NCBI GenBank assembly: GCA_002685255.1
Contig: NYWU01000004.1
Coordinates: 1-64,000, forward strand
Source of the DNA: Idiomarinaceae bacterium
GTDB lineage: Bacteria > Pseudomonadota > Gammaproteobacteria > Enterobacterales > Alteromonadaceae
Direction of reading: 5' to 3'
Length of the DNA: 64,000 nt
The translations under genes and the position numbers were made by a program. The notes beneath the pieces are model-generated. The model was not told where the DNA came from and ran no database searches. It was given only the letters and a program-made list of their open reading frames with translations. Positions 1 to 64,000 of this stretch are shown one piece after another (within the stretch, counting starts at the first letter, position 1; the number at the start of each line of letters is the position of its first letter).

Positions 1-55
1 AACCTGCGACCAATTGATTAAAAGTCAACTGCTCTACCAACTGAGCTAACAACCC
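1..55 (-). tRNA. tRNA-Lys (UUU), 3' part cut by window edge
   Basis: The minus strand reads as the first 55 nucleotides of a canonical lysine tRNA: a GGGTTGT acceptor strand, a D arm with AGCTCAGTTGGTAGAGC, and an anticodon arm TTGACTTTTAATCAA with anticodon TTT at window positions 22-20. The T arm and acceptor 3' strand lie outside the window. A tRNA-Lys downstream of cpoB is also found in enterobacteria, so the synteny supports the call. Confidence 0.93.
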
Positions 56-73
56 ACTTTTTAGTACTGCCTT

Positions 74-99
74 CCGTTGCCATTTGTCCTTGGCAACGG
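74..99 (-). other. Hairpin between cpoB and tRNA-Lys
   Basis: CCGTTGCC at 74-81 pairs perfectly with GGCAACGG at 92-99 around a 10-base loop. On the minus strand it lies after the cpoB stop and before the tRNA. No T-run follows on either strand, so it is not a classical intrinsic terminator. It may be a processing or attenuation structure if the tRNA is co-transcribed with tol-pal. Confidence 0.45.
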
Positions 100-191
100 C
101 GGCATAGTTTACTTAAATAACGCTGTGATGCAACTGATAATTTCAGTTTTTTGTCTGACTGCTTACTATTCGATCAGTTGTTGGACCGATG

Positions 192-980
192 TTACAGGTT
201 TGACAGGCGTTGCTTCGCCAAATTCGCTTCGGTACTGTCCGAGTATTCGGTCAATACTTGCTGATAAAACGTCTTGGCATCGGCAGTTTTGCCTTGCTCT
301 GCAGCGATAACACCCAACTTCAACAAGCAGTCTGCACGCTTATTGCTGTCTGGGTAGTTGTCTACCACTTGTTTAAAGTGGTCATGCGCCTTCTGATATT
401 CTTGCTGGGCATACAACAACTGACCTAACCAGTAATGAGCGTTCGGCACATAGGTTGAGTTAGGAAAGTTCTGCAAGAACGATTCAAACGCTGGAATCGC
501 GGCATCGTAGCGCTTATCTTCAAGCACTAAGGCGATAGCTTTATCGTACGCGTCGTTTTCGCTCATATTGGCGCTGTAGCCGCTATTACTGCTATTTGAC
601 GCGGTACTACTACCTGAGTTGCTTGACGTCGGTACCGTCTGCATGTCATCCATGCTGTACGATGACCCACCACCTTGTTGCTTAAGCTGACTAAAGCGAC
701 GGTCAATTTCTTGGTAGATTTCGCGCTGACGCTCTAACAGCTGCTCCAGACGATACTCGTGCTCTTCGGTTATCCCCCGAAGCTCAGCGACGTCTTGTTG
801 CAATGAAGATAGTGTATCAAGCATTTCGAGCTGGGCGCCCTGACGCGCATCAAGCATACGCTCGATGGTGGCTAGACGTTGCTCAAGTGAACTGGCTGAT
901 TGATTTAGGCTGGACACTGGTGCCTGCGCCATAGCGGCAGCAGGCATCAGTAGACAGATAGCCAATAATGATTTTTTCAT
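192..980 (-). CDS. cpoB: Cell division coordinator CpoB (YbgF), Tol-Pal associated
   Basis: This is a periplasmic protein of 262 aa that couples the Tol-Pal machine to PBP1B-dependent peptidoglycan synthesis during constriction, as known for E. coli CpoB. A Sec signal peptide ends near AMAQA (residues 15-19). Residues about 25-100 form the predicted trimeric coiled coil. A Ser/Asn-rich linker covers roughly 105-140. The C-terminal half carries tandem TPR units, visible as the spaced YDKAIAL, YDAAIPAFESFL, YQKAHDHFKQVV and KTFYQQVL helices. It is the last gene of the tol-pal operon, 39 bases after pal. Family length is typical and nothing is disrupted. Confidence 0.95.
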   Translation of the reverse strand: MKKSLLAICLLMPAAAMAQAPVSSLNQSASSLEQRLATIERMLDARQGAQLEMLDTLSSLQQDVAELRGITEEHEYRLEQLLERQREIYQEIDRRFSQLKQQGGGSSYSMDDMQTVPTSSNSGSSTASNSSNSGYSANMSENDAYDKAIALVLEDKRYDAAIPAFESFLQNFPNSTYVPNAHYWLGQLLYAQQEYQKAHDHFKQVVDNYPDSNKRADCLLKLGVIAAEQGKTADAKTFYQQVLTEYSDSTEANLAKQRLSNL

Positions 981-1019
981 GAACTATCCGTTTTATTTAG
1001 TTAAACGTCGAAGTGGCTA

Positions 1020-1562
1020 TTAGTACACCAATACCGCGCGACGGTTTTTCGCGTACGCACGTTCGTTCGAAGCGTTCACTAATGGCTTCTCTTCGCCATA
1101 AGAAACGGTTGAGATTTGTGAATCTTGTACACCTAAGTTAACTAGGTAATCTTCAACCGCTTTAGCACGACGCTCGCCCAATGCGATGTTGTACTCTGGC
1201 GTACCACGTTCGTCAGCATGACCTTCGATAACGATGGTAACGTTAGGGTTTTTAACTAAGTAATCAGCGTGTGCGGCTAGCAACTCTGCATACTCAGATT
1301 GAACTGAAGAACGGTCAAATGCAAAGTAGATGATGTGCTCTTTGCGCAGCGCTTCCATCTGTTCTTCGCGAACTTCTTCAGGGGTCTTAGCACGGTCAGC
1401 TGAACCGACTTGTACACCTGACTGATCGCCAGACTCAGACGTTTGGTTCGTTTCTTGACCTGCACCCATACCTGAATCAGTGCTTGAGTTAGAGCTACAC
1501 GCGGCTAAAGTTGCCATTGGAACGGCAATCGCCAGAGCTTTTAATAATTTGTTGAGCTGCAT
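1020..1562 (-). CDS. pal: Peptidoglycan-associated lipoprotein Pal
   Basis: Pal is the outer-membrane lipoprotein that binds meso-diaminopimelate in peptidoglycan and is redistributed by TolB and TolA. I place the start at the internal ATG at 1562 (MQLNKLLK), because AAGGA lies at a good distance upstream and the signal peptide then has normal length. A longer in-frame ATG at 1595 would add 11 unlikely residues. The lipobox is LAACS, with the acylated Cys near residue 22. A Ser/Gly-rich tether follows. The OmpA-like domain shows IYFAFDRSSV, then IEGHADERGT and GERRAKAVEDYL, the usual peptidoglycan-binding signature. Confidence 0.96.
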   Translation of the reverse strand: MQLNKLLKALAIAVPMATLAACSSNSSTDSGMGAGQETNQTSESGDQSGVQVGSADRAKTPEEVREEQMEALRKEHIIYFAFDRSSVQSEYAELLAAHADYLVKNPNVTIVIEGHADERGTPEYNIALGERRAKAVEDYLVNLGVQDSQISTVSYGEEKPLVNASNERAYAKNRRAVLVY

Positions 1563-1682
1563 CCTAATGATCCTTATCGTTATCCAGTTGATCAAACCGT
1601 TCGGTTTACTAAATTAATTTTGATTAAAACTCGCGCAATTCTGCACAAGCTTACACTACTTTTATAGCACTTTTACAAGCAC
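1563..1682 (-). promoter_or_regulatory. tolB-pal intergenic region with small inverted repeat
   Basis: This gap of about 120 bases inside the tol-pal operon is AT-rich and contains the inverted repeat AAACCG-TT-CGGTTT at 1594-1607, just before the pal Shine-Dalgarno region. The tol-pal operon of E. coli has internal expression of pal, so an extra promoter or mRNA-processing site here would not surprise. I could not identify clear -35/-10 boxes. Confidence 0.3.
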
Positions 1683-3032
1683 TTACATAAATGGCGACCA
1701 CGATGGTGACTTCACTTCGCCGCTACTAGCCGGTAAACGCGCCTTAAAACGACCGTCTGTCGACACTAACGCTAACACTTGTTTATTGTTATGCGTAGTG
1801 CTGTAGATCACCATACTGCCATTAGGTGCCACACTTGGTGATTCGTCCAACGCCGTGCGAGTCAGTACTTGCATCGTACCCCGCGGGAATTCCTGCCGCG
1901 CGATGTGATAGTTACCGTTAGTGCGGTTAACTAAAATCATCGATTCGCCCGAAGGCATGACCGTGCCACCTAAGTTTTGCTCACCTTCAAAAGTTAAGCG
2001 ACGCACCTCACCTGAAGATAAATTTACGCTATATAATTGCGGTCTTCCACCTCTTTCTGAAGTGAAGACGATCGATTTACCATCAGGCGTCCAACTTGGC
2101 TCAGTATCAATCGTACGATTCCGCGTTAAGCGTTGCAAGTTTTTAGTCTTAAGATCCATAACATACAACTCAGGATTGCCATCTTTTGACAATACCATCG
2201 CCATTTTCTCGCCGTTTGGAGAGAACACTGGGCTGCCGTTAATGCCAGGGAACGAGGTCACCTTCTCACGTCGAGTGGTGTAAATATCTTGTACGAAAAT
2301 TTCTGGTCTTTTGTTCTCAAAGCTCACATACGCCAATTTATTACCATCGGGCGACCATGAAGGAGACATCAAAGGTTCTGGGCTACGCAGCAAGACCTTT
2401 TCATTTGCACCGTCATAATCCGCGACCAACAATTTGTAGGGATACTGGTCATCTTGATTAACGGTTACATAAGCAATGCGAGTCATGAAGGCACCCGGCT
2501 CGCCGGTCAATGCCTCGTATACGACATCAGAAATACGATGCGAATATTGACGGAACTGATTGCCATCGATGACTGAGCTACGCGCATCTAAAATATGATC
2601 GTTGCTTTGCACCAACTGTCCATTTTTTAGCATTTGTGCGTTGCCGCCGGTAATTTGCCCGCGTAACACATCCACTAACTGGAACTTAACCATGTAACGG
2701 TCAACGGAGTATGGTTCTACGGTGCCCATCAGCACCGCTTCGACACCCATCTTCGCCCATGCCGAATAGTCCAACTCTTCATCATTCACCGGATACTGAG
2801 GCATCGCTGACTGTGGGATCGGGTTAAACTTACCGCTACGGGTTAAATCCGCTGCGATAACATCTGTAAGGTTACCCGGCGCTTCACCGTCACCTAACCA
2901 TTTAAATGGCACGACCGCAATCGGACGCGCACTGTCGATACCTTCGGTGATGACAATTTCTAACACCCCGGCTCGAGCGGTCGACGTGACTGCCATAACT
3001 AAGATACATAAATTCAAAAACAGCTTTTTCAT
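1683..3032 (-). CDS. tolB: Tol-Pal system periplasmic protein TolB
   Basis: TolB is the periplasmic partner that shuttles between Pal and TolA. The 449 aa protein begins with a Sec signal peptide ending at about STARA (residue 21). An N-terminal alpha/beta domain covers roughly 22-160 ([19 protein letters not shown]). A C-terminal beta-propeller follows, with WD/Kelch-like TolB repeats recognisable as [44 protein letters not shown] and [14 protein letters not shown]. The order tolA-tolB-pal and the lack of frameshifts support a functional gene. Confidence 0.97.
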
Positions 3033-3046
3033 GGTTCACCTTACGT

Positions 3047-3991
3047 TTATAACTGCGGTTTAACCGTTAGTTTAATGGTACTCATCTGTTGGTAGACTTC
3101 GGGATCTTCTGACACCGGTAGCGTGGTCGCTTTTAATACCGCATTCTCGGCCGAGCGACATACCGCTGGATCACCCGCCCCCGTGGTCACCGACTTAACG
3201 AATCCACTCGGCGCCAAGCTAATCGTCAGCTCACAGGATTTCCCAGACATCGAATCATCTACGTTCCAGTTGCGCTGAATAGTCTGTTGGATCAGCGCTT
3301 GGTATTTTTCAAGTTCGCTCAACACCTGGCGGCGACGTGCGGCCGAGCGGCGTTGACGCTCTTCTTCCATTTCTTTTTGCAACTGAGCTTCACGTTCTGC
3401 CGCTAACCGACGCTGACGCTCTTCTTCTTCGCGACGTTTGCGTTCGGCCTCACGCTGTTTGCGTTCTTCCTCGGCTTTACGTGCCGCTTCTTCGGCCTCT
3501 CGTTCGGCTTGCGCGCGACGCTCTGCGGCTTGTTTTGCCGCTTGCTCTTCTTTGCGGCGTTGCTCAGCCAGTTGTTCAGCTTCTTTTTTGGCTTGTTGAG
3601 CACGCTTGCGTGCCTCGGCCGCTTGCTGTTCTTCTTGCTTTTGCTGCTCAGCAATCTGCTCTAGGCGCTGCTGCTCACGCTCACGTGCTTTACGTGCTTC
3701 TGCCGCTTTACGCTCAAGCTCTTGAATACGCTGCTGTTCAGCACGACGTTCAGCCGCCTTCTGGTCTTTAATGCGTTGTACTTGGCGCTCAACCGCAGCT
3801 TTATCCACCGACACCGCGTTGACGATTTCTTCCGGCTGCGGATCCATCTCACTTTGGTCTAAATTCACTTGCATGGGCGTAGGCTCAGGTGAAGTGAATT
3901 CGAAGCTCACCAACAACACTGCCGCTATCGCCGCGTGAATGCCTATCGAGTAGACTAAAGGTAACTTAAAACTCTCTGCTGACTTTGCCAC
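3047..3991 (-). CDS. tolA: Cell envelope protein TolA
   Basis: TolA spans the periplasm and links the inner-membrane TolQR motor to TolB and Pal. Domain I has a single transmembrane helix at about residues 12-30. Domain II is a long Ala/Glu/Lys/Arg/Gln-rich helix from about 75 to 215, built of degenerate AERRAQ/KREEEE-type repeats. Domain III is the C-terminal globular domain (ALIQQTIQRNWNVDD onwards), with Cys residues in SGKSCELTI and DPAVCRSAEN that likely form a disulphide. At 314 aa it is somewhat shorter than E. coli TolA, mainly in the helical rod. The start is 3 bases after the tolR stop. Confidence 0.95.
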   Translation of the reverse strand: MAKSAESFKLPLVYSIGIHAAIAAVLLVSFEFTSPEPTPMQVNLDQSEMDPQPEEIVNAVSVDKAAVERQVQRIKDQKAAERRAEQQRIQELERKAAEARKAREREQQRLEQIAEQQKQEEQQAAEARKRAQQAKKEAEQLAEQRRKEEQAAKQAAERRAQAEREAEEAARKAEEERKQREAERKRREEEERQRRLAAEREAQLQKEMEEERQRRSAARRRQVLSELEKYQALIQQTIQRNWNVDDSMSGKSCELTISLAPSGFVKSVTTGAGDPAVCRSAENAVLKATTLPVSEDPEVYQQMSTIKLTVKPQL

Positions 3992-3993
3992 AA

Positions 3994-4422
3994 CTAATTA
4001 TCCGCCGAATCTGTCATAAGCCCAACTGACGGTACGCCTGCGCGCTGCAGTAACACCATCAATTGCACAATTTGATTGTACGAAACCGCCCCATCACCAT
4101 TCACCATCACCGGTGTTTCTGGCTCAACCTGCAAATGTGCCGCCACTAAGGTCGCCACTTCATCGGCACTAATCGGCACATCAGGATCGGTTCCCTGATT
4201 CAGGTAGTAATTACCCTCGGCATCAACCGAGGCGACCAACGGTGGGTTGGTATCTTTAGCCAACGGCTCTGCCGTGGCTTTCGGTAGCTCGACCTTAACC
4301 CCTTGCGTGATCAGTGGTGCGGTAACCATAAAGATAATAAGCAACACCAACATAACGTCGATGTACGGCACCACGTTAATTTCTGCGACCGGTTTACGGC
4401 GCTTACGTGGCATCACCATCAT
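3994..4422 (-). CDS. tolR: Biopolymer transport protein TolR
   Basis: TolR is the ExbD-like subunit of the TolQR proton-driven motor. The single transmembrane helix at about residues 18-40 contains the essential protonatable aspartate in VVPYIDVMLVLLIIF (Asp22). The periplasmic domain follows and ends near residue 142. Its ATG overlaps the tolQ stop as ATGA, indicating translational coupling. A few alternative Met starts (residues 2 and 4) exist, but the coupling favours the first. Confidence 0.96.
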   Translation of the reverse strand: MMVMPRKRRKPVAEINVVPYIDVMLVLLIIFMVTAPLITQGVKVELPKATAEPLAKDTNPPLVASVDAEGNYYLNQGTDPDVPISADEVATLVAAHLQVEPETPVMVNGDGAVSYNQIVQLMVLLQRAGVPSVGLMTDSADN

Positions 4423-5123
4423 AGCGCGTCACCTTTTACATTTTTGCTGTTAGACAACGTTTGGCGTTGTAAAATTGCAACGAACTCATCAATAAAGTTC
4501 ATGTACTGGTTATCAACTTTCTCGACACGGTTGGTAAAACGGTTGTAAGCAATAACTGCTGGGATGGCAGCAAACAGACCCATCGCTGTTGCAATCAATG
4601 CTTCTGCGATACCCGGCGCGACCATGGCGAGCGTCGCCTGTTTAACGGCACCCAGTGCGATAAAGGCATTCATGATACCCCATACAGTACCAAACAAGCC
4701 GATGTACGGGCTGATAGACCCGATGGTTGCGAGAATACCGAGATTAGAATCGAGTTTTTCCAGTTCGCGGGCGTGCGCGACACGCATGGCGCGGAAGGCG
4801 CCTTCAACGCGCGTTTGAGGGTCAGCGTTTTCGTGGTTACTGAGCCGTGCGAACTCTTTGAAACCCGCGTGGAACAGTAACTCCATACCGCGGCTGTTTT
4901 TCGCACGGGCTGAAATTTCTTGATATAAGCGAGCGAGGTCGACGCCAGACCAAAACCGATCTTCAAATTTGAGCGCATCGCTGTGGGCTTGTCCAATGAC
5001 CTTTTTACGTTGGAATATGAGTACCCAGCCCCACACGGACATTGCCAATAGCATGAGCATCACCAATTTAACCAGTAAACTGGCCTGCAAAAACAAATCA
5101 ATAAAGGACAATTCTGCTTCCAC
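4419..5123 (-). CDS. tolQ: TolQ, MotA/ExbB-family proton channel subunit
   Basis: TolQ is the polytopic subunit of the inner-membrane motor that energises TolA. Three membrane segments are evident: about 15-36 (LLVKLVMLMLLAMSVWGW), about 130-155 (LGILATIGSISPYIGLFGTVWGI) and about 170-195 (MVAPGIAEALIATAMGLFAAIPAV). The GLFGTVWGIM and ALIATAMGLFAAIPAV motifs are the family signatures. It lies 1 base after ybgC and overlaps tolR by 4 bases. Confidence 0.97.
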   Translation of the reverse strand: MEAELSFIDLFLQASLLVKLVMLMLLAMSVWGWVLIFQRKKVIGQAHSDALKFEDRFWSGVDLARLYQEISARAKNSRGMELLFHAGFKEFARLSNHENADPQTRVEGAFRAMRVAHARELEKLDSNLGILATIGSISPYIGLFGTVWGIMNAFIALGAVKQATLAMVAPGIAEALIATAMGLFAAIPAVIAYNRFTNRVEKVDNQYMNFIDEFVAILQRQTLSNSKNVKGDAL

Positions 5124-5124
5124 G

Positions 5125-5538
5125 CTAACTAACCTCTGCTTTTATCGCTTGTAAGATACTATCGGGTATTGCGACCGCTTTCATCGCATCTTTGTCGACA
5201 CATGCGGCTTTCACCCGTGCCTGACAATGTAAGGTGCCATCGGCGCCCACCACTTGCTGTGTAAACACTAAGGATGCTTTCTTGACCTGTTCGACCACGA
5301 CGGTCACGGTCAGTTCAGCATTAAACCTTGCTGCGGCTTGCAAGTCGAGATCGACATGACGCACCACGAAGGCTCTATTGTGATCTAACCAGCTATCCTG
5401 TTCAATCCCTAAAGACCTTAACCATTCTGTCCTAGCCCGCTCAATAAACTTGAGATAATTCGCATAATAAACGATACCACCTGCATCGGTATCCTCGTAA
5501 TAGACCCGTATGGGCCAGCTAAAGACCGTCTCTTGCAT
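5125..5538 (-). CDS. ybgC: Acyl-CoA thioesterase YbgC (tol-pal associated)
   Basis: This is a 137 aa hotdog-fold thioesterase and the first gene of the tol-pal operon. The N-terminal signature VYYEDTDAGGIVYYANY contains the catalytic Asp18 of the 4-hydroxybenzoyl-CoA thioesterase/YbgC family. The position normally occupied by His in E. coli (VVYHASY) is Tyr here. The protein likely hydrolyses short acyl-CoA or acyl-ACP esters and is thought to link lipid metabolism to the Tol complex. The start is an ATG at 5538 preceded by an AAGGA-type ribosome-binding site. Confidence 0.94.
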   Translation of the reverse strand: MQETVFSWPIRVYYEDTDAGGIVYYANYLKFIERARTEWLRSLGIEQDSWLDHNRAFVVRHVDLDLQAAARFNAELTVTVVVEQVKKASLVFTQQVVGADGTLHCQARVKAACVDKDAMKAVAIPDSILQAIKAEVS

Positions 5539-5806
5539 AAAAATTCCTTGAGAAATGACCCTTTCGCCCCAATACTTTGTAAAAGATTGAAAAAGTCACA
5601 CTGATTAAATTATCAACAGACTTTTATTTATGACAAATTTGAAACAATCAAATTTCAACACACTGTTTTGTATACAATTTTTTGTTTTGTTGCTTTTTTG
5701 TTGCGCTATTTTCGAACAATATACAATTTCTTCATATTAGTTTTTCTAATCTGAAGATGTAATTTTTCTAGCTTGATGACGCCTCATTCGGGCGTATAAT
5801 AGCTCC
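5539..5806. promoter_or_regulatory. AT-rich divergent intergenic region upstream of ybgC/tol operon
   Basis: These 268 bases precede ybgC on the minus strand and the small plus-strand unit that begins near 5807. The region is very AT-rich, with T tracts, the 10-base palindrome TTGTATACAA near 5668-5677, a related ACAATATACAATT stretch near 5715, and the repeated motif CAAATTT near 5635-5660. No single minus-strand promoter stands out, but the tol operon promoter must lie here. I see no protein-coding gene. Confidence 0.4.
5773..5800 (+). promoter_or_regulatory. Sigma70-type promoter of small plus-strand unit
   Basis: TTGATG at 5773-5778 and a perfect TATAAT at 5795-5800 are separated by 16 bases, predicting transcription from about 5807 on the plus strand. 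No annotated gene on this strand lies downstream except the short ORF described next, and an intrinsic terminator follows at 5919-5948. Confidence 0.75.
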
Positions 5807-5828
5807 TAAATCGAGATGAGGAGATTGG

Positions 5829-5879
5829 TTGTCACTTCTTCTTAGATTGTTACTTACTTTTTTTGATTACTTAAAGTAG
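5829..5879 (+). CDS. Candidate 16-residue hydrophobic peptide or small-RNA ORF
   Basis: A GAGGAG Shine-Dalgarno at 5818-5823 stands 5 bases before a TTG codon at 5829, opening 16 codons (MSLLLRLLLTFFDYLK) and a TAG stop. The peptide is Leu/Phe-rich and could insert in the membrane. An alternative ATG at 5816 would give only 9 residues and is less well placed. The ORF sits inside a self-contained transcript of about 140 nucleotides with its own promoter and terminator. I do not recognise the peptide. It could be a small membrane protein, a type I toxin-like peptide, or a chance ORF in a regulatory RNA. Confidence 0.4.
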   Translation: MSLLLRLLLTFFDYLK

Positions 5880-5918
5880 GTTCCCTGGATTTTTAACTTC
5901 CTTCTTGTTGTTCTGTTT

Positions 5919-5948
5919 GCCCGTTCCATTTGGTTCGGGCTTTTTTTT
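5919..5948 (+). terminator. Intrinsic terminator of the small plus-strand unit
   Basis: GCCCG at 5919-5923 pairs with CGGGC at 5936-5940, with a possible inner CC/GG pairing in the 12-base loop, followed by eight T residues at 5941-5948. The T-run is present only on the plus strand, so this terminates plus-strand transcription rather than ruvB. Confidence 0.8.
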
Positions 5949-5977
5949 ACTCAATTTTTACCCTTTCAATGCCTTTT

Positions 5978-7003
5978 TTACTCTTCTGCGTTGGGATTTA
6001 ACCCAAAGTGGCGATAAGCGCGTGGCGTTGCAATACGACCACGGGGCGTGCGTTGTAAAAAGCCTTGTTGAATCAAATAAGGCTCGAGCACATCCTCGAT
6101 GGTGTCCTTTTCTTCTCCGATAGCTGCGGCTAGGTTGTCTAAACCCACAGGACCGCCTAAAAACTTCTCCATAATCGCGAGCAGTAGCTTTCTATCCATG
6201 TAATCAAAGCCGGCTTGGTCGACATCCACCATAGTCAGTGCGGCACTGGCAATATCTTGATTCACTTTACCATCGGCTTTTACTTCGGCGTAGTCGCGTA
6301 CTCGGCGTAACAATCGGTTAGCAATCCGTGGCGTACCCCGCGAACGACGCGCGATTTCTTGTGCCCCACCGACGTCCATATTCACGTTCATATAATGCGC
6401 CGAGCGCTTTATGATCTCGGTCAATTCTTCGACTTGGTAAAACTCCAAGCGCTGCACAATGCCAAAGCGGTCGCGCAGTGGCGATGTCAGTGCGCCTGCC
6501 CGCGTCGTCGCGCCAATCAGCGTAAACGGCGGTAAGTCGAGTTTTATAGAACGCGCGGCGGGTCCCTCACCTATCATAATATCGAGTTGGTAGTCTTCCA
6601 TCGCGGGATAGAGGATTTCTTCAACCACGGGACTCAATCGATGTATTTCATCGATAAACAGCACATCATGGGCATCGAGATTCGTCAGCAATGCCGCGAG
6701 ATCACCGGCCTTTTCGAGCACCGGTCCCGAAGTGGTTTTGATGTTCACATCCAGCTCGTTCGCAACAATATTGGCTAAGGTCGTTTTACCCAAACCAGGC
6801 GGTCCAAAAATCAATAAGTGGTCGAGCGCTTCCTCACGCTTGCGCGCCGCCTCAATAAAGATTTCCATCTGTTCGACGACGTGCTTCTGACCGGTATAGT
6901 CGGCGAGCTTTTTAGGACGAATGGCACGGTCAATGGCTTCATCATCGCCTTGTACATCGGCTTCGATAATGCGGTGACTGGGGATGTGATCTGCTTCAAT
7001 CAT
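5978..7003 (-). CDS. ruvB: Holliday junction branch migration ATPase RuvB
   Basis: RuvB is the AAA+ motor that forms hexamers on DNA flanking RuvA-bound Holliday junctions. The 341 aa protein shows Walker [10 protein letters not shown] near residue 70, Walker [11 protein letters not shown] near 115, the sensor 1 region [14 protein letters not shown], the arginine finger region LRDRFGI, and a C-terminal winged helix ([17 protein letters not shown]). It is the last gene of the ruvC-ruvA-ruvB group, 27 bases after ruvA. Confidence 0.98.
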
Positions 7004-7030
7004 AACCTATTCCAAAGGCTGTTCGGCCTA

Positions 7031-7651
7031 TTAAGACAATTGTTTTAGCGCACTGCGAATAAGCGTTTCGCTACTTTCGCCTTGCTGATATACCGCTTTT
7101 AATGCTTTTTCGGCTTGTACCGGTTTATAACCGAGCGCCAATAATGCACTTAACGCATCGTTGCGCGCATCGGCTGGGTGCACCAACGCATCACCGCTGA
7201 CATTATCAAGCGGCGCAGCATCGGTCGCTGGCGTGCTCGAGCCTTGCCAATCTTTCAGGCGATCGCGCATTTCAATGACCAGGCGCTCGGCGGTTTTCTT
7301 ACCCACGCCAGGTAGTTTGACCAAGCGGCTGACATCATTTTGGTTCACCGCCCAGACAAACTCATCGGCACTCATGCCTGATAATATGGCGAGCGCCAGC
7401 TTAGGTCCCACACCCTGAGTTTTAATCAATAGTCTAAACAAACTGCGCTCAGCGAGCGAGTTAAAGCCATATAATAATTGCGCATCCTCGCGTACGACAA
7501 AATGAGTCACTAAGGTGACGGGCTCTCCAGTGGCAGGCAGCTGATAAAAGCAGGTCATCGGCAATTGAATTTCATAGCCGACCCCTTGCACATCGACTAA
7601 CACTTCGGGGGGTTGCTTGCTGACTAATGTGCCATGAATTTGTCCGATCAC
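7031..7651 (-). CDS. ruvA: Holliday junction DNA-binding protein RuvA
   Basis: RuvA tetramers bind the four-way junction and load RuvB. Domain I (residues 1-63) begins [10 protein letters not shown]. Domain II has two helix-hairpin-helix motifs, seen as [16 protein letters not shown] and [16 protein letters not shown]. Domain III at about 155-206 ([19 protein letters not shown]) contacts RuvB. The length (206 aa) is normal. The gene starts 36 bases after ruvC. Confidence 0.98.
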
Positions 7652-7687
7652 AGGATGTCCTCTTGATTATTCTAATGAATGCCCGTA

Positions 7688-8227
7688 CTAGCGGCGTAAA
7701 CGCCCGCGCACGATTTTACGTGCTGCACCCGACATTTTAATTAAACTTTGCGCGCTGTGCGCATGGCAAAGGGCGACCGCTAATGCATCCGCGGCGTCCG
7801 CTTGAGGTGATTTACTCAAATTGAGTAATGCCATAACCATGTGCTGTACTTGTGTTTTATCGGCGCCGCCGTTACCTACGACGGCCTGCTTTATTTGCCG
7901 AGCGCTATACTCAGCCACCGGTAAATCGGCACATGCCGCGGCCACGATAGCAGCCCCGCGCGCTTGCCCTAACTTTAACGCAGAATCTGGGTTGCGTGCC
8001 ATGAATACTTGCTCAATCGCGAATTCATCAGGTTGGTATTGTGTGATGAGCTCGACCACGCTGTTATGAATGCGTTTGAGTTTCTCGGCGAGACTCAGCG
8101 GCTGAGCAGTCGTGCCTGTGGCACGGATGCAGCCGCTGGCTATATACGATAAATGGCGCCCTTGTTGCTGAATTACACCAAAGCCCGTTAAGCGTGAGCC
8201 TGGATCGATACCGAGGATCACGCTCAT
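7688..8227 (-). CDS. ruvC: Holliday junction resolvase RuvC
   Basis: RuvC is the dimeric endonuclease that cuts Holliday junctions symmetrically. The RNase H-like fold is marked by [12 protein letters not shown] at the N-terminus (first catalytic Asp, residue 8), FAIEQVF (catalytic Glu) and the C-terminal cluster [15 protein letters not shown] (catalytic Asp pair). At 179 aa it has family-typical length. It lies 6 bases downstream of the YebC-family gene, as in many gammaproteobacteria. Confidence 0.97.
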
Positions 8228-8233
8228 CGGTAG

Positions 8234-8983
8234 TTACTCATCCAGCTTTGCCAATACGTCGTCCGAAATATCCGCATTGTGGTAGGCGTTTTGCACATCA
8301 TCTAAATCCTCAAGTGCGTCGAGTAGTTTGAGGAAGGTGCGCGCGCCGTCTTCATCTAAGTCGACTTTAGTGTCCGGCACCATAGTCACTTCGGCGTTGG
8401 TTGCTTCAGCACCGGTGGCATCTAACGCGTCTTTAACGGCGCCAAACACCTCTGGGCTAGTGAACACATCAATGTGACCGTCACCGTGATTCAACACATC
8501 ATCAGCACCCGCTTCAATCGCTGGTTCGAGAATGATTTCTTCACTGGTTTCGCTACCATAACTGATGACGCCGCGTTTATTAAACAAGTACGCCACCGAG
8601 CCGTCGGTGCCTAAGTTGCCGTTGAACTTATTAAAGGCGTGGCGCACTTCAGATACCGTGCGATTACGGTTATCGGTCATGCACTCGAGTAAGATGGCGA
8701 CACCACTGGGGCCGTAGCCTTCGTAGGTCAACTCTTCAACGTTTTCACCTTCAAGTTCGCCAGAGCCACGCTTGACTGCGGTATCGATGGTATCGCGCTT
8801 CATGTTATTAGAAAGCGCTTTATCAATCGCCGCCCGTAAGCGCGGATTCGTCTCGGGATCACCGCCGCCCTGACGCGCCGACACGGTGATTTCTCGAATC
8901 AATTTGGTAAAGATTTTGCCGCGCTTTGCATCTTGCGCGGCTTTACGATGTTTTATGTTGGCCCATTTGGAATGACCTGCCAT
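8234..8983 (-). CDS. yebC: YebC/PmpR-family (TACO1-like) translation or transcription regulator
   Basis: This 249 aa protein opens with [22 protein letters not shown], the signature of the YebC/TACO1 family, and continues with [17 protein letters not shown] and [15 protein letters not shown]. The family comprises DNA-binding regulators (PmpR) and, in more recent work, factors that relieve ribosome stalling. The sequence alone does not separate these roles. Its position between aspS and ruvC is conserved in the gammaproteobacteria. Confidence 0.95.
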
Positions 8984-9001
8984 GTCTCACTCCATTTGTT
9001 G

Positions 9002-10774
9002 CTATTCGTCTTTGTCTTCCACCGTACTCTTAACGCCCAGCTCTTGCAATGCATCGGGGTTCGCCAACCCGGGTGCATCGGTCAACACGCACGCAGCGGT
9101 GGTGGTTTTCGGGAACGCGATGACGTCACGGATTGAGCTTGCACCGACCATCAACATGACCAAGCGGTCCAAACCAAAGGCTAAACCGGCGTGTGGTGGC
9201 GTACCGTATTTTAACGCTTCGAGTAAGAAACCGAATTTTTCTTTGGCTTCTTCTGCACCAATGCCGAGTACTTCGAACGCAGCTTGTTGCATGGCGTTAT
9301 CGTGAATACGAACTGAACCACCACCCACTTCAACGCCATTAAGTACCATATCGTACGCGTTTGAAAGCGCCTGTGCTGGATTCGCTTTAAGCTCGTCTGG
9401 GGTGACGTTAACCGGCGCGGTAAACGGATGGTGCATCGCGGCTAAACGGCCTTCGTCGTCTTCTTCGAACATTGGGAAATCAACCACCCACAACGGACGC
9501 CATTCGTCGCTCACCAGCTCAAAGGTTTCACCTAACTTAAGGCGTAACGCGCCCATCGCTTCGGCAACCACGTTGGCTTTGTCTGAACCAAAGAACAGGA
9601 TATCGCCGGTCTCTGCCTCAGTGCGCTCAAGAATCGCGTTAAGCGCTTCATCTGGCAAGAATTTAAGGATCGGTGACTGCAAGCCCTCACGGCCTTGGCT
9701 TAAGTCGTTCACTTTAATCCACGCCAAGCCTTTAGCGCCGTAAATACCGACAAATTGCGTGTATTCGTCGATCATCTTACGCGATACGTTGTCTGCCTGA
9801 CCCGGCAAGCGAATCACGGCAACACGCCCTTTTTCATCGTTTGCAGGACCCGAGAATACTTTAAACTCGACGTCTTTTAACAAGTCAGCGACATCGACGA
9901 GTTCCAATGGGTTACGTAAATCGGGTTTGTCTGAACCAAAACGACGCATGGCTTCATGCCAGGTCATGGTCGGGAACTTGCCTAAATCGATATCAAGCAA
10001 CTGTTGGAACAATTGACGTGTCATGGTTTCGGTGACTTCCATCACCTGCTCTGCACTCATAAACGAGGTTTCGATATCAATCTGAGTGAATTCAGGCTGA
10101 CGGTCAGCACGCAAGTCTTCATCACGGAAACACTTCACGATTTGATAGTAGCGGTCAAAGCCCGACATCATCAGCAATTGTTTAAATAACTGTGGGCTCT
10201 GCGGTAATGCAAAGAAACGCCCTTTGTGCGTACGGCTCGGTACCAAATAGTCACGCGCGCCTTCAGGCGTAGCACGGGTCAACATCGGTGTTTCAATATC
10301 TAAGAAACCGTTGTCGTCGAGAAAACGGCGCACGGCACTTGCCACCTTGGCACGGAACTGAAGGTTTTCGTTCATTTGCGGACGGCGCAAATCAAGGTAG
10401 CGATAACGTAAACGTGCTTCTTCACTCACTTGCGAGTTAAAGTCGATAGGTAGCGGTTCGGAGCGGCTCAAGATAGTCAGATCTTTGGCTAAGATCTCAA
10501 CTTCGCCGGTTTTCATGTTGGCGTTGACTTGGCTGTCTGGACGACGGTTTACTTTACCACGGATTTGTACGCAGAACTCTTGGCGCAGACGGTTTGCCTG
10601 CTCAAACAAGGCGTTTTCGTCGGGGTCAAAAACCACTTGAACCAAGCCTTCGCGGTCACGCAGATCGATAAAGATCAAACCACCTAAATCGCGACGTTTG
10701 TTGACCCAACCACATAAAGTCACTTCTTGTTCGGCTAGTTCGGCAGTTACCTGCCCACAGTAATGCGTTCGCAT
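9002..10774 (-). CDS. aspS: Aspartate-tRNA ligase
   Basis: This is a class II aminoacyl-tRNA synthetase of 590 aa charging tRNA-Asp. The N-terminal OB-fold anticodon-binding domain covers about 1-105 ([23 protein letters not shown]). The catalytic core shows motif 2 [18 protein letters not shown] and motif 3 [12 protein letters not shown]. The bacterial GAD insertion domain lies roughly at 280-420. The start is the ATG at 10774, 45 bases downstream of a good promoter -10. The C-terminus adjoins yebC by an 18-base gap, compatible with an aspS-yebC-ruvCAB transcript. Confidence 0.98.
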
Positions 10775-10818
10775 GCGCCTTTCACACCTTTTATTCTGCT
10801 GAATGATTTAAAGCGCAT

Positions 10819-10846
10819 ATTATAGCGAAATGGGCGCTAATGTCAT
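10819..10846 (-). promoter_or_regulatory. Sigma70 promoter of aspS
   Basis: On the minus strand ATGACA (10846-10841) and TATAAT (10824-10819) are spaced by 16 bases and lie 45 bases upstream of the aspS ATG. This is the most consensus-like promoter in the aspS-yebC-ruv segment. Confidence 0.7.
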
Positions 10847-10851
10847 CCGAG

Positions 10852-12276
10852 TTAAGGTGCGGCTAACCTGACATCGTTCTTGCCCGCATCTTTTGCCGCG
10901 TACATGGCTTTATCGGCGGCACGCAATAAAGCGTTTTCATCGCTACCGTGCTGAGGAAATAAGCTCACACCGATACTGGTACTGACTTCGAGCATGTGCG
11001 TTCCAATCTGATACGGCCGCGCAATATGTACCACCAATTTACGCGCCACCGCGAGGGCAGCGCTGGTAGTCGGTGTGGTGGGTAAAAGTATGACGAATTC
11101 GTCCCCGCCGTAACGACACACGGTATCGGAGCGTCTTAACAGACTTTGCATGCGTTGTGAGGCGTGGATAAGTAACTCGTCACCCACCTCGTGACCAAAT
11201 TGGTCGTTGATTTGCTTAAAGCCATCGAGATCGAGAAACATGACAGCGAACGCTTTATTTGAGCGCTCTGCTTGCAAAATTGCTTGATCTAAACGGTCAG
11301 ATAACAATTTACGGTTAGGTAATCCGGTCAGTTCGTCATGCGTTGCCACGTAACGAATGCGTTTCTCGGCATCTTTGCGAAGCTTGACCTCTCGACGTAG
11401 ACGGCTGTTTCTAAAAGCAATCAATAAAAACACTAAGATAACACCTGAGCCGACTTTCAATGCGATTTGAATCAGTTCTTCATCGCTCCAACCGGTTTGC
11501 AACTCGTAGCCGTACCACTTGTTGCGTAACTGGTTTTGTTGGCTCTGAGTGATGTTGTCGATGCCCTTGTTGAGGGTCACGACTAATGGCTGCCAATCAC
11601 TGCGTACACCAAAGAATAAATCTTGCCCTGGTGCATCATCGAGCACCTCGAGTTGGGCATTTGCGATAGGTCGGTTTTGTAGCTCATAAACTAATATGGG
11701 CAGGCTATCGACATAGACATTAATTTGATTTTCTTTAAGCGCATTAATGGCGTTATCGATTACCGGGTATTCAATAACCTCGGTGCCGCGTTGGTTGCGC
11801 AGTAACGACACGACACTGTAGTCCTCAATAATGCCTAACCGTTGACCGCGAAGATTACCGACGCTGACACTGCCGCGCGAATCGAGCGCTTCTTTATTCA
11901 GGTACAGTACTGACCACGGCATCGACCAATAGCGCTGAGTAAAGCTGGCATAGCGCGAGCGATCTTCTGAATATGACATACTCGGCAAAATATCGATGGT
12001 GCGCTCTTGTAAGGCAACCAAGCATTGGCTCCAAGCGCCACAGGAGGTCCATTCAAGAGTGACAGGTAAGTGCTGTGAAATGAGGCGTAGCATATCAGCG
12101 TCAAAGCCAACACCGTCGCCATTTTCAATACCAATCAGCGGCATGAGGTTATTCGGTACACCCACACGAATCGTGTCATGCTCGGCTAACCATTCATCAG
12201 TATCGAGTAATGCCCCAGAAACGGCGCACATCCAACATAGTGCGATACATCCGGCTAGGTGTTTTATTGTTCTCAT
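10852..12276 (-). CDS. Diguanylate cyclase with periplasmic SBP_bac_3 sensor domain
   Basis: A signal peptide or anchor (residues about 1-24) precedes a periplasmic solute-binding-protein family 3 domain at about 30-250 (TIRVGVPNNLMPLIG, DMLRLISQHL, GQRLGIIEDYSVV). A transmembrane helix follows at about 265-285 (VGSGVILVFLLIAF). The C-terminal GGDEF domain shows HDELTGLPNRK and the active-site loop YGGDEF, with an RxxD inhibitory site (RRSD) five residues upstream. It should make cyclic di-GMP in response to a periplasmic small ligand of unknown identity. I start at the ATG at 12276, which has AAGG at good spacing. The upstream ATG at 12297 lacks one. It is monocistronic. Confidence 0.88.
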   Translation of the reverse strand: MRTIKHLAGCIALCWMCAVSGALLDTDEWLAEHDTIRVGVPNNLMPLIGIENGDGVGFDADMLRLISQHLPVTLEWTSCGAWSQCLVALQERTIDILPSMSYSEDRSRYASFTQRYWSMPWSVLYLNKEALDSRGSVSVGNLRGQRLGIIEDYSVVSLLRNQRGTEVIEYPVIDNAINALKENQINVYVDSLPILVYELQNRPIANAQLEVLDDAPGQDLFFGVRSDWQPLVVTLNKGIDNITQSQQNQLRNKWYGYELQTGWSDEELIQIALKVGSGVILVFLLIAFRNSRLRREVKLRKDAEKRIRYVATHDELTGLPNRKLLSDRLDQAILQAERSNKAFAVMFLDLDGFKQINDQFGHEVGDELLIHASQRMQSLLRRSDTVCRYGGDEFVILLPTTPTTSAALAVARKLVVHIARPYQIGTHMLEVSTSIGVSLFPQHGSDENALLRAADKAMYAAKDAGKNDVRLAAP

Positions 12277-12441
12277 TTTAACCTTGCTTCCTTGCATTAG
12301 GGCGAAAACCTAGAATTAGTATTAATGTCCGATTGGGATTCATCTTTATAGTTCAGCTTTTATTACCGTTTAATCTGTGCCTGAAGGCGAATTAACGTTA
12401 AACTACACTTATATTTTGGACCGCTTACACAGTTATTTCCT

Positions 12442-13179
12442 ATGAGTCAGCAGGATACAATTTACTCTAAAGCTTTACCCAGCGTCGGCGACTTCCGATT
12501 TGATGAGCATGTTGTCGAAGTCTTTCCTGACATGATTAATCGTTCAGTGCCCGGCTACGCTACGATTATACAGACGTTACCACAACTAGCTGAACGTTAT
12601 AGTCAAAATGATACAAATGTGTATGACTTGGGTTGCTCGCTCGGTGCAGCCACGTTGGCGTTACGCAAAGGTTGTGAGAAACATCACGGTAATCACATTA
12701 TTGCCGTTGATAATTCGCAACCGATGATTGATCGTGCGCGTCTGCATTTACAAGGCTTTAAAAGCGATATCCCCGTTACTTTTAATTGCCAAGACGTGCA
12801 ACTAACGCCGATCGAAAACGCTTCAATCGTGGTGTTAAATTTTACACTGCAATTTGTACCAAAAGAAGACAGAGATGCGATCATTGAGAAAATTTATTCA
12901 GGATTAAACCCTGGTGGCGTATTGTTAATCGCGGAAAAAGTAGCACACCCCGATCGACATGTTCACGAAACTCTCGTTGATCTTCATCATGACTTCAAGC
13001 GCGCTAACGGCTACAGCGAGCTAGAAATCAGTCAAAAGCGCGCGGCTATCGAGAACGTCATGAAGATTGATACCCTAGATACGCACTTTGCTCGTTTTAA
13101 GCACGCCGGTTTTGCCCATGCGGGGGTCTGGTTACAGTGTTTTAACTTTGCGGCGATGCTCGCGGTTAAAGGAGAATGA
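12442..13179 (+). CDS. cmoA: Carboxy-S-adenosyl-L-methionine synthase CmoA
   Basis: CmoA converts SAM and prephenate to carboxy-SAM for 5-oxyacetyl modification of wobble uridine. The 245 aa protein has the class I methyltransferase-like SAM site VYDLGCSLGAATLAL near residue 60, followed by IIAVDNSQPMIDRA and IVVLNFTLQFVP. Conserved CmoA features such as FDEHVVEVFPDMINRSVPGY at the N-terminus are present. It is followed 3 bases later by cmoB, forming the usual pair. Confidence 0.96.
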   Translation: MSQQDTIYSKALPSVGDFRFDEHVVEVFPDMINRSVPGYATIIQTLPQLAERYSQNDTNVYDLGCSLGAATLALRKGCEKHHGNHIIAVDNSQPMIDRARLHLQGFKSDIPVTFNCQDVQLTPIENASIVVLNFTLQFVPKEDRDAIIEKIYSGLNPGGVLLIAEKVAHPDRHVHETLVDLHHDFKRANGYSELEISQKRAAIENVMKIDTLDTHFARFKHAGFAHAGVWLQCFNFAAMLAVKGE

Positions 13180-13182
13180 TTC

Positions 13183-14154
13183 ATGGAGATGTTTGCCAAG
13201 GACCTCAGTGCGCTTGCCGACAGCCCTCACCGTCAATGGTTAACCACCTTACCTCAGCAACTGAATGCGTTTCTACAGTCGCCTCATGGTGAGTTTAGAA
13301 AGTGGCAGCGCGTACTTAAACAGCTCCCACAACTGGCGACCGACCATGTCGTCTTAGGTGACACCATACAGGTTGGCTTGCCCGAACAAGCCAGTGATTC
13401 AGACAGAGCCCGAATGAACGGCTTATTAAAGCAGCTCCAACCATGGCGGAAAGGACCTTTCGATTTATTTGGACTATCGATTGACACCGAATGGCGCTCA
13501 GATTGGAAATGGCAGCGCGTCCAACCTCACCTAAATAATTTGAACGCTCAACAAGTTTTAGACGTGGGTTGTGGTAGCGGCTATCACCTATGGCGAATGT
13601 TAGAGGCAGGCGCAGCCAACGTTTGGGGGATTGACCCAGGTGAGTTATTTATGACTCAATTTCAAGCAGTTAAGCAAATGATGCCAAGCCAAATTGCCGA
13701 CCGTGCACACTTCTTTCCCGTCGGAATTGAGCATATGCCCTCACTTCAAAGTTTTGATACGGTTTTTAGCATGGGAGTGTTGTATCATCGCCGTTCACCA
13801 CTTGAGTTTTTACAACAACTTAAAAATTTATTAAAACCAGGTGGTCAGTTGATCTTGGAGACCATCGTAGTCGAAGGTGATGAACATACGGTAATGATGC
13901 CGGGCGAACGCTATGCTCAAATGCGTAATGTTTGGTTTTTACCCAGCGCCAAAGCCCTCTGTGTTTGGCTAGAACGATTAGGTTTTAAACAAACTGAAAT
14001 TGTTGACCATAACCCCACCTCACTTGACGAACAGCGATCAACTGAATGGATGACCGGTGAATCTCTAAAAGATTTTCTTGATCCAAATGACCCAAAAAAG
14101 ACTATTGAGGGATACCAAGCACCCATCCGTGCAATCGTTAAAGCGACAATTTAA
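13183..14154 (+). CDS. cmoB: tRNA U34 carboxymethyltransferase CmoB
   Basis: CmoB transfers the carboxymethyl group of carboxy-SAM to 5-hydroxyuridine-34 to give cmo5U. At 323 aa it has family length, and the SAM-binding motif VLDVGCGSGYHLWRML lies near residue 125. Further family markers are DIFGL-like KGPFDLFGLSIDTEWRSDWKW before it, and TVFSMGVLYHRRSPLEFL after it. The Shine-Dalgarno GGAG overlaps the cmoA stop region, consistent with a coupled operon. Confidence 0.96.
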   Translation: MEMFAKDLSALADSPHRQWLTTLPQQLNAFLQSPHGEFRKWQRVLKQLPQLATDHVVLGDTIQVGLPEQASDSDRARMNGLLKQLQPWRKGPFDLFGLSIDTEWRSDWKWQRVQPHLNNLNAQQVLDVGCGSGYHLWRMLEAGAANVWGIDPGELFMTQFQAVKQMMPSQIADRAHFFPVGIEHMPSLQSFDTVFSMGVLYHRRSPLEFLQQLKNLLKPGGQLILETIVVEGDEHTVMMPGERYAQMRNVWFLPSAKALCVWLERLGFKQTEIVDHNPTSLDEQRSTEWMTGESLKDFLDPNDPKKTIEGYQAPIRAIVKATI

Positions 14155-14184
14155 TCGTCAGACAAGAGGTTAGACACTAATCCT

Positions 14185-15111
14185 ATGCCACACTACAGAG
14201 CTAAGTCCACTTTGGAACAATGGCGCATTTTACAAGCGGTTGTAGACTGTGGTGGCTATGCACATGCAGCAGAGAAACTTAACAAGAGTCAGTCTTCATT
14301 AAACCATGCGGTTTCTAAGCTTCAGCAGGTGTTAGGCGTACAGCTTTTAGAAATAAAGGGACGCAAGGCCGAGTTAACGCATGTGGGTGACGTGATGCTG
14401 CGACGCTCTCGACAACTGACTCAAACCGTGTATGAACTTGAGCAGTTGGCTTGCAACATGGAACAAGGCTGGGAGCCAGAAATCAAACTCGCACTCGAAA
14501 TGGTGTTCGATCGCAATGATTTAATCCCAGCGCTAAAAGATTTTCAAGAACATGGCCGCGGTTCCCGACTCACCATCGAAGACACTGTTTTGACAGGCAC
14601 ACTCGAGCACATACGTAACCAGAGCGCAGACTTAGTCATCACTCATCAGTTGCCCAAAGGCTATCTCGGTGAGCCCATTCATGACTACTACATGGATTTA
14701 GTTTGTCACCCTGCTCACCCACTTGCACAGCAAGACTCCCCGATTTCTCAAGATGAACTCGCTCAGCACTTGCAAATCGTTATTCGCGATACTGCAACGC
14801 AGCCGGCTGAAGAAGGGGGTTGGTTAAAAGCAGAGCAGCGCTGGACGGTAAGTCATTTTGATGAAGCCCTTCGCTTAGTACGCTCAGGATTAGGTTTTTG
14901 TTGGCTCCCCCCTTACATCGCTAAACGGGCCATGCAAAAGGGTTCATTGCGTAAACTAGAGCTTAAAGGGAGCACCTGTCGCAAAGGGTCGCTGTACTTA
15001 GTATTACCCAAGGGGGATAAAACAGGGCCGTGTTCACGCTTACTGGCAGATTTGGTATTGCGTCATGCCCCAAAGCGCCAAGAGGATGATATGGAAGCCA
15101 GCGCAGGCTAG
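14185..15111 (+). CDS. LysR-family transcriptional regulator
   Basis: This is a 308 aa regulator with an N-terminal winged helix-turn-helix (residues about 8-65: TLEQWRILQAVVDCGGYAHAAEKLNKSQSSLNHAVSKL) and a type 2 periplasmic-binding-like effector domain at about 95-290. It follows cmoB by 30 bases on the same strand, but that does not establish a link to tRNA modification. Its targets and inducer cannot be told from sequence. The stop codon TAG lies in the loop of an 8-bp hairpin. Confidence 0.87.
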   Translation: MPHYRAKSTLEQWRILQAVVDCGGYAHAAEKLNKSQSSLNHAVSKLQQVLGVQLLEIKGRKAELTHVGDVMLRRSRQLTQTVYELEQLACNMEQGWEPEIKLALEMVFDRNDLIPALKDFQEHGRGSRLTIEDTVLTGTLEHIRNQSADLVITHQLPKGYLGEPIHDYYMDLVCHPAHPLAQQDSPISQDELAQHLQIVIRDTATQPAEEGGWLKAEQRWTVSHFDEALRLVRSGLGFCWLPPYIAKRAMQKGSLRKLELKGSTCRKGSLYLVLPKGDKTGPCSRLLADLVLRHAPKRQEDDMEASAG

Positions 15112-15118
15112 CGCTGGC
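15097..15118. terminator. Hairpin around the LysR-gene stop codon, between convergent genes
   Basis: GCCAGCGC at 15097-15104 pairs perfectly with GCGCTGGC at 15111-15118, with the loop AGGCTA containing most of the LysR-gene stop. It sits between convergent LysR and galU genes. There is no good T-run on either strand, so it may only be an mRNA 3' end-stabilising or weak termination structure. Confidence 0.45.
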
Positions 15119-15139
15119 CCCGAGCAGCGTGGTTAAGGC

Positions 15140-16039
15140 TTAGGCTGGTAGCTGCTTGATGTACTTTTTCATATCATCCGCTAAAGCTGGATGACGCAGG
15201 GCGTGCTCGATAAATGCTTGAGCATAGCCCAATTTATTGCCGCAATCGTGGCTCTTACCTTTCATGTAATAAGCGTTCACAGGTGATTGCTCAAGCAACA
15301 TCGCCATAGCATCGGTCAGCTGGATCTCATTGCCCGCACCGACTGGCGTTTTTGCTAATAAATCCCATAAACTTTCAGGGAATACGTAACGGCCAACAAC
15401 CGCCAAATCTGAAGGCGCTTTATCGACTTCTGGCTTCTCGACCAATTGCTTTATCGGTGCTTGTTCACCTTCGGCCAGATCGACACCGTTAATATCGGCG
15501 ATACCGTAATTACTGACCTGCTCATGGGGGACTTTTTCCACCATCACTTGCGCAGCACCTGATTCTTTGAAGTTACGCACCATTTCTGCCATGTTGTCTT
15601 GGCGGAGGTCACAGCTTGCAGAATCAACCAATACGTCTGGCAATACCACAGCAAAGGGCTCATCTCCCACCAGCGGACGCGCGCACAGGACTGCGTGGCC
15701 CAAGCCTTTTGCCTCACCCTGGCGTACGTGCATGATGGTCGTGCCTTTAGGGCAAATGGCTTGTACTTCTTCAAGTAGTTGACGTTTTACACGGCGTTCA
15801 AGCGTGGTCTCGAGCTCAAAGCTGGTATCAAAATGGTTCTCGATGGAATTCTTACTGGAGTGAGTCACTAAGATCACATCGGTTAAACCCGCTGCCGCAC
15901 ACTCTTCGACGATGTATTGGATTAATGGCCGATCAACTAAAGGCAACATTTCCTTTGGAATCGCCTTAGTGGCTGGTAGCATCCGCGTGCCTAAGCCGGC
16001 GACTGGGATGACAACTTTTTTAACCCGCTTGGTGCTCAT
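15140..16039 (-). CDS. galU: UTP-glucose-1-phosphate uridylyltransferase
   Basis: GalU makes UDP-glucose for envelope polysaccharides. The nucleotidyltransferase signature [21 protein letters not shown] stands at the N-terminus, with later family motifs LPDVLVDS and [20 protein letters not shown] take the ATG at 16039 (MSTKRVKK), which has AAGGAAG 6 bases upstream and gives 299 aa. A longer frame from 16114 has no support. The neighbouring rssB-like gene recalls the rssB-galU order of E. coli, but here a small opposite-strand gene lies between them. Confidence 0.96.
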
Positions 16040-16099
16040 GAATTCTTCCTTTTTCGAACATTTTTTCATAGGGGCACGTTTATACCCTGCCGAGCTGTT

Positions 16100-16128
16100 A
16101 TAATGCAAATCCAATTTGTTAATAACAA
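16100..16128 (-). promoter_or_regulatory. Probable galU promoter overlapping an opposite-strand -10
   Basis: On the minus strand TTGTTA (16128-16123) and CATTAT (16105-16100) are 17 bases apart, about 60 bases upstream of galU. On the plus strand a TATAAT lies at 16099-16104, almost on top of it, and could serve the small gene starting at 16147, although its -35 is poor. The overlap suggests competing divergent promoters. Confidence 0.45.
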
Positions 16129-16146
16129 CGGCTTAGGTAAGGTGCC

Positions 16147-16494
16147 ATGGGATTTTATTTAACCTCACGACAGGTTCCACAGCTTAAATCATATCCGTTT
16201 ACAGAAAGAGCGCTCATTTTATCAATGGCGCAACAAGCGATGCCGGTGCCGCGTCGTATGATTTGTAACCTCGCTAAATTGGTCCCCATTTGCATCATCT
16301 TTTTTGCAATCGTGGATCTACCTGGGTGGTGGAAGGCCGTCGGTCTGCTCGCCGCGGGTATTGGCTACCCGTTATTTACCCAGCCTATCACGCTCAATAT
16401 GTCGTTGCCTTACATTGACAAGGCTGTGCGTCAGTTTGAAGCACAACGCGCAGATCAGTTAGACGATGACGATGAGGACGACGAGAACGCCTGA
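16147..16494 (+). CDS. Small membrane protein of unknown function with acidic tail
   Basis: This 115 aa protein is unrecognised by me. It has a soluble N-terminus, two adjacent hydrophobic segments at about 45-75 (LVPICIIFFAIVDL, AVGLLAAGIGYPLF), and a strongly acidic C-terminus (DQLDDDDEDDENA). A plus-strand TATAAT lies 43 bases upstream. Its last 40 bases overlap the 3' end of the rssB-like gene in antisense. The acidic Asp/Glu codons are the complement of the Ser run at the end of that protein. Coding is supported by clear membrane topology and by the promoter, but function is unknown. Confidence 0.7.
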   Translation: MGFYLTSRQVPQLKSYPFTERALILSMAQQAMPVPRRMICNLAKLVPICIIFFAIVDLPGWWKAVGLLAAGIGYPLFTQPITLNMSLPYIDKAVRQFEAQRADQLDDDDEDDENA

Positions 16495-17465
16495 CGTTCA
16501 ATACTGAGGATCGCCTCGGGTAGTTGACAATGCACGCGCTTGACGTCGGAGTGGATATAACTGTGAAAACTGGCATGACGCCAAATACCCAAGGCCAGAT
16601 CAGGCTTCGCTTGTGGCTGCATACGAATGCGATCGCCGACTTGCGTCCAACGAAATGTATGTTGTTGGGTATCTAAGATAGCAAATACCCCATCAAATGC
16701 CGTGCGTACCCGCGAGTGGCACAATTCAAAATTGATATGTTGCACAAGGTCGCGCGGATCGAGCACAGTATCATCACTGCCCGCTAAGTGCTGCCGGATC
16801 AGTGGGTCGATTAAGGTCTTCAACACCAGCAAGGGGATTAAGTTTTGCTCGGTTTGGCTATGTGCCGTCGCCATGACCACCAAAATTCGCCCGGCGGTTA
16901 GCGGTCGGTAATCAATCCAAATATTTGACTCTGCGCTATCGGCCACCTGGTTCTCAATATGATAGCCACCCACTTCGAGCGCTTGTTGTGGCAGTAAATT
17001 ACTCGCCAAGCGTTCAACAATTTGGGCATCTTTATAAAGCTGGTTGATGTGACTATCGAGCTCCCATATATCACTGACATAGGTTTCTTCTAAACGATGG
17101 CGTTGTAAACAATGCTCGATGGCTTGGGTAATAGTGGTGAGGCTATCGATTGGCTTCACTAGGTAATCCCAAGCACCTAAACGAACCGCCTCGCGGATAT
17201 CCGCCATATCAGCACTTGCGGAAATGACAATTACAGGCAAATGGGGGGCAATGCTTAACAGCCGCTCAATAACTTTGAGACCATTGATATCGGGTAACAT
17301 AAGGTCGCACAGCACAATATCAGGCGCACTTTGTTGGCACAGTGATAAGGCCTGCTCACCGTACTCCACACAATGGACTGCATAATTTTGCTGGATGAGA
17401 AACTGCTCAACCACTGACTGAAACACGCGATCATCTTCAATCAGCAAGACTTGTTTTTGACCCAT
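16455..17465 (-). CDS. rssB: RssB-like response regulator with PP2C-like output domain
   Basis: A receiver domain at residues 1-125 contains the phosphoacceptor Asp54 (IVLCDLMLPDINGL), the acidic pair EDD near residue 10, and the conserved Lys in DYLVKPID. Residues about 130-320 resemble a degenerate PP2C/SpoIIE phosphatase-like domain, as in RssB, the ClpXP adaptor for sigma S. The nearby galU gene matches the E. coli neighbourhood and supports the name. The C-terminus ends in a run of eight Ser residues that is the antisense of the neighbour's acidic tail. A generic PP2C-type two-component regulator remains possible. Confidence 0.78.
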   Translation of the reverse strand: MGQKQVLLIEDDRVFQSVVEQFLIQQNYAVHCVEYGEQALSLCQQSAPDIVLCDLMLPDINGLKVIERLLSIAPHLPVIVISASADMADIREAVRLGAWDYLVKPIDSLTTITQAIEHCLQRHRLEETYVSDIWELDSHINQLYKDAQIVERLASNLLPQQALEVGGYHIENQVADSAESNIWIDYRPLTAGRILVVMATAHSQTEQNLIPLLVLKTLIDPLIRQHLAGSDDTVLDPRDLVQHINFELCHSRVRTAFDGVFAILDTQQHTFRWTQVGDRIRMQPQAKPDLALGIWRHASFHSYIHSDVKRVHCQLPEAILSIERQAFSSSSSSSSN

Positions 17466-17558
17466 TCAGGCACACCTATCCTCGGACAATTACTCTAAGC
17501 ATCGTCCAAGGCAGGTCTGTCGTCAATACAAGCTTTTCGATATATCCGGTGGGTCGGC

Positions 17559-18305
17559 TTACTGATCTTCCGAAAAGTCGATCTCTTCGGCGTCACCCTC
17601 AACTTCTGGAGGGGGGTTACCATCGTAAACTTCGTAACGCCAGTTTTGGTAATAGGCTTCTTTTACGAACGTGTACGGGTCGAGCGAGTTTTCTAACACC
17701 TGTTCTTGCTCACGTAAACGAAGGCGCAGAGATAAGCCTTTGATGGTATAGCGCGGGATATCCCAGTCATCGCTGATTTCCGTGTAGGGGAAGTAATTAC
17801 CATCGACCCAGTCAGTACCGCGATCAATCACAACCGTTGGACCTAACACCGGTAACATTAGGAATGGACCGTTGGGTACGCCCCATACCGCCAGTGTCTG
17901 GCCTAGGCTCTCTTCACGCTTAGTCAGCCCCATTTCTGTTGCGGGATCGAGTAGACCCAACAACCCAATGGTGCTGTTGAAAAAGAAGCGTCCTGCAGTT
18001 ACGCCGGCGTCCTTAAACTGACCTTGCAGCACGTTGTTGACGAATGACCAAGGCTCTTGCAAGTTTTCTAGCGCACGGTAAAGCGAGTTACGCACCGGTT
18101 CAGGCACGTTTTCGTATACCTCAGCGGCCGGTTTAATCACCGCTTTGTCCAACTCGCGGTTAAAGTCCCATACAGCCCGGTTTGTATCTTCAAAGGGGTC
18201 ACGGGGGTCTGCATAAGGGTCATCCGGTTGAGATGAACACGCACCCAATACCAGCGTACTGGCAAGTAAAGCCCATTTAGGTGCGGTTTTAAGCCAATTA
18301 GTCAT
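17559..18305 (-). CDS. mlaA: MlaA (VacJ) outer-membrane lipoprotein for lipid asymmetry
   Basis: MlaA sits in the outer membrane and extracts surface phospholipids for retrograde transport by the Mla pathway. The N-terminus is a lipoprotein signal with lipobox LGACS (Cys about residue 23). The MlaA/VacJ domain follows with DPFEDTNRAVWDFNRELD, RFFFNSTIGLLGLLDPA and ESLGQTLAVWGVPNGPFLMLPVLGP split over residues 35-165. It overlaps ccmI by 8 bases and so forms the tail of the ccm operon. No other Mla gene is in the window. Confidence 0.94.
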   Translation of the reverse strand: MTNWLKTAPKWALLASTLVLGACSSQPDDPYADPRDPFEDTNRAVWDFNRELDKAVIKPAAEVYENVPEPVRNSLYRALENLQEPWSFVNNVLQGQFKDAGVTAGRFFFNSTIGLLGLLDPATEMGLTKREESLGQTLAVWGVPNGPFLMLPVLGPTVVIDRGTDWVDGNYFPYTEISDDWDIPRYTIKGLSLRLRLREQEQVLENSLDPYTFVKEAYYQNWRYEVYDGNPPPEVEGDAEEIDFSEDQ

Positions 18306-19521
18306 TCGCTACTTCCGTTACTTTTTGATTAAGAGTCAGCGCTACTTCTGCAGAACGCTGTGCATTTATAGTCACCGATTCGGCAAAGAGATCACCCGCC
18401 TGACGGTCAATTTTATCATCCTGCGATACCATCGCTTTCACCTGCCATTGATCAAGCCCACTTAAACGGTAATCGGCTAACATCGAATCGGCATCGGTCA
18501 ACGTCACGGTAACGGGCCAGTCATTAACAGGCATACGTTTAACGGCAGCCGGCATCGGAGGCCCTTGCGTCGCAGTGACATAGATAAAGAGTGTACCTTG
18601 CTCAGGCAACTGCGCACGCATTTCCTCGCCTAAGGACACCGTTACTGTCACACTGCGATCCGCCGCTTGCATTTTTTGCTCGGCGTCGGCAATCGCTTGT
18701 TTCACTGCATTACTGCGCTGAGATTCCTTGTCTAATAACGGCAATAGCTGTTGCCATGCGGCAATAGCTTGCTGCCAGTCGCCTCGCTCATAGGCAACAA
18801 AGCCCGTTAGCGACAATGCCTCCACGTGCGTAGGTTGCTGTTGCAGTACACGTGCAAGCATGCCTGCTGCTTTACGCAGGTGTTCTTCTGTCGGAGACGA
18901 CATCAAAAAGCGTGCATAACTAATTAACGTGCCGGTACGGTTAGGCGCCAGCGCCAGGGACTTCTCAAATGCTTGCTGAGCCTGATCAAACTGACGCAAA
19001 TCAGACATGATACCGGCATACAACCACCATGCCATGGGGTCGTCGGGTTTTGCCGCAAGCTTTTGTCGCATGCCCAAGGCAAAGGTCTGCATCGATTCGA
19101 CATCCGCTTGTTGTTGCTCCTGCAACAAACGCTGACCCAGTTCGGGTAGTTGCGCAAGCGCATCGTCGGCTTGTTTCTGTAACGACCAACTGCCAAACAC
19201 GGCATAAAAGCCTACCGCTACAGCCAAAATAATGGCAATCGGAATAAATGGGTTGGCACGCTTCCAACTGACTTCACCCTCGATATCGCGACTGTCGCTA
19301 ATGAAAGTTTTATCGAGTTCCAGTTTAGCTTCGTTATAGGCTTCTTGCGATATACGTTGCTGTTGTTTGTCCTGCTCAAGTTCCGCGAGACGTTCTTCAT
19401 ACCAGTCCCGGTTCTCGCTCTCACGATCGACACTTTGCCGCCGTTGGCGCAGGCCCGCCAGTAACACAATGATCACCGCAATGATCAGTAATACGGCCAT
19501 CGCCAAATACAACTTAATCAT
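18298..19521 (-). CDS. ccmI: Cytochrome c biogenesis protein CcmI
   Basis: CcmI presents apocytochrome c to the CcmFH haem ligation complex. The N-terminal membrane part has helices at about 3-25 and 90-112. A periplasmic region with TPR units follows at about 130-270 (MAWWLYAGIMSDLRQFDQAQQAFEKSLAL and similar). A C-terminal domain extends from about 290 to 407. The fused CcmI arrangement, 407 aa, is typical of gammaproteobacteria with separate ccmH. It overlaps ccmH by 8 bases. Confidence 0.93.
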   Translation of the reverse strand: MIKLYLAMAVLLIIAVIIVLLAGLRQRRQSVDRESENRDWYEERLAELEQDKQQQRISQEAYNEAKLELDKTFISDSRDIEGEVSWKRANPFIPIAIILAVAVGFYAVFGSWSLQKQADDALAQLPELGQRLLQEQQQADVESMQTFALGMRQKLAAKPDDPMAWWLYAGIMSDLRQFDQAQQAFEKSLALAPNRTGTLISYARFLMSSPTEEHLRKAAGMLARVLQQQPTHVEALSLTGFVAYERGDWQQAIAAWQQLLPLLDKESQRSNAVKQAIADAEQKMQAADRSVTVTVSLGEEMRAQLPEQGTLFIYVTATQGPPMPAAVKRMPVNDWPVTVTLTDADSMLADYRLSGLDQWQVKAMVSQDDKIDRQAGDLFAESVTINAQRSAEVALTLNQKVTEVAND

Positions 19522-19990
19522 GGTCTGGCTTCCTTAACTGTTTCAGTCGCTCTTGCTCTTCTTCTGACAGCGCTAGTGGCTGCTTGCGCTTACGAGACAT
19601 CGCCCATGCGACCCCCACGCCAATGACAATAATCAGCAACGGTCCCCACCATAAAACACTGGTGTACCAATTAAACGGCGGTCGATAATGCACAAAGTTG
19701 CCGTAGCGAGCGACCATATAGTCGATAATTTGTTTGCGACTCTTACCTTCCATGACCATGGTATAGGTGCGGTCGCGCATGTCTGCCGAAAGCGGCGCGT
19801 TTGAATCGGCGATGTTCTGATTCTGACACTTCGGGCAACGCAACTCCTGAATCAATGTTTGATAAAGCTCGCGCTGCGCTTCCGTCTCAAAGGCATGTTC
19901 ACGAATTGATGCTTGCCCAACCGCATACAAACTAAACAAGGTTGCTAGCAGCGCCAACGCGCTGATAACAGTGCTAGTGAAGGTACGCAT
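19514..19990 (-). CDS. ccmH: Cytochrome c maturation thiol reductase CcmH
   Basis: CcmH is a membrane-anchored periplasmic thioredoxin-like reductant of apocytochrome c CXXCH motifs. The redox motif LRCPKCQNQNIADSNAPL near residue 50 is diagnostic. A signal or anchor lies at the N-terminus and a transmembrane helix at about 112-130 (WGPLLIIVIGVGVAWAM). It is 158 aa. Its start overlaps the ccmG stop by 1 base. Confidence 0.95.
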   Translation of the reverse strand: MRTFTSTVISALALLATLFSLYAVGQASIREHAFETEAQRELYQTLIQELRCPKCQNQNIADSNAPLSADMRDRTYTMVMEGKSRKQIIDYMVARYGNFVHYRPPFNWYTSVLWWGPLLIIVIGVGVAWAMSRKRKQPLALSEEEQERLKQLRKPDHD

Positions 19991-20562
19991 TATTGCTTCG
20001 CCTCCTTCACCATTTGTTGGTAAATGCCTTTGAGCTGGTTTTCCCAGTTACGCGGATTCACATCACCCACATGGCGATAACGTACTCGGCCCTCGGCATC
20101 AATGAAATAAGTTTCTGGTGCTCCATATACACCAAACTCGAAGGCAACTTTACCCTCCGGGTCATAGAGGTTGACCGTGTAGGGGTCACCTAGGGTATTC
20201 AACCAATCCATGGCTTTGCCACGCGAATCGTCTTTATAGTTTAATCCAACAATCGGAATACCTTGCGCCGCGAGTTCATTTAAAAATTCATGTTCAGCAC
20301 GACAAGTCGGACACCACGTCGCCCAAACATTGAATAATAAGGGTCCTTTTTTAAGTACTTGCTCGCTGTGTTGCTGGGTCGGATCAAACAGGTCCTGTGC
20401 GGTAAACTCGGGGACCGGCTTATCGATTAGCACCGACTCTAAGTGTGTTGGATCTTTACCCAGCCCTTTCAGGAGGAAAACCACCAACACGACAAAAAGC
20501 ACCAATGGAACGAACAGTACTATCCACTTTTTGTTTGAACCTTGAGTCTCCTGTCTACTCAT
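19990..20562 (-). CDS. ccmG: Thiol:disulphide interchange protein CcmG/DsbE
   Basis: CcmG is a membrane-tethered thioredoxin-like protein that keeps apocytochrome c reduced. A single N-terminal transmembrane helix (about 14-33) precedes a thioredoxin fold with active site WATWCPTCRAEH near residue 83. The family characteristic GVYGAPETYFID, with the cis-Pro region, follows. It overlaps ccmF by 4 bases. At 190 aa it has typical length. Confidence 0.95.
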   Translation of the reverse strand: MSRQETQGSNKKWIVLFVPLVLFVVLVVFLLKGLGKDPTHLESVLIDKPVPEFTAQDLFDPTQQHSEQVLKKGPLLFNVWATWCPTCRAEHEFLNELAAQGIPIVGLNYKDDSRGKAMDWLNTLGDPYTVNLYDPEGKVAFEFGVYGAPETYFIDAEGRVRYRHVGDVNPRNWENQLKGIYQQMVKEAKQ

Positions 20563-22523
20563 GCTTGGACTCCTTGTTTACGCTTGCGGTAACGCTTGTC
20601 AGCCATCGCAATTAGGCCACCAACAGCCATAATCAAGGCTCCGAGCCAAATCCAACGGACAAAGGGTTTGGTATAAAAACGCACCGCCCATTTGGTTTGG
20701 TTGCCTTGACCCTGCTCGAGCGGCTCACCCATGGCGACATACAGGTCGCGTAATAAACCAGAGTCTAAGCCGACTTCGGTCATACTCATCCGTTGCACAC
20801 GATAGAAGCGTTTTTCGCTGACCACCTCTGTAACGTACTCACCATTTTCACTGACTGTAAAGACGCCATGGTCTGAATCATAATTAGGCCCCTCTTTATG
20901 AGTGAGATGTTCAAAGGTTAGATCGTATTGACCCACATTGACGGTTTGGCCGGGCTCTATCGAGATATCACGCTCGGTTTCGTAGTGCGATACAAGTGCT
21001 ACACCTACGAGGGTGACAGCAAAGCCGATATGACCGAGCACCATGCCCCACTGGCTGGCCGGTATCCGACGCAAGGCGCTGACATCGCTCCCGCGCTGTT
21101 GCACACTTTGCAACACATCGGTGATGGTTGCCAATGCCACCCACAGTGCCAAGAATAGCCCTAAAACAGCCCATAAGTGCATTTCATCGGCCCATATTTT
21201 AGGCAGCACGAAGGCAAGAATGGCCGCCAATGCAAGGCATAATAGTAGTGGCTTTAACAGCGGCGCGAGCGGTTGTCTGCGCCAACGCATCCAAGGGCCA
21301 ACACCGAGCATGAGTGCAAATGGCACGATCAGGTAACTGTACAGCTCATTAAAGAAGGGTTCACCAATAGAAATAGACCCCAAACCTAACTGTTTATAGA
21401 CCAGCGGTAATAAGGTGCCTAATAACACCACCATCATGGCAGCCATCAGTAACACGTTATTCGCCAGCAAAAAGACTTCACGCGAGGCCGCCTCATACCG
21501 GCTATATCCTTGCATTTGTGAGGCACGCCAACCATACAAAGCGAGTGAACCGCCGATGACGATAGCCAATAACACCAGAATAAACAGACCACGAGTAGGG
21601 TCGGAGGCAAAGGCATGCACTGACACCAATACGCCTGACCGTACTAAGAACGTACCGAGCAAACTTAAACTAAAGGCTGCGATTGCCAGCAATACAGTCC
21701 AAGATTTAAAACTACCGCGCTTTTCGGTGACCGCTAACGAGTGAATGAGTGCTGTCCCCACGAGCCACGGCATAAAGCTGGCGTTTTCGACAGGGTCCCA
21801 GAACCACCAGCCGCCCCAGCCGAGCTCGTAATATGCCCACCAACTACCGAGCGCGATGCCGACGGTTAGGAACATCCACGCCGCCAATGTCCACGGACGT
21901 GACCAACGGGCCCATGCCGCATCGAGTTTGCCCGACATCAGCGCAGCAATAGCGAACGCAAAGGCAACAGAAAAACCCACATAGCCCATATACAGCAACG
22001 GTGGGTGAATGATCATGCCGGGATCTTGCAGTAATGGGTTTAAATCATTGCCATCGACCGGAATAATCGGCAAGCTGCGATCAAACGGGTTCGATACTGT
22101 CATCATAAACAGATAGAAACCGATACTGATCAGACCCAGGATGCCAAGTACGCGTGCCACCATCGGCAGAGGCATGGAGCGAGAAAACAGCGCAACAGCG
22201 GCAATCCAGCCCGCTTGCATCAACATCCACAGTAAGAAAGAGCCTTCGTGCGAGCCCCACACCGCGGTAATACGATAAAACCAGGGCAACTGCGTATTCG
22301 AGTTAGCGGCTACATAAGCAATACTAAAGTCATTTTGGACGAAAGCGGTGACCAACAACGCGAAGGCAATTGCGGTGAAAATAAACTGCCCTATCGCGAG
22401 CGGACGCGACAGACTCATCATGCCCCCATGACCGCGTTGTGCACCAATCAATGCATAACCCGCCAACAGCGCTGAGAATGCCAGCGCAATCGCAATACTT
22501 AAATGACCGAGCTCAGCAATCAT
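20559..22523 (-). CDS. ccmF: Haem lyase subunit CcmF
   Basis: CcmF is the polytopic inner-membrane component that attaches haem from holo-CcmE to apocytochrome c. The 654 aa protein carries the tryptophan-rich WWD haem-handling motif ([19 protein letters not shown]) near residue 235 and about 15 predicted membrane helices. Further family markers are [13 protein letters not shown] near residue 90, and a large periplasmic region at about 510-610. It overlaps ccmE and ccmG by 4 bases on each side. Confidence 0.97.
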
Positions 22524-23002
22524 GGTGTCTCCTCTTGCTCAGCTGGTTGATTTGGGTTGACATGCTTAATGCCTTTCATTTTTTCGGCGAGTTCGGGTGG
22601 CATGTATTCTTCATCGTGTTTTGCCAGCACTTCGCTCGCTTTCAGCGTACGTGGGGCTATCAGCTCGCCTTGTGCGACAATACCCTGCCCTTCGCGGAAT
22701 AAGTCGGGCAGAATACCTTGATACAAAATAGTCACTTCAGGTCCGGTATCGGTGACTTTAAAGCTGACTTCAAGCGTCTCTGGATCGCGATCCACAGAGC
22801 CTTCGACCACCATACCGCCAATGCGCATACGTTGACCTACTTGTGGTGGCTGTTTGCCTTCCTCAACTTGTTCAAAGTCACTCGGCGTGTAGAACAAGTT
22901 AATGCTGTAGCTCATGGCATACAGCATGAGACCAATGGCAATACTAACGCCAACGACTAAAACAAGTACCCAGGTTAACCGTTTTTTACGACGCGGGTTC
23001 AT
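22520..23002 (-). CDS. ccmE: Haem chaperone CcmE
   Basis: CcmE binds haem covalently in the periplasm and delivers it to CcmF. After an N-terminal basic stretch and one membrane anchor (about 8-30), the OB-fold domain includes [11 protein letters not shown]. The haem-ligating histidine lies in [14 protein letters not shown], matching the HxxxY signature. I start at the ATG at 23002 (MNPRRKKRL), which has GAGGAG 7 bases upstream, giving 160 aa. A longer frame from 23044 would overlap ccmD. Confidence 0.95.
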
Positions 23003-23006
23003 ACTT

Positions 23007-23216
23007 CTACTCCTCAGCGCTTGCTTGCTGCGTACGACGCGCAAGCCGCTGTTTACGACGTTGAACTTTTAAGCTTTCCTTCTGCAAACGTCGCCGCTGC
23101 ACACTGGTTTCTAAGGCAACACCTGCAATCACTAAAAAAGTCAGAAAAAAAGACGACCACACATAGAGCCCGTAGCCACCCATATGAACAAATTCACTAA
23201 AACTATCAAATGCCAT
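23007..23216 (-). CDS. ccmD: Haem exporter small subunit CcmD
   Basis: CcmD is a 69 aa single-span membrane protein needed to release holo-CcmE from the CcmABC complex. It shows the typical [19 protein letters not shown] start, a transmembrane helix at about 15-38, and a basic, arginine-rich cytoplasmic tail ([17 protein letters not shown]). The position between ccmC and ccmE is diagnostic. The tail is longer than in many homologues. Confidence 0.92.
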
Positions 23217-23980
23217 TAGCGCGTCTCCTCAGCTGATTCGCGACTATCAAGCGCGAGCTCTGCCTGCGCCCACGGGCGATTGAGTTCGTGCTTAAGCAAC
23301 TGATTTTTGTAACGCATCAGTACTAAGGTCGCGGTTAACAGCATAAAGCCTAACAAGCTGATTAGTAGCGGCCACAACATGCTCGTAGCAATGGAGGGAC
23401 GCTCAAATTTAGTAATGGTGGCGCCTTGATGGAGCGTGTTCCACCACTCTACCGAATAATGAATGATGGGTAGGTTGACCACCCCCACAATCGCCAAAAT
23501 CGAGGCGGCTTTAGCACCGGTACGCGCGTCATCAAATGCGGCATACAGCGCCATTACGCCGATGTATAAGAACAATAAAATAAGTTCTGACGTGAGCCGT
23601 GCATCCCACACCCACCAAGTACCCCACATGGGTTTACCCCAAATGGCGCCAGTAAATAATGCAATAGCGGTCATGGCCGCGCCCACAGGCGCAATCGCGG
23701 GTAATGCCCACTCCGCCGTTTTAATCTGCCAGATTAGCGCAATGGCGCCACAAATTGCCATGCCAAAATAGGCACCCATGGAGAAAATAGCCGCGGGAAC
23801 GTGAATGTAGATAATGCGATAGCTATCGCCTTGCTGGTAATCGGCCGGCGCAAACGCCAAGCCCCACACCATGCCCACCAATAGGCTAATCAATGTCAGG
23901 CCAGCGAACCATGGCAATAACTTATCCACTAAGCGATACGTCGCTTCAGGCTTTGCATACGGGTGTAACCAACGCCACAT
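23216..23980 (-). CDS. ccmC: Haem transporter/handling protein CcmC
   Basis: CcmC is a six-helix membrane protein that loads haem onto CcmE. The 254 aa sequence includes the WWD-type motif GTWWVWDARLTSELIL near residue 125, with conserved haem-ligand histidines in IIYIHVPAAIFSMG and IIHYSVEWWNTLHQG. It overlaps ccmD by 1 base and is separated from ccmB by 1 base. Confidence 0.96.
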   Translation of the reverse strand: MWRWLHPYAKPEATYRLVDKLLPWFAGLTLISLLVGMVWGLAFAPADYQQGDSYRIIYIHVPAAIFSMGAYFGMAICGAIALIWQIKTAEWALPAIAPVGAAMTAIALFTGAIWGKPMWGTWWVWDARLTSELILLFLYIGVMALYAAFDDARTGAKAASILAIVGVVNLPIIHYSVEWWNTLHQGATITKFERPSIATSMLWPLLISLLGFMLLTATLVLMRYKNQLLKHELNRPWAQAELALDSRESAEETR

Positions 23981-23981
23981 A

Positions 23982-24659
23982 TTAATTCACACTCATTCTG
24001 ACGCCCGCGGCCACGGCCAGCGGTGCTAATGTTACGGTTAATACGGAAATGGCCGCTAAAATAGCCAACTGTCCGTGCACGGCCATGCCCATTCCTGCAC
24101 TCTCTACCGCCGACGTGGCGAATATCAGTAACGGAATAAACAATGGCAATAAAATTAAACTGATTAAGGCACTGCCCCGTTGTAGCGGCAACGTCAGCGA
24201 AGCGCCGATGGCAGCCAACGCACTCAATGCTGGCGTGCCTAATAATAATGACAGGCTTAACGCACCATAAGCGGAAGTCGGTAAGCTCAACAACAATGCC
24301 AGCAGCGGCGAGAGTATCACTAATGGCAAACCACTCAATAACCAGTGCGAAACCATTTTTGCGCTCACTGTAAAGGCGAGCGGCTGCGGTAGTAAGCACA
24401 GCTGCTCGAGCGACCCATCGGCATAGTCATCTTTGAAAATACGATCCACGCCCAATAAGGTGGCTAATAATGCCGCGACCCAAATAATGCCTGGTGCAAT
24501 ACGGGCTAAAATATCAGGGCCGGGTCCGACGCCGAGTGGAAACAGCGTGATCACCATGAGCAAGAAAATCAGTGGGTTGATCGCGTCTGAGCGTCTTCGC
24601 GCGGCAAGACGCAAATCCTTACTGAGTACTGAACGCCATAACTGCATTGCGGTCATCAC
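23982..24659 (-). CDS. ccmB: ABC transporter membrane subunit CcmB
   Basis: CcmB is the permease partner of CcmA in the ABC complex that releases haem-loaded CcmE. The 225 aa protein has six predicted membrane helices and the family start LWRSVLSKDLRLAARRRSDAINPL split over residues 7-30. GADRIF-like GVDRIFKDDYADGSLEQL follows the second helix. It overlaps ccmA by 4 bases. Confidence 0.94.
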   Translation of the reverse strand: MMTAMQLWRSVLSKDLRLAARRRSDAINPLIFLLMVITLFPLGVGPGPDILARIAPGIIWVAALLATLLGVDRIFKDDYADGSLEQLCLLPQPLAFTVSAKMVSHWLLSGLPLVILSPLLALLLSLPTSAYGALSLSLLLGTPALSALAAIGASLTLPLQRGSALISLILLPLFIPLLIFATSAVESAGMGMAVHGQLAILAAISVLTVTLAPLAVAAGVRMSVN

Positions 24660-25342
24660 GCGACTCCCATGGCATTGGCGTAAGCTTCACCTAAATGCAA
24701 CTGCTGTGGATTCAAACTCGCCAGCGATAACGCTTGATGCGACGTCATGACGATACTACCGCCTTGACTTAGGTGCTCGCTAAAGCGTTGCTCAAGTAAC
24801 GCGATGCCTTTTACATCCAACGCGGTAAAGGGTTCATCGAGGATCCATAACGGTGCTTGACTGTGCCATAACCGAGTGAGTGCCACGCGACGTTGTTGCC
24901 CTGCCGATAACCGACCCGTCATTTCATCTTCTAACCCGAGTAGCCCAATAGTTTCGAGCAGACTCCAGTCATCCATACTGTCTTGTGTGGCACGATGATC
25001 GCCGCTTAAACGACGTTGCCAATAGACATTCTCCAACGCGGTCAGCTCGGCTTTAACCGCGGGTTTGTGACCAATAAACAAGAGTTGCTGATGATAAGCA
25101 CTACGGTCATACTGTATTGAGTGGTTGTTAAACTCAATACGGCCGGTGTGGCTCGGCATGAGCCCGGCAAGCATACGAAGCAGTGTCGACTTACCGGCTC
25201 CATTGGCACCGGTAATTTGCCAGAGTTCGCCAGCATGAACCTCAAAAGAGACCTGCTCGAACAAGGTACGCCCGCCGCGAACTGAGGAAAGTTCGTGCGC
25301 TGTAAGTCGGGGCAGAGGTTCTGTCGTTTTATGCTTCATCAA
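24656..25342 (-). CDS. ccmA: Haem exporter ATPase CcmA
   Basis: CcmA is the ATP-binding subunit of the CcmABCD complex. Walker A is ITGANGAGKSTLLR near residue 45, the signature motif is GRLSAGQQRRVALTRL near residue 143, and Walker B is LWILDEPFTALD. It is the first gene of the operon ccmABCDEFGHI-mlaA. Its 228 aa length is slightly longer than average because of a short N-terminal extension, and another Met could be used. Confidence 0.95.
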   Translation of the reverse strand: MMKHKTTEPLPRLTAHELSSVRGGRTLFEQVSFEVHAGELWQITGANGAGKSTLLRMLAGLMPSHTGRIEFNNHSIQYDRSAYHQQLLFIGHKPAVKAELTALENVYWQRRLSGDHRATQDSMDDWSLLETIGLLGLEDEMTGRLSAGQQRRVALTRLWHSQAPLWILDEPFTALDVKGIALLEQRFSEHLSQGGSIVMTSHQALSLASLNPQQLHLGEAYANAMGVA

Positions 25343-25456
25343 GGCTGCGGCAATGTCTGCAAATGATGTGTAAATTGGCTCGAGTTTACCACAATATTTG
25401 CCGAAAAAGCCATGTAAAACGGTCGCTTTTCATGATCTGGGTAAGGGCAGTGCGTC

Positions 25457-27181
25457 ATGCAAATTAAACAGCTATTACAACAAATGATGCAGTCGTTGGC
25501 GACGCCGTCAAACTCGGCAACGACTGCCGCGTTGAATACCCCACAAGCGGCTGTTTCACAAGCGCAGCAAAATGCTATGCAGAGCGTATTTAATGCACTG
25601 ACGACACAATTGAATAGTCCGACTCAGCAGCCTCAACAATTTAATACCGCGCCAGTTAACAGTCAGTTGAATATCACGCCACAAACCCTAGCCGCGGTAA
25701 AGCAACAACTTGAGCAAGTGCTGCTGCGTGCTACAGGCGAGGCTCAACGGCCGATCTCACCAAAAGCGCAAAGCGCTTTGATCAGTCGTATTGTTGAACA
25801 GATCATGCGTAGTGATGCGCGCATCAGTATGCCGCCGCAACAGCAAGGTTCAGCGACGCCCTCCCCGAGCGCAAGCGCACCTAATAACCTCACGGTGCCA
25901 TTGACTCAGCTACCACAACCCATGCGCCAAGCAGTCAGTGAGCAGTTACAACACGTGCTCACACAGTGGGTTAAAGTCTCGCAGACTCAAGCAACAGCAA
26001 CGCCCGCCCCCCTCACGCCTTTACCTGTTCAGATTAACGCGATGAAGGTGAGCCAGGGTCAGTTGGTGATGCAACTGCAAACGCCGTCTAAAACAGTGAC
26101 TGAAGTGAGTGTTCCCTTACAGCAAATCCCCCAACCCCTCGCGCGTGCATTGCTTCAACACATCACCACGCCGGTGCCTAGTCAAGTGCAACAACCGACA
26201 GCGCCTGCGCCGAAACCGACTGTACCGACGACGCCCGCACCAACAGCGCCCACGGTGGATGGTCGATTAGTGAAGCAAACACAAACGCTAACACCTGCAC
26301 AATTAAGTCAGTTTCTACGCCAAGTGACGGACATGACGCCGCAACAGCAACCCGAGGTAAAACAGCTACTGACGCAAACACTCGCGCAACTCCCGAAGGG
26401 CGAGCAAATGATGCAACCCCAACAACTCGCTAATTATGTCAATGATTGGTTTGCTGCCAAGCCGGTCAGTAGTCAACCCAGTCACCAGTTAGGTGTAGTC
26501 GGTAAACTGATTATCGCTTTGTTGGGTATCCGTATGCAGGCTCAACAAAGCGCGCAGCCACAGGCAGCTAAAGCACTCAGCCAAGCCATACTGGATCAGA
26601 TTATGCGAGGCCCCAGTGAGGCACGGCCGGGCGATGATAGAGCTTTGCTGCCACGCCCGCCCATGACAGCAGAAGTACGCGAACGCCTTAATGCGCAACT
26701 ACTCCAGCAGCCAGCGGCACAGTTGCAGCGTTTATTGAGCAATTTGGCGCAGACAATGAATAGTGCTCAAAGCAGTCAAATGCGCTTGCAAGACAGTCCG
26801 GCGCAACAGCCCGAATTTTATCTGATGCTGCCGTCGCAAAATCCGAGCAGCCAAACCGGCACCGAACTGCTGATCAAACGCGAGTCAGGTGGGCATCGCG
26901 ATGAAAAAAATGAACGTTCAGTGTGGTTATTTAATCTACGCTTTGAGCTTAAGCAATGGGGTCCCATGTTAGTCAAAGGACGTTATCAAACCGCGGGCAC
27001 TCGTGTGCAGTTTTTTACCGAGTCGGAGGCGGCACAACGGCACTTGCAACGCCAACTCCCGGAACTCGAGCAACGGCTTGCGGGTTTAGATGTCGCCGCC
27101 GTGGATTTTCAGATTAAGCAAGGCAAAGTGCCCGAAAGTTTGGCACAACAACACAGCGGTATTATCCGGGTAACGGTATGA
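25457..27181 (+). CDS. FliK-like flagellar hook-length control-type protein
   Basis: This 574 aa protein has a very Gln/Pro/Thr/Ala-rich region through about residue 300 and a folded C-terminal region (about 440-574: VWLFNLRFELKQWGPML, FFTESEAAQRHLQRQLPEL). It resembles the Flg_hook domain of FliK-type proteins that trigger the export-specificity switch of FlhB. Its stop overlaps, as ATGA, a gene encoding an FlhB C-domain homologue, which supports a secretion-switch role. It may be a second FliK-like paralogue, since the canonical fliK normally sits with fliJ and fliL. The start ATG at 25457 has AAGGG upstream. Confidence 0.72.
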   Translation: MQIKQLLQQMMQSLATPSNSATTAALNTPQAAVSQAQQNAMQSVFNALTTQLNSPTQQPQQFNTAPVNSQLNITPQTLAAVKQQLEQVLLRATGEAQRPISPKAQSALISRIVEQIMRSDARISMPPQQQGSATPSPSASAPNNLTVPLTQLPQPMRQAVSEQLQHVLTQWVKVSQTQATATPAPLTPLPVQINAMKVSQGQLVMQLQTPSKTVTEVSVPLQQIPQPLARALLQHITTPVPSQVQQPTAPAPKPTVPTTPAPTAPTVDGRLVKQTQTLTPAQLSQFLRQVTDMTPQQQPEVKQLLTQTLAQLPKGEQMMQPQQLANYVNDWFAAKPVSSQPSHQLGVVGKLIIALLGIRMQAQQSAQPQAAKALSQAILDQIMRGPSEARPGDDRALLPRPPMTAEVRERLNAQLLQQPAAQLQRLLSNLAQTMNSAQSSQMRLQDSPAQQPEFYLMLPSQNPSSQTGTELLIKRESGGHRDEKNERSVWLFNLRFELKQWGPMLVKGRYQTAGTRVQFFTESEAAQRHLQRQLPELEQRLAGLDVAAVDFQIKQGKVPESLAQQHSGIIRVTV

Positions 27182-27456
27182 GCGAGAATAATAAACAGAA
27201 ACAGGCCATTGGCTTATCTTACGATGGTTTAAATGCGCCGCAGGTCATTGCCAAGGGCTTTGATGAGCTCGCCGAAGAAATTATCGAAGTGGCTAAAGCC
27301 CATGGCGTCATGGTGCATGAGGATCCGATGCTGTCGGACTCCCTAGCACGGCTGAATGTAGGCGAGGAAATTCCGCGCGAGCTCTATGTGCTGATCGCGG
27401 AACTAATTGCATTTTCGTACTTATTAGACGGTAAATTTCCTGATAGTTGGTACTAA
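27178..27456 (+). CDS. FlhB C-terminal-domain-like export switch protein (FlhX/FhlB type)
   Basis: This 92 aa protein matches only the cytoplasmic domain of FlhB/YscU-type export apparatus switch proteins: AIGLSYDGLNAPQVIAKG, then VHEDPMLSDSLARLNVGEEIPRELY. The NPTH autocleavage motif of FlhB is absent, and no membrane helices are present. Such stand-alone proteins are known in several gammaproteobacteria and can partly replace the FlhB C-terminal fragment. It is coupled to the FliK-like gene and its stop overlaps the convergent DUF2802-type gene by 4 bases. Confidence 0.85.
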   Translation: MSENNKQKQAIGLSYDGLNAPQVIAKGFDELAEEIIEVAKAHGVMVHEDPMLSDSLARLNVGEEIPRELYVLIAELIAFSYLLDGKFPDSWY

Positions 27457-27914
27457 CTGCGCTTATGCATAGCCAGCATCAGCTCCGCCTCAGCACGCGG
27501 TAAATCGCAGGCTTGCATCAAATCATCGACACTCGCTCCCTGCTCCACTAGTTTTGCCGCCCGTTGATACAGCTTAATCTCAGGCTCTTGTTGCTCGAGC
27601 TGTTGCAAGGTGGTGGCAAATTGCTCTTGCTGAGTTTGCTGTTGTTGTTCAAGCTGTTTTATGGCGTGTTGCTGCTGTCTTTGCCACTGCGCGATCTCTT
27701 CGCGAAGCTTGCTGACAGCCTCATTATCGGCAGCCGAACGCCGCGGTTTTGGTTGCTCTTCTAAAGCGCCCAACGCCTCGGTGAGCATCAATAAGCGCTG
27801 CTGCTGGCGTTCGAGCAATTCTGTGTGCTTGCGATTGGTCATTACCGCCACAATGATGGCAACAATTGCTAGCATCAGCGCTGCCGATGCCAGCCAAACT
27901 GTAAGTGAGGTCAT
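27453..27914 (-). CDS. DUF2802-type membrane-anchored coiled-coil protein of the che operon
   Basis: This 153 aa protein of unknown function has an N-terminal transmembrane helix (about 5-27), a Gln/Glu-rich coiled coil at about 35-115 and a small C-terminal helical segment (LYQRAAKLVEQGASVDDLMQACDL). The C-terminal segment resembles the DUF2802 family that closes polar-flagellum chemotaxis operons after cheW in vibrios and pseudomonads. Position agrees with that. It starts 10 bases after cheW. Confidence 0.8.
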   Translation of the reverse strand: MTSLTVWLASAALMLAIVAIIVAVMTNRKHTELLERQQQRLLMLTEALGALEEQPKPRRSAADNEAVSKLREEIAQWQRQQQHAIKQLEQQQQTQQEQFATTLQQLEQQEPEIKLYQRAAKLVEQGASVDDLMQACDLPRAEAELMLAMHKRS

Positions 27915-27923
27915 TAACTATTT

Positions 27924-28427
27924 TTATCCTAACCGCGAAATTTCATCCCATTCTTCGTCGGTCAGCATTTTATCTAAGTCGACTAGGATCAACAACTCGC
28001 CCTCACGGTTCGAGACCCCTTGGATAAAGCGTGCGCTTTCTTCGGTGCCGACATTCGGTGCACTATCGATTTCCGATTTCTTCAGATAAACCACTTCGGC
28101 GACACTGTCGACTAAAATACCAATCACCTGTTTATCCGATTCAATAATCACGATGCGGGTGTTGTCGGTAATTTCGTTTTCTGGCAAACCAAAGCGCAGC
28201 CGCGTATCAATGACGGTCACGACATTACCGCGCAGATTAATAATACCTAACACGTAATCTGGTGCACCAGGGACAGGCGCAATCTCACTGTAGCGCAGTA
28301 CTTCTTGTACCTGCATTACGTTGATGCCGTAAGTCTCTTGCTCCAGTTGAAAGGTTACCCACTGAAGCACTTCATCGTTGCTATCGGCTTCAGCTTGTTG
28401 TTTGGTTTTACGTTTTTCAGTTGCCAT
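27924..28427 (-). CDS. cheW: Chemotaxis coupling protein CheW
   Basis: CheW bridges chemoreceptors and CheA in polar arrays. The CheW/SH3-like domain is recognisable from WVTFQLEQETYGINVMQV, EIAPVPGAPDYVLGIINLRG, VIDTRLRFGLP and LIIVDLDKML-like segments. I choose the ATG at 28427 (MATEKRKTK), preceded by GGAG, rather than the ATG 6 codons upstream at 28445, giving 167 aa. It overlaps nothing and lies 1 base after parP. Confidence 0.95.
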   Translation of the reverse strand: MATEKRKTKQQAEADSNDEVLQWVTFQLEQETYGINVMQVQEVLRYSEIAPVPGAPDYVLGIINLRGNVVTVIDTRLRFGLPENEITDNTRIVIIESDKQVIGILVDSVAEVVYLKKSEIDSAPNVGTEESARFIQGVSNREGELLILVDLDKMLTDEEWDEISRLG

Positions 28428-28428
28428 G

Positions 28429-29235
28429 CTATGACTCCGATTCATTTTTAGGGCCCGATTGGGTATGACCCAAGCCTTTATCCAGCAGTGTAATTAAAGC
28501 ATTCACATCGAGTAACGCACACATTCGATCGCGCACCACGCCCGCTAACCACGGCCGCTTTTGATTAGGGCCGTTACGCCATTGAATGGCGTCCGGTTGT
28601 AAGGGCTCACTATCGACCAGCTCTTCGCACAATAGGCCCCAGTTGCTGTCACTCAATGTGATCATGTATTCATAACTAATCTGTTCTTCTACCTCGTCAG
28701 TGAGCTTTTCGGGCATCACCCAACGGGCTGTATCGACTGCTTGCAGCTTGGCACCACGCTCGTTCATGATGCCTCTAAACCAACGCGGCTTGCCGATTAG
28801 CGGGCTGATTTTACTTAACGTATGTATACCGCCTAAGCTTTTCAAAGGTACCGCTAAGGTTAATCCGGCTACCTTAAAAAACAGCGCCTGGAAATCATTT
28901 TCTTGATATTCCATCATCGCGTCGGTCGGCGGCGGTGCAGCGTCGTTATCTTCCATATCGGCGCTGACTTCGGTTTCTGTAACCTCAGTCGGTTCAATTA
29001 TTTCTGGTTCTGGCTCGGGCTCCGGTTCTGGTTCTGCTTCTGGCACAGGCTCAGGTTCCGAGACGACTTCGGGCTCGGGTTCCGGCTCGGGCTGTTGCAC
29101 AGCGGGCGTGGCCCGTTCGAGCAATGAACGCACCGGCGAGTCATCAAAATCAACCGGCGGCGCTTCTTCTTCTAACAGCAACGCATCCAAATATTCGGTC
29201 ATTGCTTGTTCACTGCTGTAGTTCGAGCGACTCAC
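28429..29235 (-). CDS. parP: ParP-like polar chemotaxis array protein (CheW-like)
   Basis: This 268 aa protein has an N-terminal helix, a long Pro-Glu repeat tract at about 47-85 (repeated PEPEPE), and a C-terminal CheW-like domain at about 110-255 (LTLAVPLKSLGGIHTL, RWFRGIMNERGAKLQAVDTARWV). In vibrios, ParP binds CheA and ParC and keeps chemotaxis arrays at the cell pole. The order parC-parP-cheW and the architecture match. The PE tract likely works as an extended linker. Confidence 0.88.
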   Translation of the reverse strand: MSRSNYSSEQAMTEYLDALLLEEEAPPVDFDDSPVRSLLERATPAVQQPEPEPEPEVVSEPEPVPEAEPEPEPEPEPEIIEPTEVTETEVSADMEDNDAAPPPTDAMMEYQENDFQALFFKVAGLTLAVPLKSLGGIHTLSKISPLIGKPRWFRGIMNERGAKLQAVDTARWVMPEKLTDEVEEQISYEYMITLSDSNWGLLCEELVDSEPLQPDAIQWRNGPNQKRPWLAGVVRDRMCALLDVNALITLLDKGLGHTQSGPKNESES

Positions 29236-29243
29236 GTGACCTC

Positions 29244-30017
29244 CTATAGATGTAGTTGCTGTAAATATGTCAGCAATGTTTGATACGCCAATACACCCCG
29301 CGATTGCGGCGCAAACATCGATGGCGGCAACTGCTCATTGCTGGCGTCTCGGAACTTTGTGTCAATTGGGATCATGCCGTTCCAGACACTTTTCCCGTAA
29401 CGCTGCGCCACTTTTTTGTAGGTTTCCAGTGATGCGCGCGTTCGTTTATCATACAACGTTGGAATAATAGTGTATTGATGTGCGTGCCCGCGCGATTTTT
29501 GGATCAAGGCGAGCGTTCGCATCATACGTTCTAAGCCTTTAAGTGCAAGCGGCTCGGTTTGCACCGGAATGAGCACACGCTCGCAGCACGCCAAGGCATT
29601 CACCATTAATACGCCCAGCACTGGGGGCACATCGATTAATACATAATCATAACGGTGTTCTACCAACGCTAGAGCGCGTTGCAGCACCAGTCCCATACCG
29701 CCTTGGGTACCCAGCTTTCTATCCAAAGTAGCCAGCGCCATGCTCGCAGGCATAACATCAAGATGGTCATGCTCGGTCGGAACAATCGCCTTTAAAGTGG
29801 TTTGCTTATCGACATCTTTGCCCATAGCAAACACATCATAGGCTGTTGCCTCGACCCCCTCGGCATCAATACCGAAATAAAACGTCAATGACGCATGCGG
29901 ATCGATATCAATACATAGCACCCGTTGACCTCGCTGCTGCAACAAGCCGGCGAGCGCCACCGTCGTGGTGGTCTTGCCTACGCCGCCTTTTTGGTTTGCG
30001 ATGGTCCACACGTGCAT
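29244..30017 (-). CDS. parC: ParA-family ATPase ParC of polar chemotaxis clusters
   Basis: This is a 257 aa Walker-type ATPase with the deviant P-loop NQKGGVGKTTT near residue 8 and Walker B YVLIDVPPVLG. It is not topoisomerase IV subunit ParC: in vibrios the name denotes the ParA-like protein that targets chemotaxis arrays to the pole. The adjoining parP and cheB genes support this assignment. A chromosome-segregation ParA is unlikely because no parB follows. Confidence 0.88.
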   Translation of the reverse strand: MHVWTIANQKGGVGKTTTTVALAGLLQQRGQRVLCIDIDPHASLTFYFGIDAEGVEATAYDVFAMGKDVDKQTTLKAIVPTEHDHLDVMPASMALATLDRKLGTQGGMGLVLQRALALVEHRYDYVLIDVPPVLGVLMVNALACCERVLIPVQTEPLALKGLERMMRTLALIQKSRGHAHQYTIIPTLYDKRTRASLETYKKVAQRYGKSVWNGMIPIDTKFRDASNEQLPPSMFAPQSRGVLAYQTLLTYLQQLHL

Positions 30018-30020
30018 GGT

Positions 30021-31184
30021 TTAGTCTCCGTAACCGACTTCGGTCAGTAGCGCACTGCCCATTTGGTTAAGACTGACATTACGTGATGAAATACCGGCAC
30101 TAGCGACGGCTTGAGGCATACCATAAACCACGCAGCTCGCCTCATCCTGTGCCCATATTGTTGCGCCCTGATCTTTCAGCATGCGCGCGCCCTCACGGCC
30201 GTCAGCGCCCATGCCTGTCAAAATAACACCCAACACCTTGCCGCCATAAACCTTCGATAGACTGGCAAAGGTCAAATCAACACTGGGCTTATAGGTTACG
30301 CGACCCGAGTTATCTTCGCGCACACGCAAACGCGCCGCTCCCGCACGGCCTTCAACAAGCATCTGCTTGCCACCCGGAGCTAAATAGGCCACGCCCGGCT
30401 GTAAACTATCCCCATCTTCCGCCTCGCGTACGCTAATTTTGCAAAGCCCATCTAAACGCTGCGAAAAGGCTTTAGTAAAAGCCGCCGGCATATGCTGTAC
30501 CATCACAATCGGATAGGGAAAGTTTGCGGGGAGTTGCGTCAATATCTTTTGCAATGCGACAGGTCCGCCGGTTGATGTCCCAATCGCCAACACCTGATAC
30601 GCACGGTTAATGGTAAGACGTTCCGTCGTAACACGCGTAGTGGGTGCTTCTGGCTCTCGCGTTGAGCTGCGCGTCGGTGGCGGGGTTTTGCGCGCAAACC
30701 GGTTAAGCGACGACGGTCGTTCGCTAGTCGATTCGGTGGGTCGCGCTGCTGCCGAAGGACGCGAAGGTGTTGAACGGCGCACCGCCGGTTTCCCCGCGAT
30801 GGCTATTACACGATCTTGTAGCGTCTTTACCGCTTCCTCACGATTGCGCGCGACATCTTCAAACTTTTTCGGCAGGAAGTCAGCGGCGCCGGCTTCGAGT
30901 GCATTCAGTGTAGCCGTTGCGCCTTCGTGGGTAAGCGAACTGAACATTAGAATAGGACACGGCGCATCGCGCATAATTTCGCGGACCGCATCGATGCCAT
31001 TCATGACGGGCATCTCAATATCCATGGTGATCACATCGGGGCGTAAGCTTTTTGCTTGCTCCACCGCTTGACGGCCATCATTCGCCGAGCCAATGACCTT
31101 TATCTGACTGTTACTTTCAAGAATCTCTGTTACTCGGCGTCGGAAAAACGCCGAGTCATCGACCACTAAAACACTCACTGTCAT
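30021..31184 (-). CDS. cheB: Chemoreceptor glutamate methylesterase CheB
   Basis: CheB removes methyl groups from chemoreceptors for adaptation. The receiver domain (1-120) has phosphoacceptor Asp55 in [14 protein letters not shown] Ser/Thr/Pro/Arg-rich linker follows at about 130-190. The esterase domain shows the catalytic serine in [12 protein letters not shown], the His in [10 protein letters not shown], and the Asp in [11 protein letters not shown]. The 387 aa length is somewhat extended because of the linker. Confidence 0.96.
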
Positions 31185-31199
31185 TTTTAGTGTTACCCG

Positions 31200-33434
31200 T
31201 TATCGTTTTGCGTAGTACTTCAGCATGCTCGGTACATCGATAATCAATGCGATACCACCATCGCTGGTGATTGTTGCACCGGCCATACCTGGCGTACCTT
31301 GCAATAACTTATCTAATGGTTTGATGACGACTTCTTCTTGACCGATTAACGCATCAACAACAAAGCCGACTTGTTGGTTGCCGATCTGAACGACCACCAC
31401 ATGCCCATTTTCGTTGCGCTTATTACGCTCAGGCGTACGGGTCAGCCAGTGTTCTAAGAAGAACAGTGGGATAGCGCGTTTACGCACGATCAGTGTCAGC
31501 TGACCATCAACGGTGTTGGTCTTCGACATATCAAGGTCAATAATCTCACTGACCACTGCCAACGGTAACGCAAAGGTTTGCTCTTTCACTTCGACCATCA
31601 AGGTCGGCAAAATAGCGAGGGTTAGCGGTACCTTAATCAGTAACTCAGTACCTTTGCCGAGCTCCGAATCAATTTTTATGCTACCGTTGAGCTGACTAAT
31701 TTTGGTTTTCACCACATCCATGCCCACGCCACGACCCGAGATATCGGACACTTGCTCTTTGGTAGAGAAACCCGCCGCAAAAATCAGATTGTAGGCATCT
31801 TCGTTGGATAAGCGAGCCGCCGCATCCTCATCAAGCACACCTCGTTTAATCGCAATTTGCTTGAGCTTTTCGGCATCCATACCAGCGCCGTCGTCCTTAA
31901 TAGACAACATAATGTGGTCGCCTTCTTGCGACGCCGATAAGGTCACGGTACCTTCGCGCGGTTTACCTTTGGCTTGACGGTCATCTGGCATTTCGATGCC
32001 ATGATCGACAGAGTTACGCACCAAGTGCACTAACGGATCCGCCAATGCCTCGACAAGGTTTTTGTCGAGATCGGTATCTTCACCGTACATCTCGAGGTTA
32101 ATTTCTTTCTTCAAGCTTCGCGCCAGATCGCGCACGACACGCGGGAAACGACCAAAGACTTTCTTGATAGGCTGCATGCGGGTTTTCATCACTGCGCCTT
32201 GCAGGTCACCTGTAACCACGTCGAGGTTAGAGATGGCTTTACTCATCTCTTCGTGTTTCTGGTCGTCATTATTGCTTAAGCTCAATAATCGGTTGCGCAC
32301 CAAGACCAGCTCACCGACCATATTCATGATCTCATCGAGTCGTTTGGTATCCACTCGCACCGTGGTTTCTGCCGGAGGTGGTGGCGGTGCAGCGGCCTTC
32401 TTAGCCTCGGGCTTCTTCGACTCTTCTTGTTTTGCTTCTGGCTTCTTAGGTTCTTGTTTCTTCGGCTCCGGCTTTTTAGCCTCTGGCTGTTTAGCTTGTG
32501 GTTTTTTCGGCGCTGGTTTTTGAGCCTCTGGCTGTTTAGCAGCGGCTTTATCAACCTTAGGCGCCTGCCCTTTGCCATGTAAATCGTCTAGCAGTGCCTC
32601 AAATTCATCATCAGTGATTTCGTCGCTATCACTTTTACTCGCCGACTTCTGCTCTTCTTGTTTTTTCTCTGCACTGGTCGGTGCTTTACCGGAACCGTGC
32701 AATTCATCGAGCAAGGCTTCAAACTCATCATCAGTGATTTCGTCATCACCGTCTTTACTGCTGGCTTTGCTTTGCTCTTTTGCCGGCTCATTGCCCGACG
32801 ATTTATTGGCACCGGGCCCTTGCCCTTTGCCATGGAGTTCGTCAAGTAAGGCTTCGAATTCGTCTTCTTGAATGTCGTCGACGGAGGTATCGTCTGTCGC
32901 GCCAGAGGCACTACTTACGTCGGTATCGGTATCGTCGTCGGTATCGGTATCGTCGTCGGTTTCGGTGTCGGCGGAGGCATCGCCTGTCGCGCTAGAGGCG
33001 CGACGTACGTCGGCATCAGTGTCGTCGGCGATTTCGTCTTCCGATTCGGGTTGAGAGAGCTTGTGCAGCGTCTCGAGTAGCTCGCTATCGGCGGCTTCGG
33101 GTTCTTCGCGCGCTTGTAATTGAGCAAACTGGGCATTAATGGTGTCCAACGCTTGCAGGATCACATCCATCAAGTCAGCCGAAACAGAACGTTGACCATT
33201 ACGTAAGGTATCGAAAACATTTTCCGCACCGTGACAGGTATCAACTAACGCGGAAACCGATAAGAAACCAGCCCCACCTTTAACGGTGTGGAAACCTCTA
33301 AAGATGGCGTTTAGGAGATCTTTGTTCTCGGGGTCGTTTTCTAATTGAACGAGTTGCTCGGATAACTGCTCGAGGATTTCTGCCGCCTCGATCAAGAAAT
33401 CCTGTAAGATGTCTTCGTCCATCTCAAAGCTCAT
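31200..33434 (-). CDS. cheA: Chemotaxis histidine kinase CheA
   Basis: CheA is a 744 aa kinase. The HPt domain has the phosphorylated His49 in FRGFHTVKGGAGFL. Residues about 130-350 form a low-complexity region. It contains three copies of a DEFEALLDELHGKG-type motif separated by Lys/Glu/Pro/Gln-rich linkers, probably CheY/CheB or ParP docking sites. P3 dimerisation and P4 kinase domains follow, with HLVRNSVDHGIE, DDGAGMD and GRGVGMDVVK. The C-terminal P5 is CheW-like. In vibrios a comparable region of CheA mediates polar localisation through ParP. Confidence 0.97.
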   Translation of the reverse strand: MSFEMDEDILQDFLIEAAEILEQLSEQLVQLENDPENKDLLNAIFRGFHTVKGGAGFLSVSALVDTCHGAENVFDTLRNGQRSVSADLMDVILQALDTINAQFAQLQAREEPEAADSELLETLHKLSQPESEDEIADDTDADVRRASSATGDASADTETDDDTDTDDDTDTDVSSASGATDDTSVDDIQEDEFEALLDELHGKGQGPGANKSSGNEPAKEQSKASSKDGDDEITDDEFEALLDELHGSGKAPTSAEKKQEEQKSASKSDSDEITDDEFEALLDDLHGKGQAPKVDKAAAKQPEAQKPAPKKPQAKQPEAKKPEPKKQEPKKPEAKQEESKKPEAKKAAAPPPPPAETTVRVDTKRLDEIMNMVGELVLVRNRLLSLSNNDDQKHEEMSKAISNLDVVTGDLQGAVMKTRMQPIKKVFGRFPRVVRDLARSLKKEINLEMYGEDTDLDKNLVEALADPLVHLVRNSVDHGIEMPDDRQAKGKPREGTVTLSASQEGDHIMLSIKDDGAGMDAEKLKQIAIKRGVLDEDAAARLSNEDAYNLIFAAGFSTKEQVSDISGRGVGMDVVKTKISQLNGSIKIDSELGKGTELLIKVPLTLAILPTLMVEVKEQTFALPLAVVSEIIDLDMSKTNTVDGQLTLIVRKRAIPLFFLEHWLTRTPERNKRNENGHVVVVQIGNQQVGFVVDALIGQEEVVIKPLDKLLQGTPGMAGATITSDGGIALIIDVPSMLKYYAKR
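32881..33020 (-). repeat. Imperfect 90-bp-period duplication in the cheA linker
   Basis: The 50 bases at 32881-32930 match those at 32971-33020 with about ten mismatches, exactly 90 bases apart. Between them lies a tandem repeat of GTCGGTATCGGTATCGTC encoding Asp/Thr runs. In protein, this is a 30-residue duplication giving similar Ser/Ala/Thr/Asp-rich segments in CheA. Being a multiple of three, it leaves the reading frame intact. Confidence 0.75.
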
Positions 33435-33447
33435 GCGCTGCTCTCTC

Positions 33448-34200
33448 CTAGAAACCTAAGCTAGATAATAAATCGTCTACGTCATCCTGATTCTCGACGA
33501 CATCATCACGTTGTTCTGGGTTAATCACAGGTCCTTCTGCTGCACTCTTATCGACTGCTTTTACATTTTGTTTAGCTTGAGATTTCTGTTCTTCACCAAA
33601 CAACTTGAGAAGCTCGATCAAATTTTTCTCGACATCTTCTACGAGCTGTATCACTCGACGGATGATTTGACCGGTAATATCTTGATAATCTTGCGCCATC
33701 AACACTTCGGTCATTAAGCCATGAATTTGCGGCATATTCTGACCACATTCACGCATTAACGCATCGACTTGGTGACACATTTCTTTGAATTCGTGCAACT
33801 GAATATCGTTACTCATCAATCGCTGCCAGGCCGGCATGACTTGTTCGACGCGCTGATGCATTTCGTCAGTCATCGGCAAGCAGGCTTCGACTGCATCCAT
33901 GGTTCGGTTAGCAGCGTCTTCTGTCTTTTCGATAACGTACTGCAGACGGTTTTGTGCGTCGGGCAGGTCATCCTGTGTTAACTGCATAATCCGCGGATCG
34001 AGTTGGAAATCTTGCAGTGCTTCGTGGAGATCGCGAGTCAGTTGCCCCACCGACGTGAAGAGTTTGTCATCACGCTCCTCGCGAAAGTCATCAAGCCATT
34101 GATCGGCTTTGGCTTGCTCGCCCGCTTCTAGCCATTCAACCAGTTGCTGCGCTTGCTGGAGCGATATATTTGCCGATGATTTTGACATAACCGCACTCAT
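33448..34200 (-). CDS. cheZ: Protein phosphatase CheZ
   Basis: CheZ speeds dephosphorylation of CheY-P. The 250 aa protein is mostly helical, with the catalytic-region motif MLMAQDYQDITGQIIRRVI split near residue 165 and the C-terminal CheY-binding peptide DDVDDLLSSLGF. Its ATG overlaps the cheY stop as TAATG, indicating coupling. A second Met (residue 5) is possible. Confidence 0.95.
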   Translation of the reverse strand: MSAVMSKSSANISLQQAQQLVEWLEAGEQAKADQWLDDFREERDDKLFTSVGQLTRDLHEALQDFQLDPRIMQLTQDDLPDAQNRLQYVIEKTEDAANRTMDAVEACLPMTDEMHQRVEQVMPAWQRLMSNDIQLHEFKEMCHQVDALMRECGQNMPQIHGLMTEVLMAQDYQDITGQIIRRVIQLVEDVEKNLIELLKLFGEEQKSQAKQNVKAVDKSAAEGPVINPEQRDDVVENQDDVDDLLSSLGF

Positions 34201-34583
34201 TAACTGATGCGTTCAAAGATTTTATCGAGCTTCTCTTTCAACGTGACAGCTGTGAAAGGTTTAACGATGTATCCATTGACGCCCGCTTGGGCGGCTTGAA
34301 TAATTTGCTCGCGTTTAGCTTCTGCGGTCACCATCAGTACCGGCAAGTGCGCGAGGTCATCGTCTTTACGAATTTCTTTAAGTAAGTCGATACCTTGCAT
34401 CCCTGGCATGTTCCAGTCAGTGACAACAAAGTCAAAGTCACCTTGCTGGAGCATCGGTAAGGCGGTGTTGCCATCGTCAGCTTCTTGGATGTTGGTAAAT
34501 CCAAGGTCGCGAAGAAGGTTTTTGATGATTCGTCTCATTGTTGAAAAGTCATCAACAACAAGAATTTTCATGTTTTTATCCAA
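34200..34583 (-). CDS. cheY: Chemotaxis response regulator CheY
   Basis: CheY is a single-domain receiver that binds the flagellar switch when phosphorylated. It shows the acidic pair in [14 protein letters not shown], the phosphoacceptor Asp in [12 protein letters not shown] and the switch Lys in [11 protein letters not shown]. The start is uncertain. A GGAGG stands 5 bases upstream of a TTG at 34583 (LDKNMKIL), which resembles the N-terminus of vibrio homologues. A GTG at 34595 and an ATG at 34571 are alternatives. The gene lies between fliA and cheZ. Confidence 0.95.
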
Positions 34584-34619
34584 AGCTCCCTCCACTTGGG
34601 CTCTCGATTACTACGACAA

Positions 34620-35354
34620 TTACTCTACCCAGCTTTGCATACGCGTTTTTAAGCGCATCATCGCTTGGCTATGAATTTGACTAACACGTGATTCACTCAC
34701 GCTGAGCACTTCCCCAATTTCTTTTAGGTTCAGTTCCTCATCATAATACAACGAAAGCACTAAGGCTTCACGTTCAGGTAAGCCAGAGATGGTGTCCACC
34801 AGTGCACGGTGAAACGCATCGTTCTCTACATCTTTTTGCGGCTCATAGTTGGTGCCTGTTACTTGTTCAGGCACGATGACATCTTCCGAGACGCCCAGAT
34901 CTTCGATGCCAATAATTCGTCCCGAGTTAACATCACGCAGAATAGCGTGGTATTCCTCGAGCGACATTTCTAGCTTTTCCGCTACTTCCGTATCCTTTGC
35001 ATCACGCCCCGTGTCGTTCTCGACTTGGCGGATGGCTTCTAACACACGTCGATGGTTACGATGCACCGACCGCGGTGCCCAATCGCCGCGACGGATTTCG
35101 TCGAGCATAGCACCACGAATACGAATGCCCGCAAAGGTCTCAAAACTCGCGCCCTTGCTGTTATCAAAATTTCTAGCTGCTTCCAATAAGCCAATCATAC
35201 CGGATTGGATCAAGTCATCGACTTGTACGCTCGCGGGTAGGCGCGCCATCATGTGGTGTGCGATTCGCTTCACGAGCCCCGTATGTTGCTCGATAATCGC
35301 CTGACGATTATCAGCATGGGCACTGTAAACAGCGGCTTTATTCATTGGCAACAT
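34620..35354 (-). CDS. fliA: Flagellar sigma factor FliA (sigma28)
   Basis: FliA directs transcription of late flagellar genes, such as flagellin and chemotaxis genes. The 244 aa protein has region 2 (VKRIAHHMMARLPASVQVDDLIQSGMIGLLEA split over residues 28-60), region 3, and region 4 with a helix-turn-helix LKEIGEVLSVSESRVSQIHSQA near residue 210. It overlaps the fleN end by 17 bases if started at 35354, or by 8 bases with the alternative Met at 35345. Confidence 0.96.
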   Translation of the reverse strand: MLPMNKAAVYSAHADNRQAIIEQHTGLVKRIAHHMMARLPASVQVDDLIQSGMIGLLEAARNFDNSKGASFETFAGIRIRGAMLDEIRRGDWAPRSVHRNHRRVLEAIRQVENDTGRDAKDTEVAEKLEMSLEEYHAILRDVNSGRIIGIEDLGVSEDVIVPEQVTGTNYEPQKDVENDAFHRALVDTISGLPEREALVLSLYYDEELNLKEIGEVLSVSESRVSQIHSQAMMRLKTRMQSWVE

Positions 35355-36210
35355 CCTGCTTCTTACCGTTATCGGCCGATCCTATTAATTGTTCAAGAAA
35401 AAATTCCAAATGCCCGCCTGCTTGCGCAGGTACCGGCCAGTCAAGCGCACGTTGCGCAAGGGCTTTGATGGCTAATGAGGCAGGCGAACGAGGCTGCATA
35501 AGTACTAATGGCTTTTGCTTTCGTACCGCCAAACGAATGTTATCGTCAAACGGGATGATGGCGGCTAATTCTAGCGCGACATCCAAAAACCGATCAGTGA
35601 CCTTGGTCAACTTATTAAACAGCAACTGGCCTTCTCTTAGGTTACGCACCATATTGGCAACAACTTTAAACTTGAACACATCCTGTTCTTTGCTCAGCAC
35701 TTTCATCAGCGCGTAAGCATCAGTAATTGAAGTCGGCTCATCACAAACTACCAGCATCACATCTTGAGCAGCGCGGGCAAAACGCACAACGGTATTACCG
35801 ATACCCGCTGCGGTATCAATCACCAACACGTCAAAGTCTCCTTGTAGATCGCTAAAAGCGCGAATCAACTCTGCGTGTTGCGTCTCGTCGAGGTCAATCA
35901 TCGAACGGGTGCCTGAAGTGGCCGGTACAATCTTAATACCTGCTGGGCCTTCTATCAGAATGTCTTTGAGTTCGGCCTGCCCACTGAGCACATGAGAAAG
36001 ATTTTTTTGCACGCGCAGTCCGAGCATGACATCGACATTGGCGAGACCTAAATCAGCGTCTAGCACCAATACCCGTTTGCCTTGCTCTGCCATTGCAATA
36101 GCCATGTTTAAAGAGATGTTGGTTTTACCCACACCGCCTTTACCACCCGTTACTGCAATGACTTTGACTTTACTTTGTTTCATCTTTCTTAAGCCACTAG
36201 CTTGATCCAT
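35338..36210 (-). CDS. fleN: Flagellar number regulator FleN/FlhG (MinD-like ATPase)
   Basis: FleN restricts flagellar number at the pole by opposing FlhF and the master regulator FleQ/FlrA. The N-terminal MDQASGLRKMKQ segment corresponds to the DQAxxLR motif that activates FlhF GTPase. The deviant Walker A TGGKGGVGKTNISLN follows near residue 22, and Walker B is DVLVIDTAAGIG. The 290 aa length is typical. It lies 48 bases after flhF. Confidence 0.96.
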   Translation of the reverse strand: MDQASGLRKMKQSKVKVIAVTGGKGGVGKTNISLNMAIAMAEQGKRVLVLDADLGLANVDVMLGLRVQKNLSHVLSGQAELKDILIEGPAGIKIVPATSGTRSMIDLDETQHAELIRAFSDLQGDFDVLVIDTAAGIGNTVVRFARAAQDVMLVVCDEPTSITDAYALMKVLSKEQDVFKFKVVANMVRNLREGQLLFNKLTKVTDRFLDVALELAAIIPFDDNIRLAVRKQKPLVLMQPRSPASLAIKALAQRALDWPVPAQAGGHLEFFLEQLIGSADNGKKQDVANE

Positions 36211-36258
36211 GCGCTCTAACTCTTACTGCTGGTTAATGCTTGATTAATCGATGACCTT

Positions 36259-37590
36259 TTATTGAACGGCCTGCCAATTTGATTTTGGCATGTCTGACAC
36301 ATTCGAACAAATGCTTTTATCGTATAAGCGCTCTGCTTCGGTGACCATGTAATGCTCGTCCGCCACGCGAATGTCTTCTGGTACTTGCTGTCCGTGGGTT
36401 AAGTAGCCCACCGCAAGCCCTTGCTCGATGGCAACACTGATACTTTCACCTAAACTTAAACACTCGTCTAGTTTAGTAAAAATGCAGCCTGCCAACGGCA
36501 ATGTTTTGAACTGCTTAACCGTATCGTTCAACACCTGTGTTTGTGATGTTGAAGATAATACCAAATATGGACGAATTCTTAGACGTTTATTCTGTAATAA
36601 TTGCGCGAGTTGTTCACTTAAGCGTTTATCGCGCTGACCCATACCCGCGGTATCGATCAAAATCAGGCGTTTGTCGCGCAATGTCAGCATTGCATCAGCT
36701 AACTCTTTAGCATCGTTTGCGACTTTAACTGGACAACCGATAATACGACCATACACTTTCAGTTGTTCGCTTGCGCCAATACGGAACGTATCGGTGGTAA
36801 TCAATGCGACCGAGTCAGAGCCGTGGCGCTGCGCATAACGGGCTGCCAACTTAGCAATCGTCGTTGTTTTACCGACACCCGTCGGACCGACTAACGCAAC
36901 TGCACCGCCACGAGTCAAAATATCGTCATGGGTGGTGTTAAGCTGACCTTCCAATAATTGCAATGATTGCTCCCAGCTATCTTCGATGTCATCGCCCTCA
37001 GGGATGAAGCAGGCGATTTGATCGGCAATTCGTTCGCTCACACCCATAGTCATAAGGCGTTGGGTCAATAAGGCGCGCATTGGTTCTTCGCGCTCAATTT
37101 CTTGTTTCATCAAACCGCTCAACTGATGTTGCAGTAAGTTCTGGACACCTTTGATTTGCGCGCGCAGTTCTGCGATTTCAGCAGCGCTACCGCCACCAAC
37201 ATAGTCAGGGATATCGACTTCGGGCTCACTGGGTACCTGGGTCGCTTCGGCGCCAGCTTGGACCGGCTCAGTTTGAGGTTCGGGTGCTGGCTTAGGTTCA
37301 GCATTGCTTGCCTGCATCGCTGGATGTTGTGCCTGGCGTGCCAAGATTTCGGCCAGTGAGTTTGCAGGCTCAGCATACCGTTCCGCCTCATCGCTCTGCG
37401 ATGCCGACTCGGCTGCTGGTGCCGCTGCTTGCGGCGCTTGTGGCTCTGCATCACCATCAATTGCAGCGACAATCTCAACGCCACCGTTTACCTTTTTATT
37501 CGACATGATAACGGCATCCGGTCCGAGCGTTTCCTTAACTTGCAATAAGGCACGACGCATATCCTCAGCAAAAAAGCGCTTCATTTTCAC
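36259..37590 (-). CDS. flhF: Flagellar biosynthesis GTPase FlhF
   Basis: FlhF is an SRP-type GTPase that marks the pole for flagellar assembly. A basic N-terminus (MKMKRFFAEDMRRALLQV) precedes a variable, Ala/Pro/Glu-rich B domain (about 50-150), followed by the NG domain with P-loop GPTGVGKTTTIAKLA near residue 228 and LILIDTAGMGQRD. The frame opens with GTG at 37590 preceded by GGGGA, with an internal ATG 2 codons later. It is 15 bases after flhA. Confidence 0.96.
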   Translation of the reverse strand: MKMKRFFAEDMRRALLQVKETLGPDAVIMSNKKVNGGVEIVAAIDGDAEPQAPQAAAPAAESASQSDEAERYAEPANSLAEILARQAQHPAMQASNAEPKPAPEPQTEPVQAGAEATQVPSEPEVDIPDYVGGGSAAEIAELRAQIKGVQNLLQHQLSGLMKQEIEREEPMRALLTQRLMTMGVSERIADQIACFIPEGDDIEDSWEQSLQLLEGQLNTTHDDILTRGGAVALVGPTGVGKTTTIAKLAARYAQRHGSDSVALITTDTFRIGASEQLKVYGRIIGCPVKVANDAKELADAMLTLRDKRLILIDTAGMGQRDKRLSEQLAQLLQNKRLRIRPYLVLSSTSQTQVLNDTVKQFKTLPLAGCIFTKLDECLSLGESISVAIEQGLAVGYLTHGQQVPEDIRVADEHYMVTEAERLYDKSICSNVSDMPKSNWQAVQ

Positions 37591-37605
37591 AGGTAAATCC
37601 CCCTA

Positions 37606-39744
37606 TCACTGAGCCGCTGGCTGTTGTTGGCCGCCAATCGAACTCACAATTCGAATCTGTTTATCATCTGGAATTTCTTGGTAACTCAGCACCCGCATTC
37701 CGTCAGTTGCGTGACGCGCGAAGCGCGCCATCGTTGAGCGCAATAGCCCGGATGTCAGTAACACCGATGGCTCGCCGTTCATCTCTTGTTGTTGATGAAC
37801 CTCTTTCAACGATTGCTGCAGGCGTTCTGCCAAGCCAGGTTCAATACCTGCGCCTTGCTGTTCGGCTTCATTGCCTGCGGCTTGCAATGACTGATGCAAC
37901 ATCTGTTCCAACTCTGGCGCCAAAGTAATGACAGGCAGTTCTTGTTGCCCTTCGGAGATGTCTTGAACGATAAGTCGACGTAACGAGATGCGGACCGCCG
38001 CGGTTAATACATCGGTGTCTTGTGTGCGTCCTGCATATTCGACAAGCGTCTGTGCAATAGTCCGCATGTCACGGATAGCGATACCCTCGTCGAGCAGGTT
38101 TTGTAAAACTTTGACAAAGTTGCCGAGAGACAATAAATCGGGTACCAAGCCCTCGACCAATTTAGGGTGGCTACGACCCAAACGATCCAGTAGCTCTTGC
38201 GCTTCTTCATGCCCTAATAATTGCGAGGCGTGGTTTGTGACGATTTGGCTCAAATGTGTAGCAACAACCGTTGCTGCATCAACCACGGTATAGCCCATGG
38301 TTTGGGCGTTTTCACGTTGTTCTGGTTTAATCCAAATCGCTTCGAGACCAAACGCTGGATCGGTGGTCTTCTCACCTTCTAACTCACCAAACACTTGGCC
38401 GGGATTAATCGCTAACTCGCAGTCATGACGAATATCCGCCTCACCCATGGTCACCCCCATGAGCGTGATGCGATAGCTATTAGGACCCAAATCAAGATTA
38501 TCGCGGATATGCACAGCCGGTACTAAAAATCCGAACTCTTGTGATTGCTTCTTGCGCACTCCTTTAATGCGCGATAGCAGTTCGCCACCTTGGCTTCTAT
38601 CAACCAGCGGAATCAAGCGGTAGCCCACTTCCAAGCCAAGGGTATCTACATGACGCACATCGTCCCAACTGAGCTCTTTTTGAGCTAACTGTTGCTGTTG
38701 TTCTTGTTGTTTTTGTTCAACTTGCTCGGTCTCTTGGGTTTCTGCATGACGCATTTTGTAATATGCAGCACCTGCGAGCACGGCAGACATCGATAAGAAA
38801 GCAAAGTGCGGCATGCCGGGAATAACGCCCATGGCAAACAATACTGCACTTGAAATGACTAGCACTTTCGGGTTGTTAATCAGCTGAAATACAACCGCTT
38901 CACCCATGTCCTTGGTATCATTTTCACGGGTAATGATGATGGCGGTTGCGACAGATAACAACAGCGCTGGAATTTGTGCTACTAAGCCGTCACCAATGGT
39001 AAGTAGCGTATAGACTTCAATCGCCTGACCAAACGACAAGTCATGCTGGATCATGCCGATTAAGAAGCCGCCTACAACGTTAATTAAAAGGATTAAGATA
39101 CCGGCAATGGCATCGCCTTTAACAAATTTACTGGCACCATCCATCGAGCCGTAGAAGTCAGCCTCGCGAGTTACGTCGCTGCGTCGCGCTTTCGCTTCCT
39201 CTTGATTAATAAGTCCGGCATTCAAATCCGCATCGATGGCCATCTGTTTACCCGGCATAGCGTCAAGGGTAAAGCGGGCAGTGACTTCAGAAATACGGCC
39301 GGCACCTTTGGTGATTACGATAAAGTTGATGATCACCAAGATAGCGAAGACCACCAGACCGACGGTATAGTTGCCGCCAATAACTACGCTACCAAAGGCT
39401 TCAATGACACTACCTGCAGCGCCGGGCCCCTCGTGACCGTTGAGTAACACGATACGGGTTGATGCTACGTTCAATGATAGGCGCAATACGGTCGCTATCA
39501 GCAATACCGTAGGGAATGCGGCAAAATCGAGTGGACGTTGGGTGTAGACCGCAACCAGCATCACCACCAATGAAAGAGTAATTGAGAACGAAAAGAGGAT
39601 ATCCAACAAGATAGGTGGAATGGGAAGCACCACCATCGCGAGTATCGCCATCACCGCCAGCGGGGTACCGAACCCTTTAATTATGTGCGAGTTAGCTTGC
39701 GCCAGCCCTTTTAAATTGTTCAGTCTTGCAGCACCACTTGCCAT
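37606..39744 (-). CDS. flhA: Flagellar export gate protein FlhA
   Basis: FlhA forms the nonameric export gate of the flagellar type III secretion system. Eight membrane helices lie in the first 330 residues, with the conserved FHIPEP signature region DAMPGKQMAIDADLNAGLI and EADFYGSMDGASKFVKGDAIAG. The cytoplasmic domain follows after a Gln/Glu-rich linker near 345-370. I choose the ATG at 39744 (MASGAARLNN), which has AGGA upstream, giving 712 aa rather than 719. It is not adjacent to flhB here. Confidence 0.97.
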   Translation of the reverse strand: MASGAARLNNLKGLAQANSHIIKGFGTPLAVMAILAMVVLPIPPILLDILFSFSITLSLVVMLVAVYTQRPLDFAAFPTVLLIATVLRLSLNVASTRIVLLNGHEGPGAAGSVIEAFGSVVIGGNYTVGLVVFAILVIINFIVITKGAGRISEVTARFTLDAMPGKQMAIDADLNAGLINQEEAKARRSDVTREADFYGSMDGASKFVKGDAIAGILILLINVVGGFLIGMIQHDLSFGQAIEVYTLLTIGDGLVAQIPALLLSVATAIIITRENDTKDMGEAVVFQLINNPKVLVISSAVLFAMGVIPGMPHFAFLSMSAVLAGAAYYKMRHAETQETEQVEQKQQEQQQQLAQKELSWDDVRHVDTLGLEVGYRLIPLVDRSQGGELLSRIKGVRKKQSQEFGFLVPAVHIRDNLDLGPNSYRITLMGVTMGEADIRHDCELAINPGQVFGELEGEKTTDPAFGLEAIWIKPEQRENAQTMGYTVVDAATVVATHLSQIVTNHASQLLGHEEAQELLDRLGRSHPKLVEGLVPDLLSLGNFVKVLQNLLDEGIAIRDMRTIAQTLVEYAGRTQDTDVLTAAVRISLRRLIVQDISEGQQELPVITLAPELEQMLHQSLQAAGNEAEQQGAGIEPGLAERLQQSLKEVHQQQEMNGEPSVLLTSGLLRSTMARFARHATDGMRVLSYQEIPDDKQIRIVSSIGGQQQPAAQ

Positions 39745-39790
39745 ACTTCTTTTCCTGCGCGTCAAAAAAATGATTCTCTGACTAACTGAT

Positions 39791-39805
39791 ACAAATTCTG
39801 TGCCA
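39791..39805 (-). promoter_or_regulatory. Sigma54 promoter of the flhA-flhF-fleN-fliA-che operon
   Basis: On the minus strand TGGCAC (39805-39800), five bases, then TTGT (39794-39791) gives the -24/-12 element with correct GG-to-GC-type spacing and one mismatch to TGGCAC-N5-TTGC. Transcription should begin near 39779, about 35 bases before the flhA start codon. Sigma54 control of flhA is established for polar flagellar hierarchies such as FleQ/FlrC. Confidence 0.75.
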
Positions 39806-39842
39806 ACAAAATACAGTTATCACCTACGTACCTATCGGACGT

Positions 39843-39868
39843 CTCCGCTAGGCGTTTATCGAGCGGAG
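39843..39868. repeat. Inverted repeat between flhA promoter and pilin genes
   Basis: CTCCGCT at 39843-39849 pairs with AGCGGAG at 39862-39868 around a 12-base spacer. It lies about 38 bases upstream of the first pilin gene and could be an operator or 5' leader hairpin. There is no coding sequence upstream on the plus strand that it would terminate. Confidence 0.35.
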
Positions 39869-39905
39869 GTTTAGCTTTTCTGAGGGTTAGTTTGGAGAAT
39901 GATTA

Positions 39906-40325
39906 ATGCCAAGTAGTTTACTGGAGTGGTCTGTCTGTTCACTGTTGAGTCTGCTATTGCTGAGTGCAGGTGTCCCTGCCATGCAGCACTCAACCGCACA
40001 ACTCGAAGCGCGAGCGCTTGGACTGCGCGGCTTAAGTTTGCTGCAAGCGTATCAAGCGCGTGCGCAAGCGCAGCAACGCCATATCGAGATTCCGCTTACT
40101 GCCATTAAGCACGCGCTCAAAACCGACGGTTGGCAGTTTACCAGTAACTTTAATGATCACAGCCGTCCGCTGACTTTTTATGCGCCACAAGGGTATGCTC
40201 GTGCCGGCCACTTAAGTATGCATAAGGGTAAGTTCGAACTACGCTGGATTGTCAGTGCTATCGGACGGATAAGGTACTGTAGCGCTGGCGATGTCGAGAT
40301 AATGGGTATAACTTCATGTGTGTAA
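39906..40325 (+). CDS. GspH/FimT-like minor pseudopilin (PpdA position)
   Basis: This is a 139 aa pilin-like protein. The prepilin cleavage region is atypical: MPSSLLEWSVCSLL, where Glu at the usual fifth position is kept but Gly-Phe is replaced by Pro/Ser. The hydrophobic helix (residues 7-25) and the C-terminal GspH/FimT-like part (WQFTSNFNDHSRPLTFYAP, then a Cys pair near residues 124 and 138) support the call. GGAG stands 8 bases before the ATG. It overlaps the next gene by 10 bases. Confidence 0.7.
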   Translation: MPSSLLEWSVCSLLSLLLLSAGVPAMQHSTAQLEARALGLRGLSLLQAYQARAQAQQRHIEIPLTAIKHALKTDGWQFTSNFNDHSRPLTFYAPQGYARAGHLSMHKGKFELRWIVSAIGRIRYCSAGDVEIMGITSCV

Positions 40326-40954
40326 CAACACGCCCTTGGGGGTTTGCACTGATTGAGCTACTTGCGGCTTGTGCCCTAATGGTCCTATTAGCGGGTTCGT
40401 CAGTACAGGTCATACTGTGGCAAACCACGTCAATCAATCAAGCCTTGCAGCAACCTCAGGCGCAGCTTGCTTTGCAAGGTCTAGCGCTACAAATTGGACG
40501 TGATCTGTTACGCAGTGAACAGGTCAGGCAATTGACTTCGAGCTCGCAACATAGCTGTTACCTACTGACGATACACACAGGCGATCAGGTTGGTTATCGC
40601 TTACGCGCTGGGGCATTGCAATACCATGGTGATGCTTTTGATTGTGCCCAGCGCGGCTGGCAAAGTCTAACCACAGCGCAAACACTCAGCCTGACCCAGT
40701 TTAGCATTCGGGCACTCGCACCGGGTTACCAGATCACCCTCGCCACGTCGGCACACACGATGCGCCTTCCCTTATTCAGTCCTGCACCCGTCAATCGGAG
40801 CGTGTTTGATGAGCAGCTTTATTACGCCCCTTCTGTCCTTGATTGGCATACATGCATTGATCATGCTCTTTGCCACCGAACACCTGAATCTATTAACGCA
40901 ACGTTTCGCCTGGCAATGGCAACAATACCAGCAACTGCAGCAACGCGCTTATGA
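40316..40954 (+). CDS. GspJ/PilW-like minor pseudopilin (PpdB position)
   Basis: The N-terminus carries a canonical prepilin motif G-FALIELLAACALMVLLAG at residues 9-27. The following 120 residues look like a GspJ/PilW-type minor pilin, with Cys residues near 81 and 110. The last 50 residues after about position 163 lose pilin character because the same DNA is also read in another frame as the next ORF. The stop overlaps, as ATGA, the start of the PpdC-position gene. Either the C-terminus is genuine and dual-coded, or a frame change occurred near 40800. Confidence 0.7.
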   Translation: MCVTTRPWGFALIELLAACALMVLLAGSSVQVILWQTTSINQALQQPQAQLALQGLALQIGRDLLRSEQVRQLTSSSQHSCYLLTIHTGDQVGYRLRAGALQYHGDAFDCAQRGWQSLTTAQTLSLTQFSIRALAPGYQITLATSAHTMRLPLFSPAPVNRSVFDEQLYYAPSVLDWHTCIDHALCHRTPESINATFRLAMATIPATAATRL

Positions 40955-41174
40955 GCTTGCTAAAGCTCAAAGGTTCAGCACTTATCGAGGCGATGATAAT
41001 GACGGTCGTGGTGAGCATATCGCTGGCGAGCGGCTTAAGTATGGTGCAGCTTACGCAGACCGAAGTCCGCCGATTACAGGCGCGGCAACACGCGTTAGAA
41101 CAACTGCAAGCGGCACAAAACGAGTTATTGATGGCAATCGGAAACGGAGAGGTTCGACACTGGCAGCCCACTAA
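40809..41174 (+). CDS. YgdB-position pilin-like ORF, overlapping both neighbours
   Basis: An ATG at 40809 has GGAG 8 bases upstream and opens MSSFITPLLSLIGIHALIML, a hydrophobic start, followed by an amphipathic Gln-rich helix to about residue 53. This looks like the N-terminal half of a YgdB/PilX-like minor pilin. The remaining residues lie in the shadow of the PpdC-position gene and look non-coding (charged, no hydrophobic pattern). I read this as a truncated or decaying third pilin gene squeezed between its neighbours. It could also be spurious. Confidence 0.42.
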   Translation: MSSFITPLLSLIGIHALIMLFATEHLNLLTQRFAWQWQQYQQLQQRAYELAKAQRFSTYRGDDNDGRGEHIAGERLKYGAAYADRSPPITGAATRVRTTASGTKRVIDGNRKRRGSTLAAH

Positions 41175-41304
41175 TGAGGCAATAACAGTGACACAAGAAT
41201 GGTACTCGGCACGGCAAGCCACGTTCTGGCTTGCCCATGCTAATTTAGAGGGGGTTATCCCAGTTTACGTAGCGTTGACTAACGAAGATCTGGCGGAATA
41301 CTAA
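40951..41304 (+). CDS. GspI/PilV-like minor pseudopilin (PpdC position)
   Basis: This is a 117 aa protein with a prepilin motif [20 protein letters not shown] at residues 7-25, including Glu at the fifth mature position. The rest is short and lacks the Cys pair often found in such proteins. Its ATG overlaps the stop of the preceding GspJ-like frame (ATGA). Its 3' end overlaps ispH, on the opposite strand, by 26 bases. It likely primes or modulates type IV pilus or pseudopilus assembly with the upstream genes. Confidence 0.72.
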
Positions 41305-42208
41305 AGATGATGTTTTCCTCGCGCCCTTCTCGCTCAGTCACAGTTTCACCACCCCAGCTGCGTAACTGCTCGATAACCTCGCGCACTAATACTTCCGGCG
41401 CCGAAGCGCCTGCGGTCACCGCCACACGGTCGATATCGTTAAGCCAATCGCGCTGGATGCCACTGGCATCATCAATCAAGTAAGCAGGTGTGCCCATCTT
41501 CTCGGACAGTTCACGTAACCGATTTGAGTTCGAGCTATTCTTGGCACCGACCACCAACATTAATTGCGCTTCTTCTGCTAATTGACGCACCGCATCTTGT
41601 CGGTTCTGTGTGGCATAGCAGATGTCGTCTTTACGAGGCCCGTTAATGTTAGGGAAACGCACCCGTAAGGCATCAATCACATCCGCCGTATCATCGACAG
41701 ATAACGTGGTTTGACTCATGTAGTGCAAATTATCCGCATCTTTTACTTCGAGCGTTGCGACATCCTCAGGAGATTCGACTAAATAAATGCCGCCCTGCGG
41801 ATTGGCATACTGCCCCATCGTGCCTTCAACTTCGGGGTGTCCGGCGTGACCAATGAGCACGCACTCGTGCCCTTTACGACTGGCACGTGTCACTTCCATA
41901 TGCACTTTAGTCACCAGTGGACAGGTTGCATCAAAGACTTTTAAACCGCGATCTTTGGCATTCTGACGAACCGCTTGTGAGACGCCGTGCGCACTGAAAA
42001 TAACAATTGCATCGTCGGGCACTTCATCGAGTTCTTCGACAAAGACCGCACCCGCATCACGCAATTTATTCACCACATATTTGTTATGCACCACCTCGTG
42101 GCGCACATAAATGGGTGGCTCAAATATCTCCAATGCTCGCTCGACGATGGTAATCGCGCGATCCACGCCTGCGCAAAAGCCACGTGGGTTGGCGAGTAAA
42201 ATTTGCAT
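41279..42208 (-). CDS. ispH: 4-hydroxy-3-methylbut-2-enyl diphosphate reductase IspH
   Basis: IspH is the last enzyme of the MEP isoprenoid pathway, making IPP and DMAPP with a 4Fe-4S cluster. The three cluster cysteines are visible in [23 protein letters not shown] and [11 protein letters not shown]. The catalytic Glu region is [13 protein letters not shown]. At 309 aa it has typical length. It follows fkpB by 18 bases in the conserved ileS-lspA-fkpB-ispH group. Confidence 0.97.
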
Positions 42209-42226
42209 AATTCCTCCGTGTGCCGG

Positions 42227-42667
42227 TTACGGCTCCACGCTAATAATTTCAACTTCGAAAATCACCGTTTGACCAGCCAGAGGGTGGTTAAAATCGATAG
42301 TCACCGTAGGACCCTCGATTTTCCGCACAATCCCTGGTAGCTCGGTACCATCAGGCTGGGTGAACGTGAGAATTGCGCCCACTTCAGGCTTGGTCTCATC
42401 GCTAAACTTAGCCGAATCAACATAATAGTAGTTGTCGGGGTTCGGTTCACCAAAAGCGTCTTGTGGTGCCAGTGTAAACTCGCGCTCACTGCCTGGCCGC
42501 AATCCAATTAAACAAGCTTCGAAATTTTCGGTTAGGCTACCATCCCCCATACGAAACTTCGCTGGCTTTCCCGACATTCGTGTACTGTCGGCCACCGAAC
42601 CATCGCTCAGTTTAATGGTAAAATGCATGACCACTTCACGGCCATCTTCAATCGGTAAACGTCCCAC
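42227..42667 (-). CDS. fkpB: FKBP-type peptidyl-prolyl isomerase FkpB (SlpA)
   Basis: This is a 146 aa SlyD-like FKBP with an insert-in-flap domain. Features are VVMHFTIKLSDGSVADST at the N-terminus, NFEACLIGLRPGSEREFTLAPQDAFGEPN split near residues 49-77, and VTIDFNHPLAGQTVIFEVEI at the end. Position between lspA and ispH is conserved in gammaproteobacteria. It starts 2 bases after the lspA stop. Confidence 0.96.
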   Translation of the reverse strand: MGRLPIEDGREVVMHFTIKLSDGSVADSTRMSGKPAKFRMGDGSLTENFEACLIGLRPGSEREFTLAPQDAFGEPNPDNYYYVDSAKFSDETKPEVGAILTFTQPDGTELPGIVRKIEGPTVTIDFNHPLAGQTVIFEVEIISVEP

Positions 42668-42669
42668 GA

Positions 42670-43185
42670 CTACTCCTTACCTTTCGTATCTTCGGGATCT
42701 CGACGGTTATCGATAAACGCTTCTAACAACATGAGCACTGCACCAATGGTAATCGCACAGTCCGCCACGTTGAATGCGGGCCAATGCCAGCCTTGATAAT
42801 GCACATCTAAGAAGTCGATCACATAACCGAACAAGAATCGGTCTGTCACATTGCCAACGGCACCCGCCAAGATCAACGAGAATGACAAGTTCTGACGCCA
42901 GAAACTCACATCATTGCGACGCAGCCAGATGAGCAACACGATACTGACGGCTACTGCAATTAAGGTAAAGAACCAACGTTGCCAGCCACCGCCGTCGCTT
43001 AAAAAGCTAAACGCAGCACCGTAATTGTGTACATAGGTCAGGTTAAACAAGCCGTCAATAATGATACGGCTTTCGTAAAGTTCAAAATCACTCGCAACCC
43101 ACCATTTGGTGAGTTGGTCGAGGATAAAAATAGCCAAGGTGATCCACAAATACTGTAGACCCGATGCGCGTTTATTCGGTTTCAT
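42670..43185 (-). CDS. lspA: Lipoprotein signal peptidase LspA
   Basis: LspA cleaves prolipoprotein signal peptides, acting for example on Pal and MlaA in this window. Four membrane helices are visible, and the two catalytic aspartates lie in GNVTDRFLFG and NVADCAITIG. The motif YVHNYGAAFSFLSDGGGWQRW is characteristic. I start at the ATG at 43185 (MKPNKRAS), giving 171 aa, since it matches family length. The frame could also open at upstream TTG/ATG codons overlapping ileS, and no strong Shine-Dalgarno decides this. Confidence 0.95.
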   Translation of the reverse strand: MKPNKRASGLQYLWITLAIFILDQLTKWWVASDFELYESRIIIDGLFNLTYVHNYGAAFSFLSDGGGWQRWFFTLIAVAVSIVLLIWLRRNDVSFWRQNLSFSLILAGAVGNVTDRFLFGYVIDFLDVHYQGWHWPAFNVADCAITIGAVLMLLEAFIDNRRDPEDTKGKE

Positions 43186-43195
43186 CGCTTGAGCA

Positions 43196-46030
43196 TTAGG
43201 CAAAGTGACGCTCCTCTCCAGCACCATCAATGTTGCTCACGCAACGTTGACACAAGTCTGGATGCTCGTTGATTTGACCTACCTCTTCACGGTGATGCCA
43301 GCAACGCTCACATTTTTTGTGGGCACTTGCAACCACAGCGACGGCGAGCGGTAATTGCTCGGCTTTGACCGCGCTCTCTGGCGCATCAGCGAGATCTGCA
43401 ACAGACGCCTCTGAGGTTAATAACGCAAAGCGTAACTCAGCACCTAGGCGTTTCAGTTTTTCAGCCAGTGCCGTATCGGCGTATAAGGTCACTTCTGCTT
43501 GCAACGAGCCACCAATGACGTCATCACGACGCGCTTGCTCAAGCGCTTGGTTGACCGCATCACGCACATTCAGTAGCTCAATCCAGAAGGTATTTTCCTC
43601 GCTGCTGACGCCAGCAAACTGTTCAAAGCCTTCATACCATGCTTGAGTAAATACATATTGCTCGCGTTCACCCGGCAACAGGTCCCAGATTTCTTGCGCG
43701 GTAAAGCTACAAATCGGCGCCATCCAACGTACTAGTGCTTCGGCAATATGATGCAGTGCGGTCTGACACGAACGGCGCGCCAAGCTATCCGCTTTAGCGG
43801 TATACTGGCGGTCTTTAATGATATCCAGATAGAAACTACCCAGTTCAATCGAGCAGAAGTGCATCAATTTTTGCACCACCGACAAGAACTGATAGTTGTC
43901 GTAGGCATCCACCAGTTGCTTCTGTAAGTCAGCTGCACGGCCAACAATCCAACGGTCCAACTCGACCATCTCGTCCATCGGCACTTGGTGCTGCTTAGGA
44001 TCGTAACCGCTCAAGTTCGCTAACAAGAAACGTGAGGTGTTACGAATACGGCGATAGGCATCCGCTGAACGTTTGAGGATCTCATCTGATACCGTCATCT
44101 CACCTGAGTAATCCGCCGAAGCGACCCACAAACGTAGGATATCGCCGCCGAGTTTATTCATTACGTCCTGCGGCGCAACTACGTTACCGATTGACTTCGA
44201 CATCTTGCGACCTTGTGCGTCTACGGTAAAGCCGTGCGTCAGCACTTGACGGTATGGCGCTTGCTCATACATCGCGACACCCGTTACCAATGAACTTTGG
44301 AACCAGCCGCGGTGTTGGTCAGAACCTTCAAGGTATAAATCTGCTGGCCAGCTTAATCCCGGGAATTCACGTAATACACAATGGTGAGTTACGCCCGAAT
44401 CGAACCAGACATCCAAGGTGTCGGTCACTTTACGATATTTGTCCGCTTCATCACCCAGTAAGGTCGCCGGATCAAGATCGAACCATGCCTGAACACCGTC
44501 TTTCTCGATAAGCTGAGCGACTTGTTCCATCAGTTCAAGGGTGTTGGGATGCAGCTCTTCGGTTTCGCGGTTGACGAAAATCGCAATCGGGTTACCCCAG
44601 GTACGTTGGCGCGAGATACACCAGTCTGGACGACCTTCAACCATCGACTCGATGCGGCTTTGACCCCACTCGGGCACCCAACGCACTTGCTTGATTTGCT
44701 CAAGCGCTTGGCTACGTAAGCCTTTCTGATCCATGCTGATAAACCACTGCGGTGTAGCACGGAAGATAATCGGCGTTTTATGACGCCAGCAATGCGGATA
44801 CGAGTGCTTATAACGCTCAGCGTGCATCAAGTTACCTGCATCACGTAAGGCATCGATGATAGGCTCATTCGCTTTAAATACGTGCTGGCCCGCAAAGCGC
44901 GGCGTATCTTCTTTATATACACCGTTGTCGCCCACTGGGTTATAGACTTCTAGATCATATTTTTGACCCACCAAGAAGTCATCTACACCGTGGCCCGGTG
45001 CGGTATGCACACACCCTGTACCACTTTCGGTGGTAACATGGTCGCCCATGATCACCGGCACTTTGATATCAAATAATGGGTGGTCGAGCTGCAACAGCTC
45101 AAGCGCTTTCCCTTTACAGAAACCCAGCTTGTGATAGTGATTGATGCCCCAACGGTCCATACAATCATTTACCAAGTCACTCGCAAGAATGACACGCTCA
45201 GCCTGTTGGTCGTCAGTGGCTTCGATTTGCACTAACGCGTCTTCAAGTCCTTCGGCAAGCGTTACCGCACGGTTAGCCGGCATGGTCCACGGCGTGGTGG
45301 TCCAGATCACCATGCTCAGTTTACCTTGACCTTGATGCCCTTCTGGCGTGGTGAACGCCGCCAGTGCTTTGTCGCTATCCGTGAGCGGCATGCGCACATC
45401 GATAGCGGGTGATTCTTTATCTTTGTACTCGACTTCTGCTTCGGCGAGTGCTGAACCACAGTCTGTACACCAATGCACAGGCTTAAACCCTTGATGCAAA
45501 TGACCTTTATCGATGATTTTAGCCAGCGCGCGCACACTATCCGCTTCTTGCTTGAAGTTCATCGTTAAATAAGGATTATCCCAGTCACCCAATACACCCA
45601 ACCGTTTAAAGTCTTCGCGCTGCTGGTCGATTTGCGTCTGCGCGTAGTCACGACAGTGTTTACGAAATTCTGCCAGGTCGAGCTTTTGACCCGGCTTACC
45701 GTGCTTTTTCTCGACTTGCAGTTCGATAGGCAAGCCGTGACAGTCCCAACCTGGGGTGTAAGGCGCATCAAAGTCGCTTAAGGTTTTCGACTTAATGATA
45801 ATGTCTTTAAGGATTTTATTGACCGCATGACCAATGTGGATCTGACCGTTTGCGTACGGAGGTCCATCGTGCAAAATAAAACTCGGCTTGCCCTGTTTGG
45901 CTTTACGAATCTCGCCATAGAGATCGTCTTGATACCATTGTTTGAGCATGCCCGGCTCGCGTTTAGCGAGGTTTCCGCGCATTGGGAACGCCGTTTCAGG
46001 CAAGTTTAATGTGTGCTTATAATCACTCAT
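43196..46030 (-). CDS. ileS: Isoleucine-tRNA ligase
   Basis: This is a 944 aa class I synthetase. The HIGH motif appears in [16 protein letters not shown], the KMSKS loop in [10 protein letters not shown], and the CP1 editing domain between them includes [13 protein letters not shown]. The C-terminal zinc ribbon has paired cysteines in [12 protein letters not shown] and CQRCVSN. It stands between ribF and lspA, as in E. coli. Confidence 0.98.
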
Positions 46031-46077
46031 GGGTCACTGTTTCCATTTTCCGCATATTTACTGACTATCGTGGCCGT

Positions 46078-47004
46078 TCAACTTAAAAGTGCTCGGGCAC
46101 GAGCGGCATCTTTCTCTATTTGCTGTTTTAAATGTTCGAGCGAAGCAAAGCGCTGCTCGGATCTTAATTTGGCAACCGGTGTCACGGTTGCGTGCTGACC
46201 GTACAGGTTGCCTGAAAAATCAAATAAATGCACTTCTAATTGGACTTCATCGCCGTTTAGCGTAGGCCGCGTGCCTAAGTTGGCGACACCGTGGTAGGTG
46301 CTTTCGGCGCGACCTACATTGATTTTAACCGCGAATACGCCGTGCAGTGGGCTTTTTAGCCGCTTTAATGGGATATTAGCCGTGGGGAAGCCAATGGTAC
46401 GGCCATTTTTACGGCCGTGCACGACTTTGCCCATCATTTGATACGGACGTCCCAACATACTCTCGGCGCGCTCAAAGTCGCCCTCGGCAAGTGCCGCTCG
46501 GATCGCAGTACTGCTGACTCGCTGTTGCTGCTGACGGTAGCTGCGCGTATCGACGACTTCAAAACCAAGCCGTTTACCCTCGCGTTGCAATAGCGCAAAG
46601 TCCCCTTCACGCTTGTAGCCAAAGCGAAAATCGTCGCCCACCACTAAAAACTTCACACCCAACTTTTCGACTAATACATTTTCAATAAATTCGATAGGCG
46701 GCTGACTGGCAAATTTACGATTAAACTCAATCACCACATGACGATCGATCGCTTCATCTCGCAAAGCGAGATATTTTTCACGCCAGTTGGTCAAGCGCGC
46801 AGGTGCTTTTTCGGGCTGGAAGATTTCTTGTGGCTGCGGCTCAAAGGTCATTACGGCCGCGGGCACGCCAAGCGCACTGGCTTTTGCTTTAACTTGCGCC
46901 AGTACCGCCTGATGGCCGAGGTGAACGCCATCAAAGTTGCCGATAGTGAGCACGCATCCATGATGTTCTGAGCGCAAATTGTGTATGCCGCGAATGAGTT
47001 CCAT
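46078..47004 (-). CDS. ribF: Bifunctional riboflavin kinase/FAD synthetase RibF
   Basis: RibF converts riboflavin to FMN and FAD. The N-terminal nucleotidyltransferase domain has VLTIGNFDGVHLGHQ, and the C-terminal kinase domain has GRTIGFPTANIPL and HGVFAVKI. I start at the ATG at 47004 (MELIRGIHNL), which aligns with the E. coli N-terminus, giving 308 aa. The Shine-Dalgarno is weak. It lies 47 bases upstream of ileS. Confidence 0.96.
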   Translation of the reverse strand: MELIRGIHNLRSEHHGCVLTIGNFDGVHLGHQAVLAQVKAKASALGVPAAVMTFEPQPQEIFQPEKAPARLTNWREKYLALRDEAIDRHVVIEFNRKFASQPPIEFIENVLVEKLGVKFLVVGDDFRFGYKREGDFALLQREGKRLGFEVVDTRSYRQQQQRVSSTAIRAALAEGDFERAESMLGRPYQMMGKVVHGRKNGRTIGFPTANIPLKRLKSPLHGVFAVKINVGRAESTYHGVANLGTRPTLNGDEVQLEVHLFDFSGNLYGQHATVTPVAKLRSEQRFASLEHLKQQIEKDAARARALLS

Positions 47005-47078
47005 AGCCGAACAAAGTACCACTAATTAAATGTATAAAAATAATTCGGGTGAGATTATAACCGATGCTGCGTTCAGAA

Positions 47079-48641
47079 TCAGTATTCTTGCGCGCGCAAA
47101 TGACGTGGTCTTAATCCACTGCCTAGCAACACCAACAAATAGGCACCTGCGCCAACACCAATAATTTGTGCTAATTGCCACGGTCGTGCAACAAGCGACA
47201 TTTCACGCCACTGTTGTACCGACGGGGTCATCCATAAAACAACGGCGACCATTGCCACTACAGCGACGACCACACGCACGACAAATGCCCAGGTGCCAGG
47301 TTGAATAATCAACACCCGTTCGCGGTGTAAGGTCGCACCCAGCATGATCGCATTGAGCGCAGCGGATGCCGCGGTCGCCATAGCAAGCCCGACATAACTA
47401 TAGGGAATTGCGAATGCCACGTTGAGCACCATATTCGCGACCATCGCAATAATGCCAAACTTGACTGGCCGCTTGGTGTCTTGTCGCGAGTAGAAACCAG
47501 TCGCCAGCACCTTAACTAACATAAAGCTCAACAATCCCGCTGAGTACGCCATTAAACTATACGACGCCATCTCGGCATCGGCTGGGGTAAAGGCTCCGTG
47601 CATGAACAGCACCATCAACATGGGCTCGGCTAAAAAGAACAGTCCAGCCATTGCCGGGAGACCCAGTAATAACACCATGCGCAACCCCCAGTCGAGCGTA
47701 GCGGCGAAGTTTTCGCTCGACTTATCAACGTGCCGTGACGACAGCGCCGGCAAAATGACCGTGGCAATGGCAATGCCGAATAGTCCGAGCGGAAACTCAA
47801 GCAAGCGATCGGAGTAATAAAGCCAACTAATTGAGCCGGTCATTAAAAAGCTGGCGATCAGCGTATCGAGTAACAGGTTAATTTGACTGACGGAAACACC
47901 AAATATCGCCGGTAACATTAACTTACGAATCCGCGTGACACCGCTGTCATGCCAACCCCAACGTGGGCGCGTGAGCAAACCCGCGCGTTTTAAAAAAGGT
48001 AGTTGAAACAAAAACTGAATCAAGCCACCAAAAAACACGCCCCACGCCAAACCAAACTCAGGTTGCTCAAGGTTAGGCGCTAGCCAAATCGCGGCAGCAA
48101 TAATCGCAATATTCAAGAAAACAGGCGTAAATGCAGCTACCGCAAACTTACCCAGCGTATTGAGAATTGCGCCCGCCATTGCGGTGAAGGTGATAAACCA
48201 TAAATAGGGAAAAGTAATACGTAATAAGTCACTTGCCAGTACAAATTTTTCGCCTTGCGGTCCGTCGTTCCACCAGTCTAGAAACCAGCCGGTGCCAAAA
48301 AGTGCCGCCACGACCGGAGAAGCAAGCATACCCACTAAGGTGACAATCGTTACGATGGTGCCGAGCGTGCCCGATACGCGGGCTATCAGAAGCCGTTGCT
48401 GCTCCAATGGTTGGCCTTGTTTGTATTCGGTAAGCACGGGGACGAACGCTTGAGCAAAGGCACCTTCGGCAAACAGCCGACGTAAAAAGTTGGGAATTTT
48501 ATTCGCAAAAAAGAACACATCCGCGGCGGCACCGGCACCCATTAAATTAGCAATGACAACATCACGCACAAGTCCAAGCACGCGCGAGATCAGGGTCATC
48601 GCACTGACAATAAAACCGGAACGTAACAACGCTTTGGACAC
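47079..48641 (-). CDS. murJ: Lipid II flippase MurJ
   Basis: MurJ is a 14-helix MOP-superfamily flippase exporting lipid II for peptidoglycan synthesis. The N-terminus SGFIVSAMTLISRVLGLVRD and the Arg-containing segment RLFAEGAFAQAFVPVL are typical. The 520 aa length is normal. The start codon is GTG at 48641, with AGGAG at good spacing. A diguanylate cyclase gene separates it from rpsT. Confidence 0.97.
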   Translation of the reverse strand: MSKALLRSGFIVSAMTLISRVLGLVRDVVIANLMGAGAAADVFFFANKIPNFLRRLFAEGAFAQAFVPVLTEYKQGQPLEQQRLLIARVSGTLGTIVTIVTLVGMLASPVVAALFGTGWFLDWWNDGPQGEKFVLASDLLRITFPYLWFITFTAMAGAILNTLGKFAVAAFTPVFLNIAIIAAAIWLAPNLEQPEFGLAWGVFFGGLIQFLFQLPFLKRAGLLTRPRWGWHDSGVTRIRKLMLPAIFGVSVSQINLLLDTLIASFLMTGSISWLYYSDRLLEFPLGLFGIAIATVILPALSSRHVDKSSENFAATLDWGLRMVLLLGLPAMAGLFFLAEPMLMVLFMHGAFTPADAEMASYSLMAYSAGLLSFMLVKVLATGFYSRQDTKRPVKFGIIAMVANMVLNVAFAIPYSYVGLAMATAASAALNAIMLGATLHRERVLIIQPGTWAFVVRVVVAVVAMVAVVLWMTPSVQQWREMSLVARPWQLAQIIGVGAGAYLLVLLGSGLRPRHLRAQEY

Positions 48642-48729
48642 GAGCTCTCCTGTACACGGCTGCGGATTGAAAAACGTCAGTGTATACCAAGCGTTCGTTA
48701 TTCGCTATGCATGCTTAACGTAGCGCTCG

Positions 48730-51030
48730 TTAGACGCCCCATACAACGCGATTACGGCCGGATTTTTTGGCCTCATACAGTGCTTTGTCAGCATGATCCA
48801 GTACCGCCTGTTCGAGATCACTGCTTGCGGATTCGTCATCAGCGATAAACAGTGCCCCGATACTGATGGTGTAACCTATTTGCTCACCATCAAAAGTGAC
48901 CTGAGATTGTTCGATCTCTTGCCGCAACGCCTCTAAGCGTTGATGCGCTTTATCTTTTGATTCGCTATTAAGAATCAGTGCGAACTCCTCGCCCCCTAAA
49001 CGCGCGACCATGTCGTCGGAGCGAATACTGCGCGCTAGCGACTCTGCTAAATGTTTAATCACCGCATCGCCGGCAGCATGACCAAAGGTGTCATTGACGC
49101 GTTTAAAGTGGTCGATATCAAGAATCGCAACACTGCGTGCGCCACCCTCGTCATTTAAAAATTGGCAACGCTCTATAAATGCACGACGATTAGGCACCCC
49201 AGTGAGCGCATCTGTCATCGCCATATTTTTTAGACGCCGCTCAGCATCGATACGTGCTTTGTCCAATTGAACCGCATAAAACAGTGCCCCTAGCGCGTCT
49301 AACAAGGGCTGTAAAAAAGTCGCGTCACTTTGCTCATAATCATTGAGCTTGTTAGCGAGACCTATCATGCCAACCACATTACCTTGTAAACGAATCGGTA
49401 AACCCAAGAATCGCATAATACGGGGATGGCCACTCGGTGTGCCTTTGGAAGCAGCGTGTTGGCTGGGTTCGTTGGTCAGTACGACTTCGTTGGAGGTAAT
49501 GGTGCGGCCAAATAAATTGTTCAAACTCTCGAAGAATAGTTCGCCGCGCAGATACGCTTTATACAGCTCTGAGCTTTGTTCGTTCCACGAGAGTTCCGAT
49601 ATCGCATGGATATACAACACATCTTTACCATTGCGCTTTTGCATCTCACCGATAAAGGCAAACTGGCTGTCGGCAATCTCAATCAGCTCGGGTAAAATGT
49701 CTTGGCAGGCTTTAGAGAGATCTTTGTCATTTAAGTAGAGCGCCTGTGCTTTGTTAATAAAGCTTAATAGTTGTCGCTGCTTATTATCGAGCAGCTCGGC
49801 CTCTTTCTTTTCAGTAATATCGCGGTGCGTCCCCGTTAAGCGCAGTGCTTTGCCTGCCGAATCGCGCTCGACCACGCGTCCATAGGTTTCTATCCAAACC
49901 CAATAACCTTGCGCATGACGCATACGATAAATGGTCGAGAAAGCAGGTGTGTCGCCCACCATATGGGCTTGTAACTCGCGCTCAACTCGCTTTAAATCGG
50001 CAGGGTGAACGAGACTCTCCCAAAAATACAACGATGGGTCGAAATTAGCGTACTCGATCCCGAGTAACTCACACCAGCGTTGATTCACTTTATTGGTATC
50101 GGTAGGTACGTTCCAATCCCAGGTACCCAACCCTGACGCCTCCAATACCAAACGCATTTGCTGGTTCGCCTCATTCAAGCGCCGTTCAAAGTAGCGGTTA
50201 GCGGTATTATCAATCAGCATGGCGTGGATATTTTCAAGCCGTCCCTCGGGATCATAAAAGCTTTTTGACAACAGTTTGACCCAGCGCTCGGGTCCTTTGA
50301 CAGGTATTAGACGAAACTGGGCTTCACTCGTGGCGACCCCAGCGAGGTGGTTACTGAGTAAAAAGTTGAGTTCCTTGCGGCCTTTATCATCGAGGAAATC
50401 TTCAAAGCTCTTTGAGCCATCACGGAGTTGATCACTGGGAATATTGAACAACGTCGACATGTTGGCCGAGACATACTGCAGGTCCAATGCCATATTATAA
50501 CGCCATTTAATCAGCGCAGCAGGCGTATCATCGATAAATGAGCGTTCTTGCACCAACTGTTGGTGCTTTAACGATAAGGTTAAGTATTGACTAACGTGCT
50601 CGCTGACATGCGACAGGCTCTCGAGTTCTTCATCAGAAAAGTTATGCGGCTGTGTATCGAGCACGCATACCGTCCCGACCGTCACATCGTCGAGCTTAAG
50701 TGGTACCCCTGCGTAAAATCGGATGTTCGGTGCGTCAGTGACATAGGGATTATCTTTAAATTGCTTATTCTTAAGCGCATCGTTGATTAGCAATTGCTCT
50801 TCGTTGCTCACCACGTAATTACAAAACGAAGGTTCGGGATCAATTTCTTCCCCATCAAAGCCGGTCTTTGCCTTAAAAAACTGGGTTTCGTTGTCGACGA
50901 TACTGACGAACGCCATAGGCACATCTAACCACACGGCGAGCGCCTTCATTAATCCATTTAACTGAGGATCCTCTTGTCCTATATAGAGTCCAAACTCACG
51001 AATCTTCTCTACTCGGAGCGGTTCAGACAT
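48730..51030 (-). CDS. Cytoplasmic GAF-PAS-PAS-GAF diguanylate cyclase
   Basis: This 766 aa protein without membrane helices has a GAF domain at about 20-165 (FVSIVDNETQFFKA, FCNYVV, FYAGVPLKLDDVTVGTVCVLD). Two PAS-like modules follow at about 175-290 and 295-415, with a PAC segment TGTHRDITEKKEAE. A second GAF lies at about 430-590 and a GGDEF domain at about 600-766 with DALTGVPNRRAF and LGGEEFALI. The RxxD inhibitory site (RSDD) stands five residues upstream of GGEEF. It likely makes cyclic di-GMP in response to cytosolic signals. It interrupts the common murJ-rpsT neighbourhood. Confidence 0.93.
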   Translation of the reverse strand: MSEPLRVEKIREFGLYIGQEDPQLNGLMKALAVWLDVPMAFVSIVDNETQFFKAKTGFDGEEIDPEPSFCNYVVSNEEQLLINDALKNKQFKDNPYVTDAPNIRFYAGVPLKLDDVTVGTVCVLDTQPHNFSDEELESLSHVSEHVSQYLTLSLKHQQLVQERSFIDDTPAALIKWRYNMALDLQYVSANMSTLFNIPSDQLRDGSKSFEDFLDDKGRKELNFLLSNHLAGVATSEAQFRLIPVKGPERWVKLLSKSFYDPEGRLENIHAMLIDNTANRYFERRLNEANQQMRLVLEASGLGTWDWNVPTDTNKVNQRWCELLGIEYANFDPSLYFWESLVHPADLKRVERELQAHMVGDTPAFSTIYRMRHAQGYWVWIETYGRVVERDSAGKALRLTGTHRDITEKKEAELLDNKQRQLLSFINKAQALYLNDKDLSKACQDILPELIEIADSQFAFIGEMQKRNGKDVLYIHAISELSWNEQSSELYKAYLRGELFFESLNNLFGRTITSNEVVLTNEPSQHAASKGTPSGHPRIMRFLGLPIRLQGNVVGMIGLANKLNDYEQSDATFLQPLLDALGALFYAVQLDKARIDAERRLKNMAMTDALTGVPNRRAFIERCQFLNDEGGARSVAILDIDHFKRVNDTFGHAAGDAVIKHLAESLARSIRSDDMVARLGGEEFALILNSESKDKAHQRLEALRQEIEQSQVTFDGEQIGYTISIGALFIADDESASSDLEQAVLDHADKALYEAKKSGRNRVVWGV

Positions 51031-51124
51031 AACTCATCCTTAAATGTTGCAAGCTGTTAACAATATCGAATAAAAAATCATGTTTGGCAAGTCACTCAAA
51101 ATACACAATCTACGACATTAAGTG

Positions 51125-51152
51125 TTGACATTTCCGCCAGATTAGGCATAAT
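51125..51152 (+). promoter_or_regulatory. Sigma70 promoter of rpsT
   Basis: A perfect TTGACA at 51125-51130 and CATAAT at 51147-51152 are spaced 16 bases apart, predicting transcription from about 51159. This leaves a leader of about 44 bases before the TTG start of rpsT. It is the strongest promoter match in the window. Confidence 0.82.
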
Positions 51153-51202
51153 CCACGACCTTTATAAAGAAGCGTTCTGTTAACGAATTTTAGGAGTTCA
51201 CC

Positions 51203-51463
51203 TTGGCTAACATTAAGTCTGCTAAAAAGCGTGCGATTCAAGCCGAGAAAAATCGCCGCCATAATGCAAGCCGCCGTTCATTGATGCGTACTTACCTTAA
51301 ACGTGTAAACGCAGCCATTGAAAGCAAAGATAAAGAAGCTGCAACCTCAGCTTTAACCACAGTAACCCCATTATTGGACCGTTACGCAACTAAAGGCTTG
51401 ATCAGCAAGAACAAAGCGGCACGTCATAAGAGCCGTTTGAACGCTAAGATCCAAGCGCTTTAA
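51203..51463 (+). CDS. rpsT: 30S ribosomal protein S20
   Basis: S20 binds 16S rRNA early in small-subunit assembly. The 86 aa, Lys/Arg/Ala-rich protein begins [20 protein letters not shown] after the initiator residue. The start codon is TTG, preceded by TAGGAG. A UUG start is also found in E. coli rpsT, where it contributes to autogenous translational control, so it is probably functional rather than an error. A bidirectional terminator follows. Confidence 0.98.
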
Positions 51464-51482
51464 TTGACACGTCGCAGTGTTC

Positions 51483-51512
51483 AAAAAACCGGCTTATTGA
51501 GCCGGTTTTTTT
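51483..51512. terminator. Bidirectional intrinsic terminator between rpsT and pseI
   Basis: AACCGGCT at 51487-51494 pairs with AGCCGGTT at 51500-51507 around the loop TATTG. T residues follow on the plus strand (51506-51512) and A residues precede it (51483-51488), so it can end both rpsT and the convergent pse operon. Confidence 0.92.
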
Positions 51513-51548
51513 GTGTCTCTCATTGGCCTCTGACTCATCGCTAGAGCA

Positions 51549-52598
51549 TTAGCTAAAGTCACCACGGGTAACCTTAGTATTCGCCTCAAGGTCTCGCGTT
51601 GCACGCTTACCAATGACCTCTTTAATGTGTTTAGGTGCGAGTCCATAGCCAGGGCGTACACTTCGTACATGTTCCGCAGTAATCAATTCACCTGCCGCAA
51701 GGTCTTTAACGAAATATAACGAGCGACGAAATTTCAAATTATCTTGCTCACTGGATTTGCGCCCGTAATCAACCTTTCCGAGTGCCTCCCATGCTGTTTT
51801 ACTATCGCGACACAAAGCGGCGAGTTCATTCGGTTCTAATGAGAAACTATCATCAGGCCCACCCCCCTCGCGGTCGAGCGTGAAGTGTTTTTCAATTAAT
51901 GCGGCGCCTAAAGCAACACTACAAATCGCGGTGGTATTATCTAATGTATGGTCGGATAATCCTGTCAACTGGCCAAAGCGTTGCTTCATATCAACTAGCG
52001 TCGATAAATTATAATCGGCGGCAGGCGCGGGATAGCCACTTACACAGTGCAACACCGCTAATTCTTTACAACCCGCCCGACGAGCAGCATCTATCGCATC
52101 TTGAATTTCTTCGGCATCTGCCATGCCGGTCGAAATAATCATCGGCTTACCCGTTTTAGCGACGTACTCAATAAGCGGAATATCGACTGCTTCAAACGAG
52201 GCAATCTTATAGGCGGGTGCGCCAAGTGACTCCAACAAATCAACTGCAGTCGGATCAAAAGGCGAACTAAACAGCGTAATGCCAACCTGCTTTGCATGAG
52301 CAAACAAGGCTTCATGCCATTCCCAAGGGGTATGCGCCCACTCATAGAGTTCATACAGTGTACGCCCTTCCCATAAGCCCTCATTGATACAAAAGTCAGG
52401 TTTGGACGAATCTAACGTAATGGTATCAGGGCGGTAGGTCTGAATTTTAAGCGCGTCGGCGCCAGCCGCTTTTGCCGCTTCAATAATTTTGAAGGCTTGT
52501 TTAATATCACCATTATGGTTTGCTGACATTTCAGCAATAATATAAGGCGGCGCATCATCGCCAATGCGACGCCCATCAATCTCAATGCTATTCGTCAT
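51549..52598 (-). CDS. pseI: Pseudaminic acid synthase PseI
   Basis: PseI condenses the 2,4-diamino-altrose derivative with phosphoenolpyruvate to give pseudaminic acid. The NeuB-family TIM barrel covers about 1-270 (YIIAEMSANHNGD, ADALKIQTYRPDTITLDS, KPMIISTGMAD, AVLHCVSGYPAP). A C-terminal SAF antifreeze-like domain lies at about 285-349 (LYFVKDLAAGELITAEHV). It is the last gene of the operon and overlaps the formyltransferase-like gene by 11 bases. Confidence 0.95.
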   Translation of the reverse strand: MTNSIEIDGRRIGDDAPPYIIAEMSANHNGDIKQAFKIIEAAKAAGADALKIQTYRPDTITLDSSKPDFCINEGLWEGRTLYELYEWAHTPWEWHEALFAHAKQVGITLFSSPFDPTAVDLLESLGAPAYKIASFEAVDIPLIEYVAKTGKPMIISTGMADAEEIQDAIDAARRAGCKELAVLHCVSGYPAPAADYNLSTLVDMKQRFGQLTGLSDHTLDNTTAICSVALGAALIEKHFTLDREGGGPDDSFSLEPNELAALCRDSKTAWEALGKVDYGRKSSEQDNLKFRRSLYFVKDLAAGELITAEHVRSVRPGYGLAPKHIKEVIGKRATRDLEANTKVTRGDFS

Positions 52599-53247
52599 CC
52601 ATCTTCTCCACGATCACTTTATACTGGTGCCCATGCAAGGAGAACCACGCTGGATAGCGGTTGGGATCGCACACCCGAATCAGGTCCCACTGCGCTGCTA
52701 TGCTTTTATCGGCATCTAACTGACTGTCTGAAGGCGTACGTTTGGGGTAATAGGTCGCCTGCTGTTCTGCCTGCGGTTGCGGTTGTGTTGCTAAAACATG
52801 GGCCACCGCCCAATCCATCAGCACTAATTCCATACTGAACAACGCTGCATTGATTTCATCCCACAGTGCATCTTTAGTCACGGGGAGTTGCAGTTGTTTA
52901 TAGATGGCCCCCTCGTCGATACCTTCGGCTGCATCGAGCAAGGTAACAGTCAGTTGGTCTTTGCCTTCTAGTAGACCCCAAATGTGGGGGCTCCAGCCAC
53001 GTCCTTTAGGTAAATCACTGGCATGTATGACCAAACTTCGCTGATAGCCAGAACGCACATCTGTGGTAATTTTTTCCACACAGGAAATCAGTAACAATAT
53101 ATCGCCACCGCGAAGGTGCTTTGCACGCTCAACAATCTCAACCTGATGCCCGTCTTCTTGTTGCTTGATTTTCCAGTCCTGCAACAGTGGTTGGATAGGA
53201 TGATTAGGATCGGAACAAAGTACACTCACTTGCAGTGCTTGCGTCAT
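52588..53247 (-). CDS. Formyltransferase-like sugar N-acyltransferase in the PseH position
   Basis: This 219 aa protein resembles the catalytic domain of 10-formyl-tetrahydrofolate-dependent formyltransferases. The family core VIHASDLPKGRGWSPHIW near residues 73-90 has the His and the LPxGRG loop, and DAAEGIDEG near 105-113 offers the catalytic Asp. The usual Asn two residues before the His is Val here. It sits between pseG and pseI, exactly where pseH is found in standard clusters, with 4- and 11-base overlaps. I infer that it N-formylates the C4 amine of UDP-4-amino-altrosamine, giving a 7-N-formyl pseudaminic acid. An inactive or different acyltransferase is possible. Confidence 0.72.
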   Translation of the reverse strand: MTQALQVSVLCSDPNHPIQPLLQDWKIKQQEDGHQVEIVERAKHLRGGDILLLISCVEKITTDVRSGYQRSLVIHASDLPKGRGWSPHIWGLLEGKDQLTVTLLDAAEGIDEGAIYKQLQLPVTKDALWDEINAALFSMELVLMDWAVAHVLATQPQPQAEQQATYYPKRTPSDSQLDADKSIAAQWDLIRVCDPNRYPAWFSLHGHQYKVIVEKMDDE

Positions 53248-54341
53248 AATAACCCCTTAATTGCCTCAATGACCCGGACCGTACCGCGACCATCGACTAA
53301 ATTAGCCGCATTCTGTGATAACAACTCCAAATAGTGAGACTGTTCAATGCAGTGTGCCAACGCGCTTTGCAGCGACCGACCAACCGCTACGCTGCCTCGG
53401 CAATGCACTAAAATCGCCGCTTGGCGGTTTTCAAGTACGGTCGCAATGGCGGCTTGGTTTTCGGCTAATACACACATCAATGTCGGCACACCTAAGCAAC
53501 ATCGTTCCCATGCACTACTACCCGCGGCGCCTATCGCCAAATCTGCGTGTGCTAAACGCTCCGCGACATTGGTTACCGCGACAGCAACAGACACAGTAAA
53601 GCGACTTTGATTAACCTGTTGTTGCAAACCATGCAGATGCGGATAAGCGCTACCGACTAAAATATCAATCTGACAGCCTGATGCTAAATTAGAGCACTCA
53701 AGTTCAGTGAGTACCGTTGTCGTGACATTGGTGGCATCGACGCCGCCAAGACTGACGACAATACGCTCAATATCGGTCACCCGCTGGCGTCGTTGAAGAC
53801 TCAGTTCGCGCCACTGCAGAAATTCATTGCGCAACAAACAATAGGGCGCGCCTACTAGGGCTTCGCTCTGAGCGAGTAGCAAATGTTTGTACATATCGAT
53901 GCTTCGCCCTACCGTGGGGTCGACCAATAAATCACATGGCAATTTCCGGTCAGCCAGATCATCGAGCGCAATGACATGAGACGGGCACTGCGTTAACGCG
54001 TCAAACCAACGCTGGTCAATGCCGTAATGATCAACCACCAATAGTGTTGGCTGTTCGCGGTCAATAATTACCTGCGTTTCTTGTGCGTCTAATACATGCC
54101 CGCCATACAACCATGCACTATGCGCTAAGTGGCTATCAGGCGTCTCCGACTGAATCGATAAAGCCTCGACTCGGTATCCTCGCTCAGAAATCAAGGTAAT
54201 CAAGTCACCGGTTTGTGGTCGGCAAATAAAGCAAATCTCGAAACCCTCAAGTACCAACGCGTCGGCGAGGGTTAAGCAACGCATCACGTGACCGCTACCG
54301 ATGTTAATCCCTGCATCGGCACGGATAACAGCACGTTTCAT
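53244..54341 (-). CDS. pseG: UDP-sugar hydrolase PseG
   Basis: PseG removes UDP from the diacylated diamino-altrose to free the substrate of PseI. The N-terminus has RADAGINIGSGHVMRCLTLADAL (split at residues 6-28), with the conserved G-x-GHxxR motif. IVVSLGGVDATN and AIGAAGSSAWERCCLGVP mark the GT-B-like C-domain. I choose the ATG at 54341, which overlaps the pseF stop as ATGA, giving 365 aa. A longer frame from 54368 is not needed. Confidence 0.93.
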   Translation of the reverse strand: MKRAVIRADAGINIGSGHVMRCLTLADALVLEGFEICFICRPQTGDLITLISERGYRVEALSIQSETPDSHLAHSAWLYGGHVLDAQETQVIIDREQPTLLVVDHYGIDQRWFDALTQCPSHVIALDDLADRKLPCDLLVDPTVGRSIDMYKHLLLAQSEALVGAPYCLLRNEFLQWRELSLQRRQRVTDIERIVVSLGGVDATNVTTTVLTELECSNLASGCQIDILVGSAYPHLHGLQQQVNQSRFTVSVAVAVTNVAERLAHADLAIGAAGSSAWERCCLGVPTLMCVLAENQAAIATVLENRQAAILVHCRGSVAVGRSLQSALAHCIEQSHYLELLSQNAANLVDGRGTVRVIEAIKGLL

Positions 54342-55036
54342 GGCTTTTGCATCGCTTTTTTCATCCATTCAGCACGCAACCAATCATCGGGCGTGTCGAT
54401 ATCTTGTACGCGAAAGCTGGGTAGCGGAAATAATCGTGTGCGCGCGGTAAAAAAGCTGTCTTGAGAAAACCAAGCGTCACGCTTGCCCCAATAAAATTGG
54501 CCGGCATCATGCCATGCTTTTGGCAGGTCTTGAGAACGTGTACTCGCATGCTCAGGCATGAACATCTCGACTAACCCCTCATCGTTGATGCGTACGGCGC
54601 GTTGGATCGGAAAGCTGAATTCGGTACCCGAAACGACAAAGTCGAGTGGCACCTTCGCATGAGAGAGCTCAGCAAAGCTGGCGGCCAGATCATCGGCCTC
54701 AACAAAGGGGGCAGTGGCATACAGACAGCACACATAGTCAACGTGACCATGTTCTGCTTCATAGGTTTCTATTGCATGGCGGATAACCGGTATGGTCGGT
54801 GTGTAGTCATCTGCTAAATCACTCGGTCGCATAAACGGCACTTGAGCGCCCGCGATACGCGCGACTTCGGCGATCTCATCATCGTCGGTAGAGACGACAA
54901 TATGATTAAAACATTGTGCCTCGCGCGCTGCTTCCACAGACCATTGCAACATCGGCTTGCCCGCAAACGGCTTTATATTTTTACGAGGAATACGTTTACT
55001 TCCGCCGCGTGCAGGAATCACCATCAGCACACTCAT
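54338..55036 (-). CDS. pseF: CMP-pseudaminic acid synthetase PseF
   Basis: PseF activates pseudaminic acid with CTP. The CMP-NeuAc synthetase family signature ARGGSKRIPRKNIKPFAGKPML is at the N-terminus (split at residues 8-29). VSTDDDEIAEVA and CCLYATAPFVEADDL follow. The 232 aa length is typical. It overlaps pseC by 4 bases and pseG by 4 bases. Confidence 0.95.
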   Translation of the reverse strand: MSVLMVIPARGGSKRIPRKNIKPFAGKPMLQWSVEAAREAQCFNHIVVSTDDDEIAEVARIAGAQVPFMRPSDLADDYTPTIPVIRHAIETYEAEHGHVDYVCCLYATAPFVEADDLAASFAELSHAKVPLDFVVSGTEFSFPIQRAVRINDEGLVEMFMPEHASTRSQDLPKAWHDAGQFYWGKRDAWFSQDSFFTARTRLFPLPSFRVQDIDTPDDWLRAEWMKKAMQKP

Positions 55037-56190
55037 GTTAAGACCTCATGCAAAGTCGCAATAACCTGTTGCTGATCGCTTTCAGTTAAACTAGCAAACA
55101 TCGGAATGCTAATCGCCTCACGGTAGTACGCCATCGCTTGCGGAAATTGGCCAGGCTTAAAGCCCAGTTGTTGATAGTAAGGTTGAGTATGTACCGGAAT
55201 ATAGTGCAAGTTAACACCGATACCTTTTGCCCTGAGCTCACTAAACACTTGGGCATGGCTTTTAGTCAACTTGTCGGTCTCTAACCGAATAATATACAGA
55301 TGATAACCCGAGTAGCTATCGGGGTGCTGCCAAGGCAGTCGTATGGGTAAATCCGCCAATTGCTCGTTGTAGTGCGCTGCAACGCGATGACGTGCCGCAA
55401 CAAATGCTTGTAAGCGTTGTAGCTGGCTCAACCCTAAAGCCGCTTGCATTTCAGTCATCCGATAGTTGTAGCCCAAGCTTAATTGTTGATAATACCAGTC
55501 GCCATCAGGTACTTGAGTCATCTGTTCAGGATCACGCGTAATACCATGACTGCGCGCCAAACGCATGCGCTCGGCCAGTTGCTCATCATTTGTGAGCGCC
55601 ATACCGCCCTCGGCAGACGTAATAATTTTAACGGGATGAAAACTGAATACCGTGATATCACTGTAACGGCCGTTGCCGATAGGCTCATCTTGATAACGCC
55701 CGCCCACAGCGTGAGATGCATCTTCGATAATCGCTATTCCGTAATCTGCGGTTAGATTACGGATGGCCTGCATTTCGCACGGCTGACCTGACAAGTGAAC
55801 GACGACGAGCACTTTCGGTAAAGTATGCGTTTGCGCGGCAGTCTCTAACTTCGCAGCTAGGGCTGAAACCGATAGATTATAAGTATTAGGATCGATGTCG
55901 ACAAAGTCGACCTCAGCACCGCAATAGCGGGCACAGTTTGCCGAAGCGACAAAGGTTACCGGCGTTGTCCACAGCCTATCACCGGGGCCTAAATCCAACG
56001 CCATACAAGCAATATGTAGTGCCGAAGTGGCGCTGTTGACTGCAACACCAAACTGCGCTCCAACCTGCGCTGCAAGTGCGGCTTCGAACTCAGGAACCTT
56101 GGGACCCTGAGTCAAAAAATCTGACTTCAACACCTCGGTTACAGCATCGATATCCGCTTGGGTAATATCCTGTCGTCCGTATGGAATCAT
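55033..56190 (-). CDS. pseC: UDP-4-amino-4,6-dideoxy-N-acetyl-altrosamine transaminase PseC
   Basis: PseC aminates C4 of the PseB product using PLP and glutamate. It belongs to the DegT/DnrJ/EryC1/StrS family of aminotransferases. The PLP lysine lies in VFSFHPVKIITSAEGGMAL near residue 185, with GVAVNSATSALHIA and AIIEDASHAVGG upstream. The 385 aa length is typical. Its ATG overlaps the pseB stop as TAATG. Confidence 0.96.
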   Translation of the reverse strand: MIPYGRQDITQADIDAVTEVLKSDFLTQGPKVPEFEAALAAQVGAQFGVAVNSATSALHIACMALDLGPGDRLWTTPVTFVASANCARYCGAEVDFVDIDPNTYNLSVSALAAKLETAAQTHTLPKVLVVVHLSGQPCEMQAIRNLTADYGIAIIEDASHAVGGRYQDEPIGNGRYSDITVFSFHPVKIITSAEGGMALTNDEQLAERMRLARSHGITRDPEQMTQVPDGDWYYQQLSLGYNYRMTEMQAALGLSQLQRLQAFVAARHRVAAHYNEQLADLPIRLPWQHPDSYSGYHLYIIRLETDKLTKSHAQVFSELRAKGIGVNLHYIPVHTQPYYQQLGFKPGQFPQAMAYYREAISIPMFASLTESDQQQVIATLHEVLT

Positions 56191-57188
56191 TAAATGCGCC
56201 CTATACTCTGAGCGTTTTGCTCAAGCCATGCTTGTAGCTCGCCGTCAGTCATCCACTCGGTGTTGTTGTCACTCGAGTAGACAAAGTTCTCAGCCACTTT
56301 AACACCATCCTTGATACGCCGAGGATCTTTGTGCCAATCATTAATCGCCGGTAGGATTTTGAAATGTTCCGGATACTCATAAGTATAAGGCGCATCCTCA
56401 AACCCTATCATTTGTTCATGTAGTTTTTCACCAGGCCGCACACCCACCGTCTCGAGCTCAGCTTCTGGCGCAACCACGCGTGCTAAATCAGTGACTTTCA
56501 TTGACGGTATTTTCTTAACGTAAATCTCGCCCCCGATCATATCTTCAAATGCGTGCCACACGAGCTCAACGCCCTGCTCTAGCGAAATCATGAAGCGAGT
56601 CATGCGATCATCGGTAATAGGCAACTTGCCTTGATCGCGGATGGACATGAAGAAAGGAATCACCGAGCCGCGAGAGCCCATCACATTACCATAACGCACG
56701 ACAGAAAAATGGGTTTCGTGTCCGCCAGCATAAGCGTTACCGGACACAAATAATTTGTCCGATGCCAACTTTGAAGCACCGTACAAATTCACCGGACTGC
56801 TCGCTTTATCCGTGGATAAGGCAACACATCCTTTAACCTTTTTATCAATACACGCATCGATGAGGTTCATCGCGCCATTGACATTGGTTTTGATGCATTC
56901 AAATGGGTTGTATTCGGCGGTGGGCACAATCTTAGTGGCGGCAGCATGCACAACATAATCAACACCGTCTAGTGCACGATAAAGACGGTCACGGTCTCGC
57001 ACGTCACCGATAAAAAACCGCAACCTATCATCATTAGGAAATAGCTTTGCCATTTCCCATTGCTTCATTTCATCTCTAGAAAAAACGATGATTTTCTTAG
57101 GGTTATACTTTTCCAGTGTCATAGGAATAAATTTATGACCAAAGGACCCAGTGCCACCGGTAATCAAAATGGTTTTATTGTTAAACAT
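56190..57188 (-). CDS. pseB: UDP-N-acetylglucosamine 4,6-dehydratase (inverting) PseB
   Basis: PseB performs the first step of pseudaminic acid synthesis, dehydration and C5 inversion of UDP-GlcNAc. The Rossmann motif ITGGTGSFGHKFIP lies at residues 9-22, and the active-site region ALSTDKASSPVNLYGASKLA shows the Lys and Tyr of the extended SDR family. The 332 aa length is typical. It is the first gene of the operon, with GGCGGAGC just before the ATG. Confidence 0.97.
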   Translation of the reverse strand: MFNNKTILITGGTGSFGHKFIPMTLEKYNPKKIIVFSRDEMKQWEMAKLFPNDDRLRFFIGDVRDRDRLYRALDGVDYVVHAAATKIVPTAEYNPFECIKTNVNGAMNLIDACIDKKVKGCVALSTDKASSPVNLYGASKLASDKLFVSGNAYAGGHETHFSVVRYGNVMGSRGSVIPFFMSIRDQGKLPITDDRMTRFMISLEQGVELVWHAFEDMIGGEIYVKKIPSMKVTDLARVVAPEAELETVGVRPGEKLHEQMIGFEDAPYTYEYPEHFKILPAINDWHKDPRRIKDGVKVAENFVYSSDNNTEWMTDGELQAWLEQNAQSIGRI

Positions 57189-57275
57189 GCTCCGCCCTTA
57201 GTGTTTAAGCTGGGTAGTGAACCGATACCGTCCCCATGCAAATCTCACGCCATGTCAAAAACTCGACATTCTATT

Positions 57276-57290
57276 GGCACTATCCTTGCT
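57276..57290 (+). promoter_or_regulatory. Sigma54 promoter of hisH-hisF-pseA-DUF4915 genes
   Basis: TGGCAC (57276-57281), five bases, TTGC (57287-57290) is an exact match to the -24/-12 consensus core, preceded by T as in the extended form. Transcription should start near 57302, about 105 bases before the hisH start. This links sugar modification to the flagellar sigma54 cascade. Confidence 0.85.
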
Positions 57291-57338
57291 TACAGCTTTG
57301 AGCACTTATTCTTATGAATCAATATTATTTTGAATTAA

Positions 57339-57387
57339 CGTTCTTTTGAACGAATACTTAAAATATCTTATATACGTTAATTAACGT
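57339..57387 (+). repeat. Two palindromes in the leader of the hisH operon
   Basis: CGTTC-TTTT-GAACG lies at 57339-57352, and the perfect 14-base palindrome ACGTTAATTAACGT at 57374-57387. Both share an AACGT(T) core (TTAACGTT, GTTAATTAACGT). They are downstream of the predicted sigma54 start and upstream of the hisH Shine-Dalgarno, so they could be operators or leader structures. Confidence 0.5.
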
Positions 57388-57406
57388 CAACCAGGGAGAG
57401 CAATCT

Positions 57407-58033
57407 TTGAGTGAGCCGACTTCAATTTGTATATTGAATTACGGCTCAGGTAACGTCGGTTCCGTTGCTAATATTTGTCGCACATTATGCGATGAGGTTA
57501 CGGTTTCTAACGCGCCTGAAGCCATAAAATCCGCGACTCATTTAATCTTACCGGGCGTAGGTGCCTTCGACCGTTCTCTACAAAAAATGCGGGAGCGCCT
57601 GCCACTCGAATTAATTGAGCAACAGGTCAAGGTCGACAAAAAGCCGCTGATGGGTATTTGCGTGGGCCTTCAAGTGCTCTGCGATGCCGGAACCGAAGGC
57701 GGCAAAACGGCCGGACTCGGTTGGTTAAACGGGACGGTTGAGCGACTCGAGAGTCACGGTTTGCACCTGCCTCATATCGGCTGGAATACCGTTCACTTTG
57801 CCGAAGATTCGTGGTTTGCACCTGCTTTTGCTGAACCCAAAGAGTTTTACTTTGTGCATAGCTTTGCTTTAGCTAAAAGCGCTGATGCCAGCGCACACAG
57901 TGACTATGGCTCACAATTCGTCGCAGCGGTTGAACGCGGTAACTTATTTGCCGTGCAGTTTCACCCAGAAAAAAGCCAAGCGGCCGGCCGCACTTTATTG
58001 AGTCGCTTTTTGGAGTACCGTACCGATGCTTAA
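57407..58033 (+). CDS. hisH: HisH-like glutamine amidotransferase subunit for sugar amidination
   Basis: This 208 aa class I glutaminase resembles imidazole glycerol phosphate synthase HisH. The nucleophile lies in MGICVGLQVLCD near residue 83, and the His-Glu pair in AVQFHPEKSQ near 183. The context is not histidine biosynthesis. Such HisH/HisF pairs adjoin PseA/WbpG amidotransferases and supply ammonia to them. The start is a TTG at 57407 with GGGAG upstream. It overlaps hisF by 8 bases. Confidence 0.9.
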   Translation: MSEPTSICILNYGSGNVGSVANICRTLCDEVTVSNAPEAIKSATHLILPGVGAFDRSLQKMRERLPLELIEQQVKVDKKPLMGICVGLQVLCDAGTEGGKTAGLGWLNGTVERLESHGLHLPHIGWNTVHFAEDSWFAPAFAEPKEFYFVHSFALAKSADASAHSDYGSQFVAAVERGNLFAVQFHPEKSQAAGRTLLSRFLEYRTDA

Positions 58034-58841
58034 GAAACGTGTCATTCCCGTTTTGTTGTTACGCAACGGGTACTTAGTACAAAGTAAAAAATTCAGTAAG
58101 TACCAAAATATCGGTAATGCTATCTGGGCGGTGCGTCGGATGAGTGAATGGGGTGCAGATGAACTGATCTATCTGGATATTACTCAAGATGGGCAGTACG
58201 ACGCTAAACGTGACGATTTACGTCATGGCAACCCGACTTCTATCGAGGCTATCGTACGCGAGATGTCGCAGTCAGCTTTCATGCCCATGACCGTGGGTGG
58301 CGGAATTCGGACATTATTAGATATTGAAAAACGCTTGCAGTGGGGCGCTGACAAAGTTTCGTTAAACACATTGCTGGCCGAGGCTCCTAACCTCGTCGAA
58401 GAAGCCGCCAAAGAATTTGGCTCACAGTGCATTGTGGCCTCCATTGATAGCAAGCGAGTAGACGGTCAAGCCATTGCGTTTACCCATGGCGGTCAAACGA
58501 GCACTGAATGCACCACGCTCGATTGGGCAAAACGTGCTGAACAACTCGGCTGCGGTGAAGTGTTGTTAAACGACATTGATGCCGACGGACAGCAAACAGG
58601 TTACAACATTGACCTTATCGCAGAGGTGACGCAAGCACTCAGCATTCCTGTGATTGCGCTCGGTGGCGCAGGCGAGTGGTTTGATTTCGAAGATGTGCTG
58701 AGCGATACCCAAGCATCTGCCGTGGCGGCCGCAAACCTATTTCATTACCGCGATCAAAGCGTGTATTTAGCAAAAAAACATTTATTTGACAGTGGCTTCG
58801 CCGTTCGTAAGCCAGAACTACAACCTTTTATAACTAAGTGA
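58026..58841 (+). CDS. hisF: HisF-like ammonia-channelling subunit for sugar amidination
   Basis: This 271 aa TIM-barrel protein resembles HisF (RVIPVLLLRNGYLVQSKKF, MPMTVGGGIRTL, VIALGGAGEWFDF). True histidine HisF begins with a stricter VKGVNF-type motif, and here YLVQSKKFSKYQNIG fits the LPS/flagellin-modification subgroup. It probably forms an ammonia tunnel with the upstream HisH-like protein for the downstream amidotransferase. It ends 7 bases before the next start codon. Confidence 0.9.
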   Translation: MLKKRVIPVLLLRNGYLVQSKKFSKYQNIGNAIWAVRRMSEWGADELIYLDITQDGQYDAKRDDLRHGNPTSIEAIVREMSQSAFMPMTVGGGIRTLLDIEKRLQWGADKVSLNTLLAEAPNLVEEAAKEFGSQCIVASIDSKRVDGQAIAFTHGGQTSTECTTLDWAKRAEQLGCGEVLLNDIDADGQQTGYNIDLIAEVTQALSIPVIALGGAGEWFDFEDVLSDTQASAVAAANLFHYRDQSVYLAKKHLFDSGFAVRKPELQPFITK

Positions 58842-58848
58842 GTCAACC

Positions 58849-60057
58849 ATGGTTAATGAGGCAAATTACTGTAAAGTCTGTGTCGCCCCCGCCCACGCGG
58901 TTAATATGACATTAGATGAAGATAATGTCTGTTCGGCGTGCCGTGTCGCAGAACAATTCGAACAGTTATCGGATGATCACTGGGCACGTCGCAAAAAACG
59001 CTTCGAACGCTTGGTCGAAAGTATCAAAAGTCAGAATGAAGGCGACTATGACTGTTTGATACCGGTCAGTGGTGGCAAAGATAGTTACTATCAAATCCAT
59101 AAAATGGCGACAGAATATGGCTTAAAACCTCTACTCGTCACCTATCATGGCAACAATTACTTACCCGAAGGCGACTATAACCGTGACCGTATGCGTCACG
59201 TATTCGACGCCGATCACTTGATGGTCGGCCCCAGCGTATCGGTTTTGAAAAAGATGAACCGCTTAGGCTTTAAGATGATGGGTGATATGAACTGGCACGC
59301 CCACTGCGGCATTTTCACGGTGCCTATTCAGGTCGCTGTGCGTTACAAGATCCCATTAATTATTTGGGGCGAGACCGCGTGGGATATTTCAGGCATGTAC
59401 GACCCTGACGACTTTGTCGAATTCAGCGCGCAAATGCGCCATGACAACGCGCTGCGCGGTTATGAATGGTACGACTTTCTCGACGATGAACAAGACCCGC
59501 TGAGCAGTAAAGATCTCAACTGGGCTAAGTATCCATCGGATGAGGAAATTCTTGAGGTCGGCGTTCGCGGCATTTATGTGGGCAACTTCTTTAAATGGGA
59601 TCCCAATGCGCATACGCAACTGGTAAAAGATCAGTACGGCTGGAAAGAGAAAGAAGAACCGTTTGAACGCACGTATCGCAAGATGTCGAACCTCGACGAC
59701 CGATACGAAAATGGTATCCATGATCTACTCAAATTCGTCAAATTTGGTTATGGGCGCGCCACCGACCACGCATCAAAGGATATCCGCACAGGCTATATGA
59801 CCCGTGATGAAGGTATCGAGATGGTACGCAAATATGACCATGTGGTGTCATCCGACTTGTATTACTGGCTTGACTATGTCGACATGACCGAGGATGAATT
59901 CTGGCGCATTGCAGATGGCTTTAGAGACCCGCGCGTTTGGTGGATAGAAGATGGACAGTGGCATAAATATAACCTCTGGGGCGGCAGTTCAGCTTACGGC
60001 AAGGTGTATTTACCTGAATCAGAGTGGGCAAAATACTTACGCAAGGAGCCTGCATGA
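58849..60057 (+). CDS. pseA: N-acetyl sugar amidotransferase, PseA/WbpG family
   Basis: This is a 402 aa ATP-dependent amidotransferase of the adenine-nucleotide alpha-hydrolase superfamily. An N-terminal CxxC...CxxC zinc-like region (residues 8-32) precedes the PP-loop LIPVSGGKDSYYQI near residue 72. Relatives are PseA, which makes the acetamidino form of pseudaminic acid in Campylobacter, and WbpG of Pseudomonas O-antigen. With the HisH/HisF-like partners it likely converts an N-acyl group to an amidine. The stop overlaps the next ATG as ATGA. Confidence 0.9.
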   Translation: MVNEANYCKVCVAPAHAVNMTLDEDNVCSACRVAEQFEQLSDDHWARRKKRFERLVESIKSQNEGDYDCLIPVSGGKDSYYQIHKMATEYGLKPLLVTYHGNNYLPEGDYNRDRMRHVFDADHLMVGPSVSVLKKMNRLGFKMMGDMNWHAHCGIFTVPIQVAVRYKIPLIIWGETAWDISGMYDPDDFVEFSAQMRHDNALRGYEWYDFLDDEQDPLSSKDLNWAKYPSDEEILEVGVRGIYVGNFFKWDPNAHTQLVKDQYGWKEKEEPFERTYRKMSNLDDRYENGIHDLLKFVKFGYGRATDHASKDIRTGYMTRDEGIEMVRKYDHVVSSDLYYWLDYVDMTEDEFWRIADGFRDPRVWWIEDGQWHKYNLWGGSSAYGKVYLPESEWAKYLRKEPA

Positions 60058-61265
60058 AGACGTCAATTCCATTCAGTCGTTTTGCCGATATCTCTCGCCA
60101 TGCGGGTCAGCGTCCAATCGCCCTATGGGGGGCGGGCAATATCTGCACCAAAACGATACGTCGTTTACCCGATAGTGACATCGTCATATGCGATAACAGC
60201 GCTAATATGTGGGGAGGCGAACAGGAGGGTCACCCCATCATCAGCCCCGAGTTATTTCAAAAGGAATACACTGATCGCTACGTGATTATTTGTACAACCT
60301 CATTTGCGGAAGTATCCGAGCAACTCAGTGATATGGGGTTAACCGCGCAAAAGGACTTTATCGTCAGCCCCATTTTGAATGACTTACGCATCATTGATGA
60401 GCTCGAAACCATTCAATGCCAACTGTTAGTCAGCTCAGGCGCACAACCCTCAGACGATCCAGAAGCAGGCGGTGGTCTTTACCAACTCGACGTTAATGGG
60501 ACTGAGTGGCACTATAAAAAAGTACTATCGGGATGCTGCCACTGTATCATCGAAGTTGATAATTATCTTTACACAGTCGACGACGAACGTGGCATTTTGC
60601 AGCTCGATCGTGACTTTAATGTTATTCGTAACCAACCCTTGCCGACCAAAAGCCGTGGCCACGGCATCGCGTATCATGCAGCTAGCCAGTGCTTTTTTAT
60701 TGCCTGCAGCTTGTTAGATGCGGTATTGGTTTACGATCGCGATTTAAGCCTGCAACGCAAAATTCCATTGTCCGTAAAAGCAGGCCGCGATGAGGGGCCC
60801 TTTCACCATACCAATGACTGCTGCATCGTCGGTGATAGCTTATATGTCTCCATGTTCTCGGAAACGGGTAACTGGAAACGCGATATCTTTGATGGTGCAG
60901 TCATTGAGTTTGATATTGTCACGGGTGAGCGTATTGGAACGCCTATCCGCGATTTATGGATGCCGCACAACATTCAGTTTATCGACGGCTGCCTCACTGT
61001 GCTCGACTCACTGCGTGGTGGTTTGCGTCAAAACAACGCATCGGTGATCGGCGAGTTTGCTGCCTTTACGCGCGGGCTTGCCTTTAATGGTCACTTGTTC
61101 TTTGTCGGTCAAAGCCGTAACCGCAACTTCTCTAAGAATGTCGGTGTGTCAAAAAATATTTCAATAGATACCGGCGTCGTCATCTTTGACCCAGAAACCA
61201 AAGTATCGCGGTTTTTACAGTTGCCTTCTAAACTGTCCGAAATTCACGGCCTATTTTTACTGTAA
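60054..61265 (+). CDS. Fusion of nucleotide-binding-like module and DUF4915-like beta-propeller
   Basis: I do not recognise a defined function. Residues about 15-120 look Rossmann-like (RPIALWGAGNICTKTIRRL, then DIVICDNS and RYVIICTTSF). Residues about 150-403 resemble a beta-propeller of the DUF4915/TIGR03032 group (LWMPHNIQFIDGCLTVLDS, SRNRNFSKNVGVSKNI). There is no signal peptide. I start at the ATG at 60054, with AAGGAG 6 bases upstream, overlapping the pseA stop. The operon suggests a role in flagellin sugar modification or transfer. Confidence 0.68.
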   Translation: MKTSIPFSRFADISRHAGQRPIALWGAGNICTKTIRRLPDSDIVICDNSANMWGGEQEGHPIISPELFQKEYTDRYVIICTTSFAEVSEQLSDMGLTAQKDFIVSPILNDLRIIDELETIQCQLLVSSGAQPSDDPEAGGGLYQLDVNGTEWHYKKVLSGCCHCIIEVDNYLYTVDDERGILQLDRDFNVIRNQPLPTKSRGHGIAYHAASQCFFIACSLLDAVLVYDRDLSLQRKIPLSVKAGRDEGPFHHTNDCCIVGDSLYVSMFSETGNWKRDIFDGAVIEFDIVTGERIGTPIRDLWMPHNIQFIDGCLTVLDSLRGGLRQNNASVIGEFAAFTRGLAFNGHLFFVGQSRNRNFSKNVGVSKNISIDTGVVIFDPETKVSRFLQLPSKLSEIHGLFLL

Positions 61266-61272
61266 ACTTAGA

Positions 61273-61301
61273 CAACAACCCAGCTAAGTGCTGGGTTGTT
61301 G
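61273..61301. terminator. Perfect 12-bp hairpin spanning the maf stop, between convergent genes
   Basis: CAACAACCCAGC at 61273-61284 pairs with GCTGGGTTGTTG at 61290-61301 around TAAGT. The hairpin overlaps the maf stop codon (61286-61284, minus strand) and follows the DUF4915-like gene. T-runs are weak on both strands, but stem length makes a bidirectional terminator or mRNA-end stabiliser likely. Confidence 0.7.
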
Positions 61302-63401
61302 CTCATCAACTCGGAAATTTTTGCGCACCTTAGGTTTATAGCCTCGTGTGCACTTCTCTAGCCACGCTGTTTTGAGATCTTCCCGCGCTTCCAGCACAAA
61401 CCGACGCCACACGTCGAGCGCCTTTTTAAAGTGAGTTAAGCACTGAGCTTCGTCATTGGCGTTGTAAAGCAATACCACCAATGGACACTGAAAATACAGC
61501 ATCTCGCCTTCCAGCACATAATGCAGATGAGAGTAACGCGTTTGTCGGTGACTATATAAATAGCGCGCTTGTCGGCGCAAGTTATCCAATGCCTCAGCAC
61601 GGCTAGTGATGGGCTCTTCACTGATAGCAATCAAATGGTCGCAGATTTCGTCGTAACGATCGAACGCCATATAACGCTCGAAATGCTCAAACTGGAAGTG
61701 ATTAAATAACTCGTCCTTGATGTAATCCACCACCTGCGACTTATCATGCTGTTGTGGTTCTGGTAGCACGTGCTCAGGCTTAAGTGGCAATGCATGGTTG
61801 ACCTTAGCGCCCTCGCCGACGTTATAGCAGTGAATATCAGCAAATTTAGGTAAACCCAACAAACGCCCCATCTGCTGACACGACATCGCCAAGAAGTTCG
61901 ATGACATGACCGTTCCACCCAGGTTACCCGCTAATTCGTGCCGTGCATCGTGAGGTTTCCAATCTTTCAGCGCGCCCTGATAGTAGGCAGAATCTTTTGA
62001 ATGGTGACGACCGTCAGCCGAGTAGCCATTATCAACACCAAACATGTAGATCTCTTTAAAGCCCATATGTGCCGCATAAGACAATGCGGTGTTGGCGACC
62101 AACGGGTTACAAAACGGCAAATAACGCAGTGCCTGTTGAGCCTCATTGAGCAACACGTAGTTGAGCAAATCACCGCTCGCATCAATGCCCTTACCGGCCA
62201 TCCCCACCCACTGATACAGCGGCACCACATCCGGGTAAATCAGGTTCATGGTCAGCAAGTTGAGCTTGCTGTAAGTCTCTTTGGGTAATGATTTGAGTAG
62301 CACATCGTAGGTGCTTTTGGGCCGTTCAACGAGCGTATGAAAGTCGGGCACAATATCGTGTTTCAACAGCGTTTGTAACGCCGTTCCCGCTGCGATAATA
62401 AGCGCGTGTTCTTGGGTGTCTTTAATGAACTCAATACTTTCATCAAGCGACGGACCATTGCCAACGACATAAACGGGATAGTCGCGATATCGGTTGCTGT
62501 CTTCTGTTTTGTGCTTAAGTAGATTCATGCCCTGCTTGGCATTTTGTACTGTGTGCGCCAGTGCTGTTGTTGCATCATTATAAAACCCGTAGCCACCATG
62601 CAGTTCAAACAGTCGCATGAAAAACTCACGTAACAAGGTGGCGTTTTCTTTTGAGGGATAATGTTGATAACAGAAGCACTTTGTCAGCGAGAACACACCA
62701 ATATCTTGGCTTACACGGTATAAATCATCGATAAAAGTCTGATACGAGGCGCCGAGCTGGAAGGTCAGCACACCCCGCTGTTCATCAACTTGCTCAATAA
62801 TGCTGCGCCAATCCGTACAATAGAGACTGCAATAGAAGTTCTCAAAACTCGGTTCAATCAAATAAATGTAATCAAATTGAACCCGCTCCATGAGCATCGG
62901 GATGTGGTAACCCAAGCCAACGCCAAACACGACAGCGGTAGGAAAGCGATCCGGCAACGGCGCGAGCTTCTCTACAGCTCCCGCTTCGGCAACCGCTTCA
63001 CCCAGCTGTTTTAAATAGCGTGCATGGACACGGGTATCATCCTCTGGCACCTCAGCATACTTAGCGAAGTCGATGTGGTTTACCATCGGCTTGGCGAGCT
63101 GCTCCTCGACCTGACGGGCCACCTGCGCAATAGGATCATCACCGTACAGCGGATAGCCAGTCACGTGTTCCTTGATATTGCCCTGACCAGAAGCGGTTAC
63201 GAACAACTCAAGTGGTTTATCGGAGCTAAACGCCTCAATACTATCAGCGATTTTGGGGTAGAACTTTCGAAAGGCAGCGAGGTTGTCACGAAACCGCTGT
63301 TCGGCGTGTTCGGCAAATACTTGCTCGCGTTCAATTTGGCGGTCAGATGCATCTTTGAGTTGTTGCATCATGCCTTTGATTTGTTGCTGTGTACTGTCCA
63401 T
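61284..63401 (-). CDS. maf: Motility accessory factor Maf, flagellin glycosyltransferase
   Basis: Maf proteins transfer pseudaminic or legionaminic acid to flagellin in the cytoplasm. The 705 aa protein has an N-terminal region (about 1-270), the central MAF_flag10/DUF115 domain at about 300-480 with VYVVGNGPSLDESIEF and IIAAGTALQTLL, and a helical C-terminal domain. EIYMFGVDNGYSADGRHHSKDSAYY, split at residues 448-472, matches the GT-A-like core. It sits beside pseudaminic acid genes and fliT/fliS, as expected. Confidence 0.93.
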   Translation of the reverse strand: MDSTQQQIKGMMQQLKDASDRQIEREQVFAEHAEQRFRDNLAAFRKFYPKIADSIEAFSSDKPLELFVTASGQGNIKEHVTGYPLYGDDPIAQVARQVEEQLAKPMVNHIDFAKYAEVPEDDTRVHARYLKQLGEAVAEAGAVEKLAPLPDRFPTAVVFGVGLGYHIPMLMERVQFDYIYLIEPSFENFYCSLYCTDWRSIIEQVDEQRGVLTFQLGASYQTFIDDLYRVSQDIGVFSLTKCFCYQHYPSKENATLLREFFMRLFELHGGYGFYNDATTALAHTVQNAKQGMNLLKHKTEDSNRYRDYPVYVVGNGPSLDESIEFIKDTQEHALIIAAGTALQTLLKHDIVPDFHTLVERPKSTYDVLLKSLPKETYSKLNLLTMNLIYPDVVPLYQWVGMAGKGIDASGDLLNYVLLNEAQQALRYLPFCNPLVANTALSYAAHMGFKEIYMFGVDNGYSADGRHHSKDSAYYQGALKDWKPHDARHELAGNLGGTVMSSNFLAMSCQQMGRLLGLPKFADIHCYNVGEGAKVNHALPLKPEHVLPEPQQHDKSQVVDYIKDELFNHFQFEHFERYMAFDRYDEICDHLIAISEEPITSRAEALDNLRRQARYLYSHRQTRYSHLHYVLEGEMLYFQCPLVVLLYNANDEAQCLTHFKKALDVWRRFVLEAREDLKTAWLEKCTRGYKPKVRKNFRVDEQQPST

Positions 63402-63431
63402 GATCGCGCTTTCTAATTGAGATATAAAAGC

Positions 63432-63461
63432 ACTATAGCCCGAGAGTGAACATTAGCTCAA
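63432..63461 (-). promoter_or_regulatory. Possible promoter of maf
   Basis: On the minus strand TTGAGC (63461-63456) and TATAGT (63437-63432) are separated by 18 bases in the 71-base gap between the FliT-like gene and maf. The match is moderate. Read-through from fliS-fliT is an alternative. Confidence 0.35.
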
Positions 63462-63472
63462 GCAGATACGGT

Positions 63473-63775
63473 CTATGGCTGCACTTGTTTATAGCGACTG
63501 ACGGATTTACGCCCTTTGCTGAGCTTTTTTAATCCTTCGTCGATACTTTGGCGTTGTGATTGGGCATGCTGCTGCAAGTCCGTAATTGCATTCTGCACCG
63601 CCTCAATCAATTCAGCCTTTTCTTGATCGGTGAGCTCATCTGAAGCAAGCTGCTCACCCACCTCAGATTGAATATGTTGCAAAATCTCAGCACTCGCTTG
63701 CTCATCCGATGTATCGGCATCGAGCAGCTGCGCGAGCGCAGATAGATGCTGTTGCAGACGCTCTGGCAGCTCCAT
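63473..63775 (-). CDS. FliT-like flagellar chaperone
   Basis: This 100 aa helical, Gln/Glu-rich protein (LPERLQQHLSALAQLL, TDQEKAELIEAVQNAITDLQQ) directly follows fliS and overlaps it by 1 base. FliT-type proteins chaperone the filament cap FliD. Similarity is mostly in size, helicity and position, so the family assignment is tentative. An RK-rich end (KKLSKGRKSVSRYK) is notable. Confidence 0.65.
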   Translation of the reverse strand: MELPERLQQHLSALAQLLDADTSDEQASAEILQHIQSEVGEQLASDELTDQEKAELIEAVQNAITDLQQHAQSQRQSIDEGLKKLSKGRKSVSRYKQVQP

Positions 63776-64000
63776 TACGCGCCTACAGCGGCAGAACCGC
63801 CGAGTTGTGACATCGCACTATCGCGGTCTGAAGGCGTGATAGCGTCCCACGACGACTTAATTTGCGCCAATAATGAGCGAACTTCTTCGAGTTTGGCGAC
63901 ATCGTTGGTACGCGTCGCATCGGTCAGCGTCTCACCCATGTACAAGTACAATTGGTTGAGATTATCTGCCACTTCGCCACCTACTTCTAAGTTAAGGCTC
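63775..64000 (-). CDS. fliS: Flagellin export chaperone FliS, N-terminal part beyond window
   Basis: The open frame runs to the window edge without a start. Its residues SLNLEVGGEVADNLNQLYLY and the later VRSLLAQIKSSWDAITP match the second half of FliS, which binds the flagellin C-terminus before export. The GTG at 63972 is internal. A Gly/Ala-rich tail extends past the usual end of FliS. Confidence 0.88.
   Translation of the reverse strand, partial: SLNLEVGGEVADNLNQLYLYMGETLTDATRTNDVAKLEEVRSLLAQIKSSWDAITPSDRDSAMSQLGGSAAVGA

Follow-up and report, generated by a model that had tools for sequence, protein, structure and literature searches.

PseH, which acts in pseudaminic acid (Pse) biosynthesis, is a GNAT N-acetyltransferase that uses acetyl-CoA as donor, and the formyltransferase domain of ArnA acts on a UDP-4-amino sugar. 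A protein from Anoxybacillus kamchatkensis, PseJ, presumably formylates a UDP-4-amino sugar in a pseudaminate pathway, yielding the 7-formamido derivative. It is named PseJ in the PDB (6ci2, 6ci4, 6ci5 and 6edk), and N10-formyl-THF appears in the title of 6edk. According to excerpts of PMC5109656, flagellin glycosylation islands of types II-IV in Geobacillus contain Pse genes without PseH, and both type III strains carry a formyltransferase gene, fmt2. In the same excerpts these formyltransferases are seen as a further modification; solely fmt3 and FdtC, which belong to a different sugar pathway, are proposed to replace an acetyltransferase.

Formylated nonulosonates themselves are documented as natural products. 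The excerpted literature reports 7-N-formyl Pse in Pseudoalteromonas distincta (PMC3210612) and P. aeruginosa O7 (PMC12795346), consistent with the statement of a first-pass annotation that this sugar is known in bacterial glycans, and 5-N-formyl legionaminic acid in Halorubrum PV6 (PMC6137143). No support comes from Shewanella oneidensis, whose flagellin carries a 274-Da mono-N-acetyl Pse (excerpt of PMC3765264), and the excerpted text of PMC9966250 does not describe a formyltransferase gene in Pseudoalteromonas distincta. Literature searches returned nothing relevant by title on PseJ and nothing on Pse5Ac7Fo, a weak negative given that most subscription papers lay outside the search.

The window analyzed here is a 64,000-nucleotide stretch of an Idiomarinaceae genome, for which the first-pass annotation had proposed a pseB-pseC-pseF-pseG-X-pseI operon with a formyltransferase-like protein, X, in the pseH position. 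This order is borne out by six minus-strand ORFs, five of which encode Pse enzymes scoring above their NCBIfam equivalog cut-offs (Table 1). Type III of the Geobacillus islands resembles this arrangement in its reported lack of PseH and presence of a formyltransferase gene.

Table 1. Features of the pseudaminate operon and the adjacent genes in the window.
Feature	Position	Strand	Evidence
PseI, pseudaminic acid synthase	51549..52598	-	TIGR03586 507.7 bits, cut-off 340.25
X, predicted sugar N-formyltransferase, 219 aa, PseH slot	52588..53247	-	PF00551
PseG, UDP-sugar hydrolase; likely true start 54341	53244..54368	-	TIGR03590 265.1 bits, cut-off 153.55
PseF, CMP-pseudaminic acid synthetase	54338..55036	-	TIGR03584 306.2 bits, cut-off 205.7
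PseC, aminotransferase giving UDP-4-amino-4,6-dideoxy-L-AltNAc	55033..56190	-	TIGR03588 573.8 bits, cut-off 423.5
PseB, UDP-GlcNAc 4,6-dehydratase (inverting)	56190..57188	-	TIGR03589 535.6 bits, cut-off 407.75
HisH-like glutaminase subunit, amidination cassette	57407..58033	+	ORF; 98% to G009 copy
HisF-like subunit, amidination cassette	58026..58841	+	ORF
WbuX-type N-acetyl sugar amidotransferase, PseA-like role proposed	58849..60057	+	TIGR03573 328 bits, cut-off 203.2
DUF4915/TIGR03032-like protein	60024..61265	+	PF16261 40.8 bits, cut-off 35
Maf flagellin glycosyltransferase, likely CMP-sugar user	61284..63401	-	PF20157 169.5 bits, PF01973 109.3 bits

By ORF coordinates, the junctions overlap by 1 base (B/C), 4 bases (C/F and G/X) and 11 bases (X/I), while F/G overlaps by 31 bases with the first ATG of PseG and by 4 with an internal ATG at codon 10. 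The range of 1 to 11 bases originally given for all junctions thus holds with the internal start, which is likely the true one because of its 4-base overlap with pseF, and fails with the first ATG. PseI is the sole NeuB-family protein found in the genome (one PF03102 match). The GC content of the operon equals that of the window, giving no compositional sign of transfer.

An HMM search and a structure prediction had been suggested as checks on X, and both agree with a formyltransferase rather than a GNAT protein. X matches PF00551 (Formyl_trans_N) at 36 bits (Pfam cut-off 26.1, E 7e-9), has no match to the PseH profile (TIGR03585) or to GNAT families in Pfam and NCBIfam, and passes no NCBIfam cut-off. 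An AlphaFold2 model built from a 69-row alignment predicts a complete formyltransferase fold with confidence over the full length (pLDDT 96.5; only 37.3 from the single sequence), and the best PDB matches of this predicted fold are formyltransferases and their relatives. The N-terminal 71 residues alone retrieved nothing significant from PDB sequences. By X-family profile score as well as by Z, the closest PDB entry is 1zgh (85.6 bits), a 'methionyl-tRNA formyltransferase' of Clostridium thermocellum; ArnA scores about 66-70 bits with the profile. PseJ shares the fold and a similar length (217-aa chain) with X but scores just 34 bits, below 1zgh and ArnA and without a specific relationship, so its function is not transferable to X by orthology. 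The idea of a formyltransferase standing in for PseH is not new in kind, given the PseJ precedent. The X locus has the PseJ-type context, a Pse cluster that includes a formyltransferase and no PseH over the cut-off. ArnA has the same fold as X and differs in its longer N-terminus and second domain. Relatives of X are encoded on 233 stretches of GTDB genomes, and none was matched in the phage and plasmid records searched; the family appears to be widespread and little studied.

The similarity of X to Fmt (TIGR00460), 54.4 bits against an equivalog cut-off of 201.5, might suggest that X is a degenerating or moonlighting copy of Fmt that plays no part in making the sugar. This is highly improbable, considering that the genome has a separate Fmt-like gene (one of two further PF00551 matches, the other being PurN-like) and that X forms its own clade and is under purifying selection (dN/dS 0.12 between two Idiomarina copies). 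In addition, the ends of X overlap PseG and PseI here, and the exact PseG-X-PseI order is kept in 50 of 78 X loci on genome contigs.

A true PseH elsewhere in the genome, together with a diacetyl glycan on flagellin, had been named as one observation that would speak against replacement. A search of the genome with the PseH profile yielded none over the cut-off of 93.1 bits; the five GNAT matches score 20.6-30 bits, and all lie on other contigs. Within the genus, PseG is carried by 7 of 19 genomes and X by 2, and sister species encode PseH between PseG and PseI at 130.3 (G004), 170.6 (G006) and 168.6 bits (G008). PseH and X thereby share an operon slot and a presumed amino-sugar substrate, although their folds and donors are unrelated. 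Divergence of PseG was considered as a sign of adaptation and dropped, as the PseG of the window is 44% identical to that of the X-bearing L048, the same as to those of PseH-type operons.

Across the order, 295 genomes were sampled and 109 PseG places counted, one for each of 109 of the 118 PseG-bearing genomes; second copies were left out, as were nine genomes with weak or fragmentary PseG matches (G320, G045, G134, G240, G336, G280, G318, G260 and G294), five of which (G134, G240, G280, G318 and G260) show a PseH match close by according to the coordinates. X lies within 6 kb of PseG at 11 of the 109 places. Among the matches listed, PseH occurs within the same distance at none of these 11, compared with at least 39 of the 98 places without X (Fisher p 0.007), the latter being a lower bound because PseH matches were listed to E ~8e-12; the listed PseH matches left uncounted are, by eye, either distant from PseG or on a different contig. 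Restricting the comparison to PseG over its cut-off gives 0/11 versus at least 30/87 (p 0.017), again among the matches listed. For G277, two of three PseH matches were listed, and a GNAT profile built for this analysis gave no match in the 5 kb on either side of X there (L116). GNAT domains fused to PseG can escape the PseH search, and 34 of the 98 places without X have frames of at least 496 aa; at the 11 places with X, nine frames are at most 384 aa, and in G144 and G160, whose frames are longer, a C-terminal GNAT would not fit. The search for X retrieved 46 genomes at E <=1e-15, of which 33 without a 200-bit match (60-80 bits, many of ArnA length) were not counted as X; G242 has an X but yielded no PseG match, and in G336 X and PseG sit on different contigs. 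An undetected PseH does not by itself prove a substitute, since 59 PseG places have neither X nor PseH nearby among the matches listed. Taken together with the slot position, the lack of a genomic PseH over the cut-off, PseH in the slot of sister species, the predicted fold and the PseG-X fusions that two MAGs of Verrucomicrobia encode (L090 and L096; PseG parts 205.7 and 233.6 bits, cut-off 153.55), this order-wide pattern supports the proposal that X stands in place of PseH.

X and GNAT proteins can nonetheless coexist. A GNAT is encoded within 5 kb in 12 of 89 other X loci, a set with at least one duplicate (L119 is probably L038). None of the 13 GNAT ORFs involved reaches 93.1 bits against PseH, the highest being an intact Akkermansia protein (L084, 80.4) and two pieces of a frame-broken Thiocystis gene (L093, 89.3 and 33.4 bits). 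Moreover, an archaeal MAG (L086) and a cyanobacterium (L097) each encode a single PseG-GNAT-X polypeptide; these two X loci are not among the 89, as X is fused to PseG in both. Their GNAT domains score 53.3 and 62.0 bits in Pfam and just 30.8 and 25.3 bits against the PseH profile.

Such arrangements bear on the idea that X formylates another position or step, for example the 2-amino group to give a 5-N-formyl sugar, with the 4-amino group remaining free or receiving its acyl group from a GNAT of another locus. In L097 a PIG-L deacetylase lies near the fusion, so X might act there on the other amino group. Four X loci (L090, L096, L098 and L102) also have PIG-L but lack FT2, a different formyltransferase family of nonulosonate gene clusters; the genome of the window has its five weak GNATs, and the Halorubrum sugar shows that 5-N-formylation exists. 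Within 5 kb of X in the window, however, no PIG-L turned up, the five GNATs are on other contigs with the best below one third of the PseH cut-off, and X and PseH share one slot in sister species. The N5 role fits FT2 better, because PIG-L is near 20 of 21 FT2 loci (counts biased by L112-L115, chosen for a non-X formyltransferase near PseG) and FT2 is accompanied by a PseH-like GNAT or else by X; FT2 and X fall into separate clades in a tree using 45 of 85 X sequences. Action at another position is consequently judged unlikely.

The active site of X had been described as retaining His, LPxGRG and a plausible Asp with Val in place of the usual Asn, and the residues are indeed H75, LPxGRG at 79-84, D111 and V73. 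H75 and D111 are invariant in two alignments (84/84 and 85/85 X sequences), and H75, P80, G84 and D111 are present in 85/85 and are common to four outgroup proteins, namely the genome's own Fmt and PurN and two ArnA. The Asn position, two residues before the His, is V/I/L in 85/85 X sequences and V/C/I/L in 21/21 FT2 sequences, whereas Asn is kept in 4/4 outgroup proteins; Asn-x-His is seen in ArnA (N102 in the L012 protein), and 1zgh, like X, has Val-x-His in the aligned stretch. With Asn missing across the whole sampled lineage, the textbook Asn-His-Asp mechanism is not assured for X. Of the two explanations originally offered, a variant active site or a different donor, the family alignment favours the former, with catalysis probably proceeding via the invariant His75 and Asp111. 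That X keeps the fold and uses another acyl donor, the hydrophobic residue in 85/85 making room for an acetyl or larger group, seems very unlikely, as the HxSxLPxGRG-type loop, catalytic Asp and full predicted formyltransferase fold are kept, and no other donor is needed, 7-N-formyl Pse being already known in nature.

The preferred reading, to which we assign a probability of roughly 85%, is that X acts as the acyltransferase in the third step of the pseudaminate pathway here and takes its formyl group from a one-carbon donor, most likely N10-formyl-tetrahydrofolate. The acceptor would be the 4-amino group of UDP-4-amino-4,6-dideoxy-L-AltNAc, the product of PseB and PseC; PseG would then remove UDP, PseI would condense the sugar with phosphoenolpyruvate, and PseF would activate the product to CMP-5-acetamido-7-formamido pseudaminic acid. 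Attachment of this CMP-activated product to adjacent flagellins is probably the task of the Maf protein; just outside the window (L111) are three flagellin-like ORFs together with FliS-, FliD- and FlaG-like ORFs, named by eye. One amide is probably converted into an amidine by the divergent HisH-HisF-WbuX cassette, whose first two members we take to be HisH- and HisF-like from sequence resemblance.

A broader model, offered tentatively and at somewhat less than even odds, is that X and FT2 are nonulosonate-dedicated formyltransferases that differ from PseJ and function in the absence of the catalytic Asn. With PseH and the PIG-L deacetylase, X and FT2 would form an exchangeable pseudaminic N-acyl code (X, 5Ac7Fo; PseH with FT2/PIG-L, 5Fo7Ac; X with FT2/PIG-L, 5Fo7Fo). 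On this model, the sugar on the Idiomarina flagellin would be an N-formyl pseudaminic acid in amidinated form, with a residue mass of 301.127 Da.

This marine Idiomarina bacterium appears to place formyl instead of acetyl on its flagellar sialic-acid-like sugar. The X family is without a name of its own in the curated NCBIfam library, and, if our reading is right, it would offer a natural test of the role of the catalytic Asn of formyltransferases. If true, whether a bacterium makes 7-N-formyl or 7-N-acetyl pseudaminic acid may become readable from gene content in many bacteria.

The operon on the minus strand encodes PseB, PseC, PseF, PseG, X and PseI in one close-packed run of ORF calls, the order proposed by the first-pass annotation. 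PseB, PseC, PseF, PseG and PseI all exceed their NCBIfam equivalog cut-offs, and X, a 219-aa protein in the slot usually occupied by the GNAT acetyltransferase PseH, matches Formyl_trans_N (PF00551) at an E-value of 7e-9, in keeping with its earlier description as formyltransferase-like rather than GNAT. The gene overlaps are 1, 4, 4, 4 and 11 bases provided that PseG begins at the internal ATG at 54341; the range of 1 to 11 bases given previously holds with this start and not otherwise. A true PseH elsewhere in the genome, together with a diacetyl glycan on flagellin, had been named as evidence against replacement; in this 98.5% complete genome the best match to the PseH profile TIGR03585 scores 30 bits where the cut-off is 93.1, with none over it. 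PF00551 has three matches there, assigned from their ORFs as PurN-like, Fmt-like and X, and the single NeuB-family match is PseI. With a probability of roughly 85%, X replaces PseH and formylates the amino sugar; the substrate, donor and glycan are putative.

Coordinates of the features discussed
Feature	Stretch	Position	Strand	Remark
pse operon	the window	57188 to 51549	minus	ORF calls
X	the window	52588-53247	minus	
Ribosomal S20-like ORF	the window	about 51200-51460	plus	named by eye; adjoins PseI
HisH-HisF-WbuX-DUF4915 cassette	the window	57407-61265	opposite to pse	divergent; HisH-like and HisF-like named by resemblance
Maf glycosyltransferase	the window	61284-63401		next after cassette; family scan
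Prolyl-oligopeptidase-like gene	L021 (G009)	11518-13446		
Slot genes	L025 (G010)	6413-9563		
PseG-GNAT fusion	L026 (G014)	9124-10722		
PseG-GNAT-X fusion	L086	6447-8687		archaeal MAG
PseG-X fusion	L090	6741-8636		Verrucomicrobia MAG
Split PseH-like gene	L093	258-833		Thiocystis MAG
PseG-X fusion	L096	6714-8570		Verrucomicrobia MAG
PseG-GNAT-X fusion	L097	6462-8660		Baaleninema, cyanobacterium

X proteins were aligned in two sets (84 proteins, and 85 plus outgroups), both including the X of the window. The Val noted earlier in place of the usual Asn before the catalytic His is indeed present: two residues before this His, Val occurs in 79 of the 85 X proteins and Ile or Leu in the remainder, and Asn in all four outgroups (Fmt and PurN from this genome, plus two ArnA proteins). 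Since Asn is absent throughout the aligned X proteins, the Val is a family trait. H75, S77, P80, G84, D111, G113 and R191 are invariant in all 85. The Asn is also missing from all 21 sampled members of FT2, a second formyltransferase family seen near nonulosonate genes and related to PDB 1zgh; X and FT2 each formed one clade in a quick tree that included 45 of the 85 X proteins.

Within the genus Idiomarina, to which the organism belongs, PseG was found in 7 of 19 genomes and X in two, of which G009 carries a locus near-identical to that of the window. PseH occupies the slot between PseG and PseI in G004 (130.3 bits) and the slot, followed by an SDR gene, in G006 (170.6 bits) and G008 (168.6 bits). 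In G014, a GNAT is fused to the C-terminus of PseG, with only 29.3 bits to the PseH profile. Three unrelated genes fill the G010 slot; they encode an aminotransferase, an ATP-grasp ligase-like protein and an amidohydrolase, with no recognisable acyltransferase, perhaps for an aminoacyl-type substituent. The flanking GGDEF and MurJ genes of G010 are 96-98% identical to those of the window, so the left flank is constant while the pse locus changes. Between the two X-bearing Idiomarina (52588-54368 compared with L021), dS is 0.066 for X and 0.16-0.31 for the other five operon genes, and their PseG proteins share only 91% identity, which points to recent local exchange. A prolyl-oligopeptidase-like gene lies just downstream of PseI in G009 and is absent from the window.

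Among 295 genomes of the order, PseG was detected in 118, X at more than 200 bits in 13, and PseH in 22 over the cut-off or 126 at E up to 1e-10. X lies within 6 kb of PseG at 11 of the 109 PseG places entered, and within 200 bases at 10 of these 11. Among the matches listed, a PseH match within 6 kb accompanies none of the 11 places with X versus at least 39 of the 98 without (Fisher p 0.007), or 0/11 versus at least 30/87 when PseG is restricted to matches over its cut-off (p 0.017), p values that serve as a guide only because the sampled genomes are related. Neither X nor PseH is nearby, among the matches listed, at 59 PseG places. Open frames of at least 496 aa at 34 of the 98 X-less places are perhaps PseG-GNAT fusions.

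A single scan of GTDB genome contigs yielded 233 stretches encoding relatives among 284 pattern matches. Going by their record titles, the best 80 of these 233 represent alpha-, beta- and gammaproteobacteria, Myxococcota, Bacteroidota, Verrucomicrobiota, Clostridia, Kaiserbacteria- and Magasanikbacteria-type MAGs, one cyanobacterium and archaeal MAGs; among their 78 loci with a separate X ORF, 50 have exactly PseG-X-PseI and 19 a WbuX homologue within 8 kb. In L090 and L096 (PseG 205.7 and 233.6 bits), X is fused behind PseG, as the GNAT is in G014, which supports a role in which X would serve the substrate pathway of PseG. Counting against replacement, two triple fusions apart, a GNAT occurs within 5 kb of X at 12 of 89 X loci; none of the 13 GNAT ORFs scanned at these loci reaches the PseH cut-off. 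The highest scores come from L093 and from an Akkermansia MAG (L084), which has an intact GNAT of 80.4 bits on the opposite strand, 177 bases from X. The split gene directly before X in L093, whose two frames score 89.3 and 33.4 bits separately, could reflect either a PseH decaying next to the gene that replaced it or an error in sequencing. The triple fusions, L086 and L097, combine PseG, GNAT and X in one protein and show that a GNAT is not always excluded by X; their existence slightly lowers confidence in PseH replacement with formylation by X, and likewise in the broader reading of an exchangeable N-acyl code.

In an FT2 sample biased by its manner of collection, 20 of the 21 loci have a PIG-L deacetylase no more than 5 kb from the reference gene, and in the remaining one (L028) FT2 sits at a contig end; FT2 is accompanied by X in 17 loci, by a PseH-like GNAT without X in L112-L114 and by neither in L115. 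FT2 with PIG-L is likely a 5-N-formyl module. The pairing of FT2 with PIG-L, alongside a PseH-like GNAT in some loci and X in others, fits a proposed division of labour: FT2 and the deacetylase would modify N5 (the 2-amino group), while N7 (the 4-amino group) would be the target of X or PseH. Speaking against a strict module rule, PIG-L is found without FT2 at four X loci and also close to the L097 fusion. FT2 and PIG-L pairs recur in nonulosonate clusters, including L112, L113, L114, L116 and L120.

Gene order suggests a setting of flagellin glycosylation: Maf is followed, just past the window, by ORFs resembling FliS, FliD and FlaG and by three more resembling flagellin, all named from their sequences (L111). 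The divergent cassette includes a WbuX-type N-acetyl sugar amidotransferase, which scores 328 bits where 203.2 is the cut-off. From this cassette, the pseudaminic acid is predicted to be amidinated (acetamidino or formimidoyl), with a calculated residue mass of 301.127 Da given a single formyl group.

The PDB holds PseJ, a formyltransferase of Anoxybacillus kamchatkensis, one entry title including N10-formyl-THF. PseJ reportedly formylates a UDP-4-amino sugar of a pseudaminate pathway. X scores 34 bits to PseJ versus 85.6 bits to 1zgh, an annotated methionyl-tRNA formyltransferase of Clostridium thermocellum. Excerpts of published accounts place 7-N-formyl pseudaminic acid in P. distincta KMM 638 (PMC3210612), P. 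aeruginosa O7 (PMC12795346) and P. aeruginosa 1244 pilin (PMC6222762), and an excerpt on Geobacillus islands from 2016 describes Pse genes without PseH, with formyltransferase genes in some types (PMC5109656). PseJ, these sugars and these islands place the biology in an already known category; as far as the searches show, what is new is the X lineage, the Asn-less active site throughout it and, inside a single genus, the swap of PseH for X.
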